Shown: piece after piece, positions 1 through 64,000 of the stretch | Position numbering within the stretch: position 1 is the stretch's first letter | How the letters are laid out: each line of letters begins with the position of its first letter | Source of the DNA: Gracilariopsis chorda | Taxonomy: Eukaryota; Rhodophyta; Florideophyceae; Gracilariales; Gracilariaceae | NCBI GenBank assembly: GCA_003194525.1 | Contig: NBIV01000258.1 | Coordinates: 53,491-117,490 of the forward strand | Length of the DNA stretch: 64,000 bases | Direction of reading: 5' to 3' | Position numbers and translations under genes: made by a program | The notes under the pieces: model-generated | Seen by the model: only the letters and a program-made list of their open reading frames with translations | What the model was told of the DNA's origin: nothing | The model's database searches: none

Positions 1-745
1 GACCTAGAACGGTATACAGACATCTGATATGCGCAGTTTGTGGGGCGGCAAGAAGCCAATTGCCGCTAGTCTGTCATCATAATGGCCTGTTATCGTGGGG
101 ATCACGAAAATGCCGTATACTAGGATGATTTGAACGAGCACCATTTTATTGACAACATTATCCTCAAATTCTTTTCTGTATACTCTGTGCACCCCACATA
201 GAAGATAAGGAAACATCAAAACGACCATGGAACTTTTTCTGTGGATGTTAGCGTCGTGCATGAAAAGTCTTAGCAATCATGGTTCCTAACATACAGTCCC
301 CATCTCCATTAAAGAGTGAAATCGAGTTGGCGTCAATCTCATAAATTTGATCAATGCCTACTCGAGATGAGAAGATGCATAAATCATTTCAAGTCTAAAA
401 TATTCGCTTCAAAAGCAGGTTCTATTTGTAATCATTAGCTTTTTTATAGCCCCTTCGGTTTGTGACGTTTGAAATGAATCTGGACATGACCCGGGTGCAA
501 ATATATTAGAAAACTTCAACACAAAATAAACTGCTTTACCAATATTTCTGGTCACGAACTGATGAAGAAAAAAAAGGTGCCGGCAGCGTGTAAACCGAAA
601 AGACTACTTTTGTCTAGGATTTTGTCAACCATACCCGCAATATTTGCAAGAAGCAAAAGTGGTAGGTTCCCATGGAAGACGTTTGAGTTTCCGTGACGAT
701 GAACCCCAAAAAAACCAGCCGGGAGATTTATTGGTTGCATGTGAG
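1..745. other. Left flank, no supported gene
   Basis: This stretch precedes the target-site duplication of retroelement 1. Only short open frames occur, including a 90-codon one on the minus strand ending at position 4, and none shows a motif I recognise. I see no repeat or RNA gene here. Confidence 0.6.
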
Positions 746-750
746 CAATA

Positions 751-1449
751 TATGGTATTCCACCAACGACTGTAGGGTCTCGGTTGCAGAGGTGGATATC
801 CACGGGTAACGGCGTAAGCGGGCGCCGCCTTGCGGGTGACTGTCTAGTAATACAGGCTCCGGTGCCAAACGGTGATGTCTCGTGAGGGCACGAACGGACG
901 AAGAGTCGGAGGGTTCGAAGATCTCGGTGTCGAGTACAGCACAGGATTATCTGAGAAAACAGCACACAACGCCAAGTAAAATGGGCGAAACGGGAGTTAG
1001 TAATGACAGGAATATGAGGAGATCCTCGGAACGAGGGCTGTAGCTCAGATAACGTTAGGCACTGATGCTACAGGCGCTCCAATGTCGTAAACGACTTAGG
1101 ATTCCTGTAATTTACCACTTGGGTAAGCCGTTGGTTGTTGGTTGGCCTCCGCATTCCTCCCCTGGGCTTCAGGCCTTTACTAGTCCCATAAGAGCAGCGC
1201 GACGGCCTCACTGTCAAGCCTACACGTGTGGTTAGCCACTACTGGCACTAGAATAAAATATCGAATAAATTATTTGGCAATGGGTGCCAGGGTGGTACAG
1301 GTCTACACCTGCACTAGGGTGCCACCCATGAGACAGTTCTTTTCATAGCTGTCGCTCAGTAGCGTTAACCTCAGCTTCAATTGATGAGTTGCATCCCCCA
1401 ACTTAAGCGATAATCGGCACTCCGAAGCCATTGCATCCTGAATGCTACA
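751..1449 (-). repeat. 3' LTR of retroelement 1
   Basis: About 699 bases, matching 10957-11656. In the 120 bases I compared closely the copies differ at roughly one base in ten to fifteen, so the insertion is not recent. The outer end reads TATGG where the partner has TGTGG, so the canonical terminal TG is mutated here; the other end reads GCTACA. The perfect CAATA duplication next to it supports the boundary. Confidence 0.92.
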
Positions 1450-1461
1450 CATCCCCACAGT
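1450..1461 (-). other. Candidate polypurine tract of retroelement 1
   Basis: On the minus strand the bases just before the 3' LTR read CTGTGGGGATG. It is purine-rich but weak. Elements 2 and 4 have G-rich tracts at the same place (13161-13172 and 63037-63053), which supports the assignment. Confidence 0.45.
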
Positions 1462-1491
1462 TAAGAGCGGAGCGCGCGCGACGCAAGAGCG

Positions 1492-1499
1492 TATAAAAG
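1492..1499 (+). promoter_or_regulatory. TATA box of the antisense gene of retroelement 1
   Basis: TATAAAAG lies 43 bases inside the LTR boundary, on the strand opposite to gag-pol. It is followed by a pyrimidine-rich leader and then ATG at 1605, 113 bases downstream. Retroelement 4 has TATAAATA with ATG 112 bases downstream, so both motif and spacing recur. Confidence 0.7.
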
Positions 1500-1604
1500 C
1501 GACTTCCCCAAGCAGCTCTCTGCACATCATCTCGCTCTTCAACGAACACAAGCGATACCAATCTCACTCTCTCAAGTGTTCTTGCTTCTTCTTGTGTCGA
1601 CACA

Positions 1605-3245
1605 ATGAACAAATATCCACCCTACGTGAATCCGCCGTCGTCCTATGACGATCTAGACGCTCCTGCTCAGCCTCCGGCCGCTTCAGGTCATCATCCGACA
1701 CCTTTTTCATAAACTGCGCCATTGCCGCAAAGCTCTTCTGGGCCAGCGGTCCCCACGTATCTTCTGCCTCCTGGCATACAGGCTCCACAGCCACCAATCC
1801 CCGCGGGTTCTTTCCTTTCGTATTCAGAATTGGTGGGGCGTGCCCCTTTGCAAAACATGAAAGTGTACGCACGAGCTCTTTGGTTCTTCCCATTGGCGGT
1901 CCGCAATGAAGAGCTTATCGGGAGCTAAGTGGTCGACGGTCGACTTTCTGACGGTGTCCCATGGTTTGCCTTATACACAACGGATTGGTTGAGCCATTTT
2001 GGCCTGCCTGATAGCGCAATAAGTCGTCATCATGGCGAATCCCTGGCGGAGCCCAGCAGATACTTCGTGCGACTGGTATATATGCGGATGCCCCGCGTCA
2101 TTGGGACGGTTCCCTTGAATGAGGATTGGGGTTTCGACACCTGGTATGCCCGCACCGGCGGAGAAGCTTACGCGTATGCCGAGAACCTGGCTCATCTGGA
2201 TACCCGTCAATGGCGGTGGGTCCGCAGCGTTACCAACGCAGCGCTCTGCTTCGACAATCCTCAGATCCGTGCGGAATTCTTCCTTCGTAAACGCGACATC
2301 CTCTACTGGGACTTGCCAAGGTGGGAGTAACGCGCGAGGTCGCGACTCGGGTACCTTGTACCATACCGAATGTTGGAGATCGACCGAGTGCAGTTCCGTT
2401 CGCGCGTTGGGCACTACATCCCTGTCCCGAGGCATTGGCATGAGATCGAGAGTCCTCGTGATTGCGCTGTGGAGCTCCTTCCTGCCTTGACCTAGGTGGG
2501 CTCTGCCCTTACGAACGATCCGTTCTCCGGTTACTGGGTAGTCGTCTACACCGAATGCATTGCCAAGGTGGCTGTGTATATCCTGTGGGACGTCTATGAC
2601 ACATAATGCTTGTGGTACATGAGCCCAACTGCTCGGAAATACTCGAGAAAACTCGATCTATCCTTCGTACTTGGCTTACGAGCCAACCAGGAGGAATTCC
2701 GTCGTCTGATAGACGTAATAGACCAGATTGACTGGAGCCTTGTGCCAGCTGAACAGGCAGCGCGTGGGTCACATAACTTCGATCACTCCCCGTGGAGAAA
2801 CGGCCCTGGCGGTGACTTCGTGTGGTATGATCCGTGGACCAGTCAGCACATCGATGGTGCACAGGCGAAACACCTACGCGAGAGTCCGCGAGCGATGCCC
2901 CCAACTCAGCCCACTGGCTACGTATTTGAACCGGCTCCGGTCAATCCTGACGCTCTCGTCGACGAACTGGGGAATCTCGAGGCCAATGCTGAGGCGGACG
3001 GGGAAGCCATGGAGGTGTCTTCACTATATGCGGGCGATGACGTCGAACCGAGTGCTGCAGCGATGCAGACCTCTGCTCAAGTGCCTAGTCAACCAATTGG
3101 TACGGGCAACAAGGGCGAGCTCGGCATGTTGAGGCAATTCCTCCTAGACGGTGGCATTCCGTCTGACCAGATCGCCAGTGGTCGTCAGCAGATGCTGAAC
3201 CTCTTGCGTCTCAGCATGGACGGCGGTCCATCCACGAACGCGTGA
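1605..3245 (+). pseudogene. Antisense gene of retroelement 1, decayed copy
   Basis: This reads opposite to gag-pol, between the chromodomain end of pol and the 3' LTR. From ATG 1605 one frame runs for about 546 codons to the stop at 3243-3245. It is interrupted only by nonsense codons (1710-1712, 1926-1928, 2328-2330 and two more before 2610), with no frameshift. The N-terminus is proline-rich. The middle and C-terminal parts match the antisense genes of elements 3 and 4 at protein level, for example RANQEEFRRLIDVIDQIDW here against EANIKEMLGLLDFIDRVQW in element 3, and YLVPYRMLEIDRV against YFFPYPNAEIERM. The tail carries a short LRQFLLDGGIP block also seen in element 2. I see no signal peptide, membrane segment or known domain. 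The function is unknown. I chose the ATG because of the TATA box 113 bases upstream and the recovered frame. Confidence 0.8.
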
Positions 3246-3317
3246 TGAGAGCCTGACCTGGCTGATGTGACTTCACGTACGACTAAATGTAGTATGGCTT
3301 GAGGTAAAACAAATCCT

Positions 3318-3375
3318 CACCTTGTGACTTCTTCACTTCTATCTTCTTTCTTCTCCTTTCCATCTCCATGGCTCC
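3318..3375. repeat. CTT-rich pyrimidine tract between antisense gene and pol
   Basis: Plus-strand runs of CTTCTT and TTCTCC give a GAAGAA-rich purine tract on the pol strand. It sits where the antisense gene (plus) and pol (minus) converge. Element 2 has a longer version at 13515-13558. It could be a 3' untranslated region of the antisense gene or an extra purine tract for plus-strand priming. I cannot decide from sequence. Confidence 0.4.
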
Positions 3376-3449
3376 ATTTCTGTGACTCTTCACTACTTCT
3401 CTCCATTCATGAGCAAATGCTCCGCTCCGTGATTTCCAATGGGGGACTA

Positions 3450-6400
3450 TTACGAGCTAGTGCGTCCGAGGACGATTCGACCGACGAGGGCGTCATCGAT
3501 ATTCTCTGAGACATCCAGTTTTGCGCGCCTACAGTAGCCTAACACCTGAGATCGCGGAAATTGAGTGGTGGGCTCCCAGGTGTCGCTATACGACGGATAT
3601 CCGTACCAGCGTACTCTGAACAGCGGACGGTTGTCCTCATCGTCCCATCCGTCGGCCATGATTCGTTCTATAACGTACTTCTCAGTAGGATCGGACTCTC
3701 CCGTCTCTGTTGGTTCACCCTCGGCAGTGGCCGTTAGCTTACGAGTTTCCTCGATTTGGTTGCCTCGCGACGAAAGATCTCGAGTCGCGAGTTGGCGCAT
3801 GGCAGGGCTCCTAACGACGGCCCGTTCCTGGCCCATTGTCCTAGACGTCCTGGTTTCCTCTGGTTGGGCGGTTGCCTTCAACGTCTGTTTCGGCTGTTCC
3901 GATTCAATTGGCGGTCCTACGACGCTCCGCGTCGCTTCGTGCTCGATACTTGCCCATGGGGGCTCCTCCTTTTCCGGTGGTACTGTATCTGGCTTGTTAG
4001 GGCTGTCCCCTTGTTGCACGGCATCCCGTAACGTCGGGTCAGCCGAAACACCCTTTTTGCGTGGTCCTGCCACTGCTCTTACATCCCTGTCATCCTGCTT
4101 AATTACTTCTGCGGAGATGTCGCGACGGTTCCGTGCTTCTGCACTTCGAGAGTCGACGCGCGACAGTGTGACTTCTGACGTGGCGCTCTCGCCTTCATCT
4201 CTTTCAGCGAGTGGCCGTTGCTTATTGAGCTCGGGCTCCTCCGTTCGGACTTCGGAACAGCCGTCTGGTCGGGTGTCCTTGGGAGACTTGTGCGCGATCT
4301 CCGCAAGCTTCCGTGGGGAAGGAGCAGCGTGCTGCACCGTAGCGGCACGGATTGCTTCCTTAGGGCCAGCAATTTGGGCTGGGCCAATAAGATTGCTCGT
4401 TTCTGAACGTCGGACTATCGACCCATCCTTCGAGGCTTGTGAGCCATCCTTTATGCCTTGTGCGCCGTGTGGCAGATATTTTGAGGCCACCTTCCCCCTC
4501 TTAGGCTCGTCGGCGACTTGCGGCGCCACCAGTGGCTGTGGCAGCTCCCGTGGCTCGATGCGGTCACGTGCAGCCTGCTCTGGCTGCGTGTCAGCTTCAG
4601 GGCTTGGTGCGCGCACCACCCCATCGCGTGAGACGCGTTCTACTTCATCACCTTTCTTGATCACTTCAGTGTTTTCGTTGAACTCGACAACTTCATACGG
4701 CTCTGTTGCAATCGGCGCAAGTTTATGCCGGCGCTTACGCTCGTTCTTGTTCTTGGAGTTCTCTTCATCTTTGCGGTCGATCCTCACGAAGACGTGTCTT
4801 CCAACTTGAAGATCTGGTAAAGCCGGTCGTAGGTTCGCATCATAATTGCGCTTGTAACTGGCTTGGGCCTTTCCCATTTCTTCTGCAGCTTGAGCCGCGC
4901 ATGCGCGTAGCTCATTCCTCCAGCGTCGGTGAAACTGGGTAGAAGTCTCCTCCTGGTCCCTATCCTGCGAGTCAATCTCGATCAGTAATGCCGGCGGGCG
5001 GCGTGATAGTACCAGCTCAAACGGTGCCAATTTCGTTGTCGAATGTACTTGCGTGTTGTATGCATAACACAGTGTATCTGTATAAAGGTCCCAATTTTTC
5101 GGATGGTCCGCAATGTAGTGCCCTAGCGCGGCTAAGATTGTGCGGTTGTACCGCTCCACTTGGCCGTTACAATGAGGATGATAGGTCGTGGTAAACACGT
5201 TCTTGATGCCCAATATCCTATATACATCTTGAAAGAAGCGTACAACAAATTGCTTACCATTATCTGAGAGCAGAACCTTCGGTGGGCCATAGTAATACAC
5301 CCAATGGTGGATAAACGCTCGTGCTATCACGGGTGCAGTAATCCGTTTAAGCGGAACAGTCTTTACCAGCTTGGAGAAGCGATCGGTGATTACCAAGAGG
5401 TATCGGTTTCCTCGCTTAGAGCGAATCAGCTCGCCAAGGATGTCGATGCTGACATACTGTCGGGGCGCTTTCGCCGGGAATAGCTTAAGTGGCTTCTTCT
5501 TTCTCCACAATTTCACTCTGTTCTTAGCGCAGGTTGCGCATAGCTTAGCTGTCGCGTGACAATCGATTGCCAAAGTTGGCCAATAGAAGTCCTTCCTGAG
5601 GCTCAGGTAGAGTTTTGGTCCTCCTGGATGAGCAGATAGCTGTGGATAATGGGCCAGATGCAGTCCCCTGCTCTTCAGCGAGTGAGGTATCACAATCTGA
5701 TCACTTTTCGACAGTTCGAATAATAATACCACGATCGTCGAGACGAAATGGTAGCTCCTCCCCACCGTGAAGAGGGGAGCGGATGCCCACACAGAAGGGA
5801 TCTGTGAACTGTTCACGTAAGAGCGCCTCGAGGGAGACACGCTCCAATTGTTGATCAGCAGGCATTTCCGTCGTCTGGGCGACAAGAAGGTCGAAGTAGT
5901 ATTCGTCCTCGTCGAATTCCTCCAGGATGTCTGGTTCCATTTCCACTTTTTGAGAATCACTCATTAGCAAGCATGGGATGTCGTCATCGACCGGTAACTG
6001 GGTTTCGCCCAAAGTTTCCAATCGCGATAGCGCGTCAGCACGCACGTTTGAAGTTCCCTTCTTGTAAGTGATGGTGAAGTCGAACTCGGAAAGGCGCAAG
6101 CCCCATCTCATAAGACGTCCCGAAGGGTCGGATATGGACATGAGCCATCGCAGGCAAGAATGATCGGTATTGACCGTGAAATGGACACTCTGTAGGTAAG
6201 GCCGAAGGATTCTAAGAGCCCATACCACAGCAAGGCACTCCTTTTCTGACACAGATTAATTCCTTTCTGCCTGATGCAGTGATCGAGACCAGTATCCGAT
6301 GGGATACCGTTTCCCGTCCTTATGGGTTTGAAAAAGGGCACACCCTACTTGATAATCGCTAGCGTCCGTGTTGACGGAAAAGAGCAAATTCGGTTTCGGA

Positions 6401-8498
6401 AGACTGAGCACAGGGGCTGAGGTCAGCATGCACTTTAGCGTTTCGAAAGCTTCCGTTTCGGGATTTCCAAATTTCTGCAACTGTGAAGGCTGAACTTTCT
6501 TCAAAAGGGCATTGAGAGGTGCAGCGATGTGCGAGTAGCGTGGGACGAATCGTCTGTAGACGTTACAAAGCCCTAGGAAGGCTCGTAGATGGGTCTGTGT
6601 CTTTGGAGGTTTCGCCTCACTTATTGCAACCGTTTGCACTTCCTCTATCTCCAAGGTACCTGGCTTGATCCGGTGTCCCAAATACTTGACTTGGTTCGTG
6701 AACTATTCGCATTTCTTGATCTTCAGTGTGATCCCTGCATGGTTGAGGGATTTGAGGATCACCTCCACGTCGTTGAAGTGTTCTTCATAGTCACGGCTGA
6801 CGACAATGATGTCATCCAAGTAGACTAAGCAAGTCTTCCACTTATACTGGGACAAGATGATGTCAATGGCGCGCTGGAAGGTGCCGTAGGCATTCGTCAA
6901 CCCAAAGAGCATTCGCTTAAAGGATAGAGCCACGCGTGGCATACTAAAGCGATTTTGTCGCGGTTCTCCGCAGCGACTGGTACTTGCCAGTATCCCCAAT
7001 TTGCGTCTAACCTAGTAAACAAATTGGCTGTTCCAAAACTATCGATAAATTCATCCATTCGTGGAAGCGGGTAGGTATTCCTGACCGTTACTGCATTCAG
7101 TTTCCTATAGTCAACGCAAAAGCGTAGCGAACCATCGCTCTTTAGCACGAGCACAACTGGGGACTCCCAAGCGGATTGAGCGGGCTCAACGATTCCCTTC
7201 TCCAACATGGAGTTAACGCGCTCCTGTTTGATTTGTCGAGTACGCGGTCCTGCACGGTAAGGTGGTTGTGCGATGGGTCTTGTACCCGGCAAAGTGTCGA
7301 TATGATGCTCTGTTGCGGCTATCTGGCCAATACGGCCGTTCCACATATGTGAAAACTTCAATAGTAGACGGCGCAACTTCGGTTGATGCTCCTCTGAAAC
7401 GTGTTCCATTTTCACGCCCTCGAGGGCTTTTTCGGCTTCTTCTTCCGAAACTTTCTCCTCCTTCAGTGGTTTCAGGCTATTTTGTTCCTCCATCAGGGTT
7501 GGGGGTGGTTGCTGCTCATTCGTTGATGTTAACCCTAGGACATCAGACGTCATTACGTGCATCGGTAACACCATAGATGGGTGAGGTAACGCGGTCCCAA
7601 TGACCTGATTCTTGTGCAACCGGCATTCGTTCGAACCGGTATTACTGACCAGAACCTGGAATGGCCTGTTAGGTTTCACCTGAGCGATGCCGTTCGCAAT
7701 GAGTACTCCATGAGTGTGATAGAGTGCCGAGTTCGGCTGCACCACAATAAGTCCATGCATTGTCGTTTTGGCGGTCACCCACGCCTGGCATTGAGGCGGT
7801 ATAACAGCCATTTGGGCGACACGAATCTTTGGGGAAGTTCTGCCCTGGGGGGTTTCATATTCCTGTGAAGGAGGCAGTGGAACAGCGGAAGCGGGTCGTC
7901 GCAATGGTCGGCGTACAATAGGTACGGTCGTGCCGTCTACCAGCTCAATTTTCCGACTCTTCAGACGAATAGCGTCGATAAACTTATCACAATAATCACA
8001 ACCCAGGACCACTGGCGCTGCTAACGTGGAACACACGATGAAAGGTAACATGAAAACATGATTTCTGACTTTGACCACAAGCTGTATGGGCCTCTTGTTA
8101 GCATCCCGGATATCCGGTAATACTGCCTCTTGGATTCGAGCCTGCTCGTCATCATTCAATTCCGATATCCTGATGAAGTTTGGGCCTGCACCCGTGTCGA
8201 GCACTGCTAGTTTGCGTGTCAGGAGCAATTGTGAAGAGCCAACGTTGGCATAGATCTTATAATTACGGCGAGCCATGATCATGACGAAGTCCATCCTTCT
8301 TCCTGGGCACACATATCGTATCCAAAGGAGCGTCAAACTGCAGTCAAGCTGCACCTGTTCTCCGACATTCGAAGATCTATCTGGCCTCAGAAGGACCTTC
8401 AGCGTAACTTCCCGGGAGCAGGGTAATGTTGGAACCCTGGCCAGCATAATGGGATCGATCCCTGCCGACCCCTTGAGGACTCCCTCCCCTAGTTTACC
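3450..8498 (-). pseudogene. pol: Pol of retroelement 1 (protease, RT, RNase H, integrase, chromodomain)
   Basis: Domains read in order on the minus strand. The aspartic protease has the active-site motif DTGAGPN near 8210. Reverse transcriptase has YLDD near 6820. RNase H follows at about 6400-6000. The integrase has an H-H-C-C finger, then D (SIDILG), D (LSDNGKQF) and E (NGQVERYNR). A long proline/glutamate-rich spacer leads to a C-terminal chromodomain containing RVRWYGYP and DTWEP near 3600. The frame changes near 6950 and again near 5705, and two nonsense codons fall in the middle part (about 6704 and 6257), so no full polyprotein can be made. Pol has no clear start of its own: its frame overlaps gag and is entered in the -1 frame at 8492-8498. 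Chromodomains of such integrases are known to direct insertion to modified chromatin. Confidence 0.93.
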
Positions 8499-10609
8499 GA
8501 TTGAGCGGGCTTTTCGCCCTCCACAGGGGCTGCTGCTTTCAGCAGAGACTGCACATGGGGTGAATTCGTGCCTGGGGTAGCAGAGGCGTTTTGACGCATC
8601 CCCTCAGTGAATACCCATGCTTCGGCCTTCCAATACGAACTCGCGGGTACGCGTTCCCTCTCTGCCTGGTGTAAGGCCTCATACTTCAGGACGATCCTGA
8701 ATAACTTCTTAGAGGAGAGCGTGAACTCTGATGCCACATGATGCTTCGCTTAGAAATTGTAGCAAATCAGGCTAGCCCTAGTCGGCCTTGGTTGGGCATG
8801 AAGAACACGGGTATCAACCCATCCTGGCTTCTTAGACCTAAATCCTCCCGGGGGCGGGACCATTCCCTCCCTTCTATAATGGTATCGGCGTTGATCCATG
8901 GCCAACAGGGCGCTCTTTTCTGTTGAAGGTAACTCCGTAGTTGGTATGGAACCAATGGGCTCTCCCAAGTAGTGAAAACCATCGTGTGCATCGTGACTCG
9001 TTGGTGCAGGGGTCTGCATAGAAGCTTGGGTGTTCTCCGGGAACTCAATGTACATCAAACGACCTCGTTTTGCAGTAAGCTGCTCCGATGTGAGCTTTCG
9101 GGTGTGATTCGGCCGCTTGCCGCGGGCTCGGACTGCGTCCCCCTCAGCTTTTGCAAAACGGACGAGTTCCAGAAACTTAATACGAGTGTGCCTCTCCTGA
9201 TGATGGGCAACGAGAGACATGATAGCCTTCTGTAATCCATCGACGTACAGCGTCATCTTATCATCCATCGATTGAACATTACCGCAACGAGTTGCAGCAT
9301 TATTCAACCTTGAACTGAACCCAATCTAGTCTTCATCGTCTTTTTGGGTTACATCCCTGAGGTCCAGGATCGCGCTCCTAATAGCGTTGGAAGTCGCGTA
9401 GTGACGCCGAAAGTACTGCACAGCCTCTGGCCAGCTAGCCACGTCACCGTCATCTACACTCAAGGAGCTGCTCACGGCTCGGTATTATTCGAGAGCAAAA
9501 TCCTTCAGGAAATATGGTAAGGCCACCAGCGCTTGAGCCTCGCTCATATCCAGGTTGTCGGCCTCAGTGATGAATCAGCTAAGAAAGTCAAACACAAGTA
9601 TCGGGTCCTTTCCGTTGAAGGTAAGGTCATGGGACCCAATCTTCATTCGGCGAATGTGATCTCTGACCTTCCCAGTCTCACGCCCAGAGTGTTTGTGCTT
9701 ACGAACACATAAACGGTACATTTGATAGTTCATAATCTTCCGATAAAGCGGATTAGTGCAGGGTAGCGGTTTCAACCCTCGATAAGGCGGCCCCTTTTTG
9801 CGGCGCAGTAGTGAGCTACTCCTCTTCCTCTTCGAACGTCGATATTCGTCTTCGCTAGAACTATCGTCTTCAGACGTGTCGTCCTCCTCAGATCTCTCCG
9901 AGTCCGAGTCGTCATCATCGGAATCATCCGAATCTTCATCTTCGTCGGTCGAGTCGTCCCTCGCGGATATCTGCTCCTTCTTGGAGCGCCACGGTGGCTT
10001 CTTCTTCTGTCCGGAACGGTGGTCTTCGTCCTTTGACGACAGCTTGGGCTGTCTGGCGCTTCTCGCCTTACTCTCATCTACGTCTATTGGCGTGTTCACC
10101 ACGTGTTTCAGAAGCTCAAGGCGTAGGTTGACGCGTGAGAGGACCTCCTCAACAGTGACCGGTAATGCTGGTGGGGCCCCGGGGGTGTCTTTTCTTGCCT
10201 CCATTATGCGATTAACGTCTTCTCGGATAATCCGAACCGTCTCAGATAGCTGATTGTCGTTTCGTAGGTTCCGCATGGCGAGGTGCGCCTCACGTAACGT
10301 CTCCACTGACGATGTCAACCGGTTGATCCGACGGTCCATTTCCTCCAGACGGAACTTCTGCGTCTCAGATTCCGCGTGGAGTTGCTGCAGTTCAGCACGA
10401 AAGGTGCTGTCATCACCAGAACGAGACCCAGGTGGGGTAGCAGCTTCTCTAGCAACTGGATTCGGTACATCCGAAGAGGCTCCAGCTCATCCGGTTGAAC
10501 GTTACTTCCTTGCCTGCTGGTATAAACGGTTGCCCGCCTCAGTCGACGTGGCTAAACGGGGTTCTGCCGCCTCCGGCTTACTAGCGCTAGAGCGGCTTCT
10601 TGTCTGCAT
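8489..10609 (-). pseudogene. gag: Gag of retroelement 1
   Basis: One minus-strand frame runs from ATG 10609 to the TAG at 8489-8491, about 706 codons, broken by several nonsense codons: two near 10490, others near 9575, 9480 and 9310, and one near 8748. The start has a basic TRSRS stretch. A serine/aspartate-rich acidic block follows (about 9850-9970), then a capsid-like segment whose counterpart in element 2 is clear (ALPYFL, RHYATSNAI against RSYATGNAI, RCGNV). Near 8750 there is a degenerate CCHC zinc knuckle reading CYNF, a stop, then HHVASEF: the second and last Cys have become Phe and a stop lies inside. The segment KYEALHQAERERVP after the knuckle is shared with element 2. Confidence 0.85.
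8492..8498 (-). promoter_or_regulatory. Candidate -1 frameshift site, gag to pol, retroelement 1
   Basis: On the minus strand gag ends G GTA AAC TAG, and pol continues in the -1 frame as GGT AAA CTA. Element 3 has the same GGTAAAC just before its gag stop. Element 2 has the canonical A AAA AAC there. Just downstream GAGGGAGTCCTC can form a small hairpin. GGTAAAC is not a standard slippery heptamer, so it may be a mutated site. Confidence 0.5.
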
Positions 10610-10933
10610 TCTGGCCGAACTCTTTCTGGCGTTCCAGACCAATAATGAAATAGTTCAAAACGAAACTTCTCTATCGAATACGATACAATCCAACAAAATC
10701 GATAACCATAATAACTTCCGATCACGGAACAACGAGTACCAACTTCAGGTAACCGAAAAGAACTGAGCGAACAGTGAGGCCCGGTCCGGAGAGTCCTTTG
10801 ACTTCACTAGTTCCGTGGCGACGGTTCCAAACTTCAGATCACTGACTCTAACCGTGCCAAACGAGCTACAATCCCGAACGACAACGTGACTTCACGAAAC
10901 GAAACGTGAATCCAGACACGAGTGTCAGCAGTG

Positions 10934-10951
10934 TTCTAGGTCGGGAGACCA
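10934..10951 (-). other. Primer-binding site of retroelement 1
   Basis: On the minus strand, 5 bases after the 5' LTR, the sequence reads TGGTCTCCCGACCTAGAA. The same 18 bases occur after the 5' LTR of element 3. The complement ends in CCA and fits a tRNA 3' end: a T-stem strand CTAGG, an acceptor strand TCGGGAG, a discriminator A, then CCA. I do not know which tRNA this is. It is not the usual initiator-methionine site. Confidence 0.7.
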
Positions 10952-10956
10952 GTTTA

Positions 10957-11656
10957 TGTGGTATTCCACCAACGACTGTAGGGTCTCGGCAGCAGAGGTG
11001 GATATCCACGGGTAACTGCGTAAGCGGGCGCCGCCTTGCGGGCGACTGTCTAGTAACACAGGCTCGGGTGCCAAGTGGTGATGTCTCGTGAGTGAACGAA
11101 CGAACGAAGAGTCGGAGGGTTCGAAGATCTCAGTGTTGAGTACAGCACAGGATTAACTGCGAAAACAGCACACAACGCCAATTAAAATGCGCGAAACGGT
11201 AGTCAGTAATGACAGGAATATGAGGAGATCCTCGGAACGAGAGCTGTAGCTCAGATACCGTTAGGCACTGATGCTACAGGCGCTCCAATGTCGTAAACGA
11301 CTTAGGATTCCTGTAATTTACCACTTGGGTAAGAACTTGGTTGTTTGTTGGCCCCCGCCTTACTCCCCTGGGCTTCAGCCCTTTACTAGGCCCATAAGGG
11401 CAGCGCAACGGCCTCACTGTCAAGCTTACACATGTGGTTAGCCACTATTTGGCACTAGAATAAAATATCGAATAAATTATTTGGCAATGGGTGCCAGGGT
11501 GGTACAGGTCTACACCTGCACTAGTGTGCCACCAATGAGACAGTTCTTTTCATAGCTGTCGCTCAGTAGCGTTAACCTCAACGTCAATTGATGAGTTGCA
11601 TCCCCCAACTTAAGCGATAGTCGGCACTCCGAATCCATTGCATCCTGAATGCTACA
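10957..11656 (-). repeat. 5' LTR of retroelement 1
   Basis: About 700 bases, the partner of 751-1449. It starts TGTGGTATTCC and ends GCTACA in plus-strand orientation, giving the usual TG...CA form. The copy of the CAATA duplication follows at 11657-11661. An AT-rich stretch near 11455-11480 could hold the sense promoter, but I cannot fix a TATA box. Confidence 0.92.
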
Positions 11657-11661
11657 CAATA

Positions 11662-12248
11662 CTTGACCTTCGCCCTGTTCAACAACTTTATCTTCGCATT
11701 GTAGTAAAAAGAGTGGCAGGCTGAATTGTGAAAGTGAATTAAATTGGACCTCTACGGCTTTTAAACTTATGTTGTGCAGAAGACACCAGAGATAGTCAAC
11801 AATGTCAACGTTTGACAATTTCTCAAAGGTCCAACAACGATCGGAACGTTTCTGTAGTGTTCACACGAACTGCTATAGACAACTTAGAGAGGTTGAGCAC
11901 AGTATGTATAGAGTTTGACTGCCGGGCTCGTGGCAGGCGCTGGAGAGTGGATAGTGTCATACGTAACATACACGTGTACTACAGCAATGACATAAGTTAA
12001 CAATGCCATTGGTATTCTGTGTTTTATTGAGTACCATGTTAAGTAACTCTTCCGCTAATTACGACGTGTAATATTTCTGATACAACCGAGAAGCATATAA
12101 GGGTTTCCCTAGCTATGTCGGTTGCAGATCCAAGCAAAAGGAACAACAACGAACAAAATCAAACTCTTGGCGCCGACCTTCTGACAGCAATAACACCTCA
12201 CTACTAGAATCACTGCGTTCTAATATTGTGCAACATCACCGTACCTTT
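11662..12248. other. Spacer between retroelements 1 and 2, no supported gene
   Basis: About 590 bases of ordinary composition without a recognisable gene or repeat. The base of element 2's target duplication (CCTTT) ends this stretch. Confidence 0.6.
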
Positions 12249-13160
12249 TGTAGTGCAAACCCCGTAAATGGGTGACAGTCAAGGTCGTCCGAGTCCATGC
12301 CCTCTTTCGAGGTAAATTCAGCAGTTTAACCCTCCGTCTACCCAGGTGTCGGCTGTAAGACTGATGATAGTCCGGAAATACCACGGAGGTAAAGAGGAAC
12401 GGTTAAACAGGGAAACGTTGGAACACGCGCACGGGGGACCAGTGCAAACCCAGAAAAGTGGGCTATCCAAAGACAGAACGGATCCACCCGACGGGTCGTG
12501 CGGACAACGGGAACAGATCCGAAGGTGGGTGCAAGAGCAACATGAAACAACAAAAGAATACCCAATACAGGGTCGATATTTGTAACACAGAGAAAATATA
12601 AGTCACACGACAATTAGTGACCACAGTATATCTGTAGTCCTACCGAGCGGGTAGATAGTACAAACTGATTGCGGTGACCCTCCGGATGGAGTAGTGCACG
12701 CTGCAAATTCAATACAATCCAGAAGTGAACTCTTCAGGTCAAACGGAACACTTATGTGCGACCGAAGACTCGGATTGCCTTTACTTAGCGCTCGCGACAG
12801 TGAGGTCGCGCTTATCTAAGTAGGTACAGTACAGAAATAAATAGTAATAGTTAACTAAAATAGTGCAAACGTCCTCAGGTCCACACACGTGGCTAGAGTA
12901 GTGTCAGGCACCCTGAGGGGTCCTCCCCAGTAAAACATAACATCACAGCATGGTGCTATAGCACACGCGCACACGCTTCCATCATTCTGCAATCCACTCC
13001 AGATTGCTTCCTTCTTAGGTGAACCTGCACACACTAGACCATCCACTTGATGCCACTCCACGTGAGTCGAACTCATATACCGTAGAGCCATTGCGGCGAC
13101 TACGTCTCAGTCTTATGAGTTGCATCCCCACGGATTATCACGCAGATGCGTTGGTCCACA
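12249..13160 (-). repeat. 3' LTR of retroelement 2
   Basis: About 912 bases matching 20421-21333, beginning TGTAGTGCAAACC and ending GGTCCACA. The shared block with the LTR of element 4 (CACCCGACGGG near 12485, compare 62345) shows the two elements are related. Confidence 0.9.
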
Positions 13161-13172
13161 TCACCCCCTCGT
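13161..13172 (-). other. Polypurine tract of retroelement 2
   Basis: On the minus strand GAGGGGGTGA directly precedes the 3' LTR, the expected place and composition for priming plus-strand DNA synthesis. Confidence 0.6.
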
Positions 13173-13269
13173 CAGGCAAGGTTTCCTGCGTTCATCGAGC
13201 GGAAGTCGCAGACGGCGAAGTTCTTAAGTATCATACTCCGGTTGGAATCTGGGAACTCAACAGAGGGCT

Positions 13270-13461
13270 CCACGGCCAGTGGCAGTATCCGCAGAAGTCG
13301 CGGCCTTGCGAGCGAACCTGTTGAACTTAGGTATCCCAGTTCCGCCTGGTATGAATGAAGTGGGCCAGCTGGTAGGGTTCGCTGTGCAGCATACGCCAAG
13401 AGCGTTAACCCAGGGTGGTGCCGGTCCCTCATCGGGAGTTGAACAACCTCGCCGTACCTGA
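13270..13461 (+). pseudogene. Remnant of the antisense gene, retroelement 2
   Basis: Only the C-terminal tail of the antisense gene is left. The plus-strand frame ending at 13461 reads EVAALRANLLNLGIP, which aligns with GELGMLRQFLLDGGIP at the end of the element 1 copy. It has the same position (inside the 3' LTR) and strand. The conserved middle is gone, and no TATA box is visible behind the LTR. The short match makes this assignment weaker than in the other elements. Confidence 0.45.
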
Positions 13462-13514
13462 TCACCTAGTGATAGATCTTCTAAATACAGAATAAACACA
13501 TTGTGTTACCTTAT

Positions 13515-13558
13515 ACTTCTTCTTCTTGCTTCTTCTTCTTCTTCGCACTTCTTCTTCG
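13515..13558. repeat. CTT microsatellite-like tract
   Basis: Imperfect CTT repeats on the plus strand lie between the antisense remnant and the chromodomain end of pol. This is the same relative place as the tract at 3318-3375 in element 1. Confidence 0.6.
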
Positions 13559-13796
13559 TGTACTTCATAACCATGATGTCTGTCTTCATAAACTGTCAAT
13601 TCGGTGAAACCGTTAATTCGGTAAGTAAAGGGAATGCTCCTGGAACCTCCACTCCTATCAGAGTTCTCAACGTCTTACTCTCCTGGAGTACCTCCAATAA
13701 CTGCATTGCGGTCCCATCGACGTTCTGTGCGATCTCACCACGGATGATTATCCAACTTGTGCATTATCCGAAGTGGATTGGAGAGCTGACCGGGTC

Positions 13797-16700
13797 TTAC
13801 GGACGGTGATACGATAAGACCTTAGACCTTGGAAAGTGCTTTATGGGTTCCCATGTATCCTCTTCGGGTGGATATCCATAACATAAGATGAGGTAACGCA
13901 GTAATCTATTATGAGTTTCATGACCCATAATGCGCTCCACAACGAACTTCTGTGAATACACTTCAGTTTTTTTCGTGTTCATGACGCGTATCGTGGGCTG
14001 GTCTCCCTTTGTACACTCGAATCTGAGTTAAGAGCGCCACTAGAAGTGATACCAAGCCTTGTGCTGAGGGATGATAGCTTCACGACGTCGTCGTGTATCG
14101 TCGTGACGGCGAAAAGCTGGCTCACTTCTACGACGTCCCAACGGTTATCCGTAACTTTCAGCTGTAATTACTCACTCTCACGAGTACAACGAGCTAAAGA
14201 ACGTTTGTCATGCGCGAATACTCGCTAAACGGTAGCTTCGGAGATTCGAGATGTTCTCCTTATCCATGCGGATGTACTGTTGCGACCGAGAAGCGCACGT
14301 GCTGCACTCACTGCGCCAGGGCGGCGGTTCACAGAACACGGTGCATTTTCCACCATCTGATAGGTTTGGGCCAGTTCCAACATAGCCACAAGTTTACTGT
14401 GTGTCACCAACTGAGGTTGCGTTTACGAACGGTCACCACGGGGCGTGGTGCACACGCGTCACCGTACCCGGCACTGTAATCTGGTCTCCATTTATACGCA
14501 CAGCAAGGCTGTCACGGCGCACACCATTGTGTTAAATTCCACCAGTGACGGTATGACTTGAGCCCAAAAGTTTCATAATTAGCTTCCGTAAATTCACGGA
14601 GCTCTGTTCTTCTTTATACCACGAGATCAACCAATCCAGGTTATAATCGCCTTAGAAACACCCATGTGGGTCTGCAGAGACCGTCTTCTTGGTGCGTTTC
14701 AAAACTTTGCCAGAGCGATTATCCTTCTCCTTCGAAGCGGACGGTTTGACCACAGTACTGGTGTTACTAGTAGTGTCTTCCCGTACTGGGGACTTCAGTT
14801 CATTACTGACGTTACTCTCATTGAGTTGAGGTGTAGTGTCTCTCCTGCATTGAGCGTTCGGTTTCTCCATGGGCGTTTCTCCTTCTGGAGTTGATGCAGC
14901 ATTCCGGTGATATCCAGAATGCAGATTTCCCAGTGACAGCGGTGTTTCGATAGCGACTTCAGCGTCACTCTCCCCTCCTTTAGCCAGAGCTGGGGGTGCA
15001 GAAAGAACTTCAGGGGGAGAGTTATTCTAGTGATTATTTGCGGAATTTTCCGTTGTGTACCAGAGGACCCAACGGGTTGAAAATCCGATTGCGATGGTAG
15101 ATCGGCTAATCCGTGATCTGGAGTAGGAAGAATCACACGGCGCGAAAATGCAGCATGCGTGCTCTGCGTTCCATTCAGTTGGGATACCCCCGCAGGTGTT
15201 GCGGGTGCGATTACCACTTCCATGTTAGGAATAGTAGCTTAAGTGATGCGATCGCGTGATATCCGTTCTTGTTGATCGTTATTGTCCAACACAACTGTGT
15301 TTTCATGAATAGGTACCACTTGATAGGGTCCATCTACAATTGGAGACAGCTTATGGCGCCGTTCCAGGATTATAGTACTTCTTACGTACGAGTACAAAGT
15401 CATTTTTGGAAACCTTCAGAAGAGGTGTACGAACTTTGTTATCAAAATTACGGTTGTACGCGTCCTGAGCTCTTGCCATAGCCCCCCAAGCGATCAGTAC
15501 TATCTTCCATAGCCATTGTTTCCATGAATAAAGTTATAAACCTATCAAGGGGTTCTTCGAGAGCATAGGTTGTGCCTCGATGGCCATCCGTGGTAGAATA
15601 CGTGACAAAACCAATTCAAAATGTGATAAAGAAGTCACCAATGAACCTGGGTGTTGTTTGCGTATGTGATAGCATCGGTGTATAAATCCCACTCTTTGGG
15701 GTTATCCGCCACATGGGATCTTAATGCGTTAAGCATCGTACGATTAAGTCGTTCTACCTGCCCATTGCTTTGAGGGTGATACGTGGCCGTGAGCACGTTC
15801 TTAATCGTTAAGATTCGACAGAAATCCTGGAAAAACTTGGAAGTGAACTTTCCTCCATTACCTGAGAGCACATGAACGTGTGGACTGTACACGAACAACC
15901 AGTGTGTGACAAACGCGTATGCGACTGTGCTAGCGGTAGCTCGATTCAACGGCACAGTCCGTACTAGTTTTGAAAACCGATCATTTATCACCAACAAGAA
16001 CTTATTGCCATGCATGGTGCGTACTCATTCTACAAGAACATCAATCGCGACGAATTCGAGCGGTGCCCGTGCTGGGAATAAAATTAACTTCTTTGAGTAT
16101 CTAAGTAGCTTCACGTTATTCTTAGCACACTCTGTGCAAGAACGTCTAACTGCATAGCAGTCGAATGCCATATCGGGCCAGTAGAAATTTCTTTTGAGAG
16201 TCAAGTATACCTTTTGACTCCCAGTGTGAGCTCCCAACTTCACATAGTGAGAAATATGTAAGACTCGCTGTTGCAGTGAGTGCGGTACCACGATTTGGGG
16301 TGTGGATTCAACCAATCTAACCAGGTATCTTTGGTCATTCACCACAAATGCTATATGATCTCCGCCATTAGGGCGTGCTCGAATCTTTGTACAGAACGAA
16401 TCCAATTGTTGTTCACGGATCATCTCCTCTAGAGCAATTGGTACAAATGAACGAGCCGGTGGGTCCAAACTTTCGGTAGCAAATATGTCGTCACATACAT
16501 CATCCGAAAGGATTTCAGCACTTCCTCACAATTCTTCCACCATAACGCATGGTATATCCAGGTCTGCAGCTTATGCTTCCGCATGTGTTTCCAATCGAGA
16601 TAACGCATCCGCATGAGAATTAGAGCATCCTTTCTTGTATAGTATATCAAACTCAAACTCCAATAAGTGTGAACGCCAACGCATTAAGCGAACGGAAGGT

Positions 16701-19176
16701 TCCGTACTCTCCAAGAGCCATCGGAGGCACGCATGATCCGTGTACACCCTACAATGAGTAACTATAAGGTAGGGCCGGACCGTTATTAATGCCCATACGA
16801 CGGCGAGGCACTCTTTCTCAGAAACCGAGTAATTACGTTCATGCACGTTAAGACTTCGTGACCGATATCTGATGGGATTCCTCTCAAATTCTTCTGCGAT
16901 GTGAAATAACGCCCAGCCAACCTGCTTATCATTGGCATCAGTGTCCACTTCATGGGGAAGCCCAAGTTTGGGAAGAGCCAGGATTGGCGGTGATGTAACA
17001 GCTTCCACTAGCGTGGAGAAAGCAGCAGATTCTGCGTCACCAAAAGGTACCAAGTTCACTGGTTGTACCTTGGTTAAAAGCTTGTTGAGGGGAGCTGCAA
17101 TGTCTGCAAAAACTGGTAGGAAACGTCGGTATACGTTACATAATCCAAGAGAGGATCTCAGTTCCGTTTGTGTAACCGGATGCTTAGCATTATTAAGCGA
17201 TTTCACTCCAATCTCATCGACAGAGAGTTGACCTAGGCGAATAATATGCCCAAGGTATTTCACAGAATCTGTGAAAAACTCACATTTCTTCAACTTAAGA
17301 GTGATTCCTGCATCACGCAGTACACGCATGACGTTGCATACATGGGTTAAGTGGTCATCCGCGTTATCGGAAAACACGATGATATCGTCCAGATATACTA
17401 AGCAGGTTTTCCACTTGAACTGAGCTAACAATATATTGATAGCACATTGGAACGTAGCGTGTGCGTTAGTAAGTCCGAACGGCATACGTTCAAACCGAAA
17501 CAATCCTTCTTGACACACAAATGCGGTGTTATGGTGATCATCTTCTCGGACAGAAACTTGCCAGTAACCCCAGTGGGCGTCCAAAGCGGTGAACAACGTA
17601 GCACTCCCAAGTGAGTCGATGTATTCATCCATCCGAGGGATTGGATAGACTCCTTAACGGTAACCGCATTGAGGCGTCGGTAATCAATACAAAACCTCCA
17701 CGAACCATCGGGTTTTGGAACCAATACGACTGATGAAGCCCATGCTGACTGAGCGGGCTCTATAACGCCAGCGCGTAGCATTTTCTCGACGTGAGATTTC
17801 TCTTCTTCCCGAGCCTTCGGATTTGCCCAGCATGGGTGTTGAGCAGTTGGCTTTGTATCTGGAAGGAAATCAATACGGTGTTCCGTTATCCCTAATATTC
17901 CAAGGGAGCCATCCCACATGAATGTAAACTCACCTAGCATTTCTTGCAATCTTTCGCGATGTGTCCCAAGGAAATGGCTTAAATCCAAGTTTCCCAACTC
18001 TTCTACAGGTTCTCTGTTTAGAACCGGGCGGTAATGCAATACCTTTTTCGGGTTCCAGTCGTATTGACTCCAAGTTCTCCGTCTTCGCAGGTGCGATTTC
18101 GGCTTCAGCACTGCCTCGGTTTCAGCACAGCCCTCCCCCTCCTTTGGTTCTTCGATGTCAAGAACCTGAGCAACACGTATTCTCGTCCGAATGATTGCTG
18201 CCGGATGCGGAAGACCTGAACCCAGTACTTGGTTTTTGACTGACCATTGCGTGGGTTTGCCAAATGTAGCAACCAAGACCTGAAAAGGTTTGTCGGGCTC
18301 AACCGAGACACCACCATTCGCTAAAGCGAGTTGAAAATCATCGTAAAGTGATGGGAATGGCTGAATCACGTGCATACTATGCTCCTTCGTAACTGACACC
18401 CAGGTTTGGGACTCCGATGGTATTGCAATAGAGTTGCAAATACGAAGCTCCGTGGAAACTGGATTCATATCGGTAACCTCCTGTGCGGCAAGTACTGGGA
18501 TGCGATTGCGCGTAGCACGTTTCAATGGTTTCCGTACAATCGGTACTGTCCATCTCTCTTCCATTTCAATTGATCTCGCACGAGGGCGAATACCATCGAC
18601 GAAGCGATCACAAAAGTCACAACCAAGTATTACCGGTGCAGCGAGCTTTTCGCATACAAGGAAGTCGAGTTGTACCAGGCAGGTTCCCAATCTAACAACC
18701 AGAGATATATAACCAGACGTTTTCAACGGGTTATTGTTGGCGTCGGTGATATCCATCGAGGGTCCGAAGCGGATGTTACCACGAAGTGTCGGTGGTATCA
18801 AATCCGTGTGGGTTAGATTGGGGCCAGCTCGGGTGTCAAGAACAGATAAATGTCGAACCATGAACTGTTTGGAAAGCCCAACGTCAGCATAGACTTTGTA
18901 GTTTCTCTTGACCATCACCAAGACTCTATCTGGGATACGTAAAGTACGGGAACGTACCCATGATCGACGTAGAACCAATAACTGTTCTGATTCAACGTCT
19001 GTTTCCATCATCATCAGTGTAACGATTTTAGCAGCTGGGGAGCGAAGCTGCTCTGTCTCGGGCGTCTTTAACTGCGGCTTGGAAGATGCCCCCGAAAGGA
19101 AAACACCCGAAGTTAGTTTTTTGAAACGGATTGCACCGAATTCGCTGAAGCATCCACGTCGAAGGATTCTTGACAT
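13797..19176 (-). pseudogene. pol: Pol of retroelement 2
   Basis: The minus-strand order is as in element 1. The protease motif reads DTRAGPN, so the active-site Gly is replaced. Reverse transcriptase carries YLDDIIVFS near 17400. RNase H follows at about 16900-16600. The integrase finger and first catalytic Asp (AIDVLVE) are present, the second site reads LSGNGGKF so that catalytic Asp is Gly, and the Glu (NGQVERLNR) is kept. After a poorly preserved, basic and serine-rich spacer a chromodomain (YGYPPEEDTWEP) ends at 13797. The frame moves near 17600. Nonsense codons occur near 16020 and elsewhere, and the region 15600-14000 is heavily broken. Pol starts in the -1 frame relative to gag with a 64-base overlap. 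Confidence 0.9.
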
Positions 19177-20195
19177 ACACCAATCGCGGATACAACCTTT
19201 TCCACCTGGTTACCAAGGTTAGGTCGACGAACAGCATTGTCTGCTGACACCTAGTCTAGGTATGCTTGCAGAAACTCTTGTTGTTGATACGAACTACTCC
19301 TAACGCGAGTCTTCTACTCAGGTGTGAGGGCTTCGTACTGAGCGATTATCTAAACCCCATCCTTCGCGGGGAAATTGCAATTCGGTGCGCTATGACTGTG
19401 AAGGTAGCAAATATAAAATATTGGCGGGGCTGAAGCATCAGATGAACCATTGTCAACCCGGCGTGGTGCAGTGTCCTTCCAACCCGTTCGGGTGTGATGC
19501 ATACCGTTGTTCGAAAAAGCGAGAAGAGCTGATGGAACTCTATCTTTTCTGTACCACGCGGGGTCTCCATCCACGGTGGGATTTGATTTTGACCAAAGAT
19601 CCGTAGTTCCTAACGAGTCTGGGTCACTTCCTGCAAAATGGATGTTATCATTATCACCGATTGCGGTTCTATCATGCAAAAGCGACAAAGATGATGATTC
19701 TTCAACGTGAAGAGCTCTTGAAGATCGAGTTTTCGACTGATGTCGAGCACGATAAGTATCTCCCTCTGCTTGGGCAAATTGAACCAATTAAAGGTAGGTA
19801 ACTCTCCGTTTCTCTTTGCGAAGGCGAGCAGCCAGAGCTCTGGTAGAAGCGTCAAGACTATCAACAACCATGGTGCAGCGTTCCTGAGCGGAATACACGT
19901 TACCACAACGGTCAAACGCCTTATTCAAGCGTGTCAAATAAACCGTTTCAGTTTCAACAGGCTTCTGCCGTGTATCGCGAAAAGCGAAATTCGCGTCCTG
20001 TATGGCGTTACCAGTTGCATAAGACCTAAGTAGGTATCGAACCACTTCCGGCCAATAGGTTACCTCCCCCTTTGATGCATGGGAAGCTTCATGTACGGAT
20101 GTAAAGTGATCTTCAGCCATACCGGTTAGAAAGTACGGTAGAGCGACAGAACCCTTCGATGCTGATGGCATTTTACAACTAGCCAACCAAACCAC
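19113..20195 (-). pseudogene. gag: Gag of retroelement 2, N-terminus missing
   Basis: One minus-strand frame from about 20195 to the TAA at 19113-19115, with a nonsense codon near 19789 and three more after 19352. The capsid-like segment is preserved (ALPYFLTGMAEDHF, RSYATGNAI, RCGNVYSAQERC). The zinc knuckle near 19380 reads CYLHSHSAPNC preceded by Phe where the first Cys should be. Only 203 bases separate this from the primer-binding site, so the N-terminal and acidic part present in elements 1 and 3 is deleted. Confidence 0.83.
19116..19122 (-). promoter_or_regulatory. -1 frameshift heptamer A AAA AAC, retroelement 2
   Basis: On the minus strand the last gag codons read TCA AAA AAC TAA. 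A AAA AAC in this phase is one of the classic -1 slippery heptamers, and the pol frame continues exactly -1 (AAA AAA CTA ACT). The site overlaps the gag-pol junction, so it very likely made the Gag-Pol fusion when the element was active. Confidence 0.75.
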
Positions 20196-20400
20196 TCAGG
20201 ATACTGAAGAGATCTATCAAAATATATCCGCAGAGCGGAACAGACAAACAAATAAAACAAAGCAAACCTAAAACGAGGTCACTCGACAACGACACAACGG
20301 TCAAACTGATAACCAGTTCATCACTTTCCACGTGAGTCTTACTCCTAGAAAACATACCAGAAATTTTGTCAGCTTGAAACACCCAATCCAGCTTAAACCG

Positions 20401-20418
20401 TTCTAGGTTGGGAGATCA
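20401..20418 (-). other. Primer-binding site of retroelement 2
   Basis: On the minus strand TGATCTCCCAACCTAGAA starts 2 bases after the 5' LTR. It differs from the site of elements 1 and 3 at two of 18 positions, either from mutation or from use of a related tRNA. Confidence 0.6.
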
Positions 20419-20420
20419 CT

Positions 20421-21333
20421 TGTAGTGCAAACCCCGAAAATGGGTAACACTCAAGGATGTCCGAGTCTCTACCCTCTTGCGATGTAGACTCAGTGGTTGA
20501 GTCCTCCGCCTACCCAGGTGTCAGCTGTAAGACGGATGGCGGTTTGGAAATACCACTGAGGTAAAGAGGAACTGTTAAACAGGGAAACGGTGGAACACGC
20601 ACACGGGGGACCAGTGCAAACCCAGAAAAGAGGGCCATCCAAAGACAGAACGGAACCACCCGACGGGTCGTGCGGACAACGGGAACAGATCCAAAGGTGG
20701 GCGCAAAAACAACAAGAAACAATAAAAAGAATACCCAATACAGGGTCGATATCTGTAACAAAGAGAAAATACAAGTCACATGACAACTAGTGAACACAGT
20801 ATATCTGTAGTCATACCGAGTGGGTAGATAGTACAAACCGATTGCGGTGACCCTCCGGATGGAGTAGTGCACGCTGCAAATGCAATACAATCCAGAAGTG
20901 AACTCTTCAGATCAAACGGAACACTTATGTGCGACCGAAGACTCGGGTTGTCTTTACTTAGCGCTCGCGACAGTGAGGTCGCTCTTATCTAAGTACGTAC
21001 ACTACAGAAATGAATAGTAATAATTAAATGAAATAGTGCACACGTCCTCAGGTCCACACACGTGGCTAGACTATTGTCACGCACCCTGAGGGGTCGTCCC
21101 AAGTAAAACATAACACCACAGCATGGTGCTGTAGCACACTTGCAAACGCCTCCATCATTCTACAATCCACTCCAGATTCCTACCTTCCTACGTAAACTTG
21201 CACACACTAAACCATCCACTTGATGCCACTCCACGACAGTCCAACTCATATACCGTAGAGCCATTGCGGCGAATACGTCTCAGTCTTATGAGTTGCATCC
21301 CCACGGATTATCACGCAGACGCATTGCTCCACA
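20421..21333 (-). repeat. 5' LTR of retroelement 2
   Basis: About 913 bases, partner of 12249-13160, with TG...CA ends (TGTAGTGCAAACC ... GCTCCACA). The two copies differ visibly but align along their whole length. Confidence 0.9.
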
Positions 21334-21338
21334 CCTCT

Positions 21339-24300
21339 CTAAGAGATGCGCATGGTATAACGTACGCTCAAAACGTAATGATTTGAACTGGACTAGTTTT
21401 GAACTTCTATGGAATGTCGGAGGAGCATCAAACTTTTGCAGAGCTTCAAAGTATTATTTGAAAGCATCGCAGGGAGGTTGGTGGCCAACCAATGGAAGCC
21501 TGGAGAGGTGTTTAGTGCAGTGATCCGGAAAAGCTACTTACATTGATTACTCCGTAAGTAAATGATGTGGTCTAGACTATACGATTTTGCCATATATATA
21601 GTGTGCTACCGTTTTTATTGTGGTCCAAACTATAAATGGTACTCACGTCGTAATTGAGCTCAATATATTTATTATGGGCCATACTTATTATGGTCACTGT
21701 GTCTAACTGTAAAATAGTACAAAAAATAGAATATACCCGATTTGTTTTATATGTGTAGTGGAGCTGTCGCAGTAATGAGAGCTGGTATTGGTTTATGTTC
21801 AAGTTGAAATCTTCATTAAAGACGCTGCAAACGACAGTACTGGATCTACTTAGCAGGGATTCTGCACGAGTTAGGAGAAAGGTTGTTATATCTAAGACAC
21901 TTTATCTTCTTAGATTTTCACAATGAAATACCTGCATCATGGTCACGGACTGAGTAATATAAAAATCACGAATCCTTTCGCTATCCGCTTCTAATAGTAC
22001 AAGCAAAACCTTAGGGTCATACGTATTCTGGGTACAAAGGCAGAGAAGAAAGATTTTAAAGTTTCGAATAGTAGCCCAAAAAGTCAAAGACCGAAGAAAG
22101 CCAGATTGCCTAGCTGGCGCCCAAGCACCCTAAATGTGGCAAAATAATGGCCTATCCGCCTGAAAGAAAGGAGGCAGATCATTAAACCGGTGTGATTAAT
22201 AATAACAATAATAATAAAAGTCGCTATTACAAAATAGCTTTGAATAAAGAAGAGAACTGATAACAAGAAAGGTACTCATCTTTCGTATTTTGAAGGCAGT
22301 CCAGGTAAATTGAAAAAGGAGAAGTAATCTGATTTAAACTGCAGTATGTTGAGCTTGAATTATGCGATATGGTGACTAGAGTTCTTGAAACCGAACTTTT
22401 TGCTTTTTGCTATATATGAGAATGATTCTTTTATGCCAATGGGGTTTAGGACATATTGAATTAAACATAACGCAAGCAAAAAGTTATATTGATGAAATAA
22501 ACGTTAATATTTAAAACACTATTGCAACCCAGCTACTGGCGTAACAAATTGTTTTCCGTTAAGGCAGTCATACAGATTTAACTGCACGAGCCTACTTCCT
22601 CTTGCGATCTATAGAGAACTTAGTGTCTTCGCTAGATTGTGTACAGCATACTGCGCTGTCAACAAAAGAGATCACAAGACACAGACGCAAACCTCAAAAA
22701 CATGGTACCAAATGAAGAAAAGCACCCTATTTACTCTTGATTCGAACCGTCTCTGAGGTTTTCTAGATTCGTGGAGCTTGCCCAAGATGGTACCCGTATT
22801 TGCAATGTAGCTGGTTGAGTGGTGTTGTAGAAGCATATGGAAGCTTCTAAGAAGCAACTAAAAACTTCTGATATCTAGAGACTACTGGATTGTTCGGTAG
22901 AAGAAGTATGTAGAAGTGCTTTATGCTTAGTGATAGAAAATTTGGAAAGGTCTGGAACTCTAATAGAACACTATACAAATGAGTAAAAATGCCTTGGTTT
23001 GACGGACGATTAAGTCAAGCCAAGTGTGCTTGATTACAAGTACTTTTTGTTTTCGAGGGTTTGAAGATCATAACAAAATAAGTGGAATATGTGGACCGAA
23101 ACGGTACGTTCCACTCAACAGCTGTAATGGTGCCGCATACCGAAAGCGCAAATGCGGTGATGAACGTTCCACATTCACAAAGTACAAAGTGACTGTGAAT
23201 AATGACAAAGTGTAGACAAGACTTCTACATTCAGCTCGACTCCGACGAACGAAAGTACACCGGCAGTGTCCAGAAGCCGGATATAAAATTCCAGGAACAG
23301 ATGCCTGCAACAAGCGCTCTAATTATTTTCTTGCAAAATAAGAACGATGTCTTTCTTCTCAAACTGGCAATCTAGGATTTGGAAACAGCATTGTGGTTAA
23401 TCCAACGTCTTGTTGAACGTCTTATCTGCATCTAGTGAAGTCTAGTATCCGATTAAAGAACAAATAAATCCTTTCGTACTGACACAATGCCATTGTATTA
23501 TCATGAATTTCTGCTCCTACCCACGGAGATGTCACGGTTCCACGTATCATCTCATAAAACAGGTGCCTGACCACAACTGCACTGATCATGTCTCGTAGGA
23601 TGTCAGTGGTAGATCTCTACCTCTCTACCTAGAGGACAGGTACTGGTTCTTGAATGATTATGCTGTAATGTTGAACGTGGCGTGGTGTAGGCGTTTTGTG
23701 AGGTAAAAGAGGCTTAGGTGTACATTGGTTCGTAAAACATGCTCTCTTCTTCAAATATGTACATGCAACGAGCTAGTAAGCAGATTGTAGGCCGAATCTT
23801 TCGCGTCACCGTCTTCTTTCTCATTTATCCCGTATTCTTACGTATTATTATGGGTGCTTTAGAGGGCATTCTATCGGTTCTACAACTAGAGTTGTTGGCA
23901 GTGGAAATAAGTCCAATCCTAAGCCATCCGAGATCGCGTTGCACACACATATGGGCGCAGATCCGCCAGAACGGATCATTGTGGGATTTGTACGTAGTTC
24001 TGCTTGGATCATATATCGATTTCCAAAACCAGTTCAACAATTGCAATAATAAATGAGAAGAATCACAAAGCCTCGTACACAATCTCTCAGAGCATAATAC
24101 GAGTTAGAGAGGGTCTCACTTCAAGCAAGATGAGTGTAGAAAGAGAAGTCCACCCCCATGCATTCAGACATTCCTTCAAATTAAGAAGCGACAGCCAATT
24201 TATTGAATGATCTAAACGGACATCGTTTGGTGGTTTGTTAGGAGCGCAAAAGGCTAGTTGAAGTACAAGCAGACGGCTGCCCATTCTTCGGGTTTACGCA

Positions 24301-27098
24301 GCTACCCTCTGTTCTTGAATACGCTATCTGGGTGGACTAGCCTTCTGCCAGGCTTCCTGGATGGGTGTCAGGCTTCCCCCTCTCTTGCCCTAAGTGAAAA
24401 AGGCGAGGGGGGTGGAGTCCATATGAGATTCGATGTCATTTTAAGAATCAGCCCCCTCTCACCGATTACGTCCACGACAACAGCCTCCGCCGTGCCGCAT
24501 CCCATCTCCACCGCGCTCGCAACCGCTGCTGCAAGAGCTCCAAAGCGTCGCCGCACAACGCCAGCCACGCAGAAGCGACCACCTCCGCCGCAAAATCACT
24601 CAAAGAGATCTAACCCAGTATTCTCTCCATCGCCCTCGTCCTGCGCCCCCACCCACAGTACCACATATCCACGCAACGTATACAAGCAAGAAGAGGCAGT
24701 TTATTGTCCTAATAGAGAACGATGGTAGCACATATTAATCCTGTCTCTGCAACTCTTTATCTATTGCTGTGGCTACTTGGAGCATAACAAACTTCACAAG
24801 GAGACGCCGGCGAATCAGTGGCTCAAATATTATTCCGTCCAGAATACTTTGTATATGAAAAAGAGGCAGGGGCTGCAAATGGTCTTGAAGATAGGGCTAC
24901 AGCTCAATTACTCTCGCGTGCCCCTACCCCTGAGCCGCAAGTCGGTCACCATATGATGGGTCAAACCATACTGTGCCTGAATTGGGAGCGCTTCTTCGGT
25001 AGAAGGCCCTGCTACGCAGGCTTCCTCATCTATGAAATGACTTCACTTATACGGCAGTTCCAAGGAACGTTCTTCAGATATCCCTCGAACGAGGACGGTG
25101 ACATTCGGACATGGATGCTTAGACATGGTGAGATCGTTGGGAAGATGTTGTTCAAATCACCTGGTTCCATCACTAGATATTATATAGACACAAAAATACC
25201 CTTAGAGGTATAATACCTTTTGCAAAGCTGGTCCTTCATGGCAAGGACTTGTCACATAACAGTTTATCATGAGTTGGTGCTCAGACCAAGTATACAGAAC
25301 TAGGAGGTAGGCAAATAGAACAATTGTCTATAAAAGCTCGAGGTCTGCGGCCTTTAAGCCAACTGGGGCAAGACCACTTCTCCTTCTTTTGGGGACCCCG
25401 ACCTTCTCTTAGAGCTGTCTGCTCCTACTTGCCTCCAACACTACTGTACCCCACGTACCCTCCATAACCGTGCAGCACGGCCTCCTGCACATCGTGAGTG
25501 ATTCGGCTGCCTCGGTCTGTTACTAAATCAGCTGGCGTATTCGTTTGCTCCAAGCCACGCATTAGACCTGAGGTTTCGGTCCTGCGTGTTCAGTAAAGAT
25601 GTTCATTTCTATATTACGCTAGACCTGAGGTTTTAGTCGCACATATGTTGTCACAAATGTTCTTCTTTACTGCTGCTAGTGGGCCGCTGTAGTGTGTACG
25701 TTCTTATCATCGTCTATTTCGGACTTCTATTATCGTCTTGCCTTTGTCGAGGCTGTTTGTTTCCTGTGCCTGTCGCCGCAGTACTCAATTACATATTAAT
25801 TCTTTTCGGTCTACTATCTATGGGCATTGCATGCCAGTGTTGGTACTCTCGAGCTACCAATATATTTTCAATCTACTCTACGGCAAAAAGGGGTACAAAG
25901 AGGACTGTCATCGTCCGGTGTCGTGACATTGTGCAAACATACACTCACAGTGGGTCTGAAATTAAAAAAATGAACCGTTGCCGGATATGACAGAGCGAAT
26001 CCAGATAATACTGCTGTGCCTTCTTCTGGCTTAAGTTTCAGGCAGAATTGTACGGGCGGGCTCGTAGTGGAGAAACATCAATATGAGATTGTGTGTGAAA
26101 TACAAACTCCTTTTGTTTCTCTGAGTTGCTGTCCTTGTGCTACCATCATCTAGATAGAAGGTTTATGTGGGCGCCATTAAAAAACAGTGACCCAGGTGGG
26201 GCCTAACGTAACAATAAAGTAGGCTCGAAGAGGTGTCATCGTAGCTGGAAGATTCGTTGAGATGAAAATGATAAACAGTAAGCACCAAAATACATATATG
26301 CAGCGACCAAAAGAACTCAAACTGCTAAGCAATTAAGAAAACAAACAGGAACGCAAGAGTCTCAAACCCAGAGAACTTTTTCAAAATTTCTTTAAACAGC
26401 GCGCGACCTAAGACATATGTCAATGGCCACTACGAGTCAGACTCCCGGCTTTCCGTCAGACACACTCCAGATGTGAAGCGATTTTTGCAGCCTACCTACT
26501 TGCGCGCTAACCAGAAGCACTCGAGTACAATTCTTACAGGGATGCCAAAGGAGAGCTACTAACAGCAAGATATGCTTTCACTGTGTACCAAATCTAGCCC
26601 TTTCAAGTAAAGATTCCACGGAAGGTCACCTGCGGATAGGTTTATGTCCAGAAAGTCCGTCCAAACATCATCAGGTGTTTCGACCGAAACCATTATACAA
26701 GCTAAGCTCTGGTAGGGCTCACAAAAGCCAGAGAACTTTCGGTACACGCTGCTCGTCACCCTTCTACGCTTCAGGCTTTTCATTTGGTCTTAGCAACGGT
26801 AGATCCTCATCCCAAGTATGCACGTAGGGGCAAACGCCTCATCAAAGGCAAATTGTAGTTGAATGCTTGATAGACAAAATGATAAAAGTTTGGGGTGAGG
26901 TTTGTGTATGGGTGTGATGTTGCATGGAGTGTAGACTAAAACACGAACGTCAACTTCCCCTTTCATAGCGTTTGAACTCCGTTGGATTTTAGCAGCCTCT
27001 GGAATTGCATACAAACCAATAAAACTCCTTCTCCTGGCACCAGCGTCACTGAAATACCGTAGCACTGCTGAAACAGCGAAGTTAGGAATGATCAAGTG
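21339..27098. other. Gene-poor spacer between retroelements 2 and 3
   Basis: AT-rich DNA with only short open frames. There is an AAT-rich run near 22195-22220. A GC-rich segment at about 24450-24660 encodes proline- and alanine-rich stretches in more than one frame and may be an old exon or low-complexity DNA. A 132-codon open frame is listed separately. I recognise nothing else. Confidence 0.5.
24818..25213 (+). CDS. Weak hypothetical open frame
   Basis: A 132-codon open frame entered from an in-frame TAA 41 bases upstream, without an ATG until the methionine pair in HHMMGQ. The composition is protein-like (GRRPCYAGFLIYEM, FRYPSNEDGD), but I recognise no family. It could be an exon, a relic, or chance. 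No promoter or partner gene is visible. Confidence 0.2.
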   Translation: MAQILFRPEYFVYEKEAGAANGLEDRATAQLLSRAPTPEPQVGHHMMGQTILCLNWERFFGRRPCYAGFLIYEMTSLIRQFQGTFFRYPSNEDGDIRTWMLRHGEIVGKMLFKSPGSITRYYIDTKIPLEV

Positions 27099-27148
27099 CT
27101 GCTGGAACACTCTTCACGTGTGTTCCAGCAGTGCCAGAACATTCTACA
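27099..27148. repeat. 33-base palindrome, copy A of a dispersed repeat
   Basis: 27099-27131 forms a near-perfect inverted repeat with arms CTGCTGGAACAC and GTGTTCCAGCAG around a CACGTG centre. The 50 bases from here to 27148 match the reverse complement of 61008-61057 with few differences. It may be a small foldback transposon or the end of a larger one. Confidence 0.75.
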
Positions 27149-27556
27149 CTTTTTTTGACCAACAATAGACAAGAGATAAAGCTATCACCATTATTGTACC
27201 TTACAACTGTATCCAACGGGGCTTGTACACATGTAGATGATCAAAGGCCTGATCAGAACAAAGTTATGTTGGCATCCAGCCCTTTCAACTTCTATGTGGG
27301 AGTACAGCCCTTGTTCTGCGTGTCTGCTAGCTTAAAACCCCGCTAAAAAACTTAACCTCAAACATAGCTACTTATGCTACGAGCTACATACAGTGCGGGC
27401 CACTCCTTTAAGCACATCAAGCCACAATATTTTATTGTGTGGTTCTGCATACAATATCGGTATGATGCTGTGATTGAAGATTGTAGATCATTTAGTTGAC
27501 CACAGCTGTAGACACATTTCGTCATAGAGAACTGAAGTGCAATGCCTGTCGCTAGG

Positions 27557-28346
27557 TCTGCTGAAGACTTGGTTCTTTTTCTGGGTCACCGGTTTCGCTC
27601 ATCTTATGAGTTCGTACCGAGATCGGTCAACGGCTACGTAGCCGAGCCACTGCCTGTGCCAGCGCGTATCGCCGCGTGGGAATTTCCAGGTGTGTGTAGA
27701 TGGGCGCATGGTTGAACTTTTCCAATAACTGGTACATTTACTTATTTAGAATTATTAGTATTATTTACTCTACTGTGGGGGACGGTACTTAAGGTACCCG
27801 CGTTGCCCATGTAAAGCCACAAAAAGGGTGATCTCCCTGATCGGAGGCTCTGTTCGTTTCCGCCTTCACAGGTAGTTAACTCTGCAGGTAGCATTACTCC
27901 GTTGTGCACGGCTCGTTCAACCCCCTTTAACGCCCAAAACATTACGTGGATTTACCATCCAGTATCTTGGTTATTTCCCGCTCTGCGGTTTCCTTTCCTT
28001 TGATCTTTCTGGCAACGCCGATCTTTCCCGAGCTAATCGCGTGGCTGGCTGTCGGAGCACCTCCGCACCCATTTTCCTTCCCTCATTTCTGGCCCCTTTT
28101 TTTGTGCAACCCATGATACTTGGTGCGTCCCGTATAACAGTGAAGCTGCCACTCCAGTTGGTGTACTGCCTCTTTGGAGGATACTGATCCTTATTCAATC
28201 AACCTTTCTGCGCAAGTCGCAAATGGTCAGTCTTGGTTTACACCCGGCCTCGTTCACTGATCCCCGGAAGGGCTCTACTGTCGTGCCTACCTCGTGAGAG
28301 AAAGATTCAGACGTATTTGTCGTGCTCTCCCCACAGGGGCATTGCA
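27557..28346 (+). repeat. 5' LTR of retroelement 3
   Basis: About 790 bases matching 38366-39165. It begins TCTGCTGAAGACTTGG where the partner has TGTGCTGAAG, and ends GGGGCATTGCA. Both copies share the run TTATTTAGAATTATTAG near 27745 and 38555. Confidence 0.88.
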
Positions 28347-28354
28347 CTAAAAAG

Positions 28355-28372
28355 TGGTCTCCCGACCTAGAA
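28355..28372 (+). other. Primer-binding site of retroelement 3
   Basis: TGGTCTCCCGACCTAGAA, 8 bases after the LTR, is identical over 18 bases to the site of element 1 although the surrounding DNA is unrelated. Confidence 0.75.
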
Positions 28373-28463
28373 CAACTGTCTGTATTATTTCCTCTTTGAG
28401 GCCTTTTGCCCATTTTTTTGGTTTTGGTTGTTGTTGGACATTCCGTTGGAACTTTTCTCATCG

Positions 28464-30566
28464 ATGGGACGCAAGCCATCCGGTTCCGAAGCGTTTGCAA
28501 CTCGCCCTCACTCCCACGAGGGTGGGGGAATCCAGGAATTGGATTATGCCCGCGCACCGGGAATGAAACTGCAACAGGAAGAACCAACCACGGCAACGCC
28601 GGGGAATTTGACCCCAGGAGCCGGGCCTGTAACAGCTGTTACGGTTGTTTCCCTGCCTCCACCGTTAGTCAACCACGTCCAAACTGTCCGCCTGGAGGAG
28701 CAGTTTCGCGCTCTGCGAGCGGCACACAACGCCCTCATAGGGGAACTCACATCTTTACGAGGAACTGTGTAAGCTCACCATGTGCAGCGCTTGGCAGATG
28801 AAATCTGTTTATTTTAATCGGACGTCAACTCTATGCTCCAGTTTTTTGGCATTCCGGCTTCCTTCGTCAAAGGTATGGAGAACCGATTCGATCGGGTGCG
28901 AATCCGATTGGAATCGGTCGAGAAGGCTGTGCACACTCCCACCGCTGCAGCCAAACCAGTGGTGTCTGAGCAAGTCGATCGCCCGGACGTTCAGGGTAAA
29001 CAAAAGTCACCAAAGCACAGAAGGAAGCAACATTACGACTTGGACTCCTCGAGCTCGTCGGATATTGACCAGAGTGACTCGGATTATTCCATTTCGTTGG
29101 AGCACTCTTGTCATGCCGATTGTTATGGGCGGAGTTCCCGCTCAAAGCGGTTGATGTATACTAAGGTTGCCATCAGCGCCCGTACGAAGGGTAAAAGGCA
29201 CCCAGGGCTGAAGCCCCTAAAGCCGACTAACCCGCTAAACAGGGAGTTGTTATCCTACCGGTACTACCTGCTGGAAGACTCCTTTTTAGGAAGGACGCCT
29301 CGTTACACGGGTAAGGTGAAAGACTGCATCAAGCGGACTTAGCTTTTTATGCGTAAGCACTACTTTACTGGGGATGATCCAATTCTGGTTCCCAAATTTC
29401 TCACACGTTTGTGGTAGACGCCAATGTTCTCGGTATAAGTGAGGCCCAAGCTTACTGGGCGTTACCGTATTTTTTCCAAGGTGTTGCTTAGGATCAGTTA
29501 AGTTGCATTCGAGGTTCCTCGCGGGCCTCCGAGGGAGGTGTAACGTGTTCGTCGGAGGCAGTGCAATACCTACTGCGCTCCTACGCCACCAACACCACTA
29601 TCGAAGCAGCTGTCCTTGCGCTATGCGACACACGCCAGAAGCCTGGACAATCAAGAACAGACTACTCGGTAAGCCTCAAGAAGGCCTTACACGTTGTGGT
29701 AATGTTTACCCTTCGGGGGAGCGCTGTAGCATGTTTATAGATGGACTAGAACCAGCCATCAAAACATTGGTAGCCCACTTTCGGGAGCAGTAGCCGAAGA
29801 TGAGAAACCTGGAATTGATCCAGTTCGCACGCGCAGAGGCTGAAGCTCTGCGTGCACGTAATCTGGATACCCGGCAGAAGGCAATCCGAGCACTTATGCC
29901 AGAGACGGAATCTTCTTCGCTCTCCAATGGAACCAGCGACAATCCCAATCCGGGTTATGACAAAATTTAAGTCATCCATCAAGATGGTGTTTCGATCCCG
30001 ACTACGGACTTGCCGTCGAAGACGGAGTGTACATTTGACGCTGCGTTAGCGGAAACGCAGGTGAACCCAACGATAAAAACATACGGTAACCGGATGTCAG
30101 CCTCGAACAAACTGTTTTCAAACGGAATGACCCGTGGTCAGCGCCCTGGATGGGTAGGCAAACAGAATTCCAGGAGGTTCTTTAATAATCGGTTGTCACA
30201 ACTGCGAAGCGCGGGATTTCGTTTGATATGTCACTTGTGTTACAAGCACGGACACAAATCCCCACAGTGCCTTCTAACTCTTCGGCAGATGCCACGAGTG
30301 GTTATGAAGCCCTGACCTCAGAGGAAAAGAGCTCCGTGCCCGTGGCATCGTACCTCCGTGCCAAGACGGATTTTCCCAGTACAATGGCTTATTCACCGCT
30401 GCAGCAGTCAAAGCCGGTGCAACCGGTTGGTTCTTCACCGACCCTGCCACAGGGAAGTACTCCTTCCATCATCGCTCACACGAGTTCTAATCCCGAAACG
30501 TACAATGCTTTCGTCACTGAGGAACACGGGCGCGAGCCCGACACAACCCTTTCACAGGTAAACTAA
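28464..30566 (+). pseudogene. gag: Gag of retroelement 3
   Basis: Starts near ATG 28464 with a basic stretch, then a leucine-rich segment (RLEEQFRALRAAHNAL) and an acidic serine/aspartate block near 29045-29100, as in element 1. The capsid-like part follows (RCGNVYPSGERC near 29690, LIQFARAEAEALRAR near 29820). A complete CCHC zinc knuckle, CHLCYKHGHKSPQC, lies near 30230, the only intact one in the window. The frame moves several times, but the last part, ending at the TAA 30564-30566, is again in the starting frame. Gag coats and packages the element RNA. Confidence 0.8.
30557..30563 (+). promoter_or_regulatory. Candidate -1 frameshift site, gag to pol, retroelement 3
   Basis: Gag ends CAG GTA AAC TAA, and pol continues in the -1 frame (GGT AAA CTA ATT). 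GGTAAAC is the same heptamer as in element 1. About 13 bases downstream CTCCC CCGT GGGAG forms a strong hairpin, the usual partner of a slippery site. Confidence 0.55.
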
Positions 30567-33500
30567 TTGAGAGAGTCTCCCCCGTGGGAGAGGCGTCCTC
30601 AAAGGTGAGGCTGACGACGCCCGAGGCGCCGCTGCCTCGCTCCCCGGTGAAAATCTGAAACAGGAGAGACACTGCAGACGCGGACTCGAAACACCTTGGT
30701 GTTTTGCGTCGTCTGTGGATATGGGTAAAGGATAACCGGATCACGGATCGATTCATGATGATGGATTAGGGAAACTACAAGGTTTACGCTGATTTTGGCC
30801 TGCATAAGGAGCTCATGGTGAGATACTTGATCGCGCTGGACACTGGCACTGGCCCAAAATTTATTGCGGATTCGTTCCTACCTCTGCAATTGCGGTGTCT
30901 AATCCAGTCTGATACGGTGACTGATGTCGCTGAGGCAAATAATAATTCGTTGAATAGGGTTTGAAAATTTTATCTGGTTGTACGCTTCGGAAGGTCTGTT
31001 GTGAAGGTCTGCTTCTTTGTATACTGTTCAATGGCAGCTCCAGGTGTACTGGGATGTGAGCATTGCGAAAGGTTCTTTGAAGCAATTTGGCCACGCTTTA
31101 AGCAGGTGAAACTCGAGGACCGGTCGTCCGTCCCCTTTGTTCTTCAACTGCTGAAGCGGGCGTCGAAGAAGCACGTTACTCTGCCTGCTGCGCAGGAACC
31201 ACCGCCAGCTTTCGGGAATCTAACAAGCTCCGAGTTGCCGCATCGGTTTCAATACCCGCTGCCTCTCAGGTAATGGTGGAGGTCAATTCGCGTCAACACG
31301 GCATTCGAGTTGTTCAACTCTCGGCCTCCCTCTATTAGAGCTCACAGTTAGCTGTAGCCAATAGTATCGTGAGTATCACGCACGATATCTCTTTCAGGGT
31401 GTTTGTCGCCAACCTTGGCAATAAGCCCCAGTACCTGGTGTAAACCCAGTAATTGGCTCAGTAACTCCACATCCGTTGGCAATGCCCCCTACTAGGGTGA
31501 CTGCTGCCAAACTCCACGGACTCACTGAAGTCCCAGACGAGAAATACCTATCAAGGCACAGCAGTACGCCCGGGGATGGAAATTTGGCCCAGCAATCAGA
31601 TGGATACCAAAATAACGGAGGGAAACCGAAGAAACAGGGCCCACCACCAGCCAAAAGGCACCAACCCACAAAGTATGACAAGATTGATCCTATCAAGGCC
31701 TTTGAAGACCTTGATCTCAACCACGTGCCGGCTTTCCAACGTGATTGTCTCTGCGATATGTTGCGGGAATTTACCACGATGTGGAATGGCTCAATGGGTG
31801 GCATTAGTACGAACGAACATCGGATAAATCTTCTACCAGATATGTGGCCAGTCGCGGAACCCCGTTACAGGGTGGGACTGAAAGCTCAGGAAGAGAAACA
31901 ATTCCAAATGGAACGCATGCTCTGTGCTGGAGTGATTGAACTGGTGCAATCGCAATGGGCATCTCCAGTAGTACTGGCCTCGAAACCAGACGGCAAGTGG
32001 CGCTTCTGTGTTGAATACCGTTGGCTGAACTCCGTGACAGTGCGGGATACGTATCCCATTCCACGAACGGATGAGTGCATTGAGTCCCTCAGAGAGGCTA
32101 CCGTTTCAACGGCTTCAAACGCAAATTGGAGGTATTGGCATGTTCCTGTCAGGAATGAGGAAGGTGATAAAACGGCTTTCGTATGCCATTCTGGATCTAC
32201 CGTTTCAAACGGATGCCTTTTGGTCTGACCAATGCTCTTGCTTCCTTTCAAAGGGCTATCGACATCCTCTTGAGTCGTTTCAAGTGGTGCACTTGTTTGG
32301 TCTACGTTGATGATATTATCATCTTCTTCAGGAATCTGGACGAGCATCTGGACCATGTCCGTGACGTGATGACCGTACTGCACAACGCAAATATAACCCT
32401 CAAATTGAGAAAATGTTGGTTCTTCGCCGATACAGTAAATTATCTCGGTCATATCATCCGTCAGGGACGGTTAATGATCGAACCAGTTCCAGTGAAGTCC
32501 CTCGTCGAGGCCCAGGAACCCGGACTCAGACGGAACTCCGCTCCTTTTTGGGACTCGTCAAAGTCCATCGACGGTTTATAATGAACATTTCAGATATGTC
32601 CGCACCGCTTAAAGCGCTCCATTGCAAATGTCAGCCGCCGAAGCTTAACCCATACACCACCGATCAGTCGGAAGCATTCAAGTCCTTGATTAAGGTAGTG
32701 ACATCTGCTCCTATTTTGTCTCTTCCCAAGTCTGGGCTTCCATTCTCCGTGGAGACGGACTCCAGCCACCAGCAAGTGGGCTGTGCTTTGTTTCAAACAA
32801 CCCCCGAAGGAGAGCGCAAACCGATTGGCTACTGGTCTCGGACCCTGAACGTCCACTAGCGGAACTATTCCGTATCGGAGAAGGAATGCCTTGCTGTGGT
32901 CTAGGCGTTCTCTACCCTACTTCCCTATCTCATGGGCGTGCACTTTGCCGTGTACATGCACAAATCCTCGCTGAGGTGGCTGATGAACATCTTTGATCCA
33001 TCAGGCCGCTTGATGCGGTGGCGGCTCCGCCTCGACGGATTTGACTTTGCCATCGTTTACAAAACGGGTGCTTTAAACACCAAAGGTGACGCACTGTGTT
33101 GCCTACCCACAACAGGACAAACCCAGGTTAACCTGGATAAAGATGGGATCCCCTGTTTTACCGTTGACGGTCAAGTCCGGGAAGATGCGGAGTGGCCAGA
33201 AAAATGGGAACTGCAGGACCCAATGGATTCACTGCTCGCTTCAAGCGATACTGAGAAACTCCTACCAGGGAACTTTGTACCTATCACTACCGAGCAGATG
33301 ATCCGAGAGCCACTAGGCGCCCCCTTCTGTACGAAGTTGCGAGCCCTTCTTAACGGTGGTAAGGATCTCCCCTTTGCGGTAAACGATAGCGGGTCTCTTA
33401 TCCGGAAGGTTGAAAGACATCCGTAAATTGTGGTTCGTCACTCCCTACAGACGCGGTTTTGGCATCTTCCGCATTATAAGAAACTCGGTGGACACCCGCA

Positions 33501-36032
33501 TGGACTGAACGTTATTGAACCCTTCGTCAGGACTTCTACTGGCCCGCCATGGCGTTTGAATGCTATGGCACTGTGCGGGTTTGCCGCGAGTGCGCGAAAA
33601 ACCGGGTTAAACTCCGGAAGCCTTCAAAGAAGATGAAGCTGTTCACCGCCAGGGCACCTTTGAGATTCTTCGCAATTGACATTCTCGCACTGCTACCGGA
33701 AACGCTGAGAGGGAAATCAGTTCTTACTCGTCATAACCGATCGTTTTTCGAAGCTTGTGCAAACCGTATCATCACGGAGTATATTCGCTTTTGCTGTTGT
33801 ACACGCGTTCGTAACGCATTGGATCTTTTTTTACGGCCCTCCTGTCGAGATTTATCCGATAAAGGGAAGCAATTTGAATCGCGATTCTTTCAAGATGTTT
33901 GTCGCATCTTGGACGTTAAGAAATTATGTACAACTACCTATCATCCCCAAACAAATGGGTAGGTAGAGCGATTCAATGGTACTTTGATTGCCGCTTTGCG
34001 GTCCTATGTGTCCGATCAGCCAACTACATGGGACCTCTACACTGATGCAGTGACCTTTGCAGACAATTCGCAAGTACACCGGACAACCGGACTCACTCCA
34101 TTTGAACTGGTACTTTCACGGACACCCCCGCTGGTGGCGCTGGAGTCCTGCAACCCAGTTGACGCATTCCCATCCATGGGTGAAGACCGCTTGCACTGGG
34201 AAAAATGACTTCCCAAGCCAGTACCAATCGCCCTGAAGCCCATGGCCCACGCTCAGGCCGCCTACAAGCACGGTTTTGATACCCTCTTGCGCGGTAACAC
34301 TGCAGCGCATATCAACCCTGGGGACTTCCTATTTGTTCGCAAAGAGTTCTATAACACGGAGCAGGTGAAACGCTATAAGCTCTCGCCTGTTGCAGGTTGC
34401 CCCTTTAAGGTTATTTCATCGAGAGCCGACACTGTCGTCATGGAGATGGGCGACAAGCACGAGCATCTTTCGCGAGACCGCGTCGTCGTCGCCTCTCTTC
34501 CCACTCCAGCGGCTGCATCAGTACCTGGTTCCGTTAGAACGGTTTCGGACACCACAGTTGTTGCGGTAAGTCGACGACCTCTCGTCGCGCCACACCCAAA
34601 CCGTAGACTCTCGGATCTCCCGATTTTATCGGACCGTCCAACTGCGTCGGATACCTCTGGCCTTTTTGGCCAAGCTTCTTCGCTTTCTACAGCAGTAACC
34701 CCTGCAGGGATATATACCGGCAGTGCGGCCATTAACTTCCTCATTGTTCTGTCTGAGCAGGGGGAGGAAAATTGGCCTGCTGCGGAAGGTTTGCCGTCGT
34801 CGCAAACGGAGACAAGCCGTGGAACACGGGAATAAATCCCGAACACGGGCACGTCAAGCTTCCCGGAGAGTCTTAAACCCACCGGAAGCCCCACCGCACA
34901 GTCACCTCCGACACTGAGACACGTGGACGCAGTCGAGAAGCACGCTGCGGTTCAATCGGAAATCCGCACAAAACCCACCGCAAGGTAATGCCGACGTTGG
35001 CATAGCCGTGGGAAACGGGAAGCCACGAGCCCCCTCAACCGTGCCGCTTGCTTTGTCTTCCCGACACCACAATAGCGCGCCGAGCCTCTCAGTTGACCCC
35101 GCCGTCATTGCCGGAGATTTGCCAGATGTTCCTGTTAAATCACCTCCCGTGGAAGGGTCGGGCAGTGCGCAAGCGGAAGTGCCGAACGCAACTCCCTCCG
35201 AAGTGTCAAATGCCACACCTGCAGAAAATTCAGATGCCATTTCTCGGGAAGTGTCGCGCTTCAATTTGTCGGAAGAGTCGCGCAACGCTCCCGCGGAAGA
35301 TTCAAACACCACTACTGTGGAGAAAAGTGCTACGGCGCATGATGCGCTATTGGGCACGAGCATGGTGCGCAATTGCGCACGCGCATGGCACGCAGCCAAT
35401 CATATATCGAGCTCAGGAAGATCGTCAGTTCACCGGAAGTCACCGCAAGGCACGGGGAGGGCAGGCCACAAGGTACAGCACGTATGCAACAAGTCATGCC
35501 CATCCAGGAGGTGGTTTGCGACAGTGACGAGCCAATCAAAGCCCGCCATTCTCCACCAAACGGAACCGCCTTTACGCCCATGAAGGTACAACCCACACAC
35601 CACGGAGGTGCAACACTCCCCAAGCCACCGAAGTGGGACGACCCACGCCGACTCGCATTAAGACCGGAATACCACGCTGCGGAACATGGAGCCTCACAAA
35701 ACGGCACTGCCAAGGAACTGCAACCGCAGTACGGACCAGACTACTTGCTCAGGGACGTATGGTCTGCCGAGGGGAATGGGGCCGAATCCGGTGTGACAAA
35801 AACCTCGCAAGGAAGAAAGGTGTTTGAAATGCAGTATGTGGTAGACCGACTTGTCGGACACGCATACAATGAGCACGGAACTCTCGTATATCGCTCCCTT
35901 TGGTAGAGCTATGACCGGGAATGGGATACGATGTACCCCATTGAGCATATTCCACGTTCAAGTGTGGTTAGGCATCACCGCCGCGAGGGTATTCCATTCC
36001 CAGCAACACTGGTCAACGCCCAGGTGGGTTAA
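30564..36032 (+). pseudogene. pol: Pol of retroelement 3
   Basis: The protease motif DTGTGPKF lies near 30840. Reverse transcriptase is spread over several frames with VYVDDIIIFF near 32305, so the YLDD Leu is Val. RNase H follows to about 33110. The integrase has a damaged finger, AIDIL near 33675, LSDKGKQF near 33860 and NG-stop-VERFN near 33960, where a TAG replaces Gln. A long low-complexity spacer leads to a chromodomain (VVDRLVGHAYNEHG, then IEHIPRSSVV) ending at the TAA 36030-36032, with a TAG inside at 35904. Many frame changes make this a clear pseudogene. Confidence 0.88.
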
Positions 36033-36442
36033 CCGACTGCGCGGATGAGTCGAAGAAGAGGAGTGACCTTCTGGAAACTCCGCATCATTCGGTCGGCCTC
36101 TGCAGTAGTCGTCCGGCCCCTTTTCTCTCGTATTATTTTCATTTTCACGACGGATATCCAACGTCGTTGGTTTTCTTTTTCATCCAGCGTGCTGGTTTGC
36201 AACTCCTGTCGTGTTCCATTCGCATGGTTTTTGTTTCCATCGATGATATTGTGCATTGTCGCGGGCTGCAGTAACTCGGTTAATCCCATCGAAATGGTTA
36301 TGGTTCCCAGGACCGGGTTTGTCCCGCGCTTCAAAGATTGAACAAGAAGCAAAAAACGAGAAGTTTTTGAAACCCACGGAAACGAGATAGCTTTTATTGG
36401 AAGTACGCATGTGAAAAGCTAGGCTATGCAGGTGGAAATGCA

Positions 36443-38176
36443 CTAGTTGTTTCCCGGAGTCGGAAGACATCCCCCGCCGAGGCGATGCTCCAACGCATCT
36501 CTCATCTCGTTGATGTCGCCGTTCACCTCGTTCGAGACAAGGCCAACCTCGCAGAGGAATTGTGCGATCACGTCGCCCTGATCCGCTGGAGGAGGGAAGG
36601 AAGAAGCGCTGCCCGCGGTAACTGGGACCAAGCTCGGAGCAGCCACACAAGCGGCACTTTTCACCACAGGACTGTGAACCCCGCCGAAGCTGGCTGGATG
36701 TCATCATCACTGGTCCCCGCCGCAACCGTCACTTCCGTTTCCATCGGCGCCGGGTCTTCCGGATCATTTTCCACCACTGAGTCACCTTCCGCGTACGTGC
36801 GGTGATAATCATCCGCAACAACGTATCCACGAGGGGATTCTACGGTATCTCCGGCGGAGCATGCTGGTACTTCTCCGCTACCTCGCAGGTACTCTCCTGG
36901 TATTACCAACGGTCAGAGAAGATTTAATACCCCGCCAGCGCGGTGTTCCTGCCCAAGGCGGGTCCTGAACCGCGAGGCAGCTGGGTGCGCTGTGAATCGG
37001 TCAAGGGAACGTCATACCACTGGACTCGATCGATGAAGTCCAGCAAGCCAAGCATCTCCTTGATGTTCGCCTCGACCCCGAGGGGGCTTCTCATGTTCAG
37101 GTGGCGGATGGCAGCCCGCACGCACAGCTGTATATACCACAGAAGATACTGGTCGTATGCCTCCGTAAGGATGTATGCCGCAGTGCGGACCGGCCACTCG
37201 GTAATGACAACAGACTAACACCCCGACCGGGGATCGTCAATGAAGTACGAGCCGTAGTAGTTGAAGACTGGAGGGAGTTCGATAAAGCAACTCCAGCCGG
37301 CCTGGAGGGCAGCCCACCAATCGGGAATTGGAACGCACCGATTTCGTCGTTGAACAGGCTTCATGCGCTCGATCTCTGCGTTTGGGTACGGGAAGAAGTA
37401 CCTGGTACTGGCTCGCCAGCGCCGCTCTTCGCAGATGTAATTATGCAAGACGTTGGACCGGACTGCCTTGGGAAGATAACAGAACTCCGCCCGAATGACC
37501 GGCCTCTGCCAGCAAATGGCTTCCTGCCGAGCAATCGGAAATCTTCGCCATGCGAACATCTCCAAGGCAGCAAGCCTGGCGCAGTAGGACATCTACCCGC
37601 GGGTGTGCTAAGAGCAACGTCGATGTCGACGCTCTACCGGACCGGGAACTCGAAGGGTGCCCGATGCTCTTGGAGAAATGCAATCCGCACCAGCGCGGCA
37701 TGAGCCTCCTCGAGTGACTCCGTGCGATGGCGGATGACATGATGAACCGGAACTGCGATGCACCGGCACTGGTCCAACGACATCTTTATGACGGCCAGCA
37801 TGTCACCGGAAAGCTTCTCTGCCTCGTCGGTGTACGAGATCAGGAGCGACTCGTGTCGGACCCGAATAGGGTGAAACCACGGTGCGAGTCAACGCATCAT
37901 GGCGCCGTTCCGAGTTCTCGGGCCCATACCCGTAAGGTAATCGAGGTTCAGCCAATCCGGTAGTGCCCGGGCACTGCTGTAAATTCCGGGGAGCGTGCGT
38001 TTCGCGAAGTGCGAGGGTATGACCGGTTGCGCGGAAGAGCTGGAGTCCTGCTGAGCAGTGAATCCAGCGGTCTGTGGCAGAAGAACCGACCGGAAGCCGG
38101 TGAAGTACCCTTGGTCGGGCGTCGGAGGTTGCCGTGGCATCATGCGCCGAGGTTTGAATGCGGTGGATAAAGTCAT
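36443..38176 (-). pseudogene. Antisense gene of retroelement 3, frameshifted
   Basis: Minus strand, between pol and the 3' LTR, the same arrangement as element 1. A likely start is the ATG at 38176. The protein blocks fall in three frames: RALPDWLNLDYLTG near 37935, EEAHAALVRIA near 37690, RPVIRAEFCYLPK near 37505, YFFPYPNAEIERM near 37390, EANIKEMLGLLDFIDRVQW near 37050, and an acidic tail ending at 36443. Each has a counterpart in the same order in element 1 or 4 (EARAGMAKVA, RPILPAEFRYL, YLVPYRMLEIDRV). No clear TATA box is left. Function unknown. Confidence 0.72.
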
Positions 38177-38365
38177 TGAGCGCCGAGGTACTCGGGAAAC
38201 CCGTGGTGACGGAGGGCAAGGAGGAGAGCGATAAACCCCGTAGACGGGCGTGCCCTTACGGGAATGCCGTGCGCTTATGGGAAAGGCGTGCCATGTCGAA
38301 CCCTCTTGTGAGGTTTGCGCCCTGTCTTGAGAGGGGGGATATGAAGCGCAGTGCCCATGCCTGGG

Positions 38366-39165
38366 TGTGCTGAAGACTTGGTTCTTTTTGCGGTTCACCG
38401 GTTTTGCTCATCTTATGAGTTTGTACCAAAAGCGGTCAATGGCTACTTAGCCGAGCCACCGGCTGTGCCTGCGCATGCCCCCCCGCGGGAATTGCCACGT
38501 TCGTGTAGATGGACGCATGGTTATGTTTTTCCAATATTTGGTACATTTACTTATTTAGAATTATTAGTATTATTTCTTCTACTATGGGGGACAGTACTCA
38601 AGGCGCCGGCGTCCCCACCGTCGCCTAAGTGAAGCCTTAACAAGGGTGATCTTCCTGATCGGAGGCTCTGTTCGTTTCAGCATTCGCAGCTAATAAACTC
38701 CACAAGGAGCATTACTCCGTTGTGCACGGTTCGTTCAACCCCCTTTAATGCGCAGATCATTACGTGGATTTCCAATCCAATATCCTGGTTATTTCCCGCT
38801 CTGCATTTTCTTTTCCTTTGCTCTTTCAGGCAATCCCGATATTTCCCGAGCCACTCGCGTGACTCGCTGTCGGAGCACCTCCGCACTCATTTCCCTTCGC
38901 TCATTTCTCGCCCCTTTTTAGGTACAACCGGTGATACTCGGGGCGTCCCGTATAACCGTGAAGCTGCCAATCATATGGTTATACTGCCTCTTTAGAGGAT
39001 ACTGATCGTTGTTCAATCAACCTTTCGGCGCAAGTCGCTAAGGATCAGTCCCAGTTTACACCCGGTCTCGTTTCACTGATCCCCGGAAGGGCTCTACCGC
39101 CGTGCCTACCTCGTGAGAGAAGGATTCGGACGTCTTGGTCGCGCTTTTTCCACAGGGGCATTGCA
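38366..39165 (+). repeat. 3' LTR of retroelement 3
   Basis: About 800 bases, the partner of 27557-28346, with TG...CA ends. A purine-rich GAGAGGGGGGAT at 38330-38342 lies about 25 bases inside the LTR and could be the displaced polypurine tract. Confidence 0.88.
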
Positions 39166-39589
39166 CTAAAACAACAACTACGGTTCTCCAATCATAAAAA
39201 AATGTTAAGAAACCCCTTTAAACACACGAAACACTATATGACACATGTCACAAAAAAGGCGGAACTTTCTTCCAGTTAAAAATCCTTGCATCTTATTAGA
39301 TAGTATCACCAACTGCAAACACCCTGCTCATTACCTCTCCCAATTACAACTTCGAAAATGGCGAGAGAAAAGTATTTGTCCCAGTTCAAGAAGGACAAAT
39401 ATCCACACTATGCCACGAACGACTCTCTCTACGACAAAAGCGGAGCACGTACAACGCTCAGTTGAAGCTGTCTGATGCTGGTCTAGTTCGAATCCGAAAC
39501 TAACTCCCAAACTATCGCCAAAAATATCAGCAAACTTTCGCCGCAGCAACACCGCGCTTTGCTACGTGAAGCACGAGGTGTTTTAAATA

Positions 39590-40345
39590 ATGAAGGATTT
39601 CACCCCTAGTGCGTCCGATCTGAAAAAAGATCGAAATGTCAACATATCCCTTCGTTGCGTACAGCAGCTGTTGAAAGAAGATGATACCCTCAAGTCATCA
39701 AAGATGATGCAGGGCTCAGACATGACCGAGGATCATAAGTTTGCACGTCTTAAAAAGGCCCGGCGAAACATATCAAAAGGAGATTTCTTTTGGAACAAAA
39801 TTGTTTTCTAGGATGAGAACAAGTTCAAATTTGATGGTGCAGATGTTCTGTCGTGTTATTGGCATGATTTGCGAACGAAGCCCTGGAGCTTGTCATCCCG
39901 TGTTGCAGGAGGTAATTCGGTCATGGTATGGGGTGCGATATAATTGTATGGTGTCAGTGATTTGATGTTCTTGATTGACCCTCAGGATTCTAAGAAGTAT
40001 TGTGATACGTTAGAGCTGGATTTACTGCCTTGGACTGTAGAAATCTTTGGACCTAGGTCAACCTGGATTTTGCAGCAGAACGGTGCGTCAATTCATCGCT
40101 CGGCCTATACTAAAAATTGGCTCCTTGGACATCAGGTTCGCCTTTTATCTTGGCCTGCTAAGTACCCAGATCTAAATATAATTGAAAATGTCTAGGAAAT
40201 AATCGCTAGGAAGGTCTATGACAATGGAAAGCAGTTTGAGACTGTCAAAAAGCTCAAAACTTCTATCCTAAGTGTATGGCGCACTTTGACTGTAGACTAC
40301 ATGCAAAAACCCTATCGATCCATTCCTAGACATTTTTGGGTGTGA
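39590..40345 (+). pseudogene. Tc1/mariner transposase relic A
   Basis: One plus-strand frame of about 250 codons with nonsense codons at 39809, 39941 and 40193. It covers the end of the DNA-binding part and the catalytic DDE_3-like core: DENKFKFDG (first Asp), WILQQNGASIH where the second catalytic Asp has become Asn, and LNIIENV with the Glu. The helix-turn-helix part upstream (from about 39358) is out of frame. It lies just outside the 3' LTR of element 3. Inactive. Confidence 0.85.
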
Positions 40346-40661
40346 TTGACAAGCAAAGTGGTGCTACAAAGTACTAAAACAATAAAGACGTACAGTTTTA
40401 CTATATATGTCATTACGTATTTTGCGTGCTTAAAACTGTTTCGCTGTATGATTTGTACATGTACTCCGTATGAAACTGGAATTGGTATGAAGGCGTACAG
40501 CAATCAGTTTTGGCACCCTTTTTCTATTGTGCAAGCCTTATTAGTATCATACTTGCACACTTGAAACCCTTCCATGAGCAGTTGGGTGCCTGTGATTAAG
40601 AGAGTTGCGCGCACTGTATACCGATACGTAATCGAAAAGGGCTAAAATACACGACGTAGAT

Positions 40662-40875
40662 AGTGTAGACGAGTCAGCGCGCATTTGCAACCATAAGAAG
40701 AGGGAGTCAGTGAGCACGTGCCATGGCGGGCCGCACATGTTACCACGCCAGTTTAGATCGTACTGAAGCCAATTATATGCCACTATTTTGGATTTCAACC
40801 AGTAGATCCGCAGAGTCAGGACATCCCCTCTATCCCTACTCTCTCCAGCCGCCAATTCAGCACAACGTGAACGTC
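40662..40875. repeat. Left terminal inverted repeat of the MULE
   Basis: Matches 49820-50027 in inverted orientation, starting AGTGTAGACGAGTCAGCGCGC. Similarity is high as far as the block TCTCCAGCCGCCAATTCAG and fades at about 40875. A long open frame runs through both copies, but I take that as chance in a repeat. Confidence 0.85.
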
Positions 40876-41220
40876 ACAATTGCCATTGGGCTCCATCGTT
40901 CTGCTAACTGGTGAGCGTAACCGAGCAAGAAGAGGGATAGAGAATCCTGATCGTGCTCCGCAAAAATGCGTTCCCCTTATGATCCCGCTTTCACAACCTC
41001 GATCTATGTCTGGTCAATCTCAGCTGCATACAAATCTAAAGAGACAACCGAGCCAGACTCTCTCGGGTATGCTTCGCTTGGAGTGCTCTCAAACAAGGAC
41101 GGAAGTAGATCTACATAGACTGTTGATCTGACACTGGTAAACTCTACCTCCTGGCACCCCGTATCTCGTACACCACAACACCAACTAGCTCCGAAGGCGC
41201 CTACGCCTAAGTCAGCGTTC

Positions 41221-41964
41221 ATGGGCCCACAGATTTTGAAGAGGAAGGCAAAGGAAGCGATGGAGGAGTAGTGGACTACTTCGTCAGTAAGTGAAGTACA
41301 GAAAATTATTGCAGACGAAGTAGAAGCTCCCCAATACAAAGGGCTTGTGCATGAGGCACTAATGGTGACTTCCAGTTAGAAGATCATACACCATGAAAAG
41401 AGTATCGAGTTATTTGCAGGTGTAGTGGACTCACCAATCGAGGGAACTATTTTCTGCGAGTGCGTTTCCAAACTTGTTCGTAACCTTTCTGATATGGAGA
41501 TTGCCAACCCACGCTGTGGTGAGTTTCTGGGGAGATTTATCGGCAGTAAAGCCGCTACTAGAAAGCTAGATCCGGGCAATAGGAAGGACGTTGGGTTGAA
41601 GTTCTTGGGACGTGATCTCTAGGGAGTTGAAGACCCGAAGCGACGGGCAAACGTGGCTGTACATACCTTTACAGAGCTTTCCAGAAGACTAACTGCTTCG
41701 GTACCAGATAAAAAGGAGAGAGGAAACATGTTATGACAGGTGGCCAAGCGGCTACACATCGACTTAGCTGCTGACATGTCCCTTTGGAATCCTATGAAAT
41801 GGTTAAACATGCTTTCAGATATGTTAGGTGAGAACATTATTTCTTTCCTTGCGCCCTAATCTGCAGTAGAAGGCCAGCTGAAAGAACTCATCGAAAGCAA
41901 GGCACCTGGTGAGAATATTGAAACCCTCTTTGGTCCAAGTTTAAGACTGCAGATACGAATTTGA
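41221..41964 (+). pseudogene. MA3-domain protein pseudogene (PDCD4/eIF4G-like)
   Basis: One plus-strand frame from ATG 41221 to 41964, about 247 codons with five in-frame nonsense codons and no frameshift. The N-terminal part fits an MA3 domain, the helical domain of translation regulators such as PDCD4 and eIF4G that binds the helicase eIF4A: YKGLVHEALMV, then LVRNLSDMEIANPRCGEFL and GRFIG, matching the family pattern of a DL..D.P..A..L..FI ending. The following residues (LHIDLAADMSLWNP) are not assigned. It lies inside the MULE, on the strand opposite to the transposase, and is probably a captured host gene fragment. Confidence 0.55.
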
Positions 41965-42329
41965 TGCGACTTGTCGTGCGAGTGGGATTGGATCGTTCGT
42001 TCATAAGTTCAGCTGATACTTTTGTTGAGTCTTTTAAGAGTTAAGAGAGTTGGCTCTTTAGTGATGAAGGTGTATGGCACACTTGCTCGTGAGATTCAGT
42101 TTAGGGGTTGTGAGATGTAAGGAAGACTGTTCACGCGTTCATGGACGGAAACATGGAATATGCAAAGGGAATTTCTCTATGATACGCCACGATATCTAGA
42201 AGGTGAATAGAGAAGTACAGTGAAGGAGAAGGTGACAGGAGCAAGAAAACTAGGCTTTTATGAAAAACAGAGCAGGCTCAAAGACATTATGAAAGGAGGA
42301 GGAAAGGGATAAAACGCCTGTGCTTAATG

Positions 42330-45300
42330 CTACAGATAGTGGATGTGTTCGGGAGACTTTGACATAATTCGAAGTGCTTTGTCTTGCACGTCTTGGATTA
42401 TGGAAGTTGAGGCTGCCATAGCTGGTTCTGAGGATGTTGAAGGTCGGTGACAGTCTTTTTGAGATGCTTCCTGGGACGAATGCGGGCTTGTCCTCGCCCG
42501 CTTTCTCGTGCGCTCCAAAGAGCTTTTATTTCTCCGTTGTGCCCTCTGGCATCCGTGGTTTGGTGCACGGATCCCTGAGTAACTGCAATCTTTTGTACAA
42601 GAAGATGGATGCAGTAAAGTGACAGTGTTGTTTGTTTGTTCGGCGTGTTCTGTTAATGAAGCCAACCTTGTTTTAAAGATACCTCTGGCTTCGAAGTGTG
42701 TTGCTTTTCCTTGTTGAATGTCTACTATGGCATCCCTTAAAAGACATAGAACGGCACTCAATGCAATACGTCAAATTCCAGTAGCTTGTAGATGTATAGC
42801 ATCGTAGAGGTTTTTTCCTTCCATGTACGTATTGTACCATCTACTTTTGAGTCTTATCTACTGGTTCTAAGTATATCTGAATCATTGGGGATGAAACCAT
42901 TCTCCGTTGACTCATCAAAATGGCGTATTCGGGATTTGATCTCCTCGTTGTTGAAGTATTGGGTCTCTGACCTGAGTTTTGCCATGTAAGGGACTGACAA
43001 GGCAGATATATATTTTCTCCAGTATGTATAGAAAAGCATTTCCAGAGATATGAAGAATCCTAGTATGTTTCGTAGTTCAGGTAACCGCAGTATCTTCCTG
43101 ATACACCATGGCACATCGAACCAGGTGACGACAAGCAAAACCAACAGATCAAGGTTGCCCACAGGAACAGACATCAATAAACTCTGACTTTACGTCATCC
43201 TCCGACCCCGTGTGCCATTTTGAGAATTGTAGGACAGTCTCCTGTGATGAGCGTTCTTTATCCACCGACGATTTACAGCTCTGAGTCAAATGGCTTCCCC
43301 ATTTCAACTTAAAGCGAGCTACAGCTCCAAGTGCTGCGGTTGAACTACTTTCCAGGTTTCTGATTGCTTCTGGCAACGATTCCTGTGAATAGTTTGCACC
43401 CTCTGTGCTGTAAAGAATGTAGTTCTTCGATGGCTTGAAACTCAAATCTACGAAGTGCGCCAAAGCGTAGTTCGTGTAATCATCAGCCAAGTTGTCTACG
43501 ACTTCTACAGGTAGAAGTACTCAAGCTCACTTGTCTTCCGATAGCTCCCAATTGGAGAAGATAAGGTTCGTACAAGCTCCAAGTTCCGAGTATCAGCTCT
43601 TTTTTGAGATGTACGCCAAACCTCCAAAGGAACTTTGGACAAGGGAATCTTCATCGATATAATGATCTTCTCGCATGCGGAATTAGAAGACTCGGTGTAG
43701 CCAGTCCCTTGGAACATGTAGCGGGTAGGTATAGCCGCATGACGGAAGCAAGACACCAGCATATGCGGCTTATAGTGGTAAAAATACGTATGCCGAACGG
43801 GGAGACGATCGTCAAAAGCATAAAAGTACTTCGATTCAACCATTCTCCTCCTTTTGAAAAAACGTTTCCGATTTATATGACTTCTTGAGGTTGAACAGGT
43901 CTTTCTTCATATCATGCATCCATTCCATCCGACCAATCTTTATATACCAATTGGCTACATAGTTCTTCTTATTCTCGTTCAGGTGCCATTCGTCGAGGCT
44001 TATATAGGACGAATTTAACAGCATTTCAGCTGCATTTATACACGCAGTGTTCTGTTCCATCATTATCATTGCCGGTGAAACGGCGACTATAGACTTGGAG
44101 TAGGAAAGAATTCGTAGGAAGTCCTCTTTTGTCTCGGAGCCCATATACCCCATGAAAAAAGTCAACACATGACCATTATTGGCTCTTCCATTAGTCGTGA
44201 CTACAGGAAAGCCGTATCTATTGGCTATGGCATAATAATCAATAAATACCACCGGGACAATGCCAAACTTCTGGTTGTCTTCCATCCACTCTCAAGACGA
44301 CCAACAAGCGTACTTTACCCTACCCGAATCATCTGCAGCAAAGGATCCTTTATTCCCTGCATCGTCCTTGCTCAACGAAAATAGCAGGTCACACAACCTT
44401 ACACATTCCAAATCGCGGGATAGCTTGTGGAGGAAGCATACCTCAACTTAGTCCTCGCCGATACCGTATTTATCTTTTGATTGTACTTGTCTTCCAGGTA
44501 TCGAATCGTATCTCTAAAGCCCATATACAAATCGCTCGTCATATTTATCGCTTCAGAACGCATTTGCGGCTTGAGATGTGTAATACCCCAACTCCCGGAG
44601 GGGCCATGTCCATGTTTACAACGATTTACATTAGCCACGTAGATCAGTACACCATCCTCCTCCTGCCCAGAATCCTCTGTGTTAATCGTTATCGAGAAGA
44701 GGCATCGCCTTGTCTTGTTATTGTATTGATCGCACTTCAAGATTCCCTTCTTCAGCATCCTTCTACTCCCACGTTCAGCACTACCACTCTTCGGAGACTT
44801 TGTCTTATCCAGAGGTCTCTTTAGTTGTCCAACGTATATAGAAGTCCTTACGAATAAGCTGTACCCGAAGCAGTCCGCGATAAATAGAACTTCCTTCAGA
44901 ACCGTAACACCAGGAGCATCGAGAGGAAGGGTTTCCAGGTAGGCTAAGACTGCTTCTTTAAAACACTCCTGAATTCTCTCATTCGGTATCGGGTTCTGGA
45001 CGGATTGCGTTCCCAGTTCTTCATCAGCGTCTTCTGTCCAGCAGTTCTCATCCTTCTCTCCCTTCTCTCTTGTTTTTGATTCTTCTTCAATCAGGATGCC
45101 TCCATCAGAATCTTCGAAGAAGCATGACGGAACCTGCTCTTCGTCACCTAAGAATCGATCAATGAGCAAATCACCATCTTCTTCAACGGATTGCTCATTT
45201 GAAACCTGCTGCGCATATGCTACGTTCGCGTTAAGTGTTTCACTCTCTTCACTCAGTTTTGAGCCTTGCTCACCGCTCACAGTGTTGCAGAGTGCCCGCT

Positions 45301-45583
45301 CGCGTTTGGCAACCAGTGATTGTGTTGAGGAGTTTGGAGACGCAGCAGGAGGAGTAGGGTCAAAGTAAATAATGCCAAAATCGCCTCTCCCCCCACTGTC
45401 GACGTTAAACGCGTTATCTAGCAGTCCAGCCGAGCATTTTACATCGTTTAACCCAACTTTCCCGCTACCTTCCCTTGATATTGGTGGTCGCCGCGGCGTG
45501 TTCGGTAGAATTGAAACCAGTCTACGTTCTTCCTGTGGAACCGAAGGTTGTTGCTTCCAAAGGTCGCGTTTGGGTTCATGCAC
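42330..45583 (-). pseudogene. MULE transposase pseudogene
   Basis: Read on the minus strand in pieces across two frames. The first 394 codons are acidic and end in an FAR1-like DNA-binding region (KCDQYNNKTRRCLFSI, VNRCKHGHG) near 44700. The catalytic core lies at 44285-43836, where VVFIDYYAIANRYGFPVVT corresponds to the usual VxxID motif and WHLNEN to the C-terminal part. The second catalytic Asp position reads MMEQN. At 43165-43110 a SWIM zinc finger, C-x-C-x8-C-x-H (CSCGQP, a TGA stop, then SVGFACRHL), is preserved apart from the stop. A basic tail (RTRKRARTS) ends at 42330. Frame changes fall near 44400, 43840 and 43495. Inactive. Confidence 0.82.
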
Positions 45584-45974
45584 TCCTCTTCGCGAAGCAC
45601 GGCAATCATGGATGCCTCCCCTCTCAACGCATTCGTGCTATGCGACACGAAATAGAAGGGATAAAAGTCCTCAGCATACTGGAGTCGCCATACGCCATAT
45701 CGTCTTCACTACCTGTGTCTGCATCGCTTTGACATAAAAGTCCATGTGAATGCTGTAGGAGGTATCATGATGAGCTTTCGTAGAACTCGGCTCCCTGAAA
45801 GGGGGGTATGTTAGAAATATGCATGATAGACGTACATATTCTCCACTTCTCCGTATGTTTTCTTCCACTTCTTGTAGACGTGAGGCCAAAGAGGAGCGAA
45901 TGCCCTCAAACCTCCTTCTCACAACATCATCGGGGCATGGAAACTGTTAAGGGGTGTACGTGTTTCTAGTCCTG

Positions 45975-47760
45975 TTAAATTTCAAAACACCTCGCCATCG
46001 GATAGAACTGTGCCCGAATATTGGAGCAACACTGCGACCTGTGCCGCAGACACCGCAATTCACCGGTGAGTATCGCAGACGATCTCGACTTCCTCGTCTG
46101 CAAAACTGAGAAGTATTGTACACCATAGAGGTATGCAGAGATCTTAGTGATGTAGGCAACCAGTTCAGGGAGGTCAAAGACCACCATTAAACCTTTCAAA
46201 GCTGAGACAAGGCTCCCTTTTGACATTGCAAGTTCTGTCTTACATTCACCACCGTCCTGAAGTTTCACCTGAACCCCTGAACGCGTTCTATTGTTTTCAA
46301 ATCTCTCTACGAAGTCTGCCTGAGCCTAAAGACATGACCCAGTCTTCATAGTTGGTCCTTCAGGGATATTCATTGATGCTAGCTCCATGTGCGGCTTCTC
46401 TTGTAGCTGAGAATCAGAACAGGCTGCCAGCTCTTCAATTAGCTCGTGAGATTGACCACCATTCTCAGAAGCCTCCTGCTTCTCTTCAATCTGTTTTTCA
46501 GCTTGTGCCTTCAGCTCGGAAGGCGCAGTGGACTCTTTTGCACTTTCTTCAGCTTCTATATCTACCTGTGTCTGTGTCCGAATCATCGTCTCTCCTGGTG
46601 AATCTCTGTCAATTTCCATCTCCACTTCACAAACTTCTCCATTCTGAATCCTTTTCAGCTTCTCTTCTACACCTCATACTCCAGCTTCTTCAGAATCTCT
46701 TCTAGTTTTCTCATCTAGCGCTTTGTGCACCACCTCAGAGCGCTGTGATACACATCTCTCAATCAATATGTTCACAATGTCCACTACAACTGGAGCAGAA
46801 TCAGAAAACTGCACTCGTCGCTTCATGCAAATCTTCAGGGGTAGACACAATGCACTGTTCTGAACAGAGCTTTGGTTCAGCTCATGAACACGCTTGGTTC
46901 GCTGGCTTTTCCGTATAGCACGCGCCTCAGGGTCGCGCCTACCCGAGGGCATCGGCTTAATAGTCATGTCTATACAGGGGTTGTTCAAACCAACCACTAC
47001 CTTTCGTTCTCCTTCTTCCCGTTCTCCCAGAACTGTATTCACATCCTCTCCTTCTTCCTTTCCAGTCTCCTTCCCAATGTTCTGCTCCACCCTTCGTTTC
47101 CTCCGCTGCCGTTGTTTACCTTCCTTCCTCATGCAAAGGAGTTTTCTACGATGCTCCGACCGGAACCGTATGACCATTGTTGCAGTAACGATGTCGGTTT
47201 AAAAGAACTGCTTAGTCATCAGTGTATGTAGAATCCGGACTGTATTGGAAATCTATCGAATCCTCTCAGTCAACGACCAGCTGTACCCAGAGGCATATGT
47301 TCGCTTCCGGATACAGCTGTGGTCCGCAATGAACATGGTCAAAAGGGAAACCAAATAGCAACCACAGCTGCGCGAGTCCCTTTGTCGCTTAAAACCTTTT
47401 ACGTGTAGTATGTAGTTTCGCTCGGATATCAATGCACGTAGCGTTTCATCCCCTGTGAGGCAAAAGGGAAATAAGAAAAAAAAAAAATTGAGAATTCTTT
47501 GATCAACAGACATTCTAAGACTGTCTCCAAACCAAACCGTCCATCGCTAGATTACTCGCGTCGCATTGACTACTTTCTTTTCTGCCAAAACACCCCAATG
47601 ACTGCTGGAAATGTTCAACGTCAATAAAAAGGTTTTTATCACTGCATGACCATTGCCTTTAAATTTAAACCACCTCTTGAACACGTCCAAATCCTCTTCC
47701 GGTATGTTTTCCTTTTTTCTTTCTTGTATGACGTCGACAGTCTTGTGATCATCACTCTAA
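45975..47760 (-). pseudogene. C48 (Ulp1/SENP-like) cysteine peptidase gene of the MULE, broken
   Basis: One minus-strand frame continues for most of this stretch with a few nonsense codons. The full C48 triad can be seen in order: His in NISSSHWGVL (near 47610), Asp in WFGDSL (near 47530) and Cys in QRDSRSCGCYL (near 47365). Such peptidases cleave SUMO-type modifiers. A run of T followed by a TTTTGCCTCACAG-type end at about 47455-47510 splits the domain and looks like a small intron of about 58 bases; without splicing it would insert a run of Phe. Downstream lie a stop, a basic region, a glutamate-rich region and a hydrophobic tail ending at 45975. It sits directly upstream of the transposase on the same strand. 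Confidence 0.68.
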
Positions 47761-48510
47761 TACAACAAGAGGCAAAAGCCACACCAAGAAGGTACCATGT
47801 TCAACACAGCTGTGAATATCAAATCGCTACACATTTCCAACTCAGGTCTTGAACTATGTACCAAAGAAACCGGTGGTGTTTCTTTGGCTTCTGCGATCAG
47901 GATCCTAGATACATGGTCCTTCATAACCAAAAAAAAACCACAGTGCCATCGCTGATGCGCATTTGCGTACGCTTTTCAAGATTTTCTCAGAACGACGTAA
48001 AGGTGTCATATAGTTCATGTTCTCGGAGTATGTCGGCGTAATCAGATGCTTCTTTTTGTTCCATTGCTCAAAGCAATAAAACAGCCAACAAAAGCGTTCA
48101 ATGAACCAGACTACGAAGTAGAGAGAGCCAGCAGCGTTTAAACAGATCGTCAAACACGTGAGAGAGAACGTGGTACAGTCCCCGAAATTCCAATAAATCC
48201 ACCAAGCCAACGGCCTTGCTCGTGAAAAGTAAGGCCGATCGACGGTGGAGTAGTGCGTCTGAGCGTAAAGACTATTACAGTTAACGGCACCAAGAAGGCC
48301 AAAAGTGCAACGTAGACCCTAGTAAGAACTTATGTGGACTATACAATGTGAAATGCAAAATAGATCCACGAACTTCAATAAATCCAAACACTTGTTTACT
48401 GTACTTTGGTGCCCTTTTTTGCCATTTGTAAATGAAACAGACCCTACTAGAACGACACCAAACGTGTTCACAGTTCTGAACCAAGAACGTCTAAAAAACA
48501 GTTGCAAAAA

Positions 48511-49341
48511 ATGCCCCGCGGAAAAGCTCTTGTGGACAGGGAAAAAGGCATCATTTTAGATCTACATCACCAGCAAGTCAGCCAAAGAGACATTGCAGAG
48601 GCTATCAACCGCTCTAGAGGAGGCGTGCAAAATGTCTTAAACAACTCGAACAAATCCAGCCGAAAGTATTCGCGAGCTAGTAACCAAAAGCTTACGAAAA
48701 AAACAGAACGGCGGATAGTTCGCAAAGCTCTAGCCGGAGAACTCATTGCAAATGATACTCGTCGAGACATGCAAATCCCCGTAACAACTCGTCGAGTACA
48801 GCAGATACTTCACAAATTTCCACACCTGAAGTACAAAGAAATAATGAAAGGCCCTTACATGAAGGCAGCGGCATACAAAATTAAACGGATGGAGTTTGCT
48901 CAAAAATAACTTCAATCTGAGGCTATCGATTGGAAGAAAGTTATTTTTACGGATGACAAGAAGTTCAATATGGACGGCTTTGATAGGAACTGCATGTATT
49001 GGCACGATTTACGTACCAAACCGAGGTGGTTTTCTAAACGGAATATGGGAATTGGATCGGTCATAGTTTGGGGAGCTTTTTCTTAGTATGGTGCGCTGCA
49101 AGTAGTGGAATTGAATGGTAACCAAAACTCTACGGACAATGTGAAACTACTTGAAAATAATCTTTTACTTTGTGCTGCAGAAACACCAGGTGAAAGTTGG
49201 ACTTTAGTGCACGACGGTGCATCTATCCATCGTTATAAGGTTACAAAAGAGTGGATTGTACGCAAAAAAGTTGATGGTTTACAGTGGCCGGCTCATATTC
49301 TGGAGTTGAGTTTAATTGAAAATGTGTGGGGTGTATCATAA
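48511..49341 (+). pseudogene. Tc1/mariner transposase relic B, nested in the MULE
   Basis: One plus-strand frame from ATG 48511 to the TAA at 49339-49341 with nonsense codons at 48907 and 49084. The N-terminal helix-turn-helix (QVSQRDIAEAINRSRGGVQN) is of the Tc3 type. The catalytic residues are all kept: FTDDKKFNMDG, LVHDGASIH and LIENVWG, with 34 residues between the second Asp and the Glu (DD34E). It is better preserved than relic A and clearly a different subfamily member. The two nonsense codons make it inactive. Confidence 0.88.
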
Positions 49342-49819
49342 AGGACTTGTATCAAGTTTTTAAGCAGTTTAATACTGGGGTTGAGCCTGGTGCTAAAATC
49401 GAATCAGTTTGGAACAACATCGAGGCAGCTTTTATATGAAAACTGTACTGTTCTATCAATAATCGCCTAGTATGCGTGCTGGATGCAAATTGTGGACCTC
49501 CTGGCTATTGATTGTGTTGGTTCGTCTATAAAGTTGTGTTTTAGTGTATTGAAGTTGATGGATTTATGCTAAATTTAACATAGTAAAGTCTAATTATGTT
49601 TTTGTTTGAGTTCTGATTTGTCTTTTTGCTACTACCAATGCAAAAACTCTAGTCTTGTACATTGTTTGAGCTACTCAATAGATCCTCACTGGCCTTGCTC
49701 ATCACGAGCATGGTTGCTGGCCTGTTGGACCTATTTGAATCTCGGGCAGTGTGCCTGACGGATGTGCCATTCCCACACATTGTGAAAACGCCCCGCGGTA
49801 ACCTGTCTCTGTTAACATC

Positions 49820-50027
49820 CGTTTACGTTGTACTGACTTGGCGGCCGGAGAGAGCAGGGATAGAGGGAATGTCCTTACTCTGCGGATCAAATGTTTGAAA
49901 TCCAAAATAGGGGCATATAATTGGCTACAGTACGATCTCAACTGGCGTGGGCACATGTGCGGCCCGCCGTGGCACGTGCCCGCTGACTCTTTTTATCGGT
50001 GCAAATGCGCGCTGACTCGCCTACACT
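49820..50027. repeat. Right terminal inverted repeat of the MULE
   Basis: Inverted partner of 40662-40875. The outermost shared block reads GCGCGCTGACTCGCCTACACT on the plus strand if one follows it to 50027. Confidence 0.83.
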
Positions 50028-50127
50028 GGGGCTTTCCAAGAACGGACACAATGACACTTGAGAGACTTGGATACGTCCTTGCCAAATGTTGGCCACTTAC
50101 ATCTGTCAGAAAAGATCACTACGCGAA

Positions 50128-50192
50128 TCTCCCTAGCGTACAAATGGCTATACCTTAATCGAAGTTGCATGGCCATTTGTGCGCTAGGGAGA
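50128..50192. promoter_or_regulatory. Hairpin-forming inverted repeat upstream of the SANT-like gene
   Basis: Arms of 24 bases, 50128-50151 (TCTCCCTAGCG...GGCTAT) and 50169-50192 (ATGGCC...CTAGGGAGA), pair with only two mismatches around a 17-base loop. It lies between the MULE end and the ATG at 50321. It could be a protein-binding site, a small foldback element or a relic of a terminal repeat. Confidence 0.6.
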
Positions 50193-50320
50193 CTATGGAG
50201 TTTCGTTCAAGACATTTCTCCGCGTCAACATGCTCAGAAGCATACGCAGTATTCTATTCTTTTCCGTCTCTCAGGCAGCTAACCATTTACCGTTATAACG
50301 TTCACAGATTACAAGACGTA

Positions 50321-51070
50321 ATGGACGAAGTGGATGAAATCTGCGAGACCGGAAAACATTCTCGAAGAGGAAGTCTCAACTATAGCACGGATGATGTTGA
50401 GTATTTGCTGGACTTAGTGGCAGATGTGGAACCCTTGGGTAGGAATCACTGGGCAGTTGTAGCCGAGAGGTTCAACAAATGGGCGGAGACCAACGAAAGG
50501 CCTCCAAGAACATTGGACAGTCTGAAAGAAAAGTTTGATAAACTTGCATATACGAGGAAGAAAACAGGAGACCCAACCATCAAGCCAGAAGTGCGTCGTG
50601 CGAAGCGAATATACCAGGATATTCAGGCCAAAGCGCAAGCAACGGCTCTTGGTAATGACAACGGAAATCTTGTGCCTTCACACGAGCAGATGCAACGAGC
50701 CGTACATACGACAGGAGTGTTAGGGCAAAGGCGCAAAAGAAGAATTTCAGATGACAGTCGCCTTCCATTAGCCAAGCGTATGCAGGTTGATATTGGAAAG
50801 CATATGGAAGTCATGACTACCACAATGATAGAGGTTGCCAATTGTGTGAAGCACGCGGTTAATAATGAGTCCAGTGTCGTACCACTGCCAATGATCAAGG
50901 AACTTATACAGAAAGAAACATCAAGGGCGCTGCGCAGCGCACTCAGAGACTTGGTACTACCAGCAAATCGTGCTGGACCTATTTCACCGACAGAACCCCT
51001 TCCGAGTATCGAACAGATGCTGAAAACGTCCAAGGCGGATAACGAATCCGGATCTGGCTGTGAGATGTAA
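50321..51070 (+). CDS. Myb/SANT-like DNA-binding protein (DUF6818-like)
   Basis: A 249-residue open frame without interruption. Residues of roughly 25-90 form a trihelix/SANT-like domain: NYSTDDVEYLLDLVADVEPL, then NHWAVVAERFNKW, then RTLDSLKEKFDKL. This is followed by the basic block KTGDPTIKPEVRRAKRIYQ, the hallmark I associate with DUF6818 proteins. A second basic patch (GQRRKRRIS) and a helical C-terminal part follow. It probably binds DNA in the nucleus. Related proteins are often transposon partners of DDE nucleases, and an intact DDE nuclease lies 5 kb away, but nothing here links the two directly. An upstream in-frame extension to about 50165 exists; I prefer ATG 50321 because the domain starts soon after it. 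Confidence 0.78.
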   Translation: MDEVDEICETGKHSRRGSLNYSTDDVEYLLDLVADVEPLGRNHWAVVAERFNKWAETNERPPRTLDSLKEKFDKLAYTRKKTGDPTIKPEVRRAKRIYQDIQAKAQATALGNDNGNLVPSHEQMQRAVHTTGVLGQRRKRRISDDSRLPLAKRMQVDIGKHMEVMTTTMIEVANCVKHAVNNESSVVPLPMIKELIQKETSRALRSALRDLVLPANRAGPISPTEPLPSIEQMLKTSKADNESGSGCEM

Positions 51071-51178
51071 ATCTCCCAGTAACAGTCTTGCACGAAACAT
51101 AAGGAGATGATACATAAACATATTTACTTCTGCGTTGCTCATTTCAAACTATCTGAATAAGGAACAAAATGGTATTGC

Positions 51179-51640
51179 TCAGTGAACGTCGTAGTCTATG
51201 AGTGAAAGGTGTGGTGAACAGTGGAGTTCAGGTAAAATCTTAGGAAGGTTAGCCTTGTATCGCAATGATCTGCGTGCATTTAGAAATCCCAGGACAAGAT
51301 CTTCAGCTTCCGGTGCAACATTTGATTTTGAAGCTCTTACGGTCAGGATGAATTCAACTTTAGCGCATCCATCTCTCATCTGGGCACAAGCTTGACGATA
51401 TGTTGTGAATGCTGTGAGCGGTTGCACGCCCCAGTAACTGTCGAGGGACTTTTGTTTCTCCTTCAACCCTTCCTTATGGTGCCTCAAGAACTCGGCTCCA
51501 GTTTCAAGAGCTTGGTCATTGAAATGTAATGAGCGTGGAGAGCGGTTGCAATGGATAGACCCTGTATCGCAGAATGATGCCCACAACTCAAAACCAGTGC
51601 TGCAGGTGAAAACGAATCGAATCCATCTTGATATGTTCAA
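51179..51640 (-). pseudogene. Unrecognised open frame, probably a fragment
   Basis: About 153 codons on the minus strand, entered from an upstream stop and without an ATG at its start. The sequence is protein-like, with an amphipathic stretch (AEFLRHHKEGLKEKQKSLDSY) and a conserved-looking block (FTTYRQACAQMRDG), but I recognise no family. It ends 110 bases after the SANT-like gene, convergent to it. It may be an exon of a larger gene or a relic. Confidence 0.35.
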
Positions 51641-51839
51641 GCTTGCCTTCTACCCACCCGTCGTCTTGTACTCGTGTACGCTGATCACGCCCCTATGATT
51701 CCTATACCTCTGTAGGAGAAGGCAGGCAGGGGATTATAGCGTGCGCAGCAGCCGTTGCAAAAGTAGCACGTGGAGTAGGTTTTCGTTCATTTGCTGCACA
51801 AGATGATACATGTCCAATCGGAGTTAGTAAGTACCAGTG

Positions 51840-53357
51840 CTAAACTATATTCATGAACAGCCGTTTCAGTTTCAAAGCCAATGCTGTGATGTAATGGTCT
51901 TTGCCGTTGTACTCGATACAGTTTGCAACAAGTTGGTTGAAGTCCGCGATAAAGATTTCCTTGGTCACTTAGAACCAACCGTCGTCAAATCGCTCTTGCA
52001 TCGTGGAAAAGTCCATAGGGTTCTTGATAACGTCATATTAATCGTCCGCACCGGTATCCTCCGTATCGACGGGGCACAAGAACGGCCACACGCACTCGTG
52101 CTTCTTCAGTTCTTCCAGGACCCTTTGCAAGTGCGCATGATGAACATGTTTTTCCGCCCGTTCTTGCTCGGAGTTGCGTCTCTGGTGTCTCTCAAAACCC
52201 GCTTGGTGTCTTAGACCGGCGATATCGCGCACGCATATTCCCTTCTTTGAGCGCCCGTCAAGCCCAGGATGGACGATGTGAGACGCGGATACTTGTTTCA
52301 AATTCTCGACGACACCCATCGTCTGAGCCTTGAGCAGCATCGGGACGTTGAGGTAGTTAAATTGAGAAAGAAGCACACATTCCATGAGCGTGACACCGTC
52401 GTATGCCTTGACATAAGAGTGCCATCGGTGCTGCGGCAGGGAAATCTCAGTGTTGAAGCCCTGCTTTGCGAAGTAAGGAACGGCGTTGTTGTCAGTACAG
52501 GTCAAAACATGCGTAAGCCTCGGCTGATTGACACGCTCCTTGTTATAGTCCATCAAGCGAGCGCCGTAGCCGCGAACCTGCTGAGTACCCCAAACGGCCA
52601 AGAACGCAATCTCCGTAAAGCGCCGCTCCAAAAAAGAGCGATAACAACACTCATCAACAACCTCGTACTCTCCGAGTGTCGTCTTCACAACTATGAACGA
52701 CTCATGGTTCGGGTCAAACAACAATCGGGTGACATAGGCCGATGACATGTTGGGCGGGTGTTTGATGAAGAGCTTCTGAAGACAAAGCAGCAGGAAGAGG
52801 TTTTGTGGGCTGGAATCATTCCGTAAGCAATGGAACACAACACTATGACGGTGCTCTTGCTGCATAATGCGTGCCCAGCGTAGAATATACGGATGCTGTG
52901 AATCCCAGCCGAGAACATCCTCTGTAGGAAGGACGTGGGTTCCCTTCGGGGGGCGAATTGGTTTCTTGCAATGCGGAACCGGCGTTATTGGTAACAAGTT
53001 AAACGGGGTTTCATCGTGAAGAAAAGCTTCTGAGATTGGTACGACTCGAGTGGCGGTGTGACTCGGCGCGAAAAACGGCGGTTCAGACAATGAAACAGGC
53101 ACTTCAATGACAGGTTGGCGAGCGTCCGGCTCCGTGACCTTAAATAGCGACTCAGGTAGAGGCTGCGCAGCCCCGTGACCGGCTTCAGACGCGGTACGAA
53201 TAACAGCTGAACGTCTTCGCCCAGACGGTGAACCCAGTGTGAAGTTATCAGCGTCAAAATGACCTTCCTCTAATACCTCCTCCTCAAACAGCGGGCCATC
53301 CTCAAACTACTCTTTCCGCGACGAATCAGCGGCTGCATGGTGCTCTGCGTGCTCCAT
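51840..53357 (-). pseudogene. GCN5: GCN5-type histone acetyltransferase with bromodomain, three nonsense codons
   Basis: One minus-strand frame of 505 codons from ATG 53357 to the TAG at 51840-51842, without any frameshift. The acetyltransferase core lies at about 52700-52270: NMSSAYVTRLLFDPNHES, the catalytic Glu in FTEIAFLAV, the acetyl-CoA loop QQVRGYGARLM and the YFAKQGF block, all typical of GCN5/PCAF. The linker HIVHPGL follows. The C-terminal bromodomain reads CVWPFLCPVD, then YDVIKNPMDFSTM and NCIEYN. Nonsense codons sit at 53307-53309 (codon 17), 52038-52040 and 51969-51971; the second replaces a Tyr usually found in the YYDVI motif. Catalytic and acetyl-lysine-binding residues are otherwise kept, so inactivation seems recent. 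The enzyme acetylates histone H3 in SAGA-type complexes. Confidence 0.88.
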
Positions 53358-54494
53358 CGCGAAGAGCGACGGTCACTGGTGGAGACCAGGTGGAATACGA
53401 TGTGGGCAAAATGCTTAGTAGTTTGTTACCCCACGCTATCCGTGGACAGAAACGGCGGCTGCTTGAGGCTGCGCCGGGAATCTGCTGAGTTGTTCCTGAG
53501 ACGGCACATCCGTGACTTTGGCGCGTAAATGGTCAAACGTGAGAAACCTGAAGAGGTTCAAATTCGTCGACCAAGTTGTCAGATCTTGTACAACGTTAAG
53601 AAGAATAGCTGTGATTCCGTGATTGGGCCAGATTCTGAGCAGAGCGTGCGCAGTTTGATCTGCGTGGCGGCTGGCCCTGTGTCACACGTTTTGCTCCAAA
53701 AAGCATGAGATTCGCGGTGGCTGTTTCAATGCCCCATCGTGTCACGAATCTCGCCTCTCGCACCGCGTTCTTCTATCGATGAACAAGGCAACTCGTCAAT
53801 TTCACTTAAGGAGAACGCTAAATGGTTACCTTTTGAGGTTGATACGGGCAAAGTCCACTTCGCCGTTCTTCTTCAAGCGTTTGCGCGACTACTACGCAGT
53901 CGTTAAAGCCTTCTTCCACCGTCATACCCCCTTCATCGACTTCTTTCTTCATCAACAGTCCAAAGTTCGATCATAGGTGTCCGCCACTTCTTCACTCGGA
54001 AAGGATACTCCACACACATTCAACACTACTCCTGCTCAAGTGTGTAAGCATGAACATCATGCACTATCAGCGCCCTGTAACCACAGGATGTTTTAGATTT
54101 CCGTGCGTTTCCCAGATGTCCGCATGAGTATTAAGCGATCTGAGATGATCCACCTTCTACAAGCCCCAAGGATTCGAGTAGGGCCTGAACGGTTCTGGCT
54201 GAGCTACAAATACGAAACGGTCCTGGCTAATCCACAGCCACATGTTGTGCGATGCACCTTCTTACCACTGCAACTGTTCCAACGAAGAAGGAAGGTATTG
54301 GACGCTAGTCTATGAACGTTTACACTTTAACGCCTGCTTCGTCTCTGCGATGGGACTGGGCATCCCCAGGGTACTTAAGGGCTCCATGAAGCCACTGCTC
54401 CCTCCATGACGAACCATCAGCATCATTCCACCCACCAACCGTTACTGAGCTTCACTGACTTCAAACACTCCATACCAAACTCTCAACTCTCACC
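53358..54494. other. Spacer between GCN5 pseudogene and spondin gene
   Basis: About 1.1 kb containing the likely divergent promoters of the two neighbours. The 90 bases before 54495 are rich in CA and CT without long purine runs, as expected for a leader. No gene is supported here. Confidence 0.5.
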
Positions 54495-55172
54495 ATGATG
54501 CGTCAAGTAACTGCCCTTTTTCTAGTCCTCACTTTGGTCCATGTTGTGCCTGTAGAAGGGCGTTGCAGTAGCAGAGCTACCTACAGAGTCAGCTTCCACG
54601 ACTTGCTGACTCCGAAGAACTTTGGCATACTTATCCCGCAACGTGGGCTGGTGTTTTCTCCGTTGATTAGTGCTTCGCACTCCCACCGCATTTCCTTCCA
54701 TACAGGTCGCGGATTCGCGTCCCGACAAGTGGGGCCGATCGCCGAGACTGGTGACAATAGCTGATTTGTGACGATGGCCAGGAACCTGCGCAGTCAGCGC
54801 CATGGAGTGCTGCATGTGGCTGCGGCCAACGGACCCACGTTACCTGGAAAGTACACCACCCTGTCCTATCCCGTTGACTGCTCGCACCCGTTCATCATGA
54901 TGCTGGGCATGATTGCCCCGTCACCCAACTGGATTGTTCAAACCAACAACCGGAACATGCTGCGCGACGTAAAATTCGTTGCTGGTGATTTTGGCACTCT
55001 GATTGCTTCTGATGCTGGCACTGACGATGGTCAGGAGTTCACGATCCCAGCGGACGCATCATTTGATAAGCCTTCTGAACCACAAAAGAACATTGCGCCT
55101 TTGGTTGAAGACGAAGCTGACCGATTTGAACGACGAATAGTGGGCAAGTTCCTTATTCAGAGGATCAGATGA
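54495..55172 (+). pseudogene. Spondin-domain secreted protein, one nonsense codon
   Basis: One plus-strand frame of 225 codons from ATG 54495 to the TGA at 55170-55172, with a single TGA at 54762-54764. Residues 1-22 are a clear signal peptide (hydrophobic core ALFLVLTLVHVVPV before EGRC). The rest matches the N-terminal spondin domain: Cys then YRVSFHD, FSPLISASHSH, FASRQVGPIAETG, then MIAPSPNWIV and DAGTDDGQEFTIP, in family order and spacing. Spondin domains occur in extracellular adhesion proteins of animals and in secreted proteins of other eukaryotes and bacteria. The protein would be short, a single domain. The stop falls in the loop after AETGDNS, so the gene may be newly dead, or the stop may be polymorphic or an assembly error. 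Confidence 0.85.
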
Positions 55173-55274
55173 GCGTGGTACAGTACCGTTTCACGAAGAT
55201 TCTATAGCTCTAATGCATGAGCCGTAGCGTTTTGCTTCAAGTCCGACGATCCCCGGCACTCAAACTTCTTCGTC

Positions 55275-55478
55275 ATGCGTGAACCCATGCACTGTTTTGT
55301 TTCGTTCTTGTGCTTCACCCTCTGCATTACGTATATAACCGGCAAACCTCCATTTATCCCCTACTCACTAAGATCCCTCCCGATGGCAGTTATGTATATC
55401 CCGTCCCGCGGCCCGTGGATTGCCGTAGCAGAGCCAGATGTGTCTGCCTCTCCGGGGATGCTCACACCGACCTGGTAA
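55275..55478 (+). CDS. Short open frame with signal-peptide-like start, doubtful
   Basis: 67 codons. The start contains a hydrophobic run (FVSFLCFTLCITYI) that resembles a signal peptide, followed by a proline-rich stretch. It lies 100 bases downstream of the spondin gene on the same strand. I recognise no domain, and length and position make chance possible. Confidence 0.2.
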   Translation: MREPMHCFVSFLCFTLCITYITGKPPFIPYSLRSLPMAVMYIPSRGPWIAVAEPDVSASPGMLTPTW

Positions 55479-56147
55479 CTACCTCCAGGCACTGACGTGA
55501 AATCCCTTCAGTATTGATCAACACCCTCTGCAGAATTCTGTCAGTAGTGCCGTCAGTCCCTATGCGCCCAAGGTGGCCCTGCCACCGGGGGATGGACGAT
55601 CTAGACCAGTGCTTTCTGGAACCTTTGGTGCGCCAGAAAGATTCACCGCAACGGAACGGAACTTTGGAGAATGTTGCTTTGTTTTTTCAGGTACCGACCA
55701 GTCGCTATTATGGCCGTTCTTTGCATCGCGATTGCCTTTGGGCTGGACTTGGTCTTTCAAGATGTTATCAGACTCCTGCGAAGTCTGAGGTGTATCGGAG
55801 AGAGGCAGTCGTCAAGATCTTGCGGGCTCAACCTTTCGATCGCGCTCGCTGTCATGGAGGCCATCCGCTTCGTGCTTGGGCTCCTCGTCACCTTTCGTTG
55901 AACGTAGTCCGCTTTCTGTATGTCGATCGTATTCGACCTGGGAGTCACGGTGTCCTCTGTCTATGTTTCTTCCCTTAACGGGTCGCTTCTCGGATATTTC
56001 AACTGAAACGCGATCATAGTCTCCGTCGCTATCAGTGCTTCTCTCCGCATCGCGTGGGCATTTCATTTTTACGCGATCAAGTGCAGTTCGAACCTCTGAA
56101 GACAATACAAAAAACAAAGTCAGCATCTGTGACCCAAGAAGATATCG
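55479..56147. other. Spacer without supported gene
   Basis: Overlapping open frames on both strands of about 100-150 codons are present, including a strongly charged one on the minus strand (56126 to 55812) preceded by a TTTTTTGTATTGTCTTCAG-like acceptor sequence. None matches a family I know. Confidence 0.4.
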
Positions 56148-57431
56148 TTAGCTAAACACGGACCTAATTTGGTTGTGGCCGATGGTACGCGTTCGGTAAT
56201 TCATCAAATAGCAACACAAGGCAATAATCCTATACCGTTTGTAGCTATCCGCCGGAAGCACTGTGGTCAGTCTTCGAAACGGCGCTTTGAGCGCATTTAC
56301 TCCCCATTCCCCAGATTGTCTGTACGCAGGATACAGACTTTGAAGCACACAATCCACCGCTGCCATTTCCAGGGACTTGGAAGCTTGTCCAGCTTCATTA
56401 ATCTTACGACAACGAAGTATTTTCGCGTTGGTCACGTTCGGGTGGGTGGTGAACTCACTATCCCCGAGAATTGCGTAGCCTGGTGGTGTCTCTTCGTCCG
56501 ACAACCTCGGCCAGTAAAGCCCTGAAATTCCGGCCAGCTTACTATCATGCCATGACCCAGGGTAGTTAACTGCAGCATGAACAATTTCACCGAAGAAGTT
56601 CCACACGAAAAGGTTAGTGACCTCGGTACTTTGCGTGTACCCTTCAAAGTATGCGTTTTGGAGATTCGCATTATCGTACTTTGCACACCGAAATCTTCCG
56701 CCATCTGCAACCCCAAACACACCCTTCAGGTACATCGCAATATTCGGCTTTGCTTTCGCGAGCGCTTGTGAAGAGCACTCCATTTCACTCACTGACGGCC
56801 ATATTATTCTAGCATTTCTAACAGCCCCCGAACTCAACAGTGCAAAGAGAACGCTCATTCCATATTCAAGCCAGTCGCTCACACTGGTTGGCACCAATCC
56901 GAACGTGGGACAAAGTGTAAACATCCTATCGCTGGTTTTCAGATACCACAGTGCTAAACCAAGTATTTCAACCGATCGCATACAACCACGACGACCTCTT
57001 TGTTTAGCTGATTTGGTGTACGGAGATTGAGCAACCATTCGTGCGCGCATATTTTCAAACTGTGGAAGAAGTTCTTTGAGAAAGTCAGATTTTCGTACAT
57101 TGATGCTCACGATAAAGTCAACATCGCCGCCGCATGATAACAGTTGATACCAATCAGTGTTACATCTGCTGTGAATCGCACGCTTAATTCCGTTTCTTGT
57201 GTACTTCAACGGCTTGGAAACAGTTCGACGTGATGTTAGACAATATTCGGATTCTAGCAGCTTGCTTGTGTACATTAAGCACCACTGGCACAATAAGAAG
57301 GCGTTCAAGGATTGTATGGTTTCTGGAATCATGTTCAGTGAAAAGATCGGAAGCGGAACGATGCAAAATCTGTATTGACAACATGAAGAACACAATTCGT
57401 TGGTTACGGTAATGTTGATGGTCATGGTCAA
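56148..57431 (-). CDS. PIF/Harbinger-type DDE nuclease (DDE_Tnp_4), intact
   Basis: 427 uninterrupted codons on the minus strand. The C-terminal half is a DDE_Tnp_4 nuclease: first Asp in GVADGGRF, followed by NAYFEGYTQSTEV and VNYPGSWHDSKLAG; second Asp in AILGDSEFT; Glu in QSGEWGVNALKAPFRRL. All three catalytic residues are in place. The N-terminal half is helical and hydrophobic, with a basic patch (KSAKQRGRRGC) that may bind DNA. Such proteins cut and join DNA in PIF/Harbinger transposition, or have been domesticated as host genes. I found no terminal repeats or 3-base duplication around it, so it may be a domesticated gene or the remainder of an element. It is the only intact transposase gene in the window, divergent from the large orphan gene. 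Confidence 0.87.
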   Translation of the reverse strand: MTMTINITVTNELCSSCCQYRFCIVPLPIFSLNMIPETIQSLNAFLLCQWCLMYTSKLLESEYCLTSRRTVSKPLKYTRNGIKRAIHSRCNTDWYQLLSCGGDVDFIVSINVRKSDFLKELLPQFENMRARMVAQSPYTKSAKQRGRRGCMRSVEILGLALWYLKTSDRMFTLCPTFGLVPTSVSDWLEYGMSVLFALLSSGAVRNARIIWPSVSEMECSSQALAKAKPNIAMYLKGVFGVADGGRFRCAKYDNANLQNAYFEGYTQSTEVTNLFVWNFFGEIVHAAVNYPGSWHDSKLAGISGLYWPRLSDEETPPGYAILGDSEFTTHPNVTNAKILRCRKINEAGQASKSLEMAAVDCVLQSLYPAYRQSGEWGVNALKAPFRRLTTVLPADSYKRYRIIALCCYLMNYRTRTIGHNQIRSVFS

Positions 57432-57693
57432 AGCGAGGTTGATGGAGAGATCGATTGGGAGGTGTTAGGTTGCTGCTTGTATTCATAAAATGAGAGTATC
57501 TGTTGTGTAACTTACGTAGAAATCGAGATGTGTCGTTTTGGAGTGGGGTCGACATACCCACTCCATACTGAGAAACTTTCAGCGAGTGCGGTTCCATTCT
57601 ATAGGAGCTCATTGGCTATAACTTTGTCATTCTCTCAGAGTGGCTTTTCTTGGAAAGCCCCACTATCTACGTCGTGTAGTTTAGCCCTTTCCC

Positions 57694-57732
57694 CTACGTC
57701 ATACCCAAGTTGCTATCAACTTGATGACGTAG
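57694..57732. promoter_or_regulatory. Inverted repeat with two TACGTCA-type sites in a divergent promoter
   Basis: CTACGTCAT and ATGACGTAG form perfect outer arms. Inside them CAAGTT pairs with AACTTG around the loop GCTATC, with three unpaired bases (ACC) on one side. TGACGT is the core recognised by bZIP factors of the CREB/ATF/TGA type. It sits between the minus-strand DDE gene (starting 57431) and the plus-strand orphan gene (TATA at 57817). Confidence 0.6.
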
Positions 57733-57816
57733 CACAATTCCATCCCTGCTGTTACTCTTGCTGAAGATGTGTCAGCCTCTCGCAACTTCCGCCATCAAGT
57801 TCATGGCATCGCGTGA

Positions 57817-57824
57817 TATATATA
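57817..57824 (+). promoter_or_regulatory. TATA box of the large orphan gene
   Basis: TATATATA is followed by a leader rich in C and A and then ATG 57968, 151 bases downstream. The spacing is similar to that of the antisense genes in the retroelements. Confidence 0.55.
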
Positions 57825-57967
57825 CACATAAACACGTACTCCATCCTTCAACGCTTTTCATCCCTGAGCTAGAGTTTGGTCACCGATTCACAAGCACATA
57901 CAAGCACGTTTTCCCACTCGAATGCAACGCTTCTAACCCTCAACCGTACTACCGCCTGATCCAAGAA

Positions 57968-60670
57968 ATGGACTTCGAAGAACTCTGGCTTGCCGCTGTG
58001 TCCGAGCAGAAGGACCGCGCTGACCCCCAAGCACCGCACGTCTTCTCTAGTGCAGACATGGCACGCGCTCACGAAGGCGTAGAGGTTTCCCAGTGCGAGA
58101 ACGAGGACGCCGAGTACATTCTGCTGGCATGCAAGGCCGCGTCGCACGAGCACAACATCGAGCTACGCGACGTTCGCGGACACGAGGGCCGCGACCTAAC
58201 GTTAACGTTTCCCTCTTTCGAGGGCTGCTGCCGGCATCCCATGCTGTCGCACCTCGAGGCGCGCTGCGTCGCGCTCATGCGCAACCGCTGCAAATCTGCC
58301 TCTATCATGACCTTGTCGTTCTTGGACAACGTGTCTCCCACTGGGCGCTTCATCGTCACCCCGCGCGGCACGCGCGTCACGGGCACTAACCTCGAGGAGG
58401 ACCGCATCCTGTGTGTGACCCATGGCCCCACCTGCGTTTCGAAACACGACGATCCCATATCCGAAGATGACCCACTGGGGCCCCTCCACAGGCTCATGCT
58501 GAACAGCTGCAGGGGAGTTCGCCGCAGGCTGGCCGCCTTCCGCTGCTCCCGCTGCGACAACGTGTCGCGCTCGGCCGTCCTTGCGCTGCTGCGCGCGGGC
58601 GAGCACATCGCTGGCACTGTCGATAACCTCGTCACTGCCGCAAAGGCCGGCGTCCCCGCCTCCGAAGTCGTGTGGACTTTCTCTGGCGCTCACGGTGGCG
58701 ATCATGCTGTCGTCACAGTCGCCCAGCTTAGAGAAATCGGCGGTCTGGACGACGCCCCCTTCGACGCCTATCACCGCCGCCCCGGCATCGACGAGGACAA
58801 CGTCGCAGAGTTGGTGCTCACGGCAGCGCATAGGCAGATTGTCGGTAGGCGCACTGGCTGCCCACCGCGCGCGAACATGCAAGCCGAACGAAACTGCCTG
58901 GAGCGCCGCTTGCTGGACTACTTCAAACAGACGATACTCAACAACCCGTCCAAACCCACTCTGTACGCTATGCGCGCCGCCGCGCTGGAGGCGCTCGTTC
59001 TGGTGTCTGGGCTGCGGCCGACCCTTCAGTCGCTGGTCACTAGCTCACTGGCAGAGGAGATGGCGGCGGAGGGTGCTGCGGAGTTCTACGGCGCCATGCA
59101 ACTAGATAAGGTGCTCGGGCTGGAGCGAGAGGAACTGGAGGAGTTCTCCAGGCCGCTTGGTGCCGCGGGCAATAAGGGACGCACGCACCGGACTAGGTTT
59201 CTGATCAAAACGGCGTGTGCGCGTGTCACAAGCGCTGGTGAGGAGACTGTCCTCGGGCATGAGGAGGTCTTGCACGATCCGGACGTGCTGCACCGGGACT
59301 ATGTGACGGGGAATCTGGAACTGGACCTGTTGCGCATTTCCGACCACCTCACTGAGCTGAGCACACTCATCAACAACGATACAGAGATCCGCATGCTCAA
59401 CCTGCTTGTCATCGGCGCTGAACTGATCGGGGACAAGCTGGAGAAGGAAAGTAGTGTGAATTTCTACGGGTTGACTATCACCGGTACCGGCGACGGTGGA
59501 ATTTGTGTGACTGGGGATGAAGACCTGCTTATCCAGTTTCCAAATCTTTGCGCCCTGAACGGGCACATCGATGTTTTCGGGACCATGATAAGCTTCATGC
59601 TCGGGGGATCAACTGACGACGTGATCGATGTGAAAGCTCCGGCGCTTTGCATCCCAGAACGAACATTGTTTGTACGGAACACGTTGAGGCGCCTCCAAGA
59701 GGCGGGGTTGTCTCGTTCACAGGCGATTGAAACCGCAGTGGCGACGGCAAAAGTGCTGGCGGTGCGCAGAGGCCAAGAGTTTGAGCGCAAGGTGCTCGTG
59801 GATGCTGATGTCATGCAGATGCTTGAGCGTGTGCGCGGGTGCCTGGTGGAGGCGGAGACGGGCTTAGACATTGCCGACGTCGCGCGCACGGACGGTAATC
59901 CAAGCATTGACCACTATGGCGCGGACTCATCGGTGCTGTCAGAGGTACAGAGCAGCCAGCTCAATGGTAGTGGCTTCAAACTGCTGGACTTTACGCAGAA
60001 TCGCGAGCGGTACGGGCGGCTGAAGGTAGTGGAGGACGCGATGTCGTTTTCGCACGAAGGGCAAAGGTATTTCGCATACTGCAGAGAGGGGCGCGTGTTC
60101 GTACGCAAGCGCTGGCTTCTTGAAAAGCCACGGCAGCGGCTGGGGGGCTCGAAGATCGGGCTGACTGTCATGGGAACGGGGATGGTGATCGAGTTGAAGG
60201 AAAAGGCACCGAAGTGGTGCGATGCAGACGCCATGGACCTGATCATGTTCCGCGCGAAGGAAGGCAGCAAGCTCGGTCTGTGGGTGTGGTCCAAGATCCT
60301 GAGTGGGAATATCCGCTACAAGCCGACGGAGGACTCGTGCATGTGGAACAGGGACGCGTCATCGGAGGACGCGACAGTAACGGGGCGATGGTCGGTGCCG
60401 CGATGGGTGCTCCAGTACATGTTGGTGATGGAGAATCGGCAAAACGTGCAGGGCAATGATAACGTGCATCGCGATGAGATTTTGGTGCAGGCGGGTGATG
60501 ACATGCCGTTGTTTAGGCTGTTTGACAACGGTCGGACAAGATACAACTGTGAGCGCGTGAGCAGCAGTGAGGTGCGCAGGCTAGAGCATCGCAAGGCGTT
60601 TTTCGAGCCGAGCATGTCGTGTGCAGGTGCAAATCATCCGCTTCGGACGCGTCAGTCTGATGTATCATAA
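57968..60670 (+). CDS. Large orphan gene, 900 residues, function unknown
   Basis: One exon, uninterrupted, with clearly higher GC at third codon positions than its surroundings. The frame is open for 70 more codons upstream, but I place the start at ATG 57968 (MDFEELWLAAV) because a TATA box lies 151 bases before it and the codon composition changes there. The protein is soluble, without signal peptide or membrane segments. A Cys/His-containing block near residues 95-140 (GCCRHPMLSHLEARC) and CSRCDN near residue 200 could bind metal but do not form a pattern I know. The second half alternates acidic and hydrophobic segments (LDLLRISDHLTEL, GLTITGTGDGGICVTGDED). The last part is rich in Trp, Lys and Arg. 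I recognise no domain. An AATAAA lies 119 bases after the stop. As the longest intact gene in a field of relics it is probably functional or young. Confidence 0.8.
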   Translation: MDFEELWLAAVSEQKDRADPQAPHVFSSADMARAHEGVEVSQCENEDAEYILLACKAASHEHNIELRDVRGHEGRDLTLTFPSFEGCCRHPMLSHLEARCVALMRNRCKSASIMTLSFLDNVSPTGRFIVTPRGTRVTGTNLEEDRILCVTHGPTCVSKHDDPISEDDPLGPLHRLMLNSCRGVRRRLAAFRCSRCDNVSRSAVLALLRAGEHIAGTVDNLVTAAKAGVPASEVVWTFSGAHGGDHAVVTVAQLREIGGLDDAPFDAYHRRPGIDEDNVAELVLTAAHRQIVGRRTGCPPRANMQAERNCLERRLLDYFKQTILNNPSKPTLYAMRAAALEALVLVSGLRPTLQSLVTSSLAEEMAAEGAAEFYGAMQLDKVLGLEREELEEFSRPLGAAGNKGRTHRTRFLIKTACARVTSAGEETVLGHEEVLHDPDVLHRDYVTGNLELDLLRISDHLTELSTLINNDTEIRMLNLLVIGAELIGDKLEKESSVNFYGLTITGTGDGGICVTGDEDLLIQFPNLCALNGHIDVFGTMISFMLGGSTDDVIDVKAPALCIPERTLFVRNTLRRLQEAGLSRSQAIETAVATAKVLAVRRGQEFERKVLVDADVMQMLERVRGCLVEAETGLDIADVARTDGNPSIDHYGADSSVLSEVQSSQLNGSGFKLLDFTQNRERYGRLKVVEDAMSFSHEGQRYFAYCREGRVFVRKRWLLEKPRQRLGGSKIGLTVMGTGMVIELKEKAPKWCDADAMDLIMFRAKEGSKLGLWVWSKILSGNIRYKPTEDSCMWNRDASSEDATVTGRWSVPRWVLQYMLVMENRQNVQGNDNVHRDEILVQAGDDMPLFRLFDNGRTRYNCERVSSSEVRRLEHRKAFFEPSMSCAGANHPLRTRQSDVS

Positions 60671-60788
60671 CGCTGAAGCTGCCAATGTAGTTGCCGTAAT
60701 GGTACCATCTACGAAGGTAAACGCGGTCTTAGACTGGTTCTCGTCGGATTTGCATGCTAAATTGATCTTATGGATAAAATAATATTGT

Positions 60789-60794
60789 AATAAA
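60789..60794 (+). terminator. Polyadenylation signal of the orphan gene
   Basis: AATAAA in an AT-rich stretch 119 bases after the stop codon. Its relevance is inferred from position alone. Confidence 0.45.
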
Positions 60795-61007
60795 TTAGCT
60801 CTTGAGATCATTGAAGATGCGTTTCGCATTAAACTTAATGGAAAACTCCAGTGATCTCTATAGAGCAAAAGGCTGAATTTACAACCCGTAAGAAGTGTAA
60901 GATTCCAGCCAATCACAGTCCGATGTGCAGTCCTGTGCGGCACGCAGATTATCTCTGGAAGCATTTCAACCCCACCAATCGCCTTCACAGATGTCGGTTG
61001 CGAAATT

Positions 61008-61057
61008 GGTAGAATTTTCCAGCACTGCTGGAACACACGTGTAGAGTGCTCCAGCAG
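61008..61057. repeat. 33-base palindrome, copy B of the dispersed repeat
   Basis: 61025-61057 is an inverted repeat with arms CTGCTGGAACAC and GTGCTCCAGCAG. The stretch 61008-61057 is the reverse complement of 27099-27148 with few mismatches. It follows the orphan gene by about 340 bases. Confidence 0.75.
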
Positions 61058-61062
61058 GGTCT

Positions 61063-62118
61063 AGAGCATTCTAAGCGGTGTCTGGAGCATTCTGAGCTTC
61101 GCTGGCCCAGTATTACAACTGTATTTCGGTGATGCAGGCGCCACTTGCTAAATTACTATTGGTTAGTGTGCAGCTCCAGAGGCTTCTGAAAGCCAATGGA
61201 GTAACCTAGACGCACACATGAGTAAGTAGAAAGTAGAAATGCGTTTCTGTGTTGTTTTGCATGATTTTTGACTCTATAGAACGGCGAGTTGAGTCCCAGG
61301 CTTTGGTCTGGACTCATCTCAAGAATGAAATCAAAAAGTCCTCACCCCCACAACTATCTCAACTTTCAATATCAACCATCAACTCTCAACCGGACTTATT
61401 GAGGCGTTTGCCACTTTGTGCATACTTGGAGTGGGGCATTACCGTCGCTGAGACCAGTTAAAGCGCCCTCGGCGTGGAAGGGAGAGGGGGTAGTGTGTAC
61501 CAAAGGTGCTTCTGTCGTCTGTAAGCCCCCACCGAAGCTTTGCTCGGATAACAGTGACGGTCGAAAGACCTGGTGGTTTCCGGACGGAGGTGATTGACGG
61601 GAACCTCTCCGCAGGCGACGTGCCGTGCAAACTCTCCTGGAAAGGGCCAGATTGGGTATAGAGTGAAAAAATATCCCACAGTTAGTAGCTCTCCTTTGGA
61701 AGCCCTGTAAGGATTGTACGCACCTGCTTCTGGGTGGTGCAGAAGTGGGTAGGCTGCAGAAATCACTTCACATCCGGAGTGTCTTACCGGAAGCCGGGAG
61801 TCTGACTCCTAGTGACCCTTGAAATAATTCTTGGGTTGTGCGCCGTTTCAAGAAGTATCAAGAAGTTTGTATTTGGATTGAGACTTGTGCTCTGCTTTTG
61901 TATTTGTTGTTATCGTTGCCGGTTGAGTCCTTTTGGTCCCTGCATTGGTTGTTTGTTTGATCTTTTGTTCGTGTCGTTTCATTTTGTTGGGTCTTCGAGC
62001 TACGAGAAACACCCTTCTTAGGCTAATTTGTCATTTATTTTGGCCCCCTGCGTCACCGTCTCGTGATGGCGCCCACATGGTACTCTCGAGGAGGGCATTC
62101 TTCTGATTCTAGCCCTAC
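61063..62118. other. Spacer before retroelement 4
   Basis: The part 61440-61810 is GC-richer than its flanks and holds small stems such as GGAGTCTGACTCC near 61798. Open frames run on both strands there, but I cannot assign a gene or a known RNA. The rest shows nothing recognisable. Confidence 0.4.
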
Positions 62119-62123
62119 ATTTA

Positions 62124-63036
62124 TGTGGTGCAATCCCGGTGTGGGAAAGGCACCCAAGGCAGCTCGAAGCCTTGCTCTCTTGGAGAGGTAGGCCCAGCTG
62201 GGTAGAGCCCTCTGTGTCCCGTATGACAGGTGTAACTCCGTCGGGAGCCTGGATGTACCTCGGAGGTTTAGGGGTTAGAACGGGTCGGAACCACGGCTGG
62301 TCCGGAAGTAGCCTGCGAACAGGGGAACAAAAGAGGGAAAGGGACCACCCGACGGGGGCGTGCGGAAAGCGGGAACAGACCCCGGAGGGGGGTGCCGATA
62401 CACACACACGAACACGCACCGCGCAGCGGTTAGGGGATATGAGGGGAAGAGATGGTCTCACGGTCTCACGACACACGTTGGTAATATCAATACCCAGAAC
62501 TGGGGCGCAGATAGGGCCTGTACGGGCGGTCACACGACAACAATGAATACCACGAGTGGTCACAACCCACTGGGTACGACGAGCACGGTCTCCTCGGTGG
62601 CGCGAGTCGGGTGAAACTACCGGGCAAGCGGTGTACCTCCGCGAGGAGTTAGACACTTCGCATGGCGAATAGAGTCAGAGCCGAACTCTCGTTCCTTTTC
62701 TTCGTGAGCTCGCCGTCGTGCGGCCGACGCTCAAGTACTAGCTCAGTGCAGTACAGTAGGTAGTGCACTAGCCTAAGTAAAATTGACCCCTAAACTACAC
62801 TAAAATAAGTAGCCATTTTGGGCCTCCTGGCCGGGGCTGTAGCCACGTGTCCACCACCCTTGCCAGGCAAGTACCACAAAATATGAATGTTCCCATAACC
62901 ACCCTGGGTAACCCGACCGCTAATTAGCCCGGTAAACGGGGGCTAAAATTCATGCATCCCGCTTCATCGCTCGCACCGAGTACACCTCAGATATGAGTTT
63001 CACCATCGCCCGTACGCGGGAATGTATTGCACTACA
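62124..63036 (-). repeat. 3' LTR of retroelement 4
   Basis: Begins TGTGGTGCAATCCCGG and ends TTGCACTACA, 913 bases, nearly the length of the element 2 LTR (912-913). It shares the block ACCACCCGACGGG near 62345 and a GGGAACAGA block near 62370 with that LTR. The second LTR lies outside the window, so the boundaries rest on the TG...CA ends, the length match and the adjoining purine tract. Confidence 0.75.
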
Positions 63037-63053
63037 AATCCCCCTCCTTAGGG
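63037..63053 (-). other. Polypurine tract of retroelement 4
   Basis: On the minus strand AAGGAGGGGGATT directly precedes the LTR, the best polypurine tract in the window. Confidence 0.7.
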
Positions 63054-63100
63054 GCTGAAAACGAACGTGAGTATAGGCGTGAGGAGATGAGGCGCGAGGG

Positions 63101-63108
63101 TATAAATA
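63101..63108 (+). promoter_or_regulatory. TATA box of the antisense gene of retroelement 4
   Basis: TATAAATA, 65 bases inside the LTR boundary, with ATG at 63213, 112 bases downstream. Compare TATAAAAG and 113 bases in element 1. Confidence 0.72.
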
Positions 63109-63212
63109 GTCCCGACAAGGGAATCGCCGAGATACCGGTCCCCCGTACCAACACGGTTACAACTGATCAACCCTCAGTACCTTCTTCAACAGACTCTGCG
63201 CCCCTCTCTGCT

Positions 63213-64000
63213 ATGACCAACACTCCGTTTTCGAACAACCCGCCTGCGGGCGCCCCGCAGGGGACTTCCGCGAGCGGACAACCTTCCTCCGCGACGCCGG
63301 GGTTGCGGGTTCGTCACCCAACCTCTGGGTTCCTCTCCTTGCCTCTGCCTGGAGGATCGTCTCATGTTCCAACCTTGGATGCCTCGGATGCCGCGAGTAT
63401 CGCCGCCTGGAATTCCGCTCAAGCGATACCGATCACTGCGACCGCCGCCGGCTGGGTGTCACCATCGACACTTTGGGCCCGCAATTCCCGGGAAGACGCT
63501 CTCCTCTTTTCGCGTGCGCCCTGGTTCCACCCCACATGGGTTTCCGACTCGGACCTCATCAACTCCTATGTGGAGGAGGGCGAGCTCCCAGGGGGACTAG
63601 GCCGGGATTTGGTCGACTCCTTCGACTGGAGGACGCGTATCGCTGTAGAGCCACAGTTCCTCGCACGGAAGCGCACCAGATATGGTTTTGAGACGCTGAA
63701 TGAGGCCCGTGCCGGGATGGCCAAGGTCGCCTACGACCGTCTCGCCCGCGCGAGTTATCCGGATGAGCTGATACCAACGGAATACAGCTTTGACCTCTCG
63801 CGGTACCGTACCTACGGCGAAGTCTCATACTGCGAGAACCTTGCTGCCTACCAGCCATCTACACCGTTCCGGTCCACTCCAATAGAAGCCGGGATGGCTC
63901 CTCTGGAGGCGCCCAATTCTGCCTGCAGAGTTCCGATATCTTCGTCGTCCGAATCATCGCGGATCCTTCTTCGACCTACTCCGGTTTGAGCGAAAGGCGC
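63213..64000 (+). pseudogene. Antisense gene of retroelement 4, N-terminal part, with one frame break
   Basis: From ATG 63213 the frame is open for 258 codons to the TGA at 63987-63989. The conserved protein appears to switch frame near 63885: RPILPAEFRYL, the counterpart of RPVIRAEFCYLPK in element 3, lies in the +1 frame and stays open to the window end. The N-terminus is proline/serine-rich (residues 1-65), then come ALLFSRAPWFHPTW, SDSDLINSYVEEGELPGG and EARAGMAKVA, and YCENLA aligning with YAENLA of element 1. No known domain, signal peptide or membrane segment. The frame is also open upstream of 63213, but the TATA box and the start in element 1 favour this ATG. The break may be a mutation or a small intron. 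Confidence 0.75.

What the first reader, a model, noticed from the sequence alone, without database searches (positions are those of the whole stretch)
1605..3245. A conserved unknown gene on the antisense strand of a Ty3/gypsy family
Seen directly: elements 1, 3 and 4 have a gene opposite to gag-pol between pol and the 3' LTR, and element 2 keeps a remnant. Protein blocks match in order between copies whose DNA differs strongly (RANQEEFRRLIDVIDQIDW and EANIKEMLGLLDFIDRVQW; YLVPYRMLEIDRV and YFFPYPNAEIERM). In element 1 the frame survives about 546 codons with nonsense codons but no shifts. Antisense ORFs near the 3' LTR are known from some plant Tat-lineage elements (Retand, Ogre); I know of none with this sequence. 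Inference: an accessory protein selected for in the element life cycle, for example in regulation, export or particle function.
Basis: partly seen in the sequence, partly recalled or inferred. Interest (0 to 1): 0.87.

Follow-up and report, generated by a model that had tools for sequence, protein, structure and literature searches.

The report
Antisense gene in seaweed jumping genes
A large family of jumping genes in a red seaweed carries an extra protein gene written backwards next to its tail end, and natural selection has kept that protein in shape, although what it does is not known.

Summary
Window 1605-3245 (+) is a decayed copy (546 codons, 5 in-frame stops, no frameshift) of a real protein gene opposite to gag-pol, between pol and the 3' LTR of a Ty3/gypsy element. 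Relatives sit at 36452-38131 (-) and 63195-64000 (+, cut by the contig end); element 2 shows at best a weak C-terminal remnant. In the genome (Gracilariopsis chorda, a red alga) the frame is often intact: 20 of 39 full-length rows in one capped search. dN/dS is 0.67-1.12 among sister copies but 0.12-0.26 between sublineages of this group. Sampled carriers group in one RT clade; the gene is also in Agarophyton. The protein matches no Pfam cut-off, no PDB sequence, and not the plant TRP28 domain. Element 1 has TATAAAAG between LTR and ATG, but several groups lack it. A second RT group carries an unrelated antisense gene with a papain-like Cys-His-Asp pattern. Antisense genes in this slot are known from plants and a fungus, function unknown; this is a new protein family, in red algae. 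Its role (nuclear regulator preferred, particle role next) is inference; no transcript or structure was seen.

The parts
751..1449 (-). 3' LTR of element 1 (element runs on the - strand)
   Evidence: 93.9% identical to the other LTR over 704 columns; ends read by eye
10957..11656 (-). 5' LTR of element 1; duplication CAATA at 746-750 and 11657-11661
   Evidence: ends read by eye
1492..1499 (+). TATAAAAG, candidate core promoter of the antisense gene, 113 bases before its ATG and outside the LTR
   Evidence: TATA-like words at a like place in L019, L022 and L035; none between LTR and gene in the L020, L021, L024, L025 and L027 groups
1605..3245 (+). antisense gene of element 1, 546 codons and stop, 5 in-frame nonsense codons, no frameshift
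3450..8447 (-). pol region of element 1 in broken pieces (RT, integrase, chromodomain); last pol match ends at 3480
12248..21333 (-). element 2, LTRs 12248-13160 and 20420-21333; its RT groups with carriers
13294..13437 (+). possible C-terminal remnant of the antisense gene in element 2
   Evidence: L025 tail E 0.021, same place with L019, L021 and L020 at E 0.62, 1.3, 2.6; weak
27533..39171 (+). element 3, LTRs 27533-28352 and 38342-39171 (84.0% identical over 833 columns)
   Evidence: called E4 or W_E4 in the scripts
36452..38131 (-). antisense gene of element 3, frameshifted
63195..64000 (+). antisense gene of element 4, N-terminal half, frameshifted, cut by the contig end

Best explanation
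A dedicated accessory gene of one group of chromodomain-bearing Ty3/gypsy elements in gracilariacean red algae. Shown: it is a protein-coding unit opposite to gag-pol, between pol and the 3' LTR, shared by many element sublineages and by two algal genera, and under purifying selection between sublineages. Inferred: it is transcribed apart from gag-pol, by an antisense transcript that starts in or just inside the 3' LTR, so that its dose is set independently of the particle proteins. Most likely it is a trans-acting, non-structural protein, with a constrained core of about 350 residues, an acidic linker and a C-terminal helix-pair-like tail, working in the nucleus on element nucleic acid or chromatin, to control element expression or blunt host silencing, much as proposed for maize Grande gene23 and Retand.
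For: Intact frames in 20 of 39 rows that cover query residues 1-607 (72 of 1783 candidates scored). Same anatomy in the 18 fetched loci with an open antisense frame; RT matched on the opposite strand in 17 of 19 loci (no RT match in the other two pieces). In the 7 of 18 loci where the script met a pol-strand frame of 300 codons or more, the two stops are 173-229 bases apart. dN/dS 0.12-0.26 between E1-group lineages with dS above 1, against 0.67-1.12 among sister copies. The 19 carrier rows, element 2 and L048 are one side of a branch with support 100/100 in the RT tree. Agarophyton chilense proteins join one of two G. chorda groups in the antisense tree (midpoint root). Constraint is strongest in about residues 75-440; a tail pattern like LxxLRxFLxxxGxP recurs, in full or in part, in 9 tails, with weak Ish1-type hits. 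TATAAAAG before the element 1 ATG.
Against: No transcript was seen. No domain match supports nucleic-acid binding above noise. Of 27 proteins, 27 are net acidic and 8 have no basic run by the pattern used. TATA-like words between LTR and gene are missing in five of the groups seen. N terminus and C tail are weakly constrained. The antisense gene is less constrained than RT and integrase in 10 of 10 pairs. Whether young carrier-clade elements without the gene exist is open.
Confidence: 0.43

Rival explanations
1. Accessory protein with a cytoplasmic, membrane or particle role (packaging, assembly, import of the pre-integration complex) rather than a nuclear regulator.
For: Selection between sublineages; no basic run in 8 of 27 proteins, and 4 of 27 have a 19-residue hydropathy mean of 1.62-1.86, which can mark a membrane helix.
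Against: A separate antisense unit does not suit a stoichiometric particle protein (inference); no capsid-like match; 23 of 27 stay below 1.6 in hydropathy.
Confidence: 0.3
2. The antisense RNA, not the protein, is what matters (dsRNA, silencing or interference), with the frame a passenger.
For: Gag-pol and antisense transcripts would converge, with stops 173-229 bases apart in 7 of 18 loci.
Against: dN/dS 0.12-0.26 between sublineages and proteins 34-63% identical between groups where synonymous sites look saturated.
Confidence: 0.05
3. A host gene captured in reverse, carried without use to the element.
For: Two G. chorda matches are filed as host hypothetical proteins, BWQ96_10156 and BWQ96_08668.
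Against: The 8 of 19 database homologs that bear a name are from Agarophyton or G. chorda; 11 are unnamed. The gene goes with element sublineages and stays constrained.
Confidence: 0.1
4. Chance open frame or mutational artefact on the strand opposite a sense gene.
For: Sister copies show no frame signal (W-C24 ratios 0.79-0.94 in six frames).
Against: Between sublineages, stops and codon positions together single out the antisense frame; 20 of 39 full-length rows are open.
Confidence: 0.01

Closest known systems
Maize Grande gene23 (Ty3/gypsy)
   Same: Antisense ORF between pol and 3' LTR; in Grande transcribed from its own upstream promoter, protein nuclear (parts 1 and 2 of 3 of PMC7264820).
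   Different: Plant host; no sequence comparison with gene23 was made here. This element has a chromodomain integrase.
Retand elements with antisense TRP28 (PF04195) ORF
   Same: Slot and orientation; 97% of recently active clusters carry it; regulatory role proposed (passages of PMC11963269).
   Different: No PF04195 match in 7 members at E up to 1 and 19 at E up to 10; Retand is non-chromoviral.
Boty of Botrytis cinerea (fungal Ty3/gypsy)
   Same: Antisense ORF between pol and 3' LTR (named in PMC7264820).
   Different: Sequence not compared; the gene name I searched for is recalled and gave no paper.
HTLV-1 HBZ
   Same: Antisense gene of a retrovirus, nuclear protein (PMC11963269 passage); antisense promoter inside the 3' LTR (PMC7264820).
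   Different: Retrovirus; sequence not compared; likeness of layout only.

Membership tests
Antisense additional ORF between pol and 3' LTR (aORF-3R) of LTR retrotransposons | Lies between pol and 3' LTR | tested here: met
Antisense additional ORF between pol and 3' LTR (aORF-3R) of LTR retrotransposons | Opposite strand to gag-pol | tested here: met
   16 of 150 RNase H rows have a listed A row within 6.5 kb downstream on the opposite strand, 0 of 150 on the same strand
Antisense additional ORF between pol and 3' LTR (aORF-3R) of LTR retrotransposons | Present in most copies of the family and conserved like other element proteins | tested here: inconclusive
   Carriers were chosen by the gene and searches are capped, so the share of copies lacking it is unknown; conserved, but less than RT and integrase in 10 of 10 pairs
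Antisense additional ORF between pol and 3' LTR (aORF-3R) of LTR retrotransposons | Antisense transcription | not testable with these tools
   No RNA data; TATAAAAG in element 1 only suggests it
Plant Retand/Tat lineage | Antisense TRP28 domain (PF04195) | tested here: not met
Plant Retand/Tat lineage | Non-chromovirus | tested here: not met
   chromodomain PF00385 E 6.3e-07 in element 1 pol
Env-like third gene | Sense orientation | tested here: not met
Env-like third gene | Transmembrane segment | tested here: inconclusive
   23 of 27 proteins stay below a 19-residue hydropathy mean of 1.6, 4 of 27 reach 1.62-1.86
Papain-like cysteine peptidase (second family B only) | Ordered Cys, His, Asp catalytic residues | tested here: inconclusive
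   C239, H332, D345 invariant in 6 of 6 rows; no Pfam match and no PDB match better than E 0.11 for L059 and L061

The most novel reading that the evidence does not exclude
In red algae the slot between pol and the 3' LTR is a general port for antisense accessory genes: at least two RT groups of Ty3/gypsy in one genome hold unrelated, selected antisense proteins, one of unknown fold acting as a nuclear regulator or anti-silencing factor with its own promoter, the other a papain-like peptidase or deubiquitinase.
Probability: 0.3. Interest if true: 0.78.

Novelty: new member of a known kind. Interest (0 to 1): 0.6.

Why it matters
What antisense genes do for LTR retrotransposons is an open question (PMC7264820, PMC11963269). 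A further group of hosts, with two unrelated antisense genes in separate element groups of one 91-Mb genome, argues that the antisense position itself has a use, perhaps a dose or timing independent of gag-pol. Many open frames make simple predictions for strand-specific RNA and for protein work.

Tried and rejected
Rejected: chance ORF; plant TRP28; a relative in IMG/VR by two short patterns, 19 stretches matched, 0 confirmed; PDB relatives, best E 0.58 by one sequence and 1.1 by profile. Env-like is rejected on orientation only; hydropathy is not clean. Hints not trusted: E3_binding in 6 of 19 members, best E 0.029, Ish1 in 1 of 19, E 0.092; Ish1 in 2 of 9 tails, best E 0.16, and DUF6127 in 2 of 9 tails, E 0.0044; the same scans also gave unrelated families at like E-values. 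Not settled: whether carrier-clade elements without the gene exist; one search scored 40 of 177 candidates and did not list the places asked about. Carrier recombination was seen in one pair only.

Full report
What is there. The window is contig C258:53491-117490 of a 91.3 Mb genome. A protein filed as BWQ96_10502 of Gracilariopsis chorda, on a 25,778-base contig, lies letter for letter in a locus of contig C439, which has 25,778 bases; so the host is the red alga G. chorda. Element 1 is a Ty3/gypsy element on the - strand with integrase zinc finger, integrase core and chromodomain and LTRs 93.9% alike. Between pol and the 3' LTR, on the + strand, lies the reported frame, with 5 nonsense codons and no frameshift. 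The two further copies in the window are frameshifted; element 2, whose RT groups with carriers, has at best a C-terminal remnant.

It is a gene. A search with its last 188 codons gave 923 first-look candidates, of which 150 were scored, giving 150 matches. With a relative of 607 residues, 39 rows cover the whole query and 20 of these have no stop inside (72 of 1783 candidates scored). Eighteen fetched loci have an open frame of 546 to 642 codons next to frames of the opposite strand, and RT was matched on the opposite strand in 17 of 19 loci. Where the neighbouring pol-strand frame is 300 codons or longer (7 of 18), the stops are 173-229 bases apart; in the other 11 the script met shorter frames at -158 to 577.

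Selection. Nei-Gojobori counts in the element 1 group give dN/dS 0.67-1.12 between sister copies, 0.23-0.46 at middle distance, and 0.12-0.26 between sublineages where dS exceeds 1. dS above 1 is imprecise. Among close copies of other groups the ratio ranges from 0.33 to 2.09, the highest at dS 0.004. This is the pattern of decay after insertion laid over constraint in the lineages that persist. In six-frame controls, sister pairs show no frame signal; between sublineages the antisense frame has the lowest pN/pS (0.31-0.35) and 2-7 stop positions. One other frame (- 1) has 0.45-0.50 because its third positions coincide with those of the gene, but holds 36-38 stop positions. Fifteen proteins, 31-68% identical to the first, keep 24 invariant columns. 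In 10 of 10 pairs the gene changes faster than RT and integrase, for example pN 0.27 against 0.11 and 0.16 for L019-L020.

Age and inheritance. In an RT tree of 40 rows, 19 carriers, element 2 and L048 (state unknown) form one side of a branch with support 100/100; 19 rows of other families lie on the other side. The root is the midpoint, and the program warns of long branches (L036, element 3). Carriers were picked because they carry the gene. Starting from the 150 best RNase H rows instead (of 3024 candidates), 16 have a listed A row downstream on the opposite strand, 13 a B row, 121 none listed, and 0 of 150 have one on the same strand; lists are capped, so 'none listed' is not absence. Of 19 database homologs, 6 are from Agarophyton chilense, 2 from G. 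chorda, 11 unnamed (8000 candidates scored each). In the antisense tree, midpoint-rooted and quick, the Agarophyton proteins join the L019-L021-L035 group rather than the L024-L025-L027 group; so the gene probably predates the split of the two genera. L021 and L035 have pol pieces 91% and 83% alike but antisense genes 67% alike (pS 0.25 against 0.72), so the two parts can be exchanged between lineages.

What the protein is like. 546-642 codons in open frames; variable N terminus, constrained core (about residues 75-440 of L021), variable acidic linker, and a C-terminal tail with a pattern like LxxLRxFLxxxGxP. No Pfam family reaches its cut-off in 7 open frames or 19 database members, and no PDB sequence relative was found. 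Hydropathy is ambiguous in 4 of 27. The tail looks to me like helix-pair motifs of the SAP/LEM/HeH kind (recalled); only weak Ish1 matches support it.

Expression. In element 1, TATAAAAG lies 113 bases before the ATG, between LTR and gene; sister copy L010 has TTTAAAAG there. L019 and L022 (TATATAAG) and L035 (CATAAATA) have TATA-like words 43 bases inside the LTR junction; the element 1 word is about 42 bases inside, by eye. L020 and L023 have TATATAAA only on the LTR side; the L021, L024, L025 and L027 groups have none between LTR and gene. In the L024, L025 and L027 groups the first ATG is 37-59 bases from the junction, and in L019, L020 and their sisters the first ATG lies before it, so starts are uncertain. 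Transcription is not shown.

A second antisense gene. Of five other-family pieces (L059-L063), 0 matched family A at E 0.01, but L059 and L061 have 414- and 398-codon frames opposite to pol that match each other (26% over 185 columns, E 3.7e-07). Genome searches gave 105 and 73 rows (101 of 184 and 104 of 128 candidates scored). By position, 9 of 9 RT rows of one group (support 93/94, below the program's star) have a B row at the expected place, and 0 of the other 11 sampled rows have one listed. Six B proteins share invariant Cys, His and Asp, which I read as a papain-like peptidase; Pfam and PDB do not confirm it, and the one database homolog is G. chorda's own. One close pair, L064-L066, has dN/dS 0.17.

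Comparison with what is known. [quoted passage not shown] origin and function are unknown, and Grande's protein is nuclear with its own promoter (parts 1 and 2 of 3 of PMC7264820; passages of PMC11963269). Here the slot is the same while protein and element lineage differ. Literature searches in the held library listed no report of such a gene in a red alga; passages of a Gracilariopsis lemaneiformis genome paper (PMC5970526) give LTR elements as 17.04% of that genome without such detail; the G. chorda genome paper is recalled, not seen. Passages of PMC8365987 and PMC6338049 held nothing on such genes. Passages of an Ectocarpus paper (PMC12477816) note an opposite-strand accessory gene in a DNA transposon, a different kind of element.

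Verdict. The gene and its selection are shown.

Noticed in passing
L059:145-1386 (-), L061:1729-2922 (+), L064-L067; window 11-373 (-): Second, unrelated antisense gene family (B) in another Ty3/gypsy group, with invariant Cys-His-Asp suggesting a papain-like peptidase; a decayed B piece also lies at the left edge of the window.
   Followed up: partly
L059 (C66) N terminus: The B protein of L059 begins MARTKPTAKK, which looks like the histone H3 tail (recalled); L061, L064 and L065 do not share it, so possibly chance.
   Followed up: no
L021 versus L035: Pol pieces 91% and 83% alike but antisense genes 67% alike, pointing to recombination between element lineages.
   Followed up: partly
contigs C573, C819, C883, C1001 and others: RNase H matches spaced about 5.68 kb apart head to tail, as if compact Ty3/gypsy elements form tandem arrays; assembly artefact not excluded.
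   Followed up: no
window 56148-57431 (-) and 57758-60670 (+): DDE_Tnp_4 transposase frame beside a 970-codon frame without Pfam match on the other strand.
   Followed up: no
window 52038-53102 (-): Frame with a weak GNAT acetyltransferase match, possibly a host gene.
   Followed up: no
window 26165-26841 and 62078-61400: Inverted stretches 73% alike, perhaps LTRs of related elements, one next to element 4.
   Followed up: no
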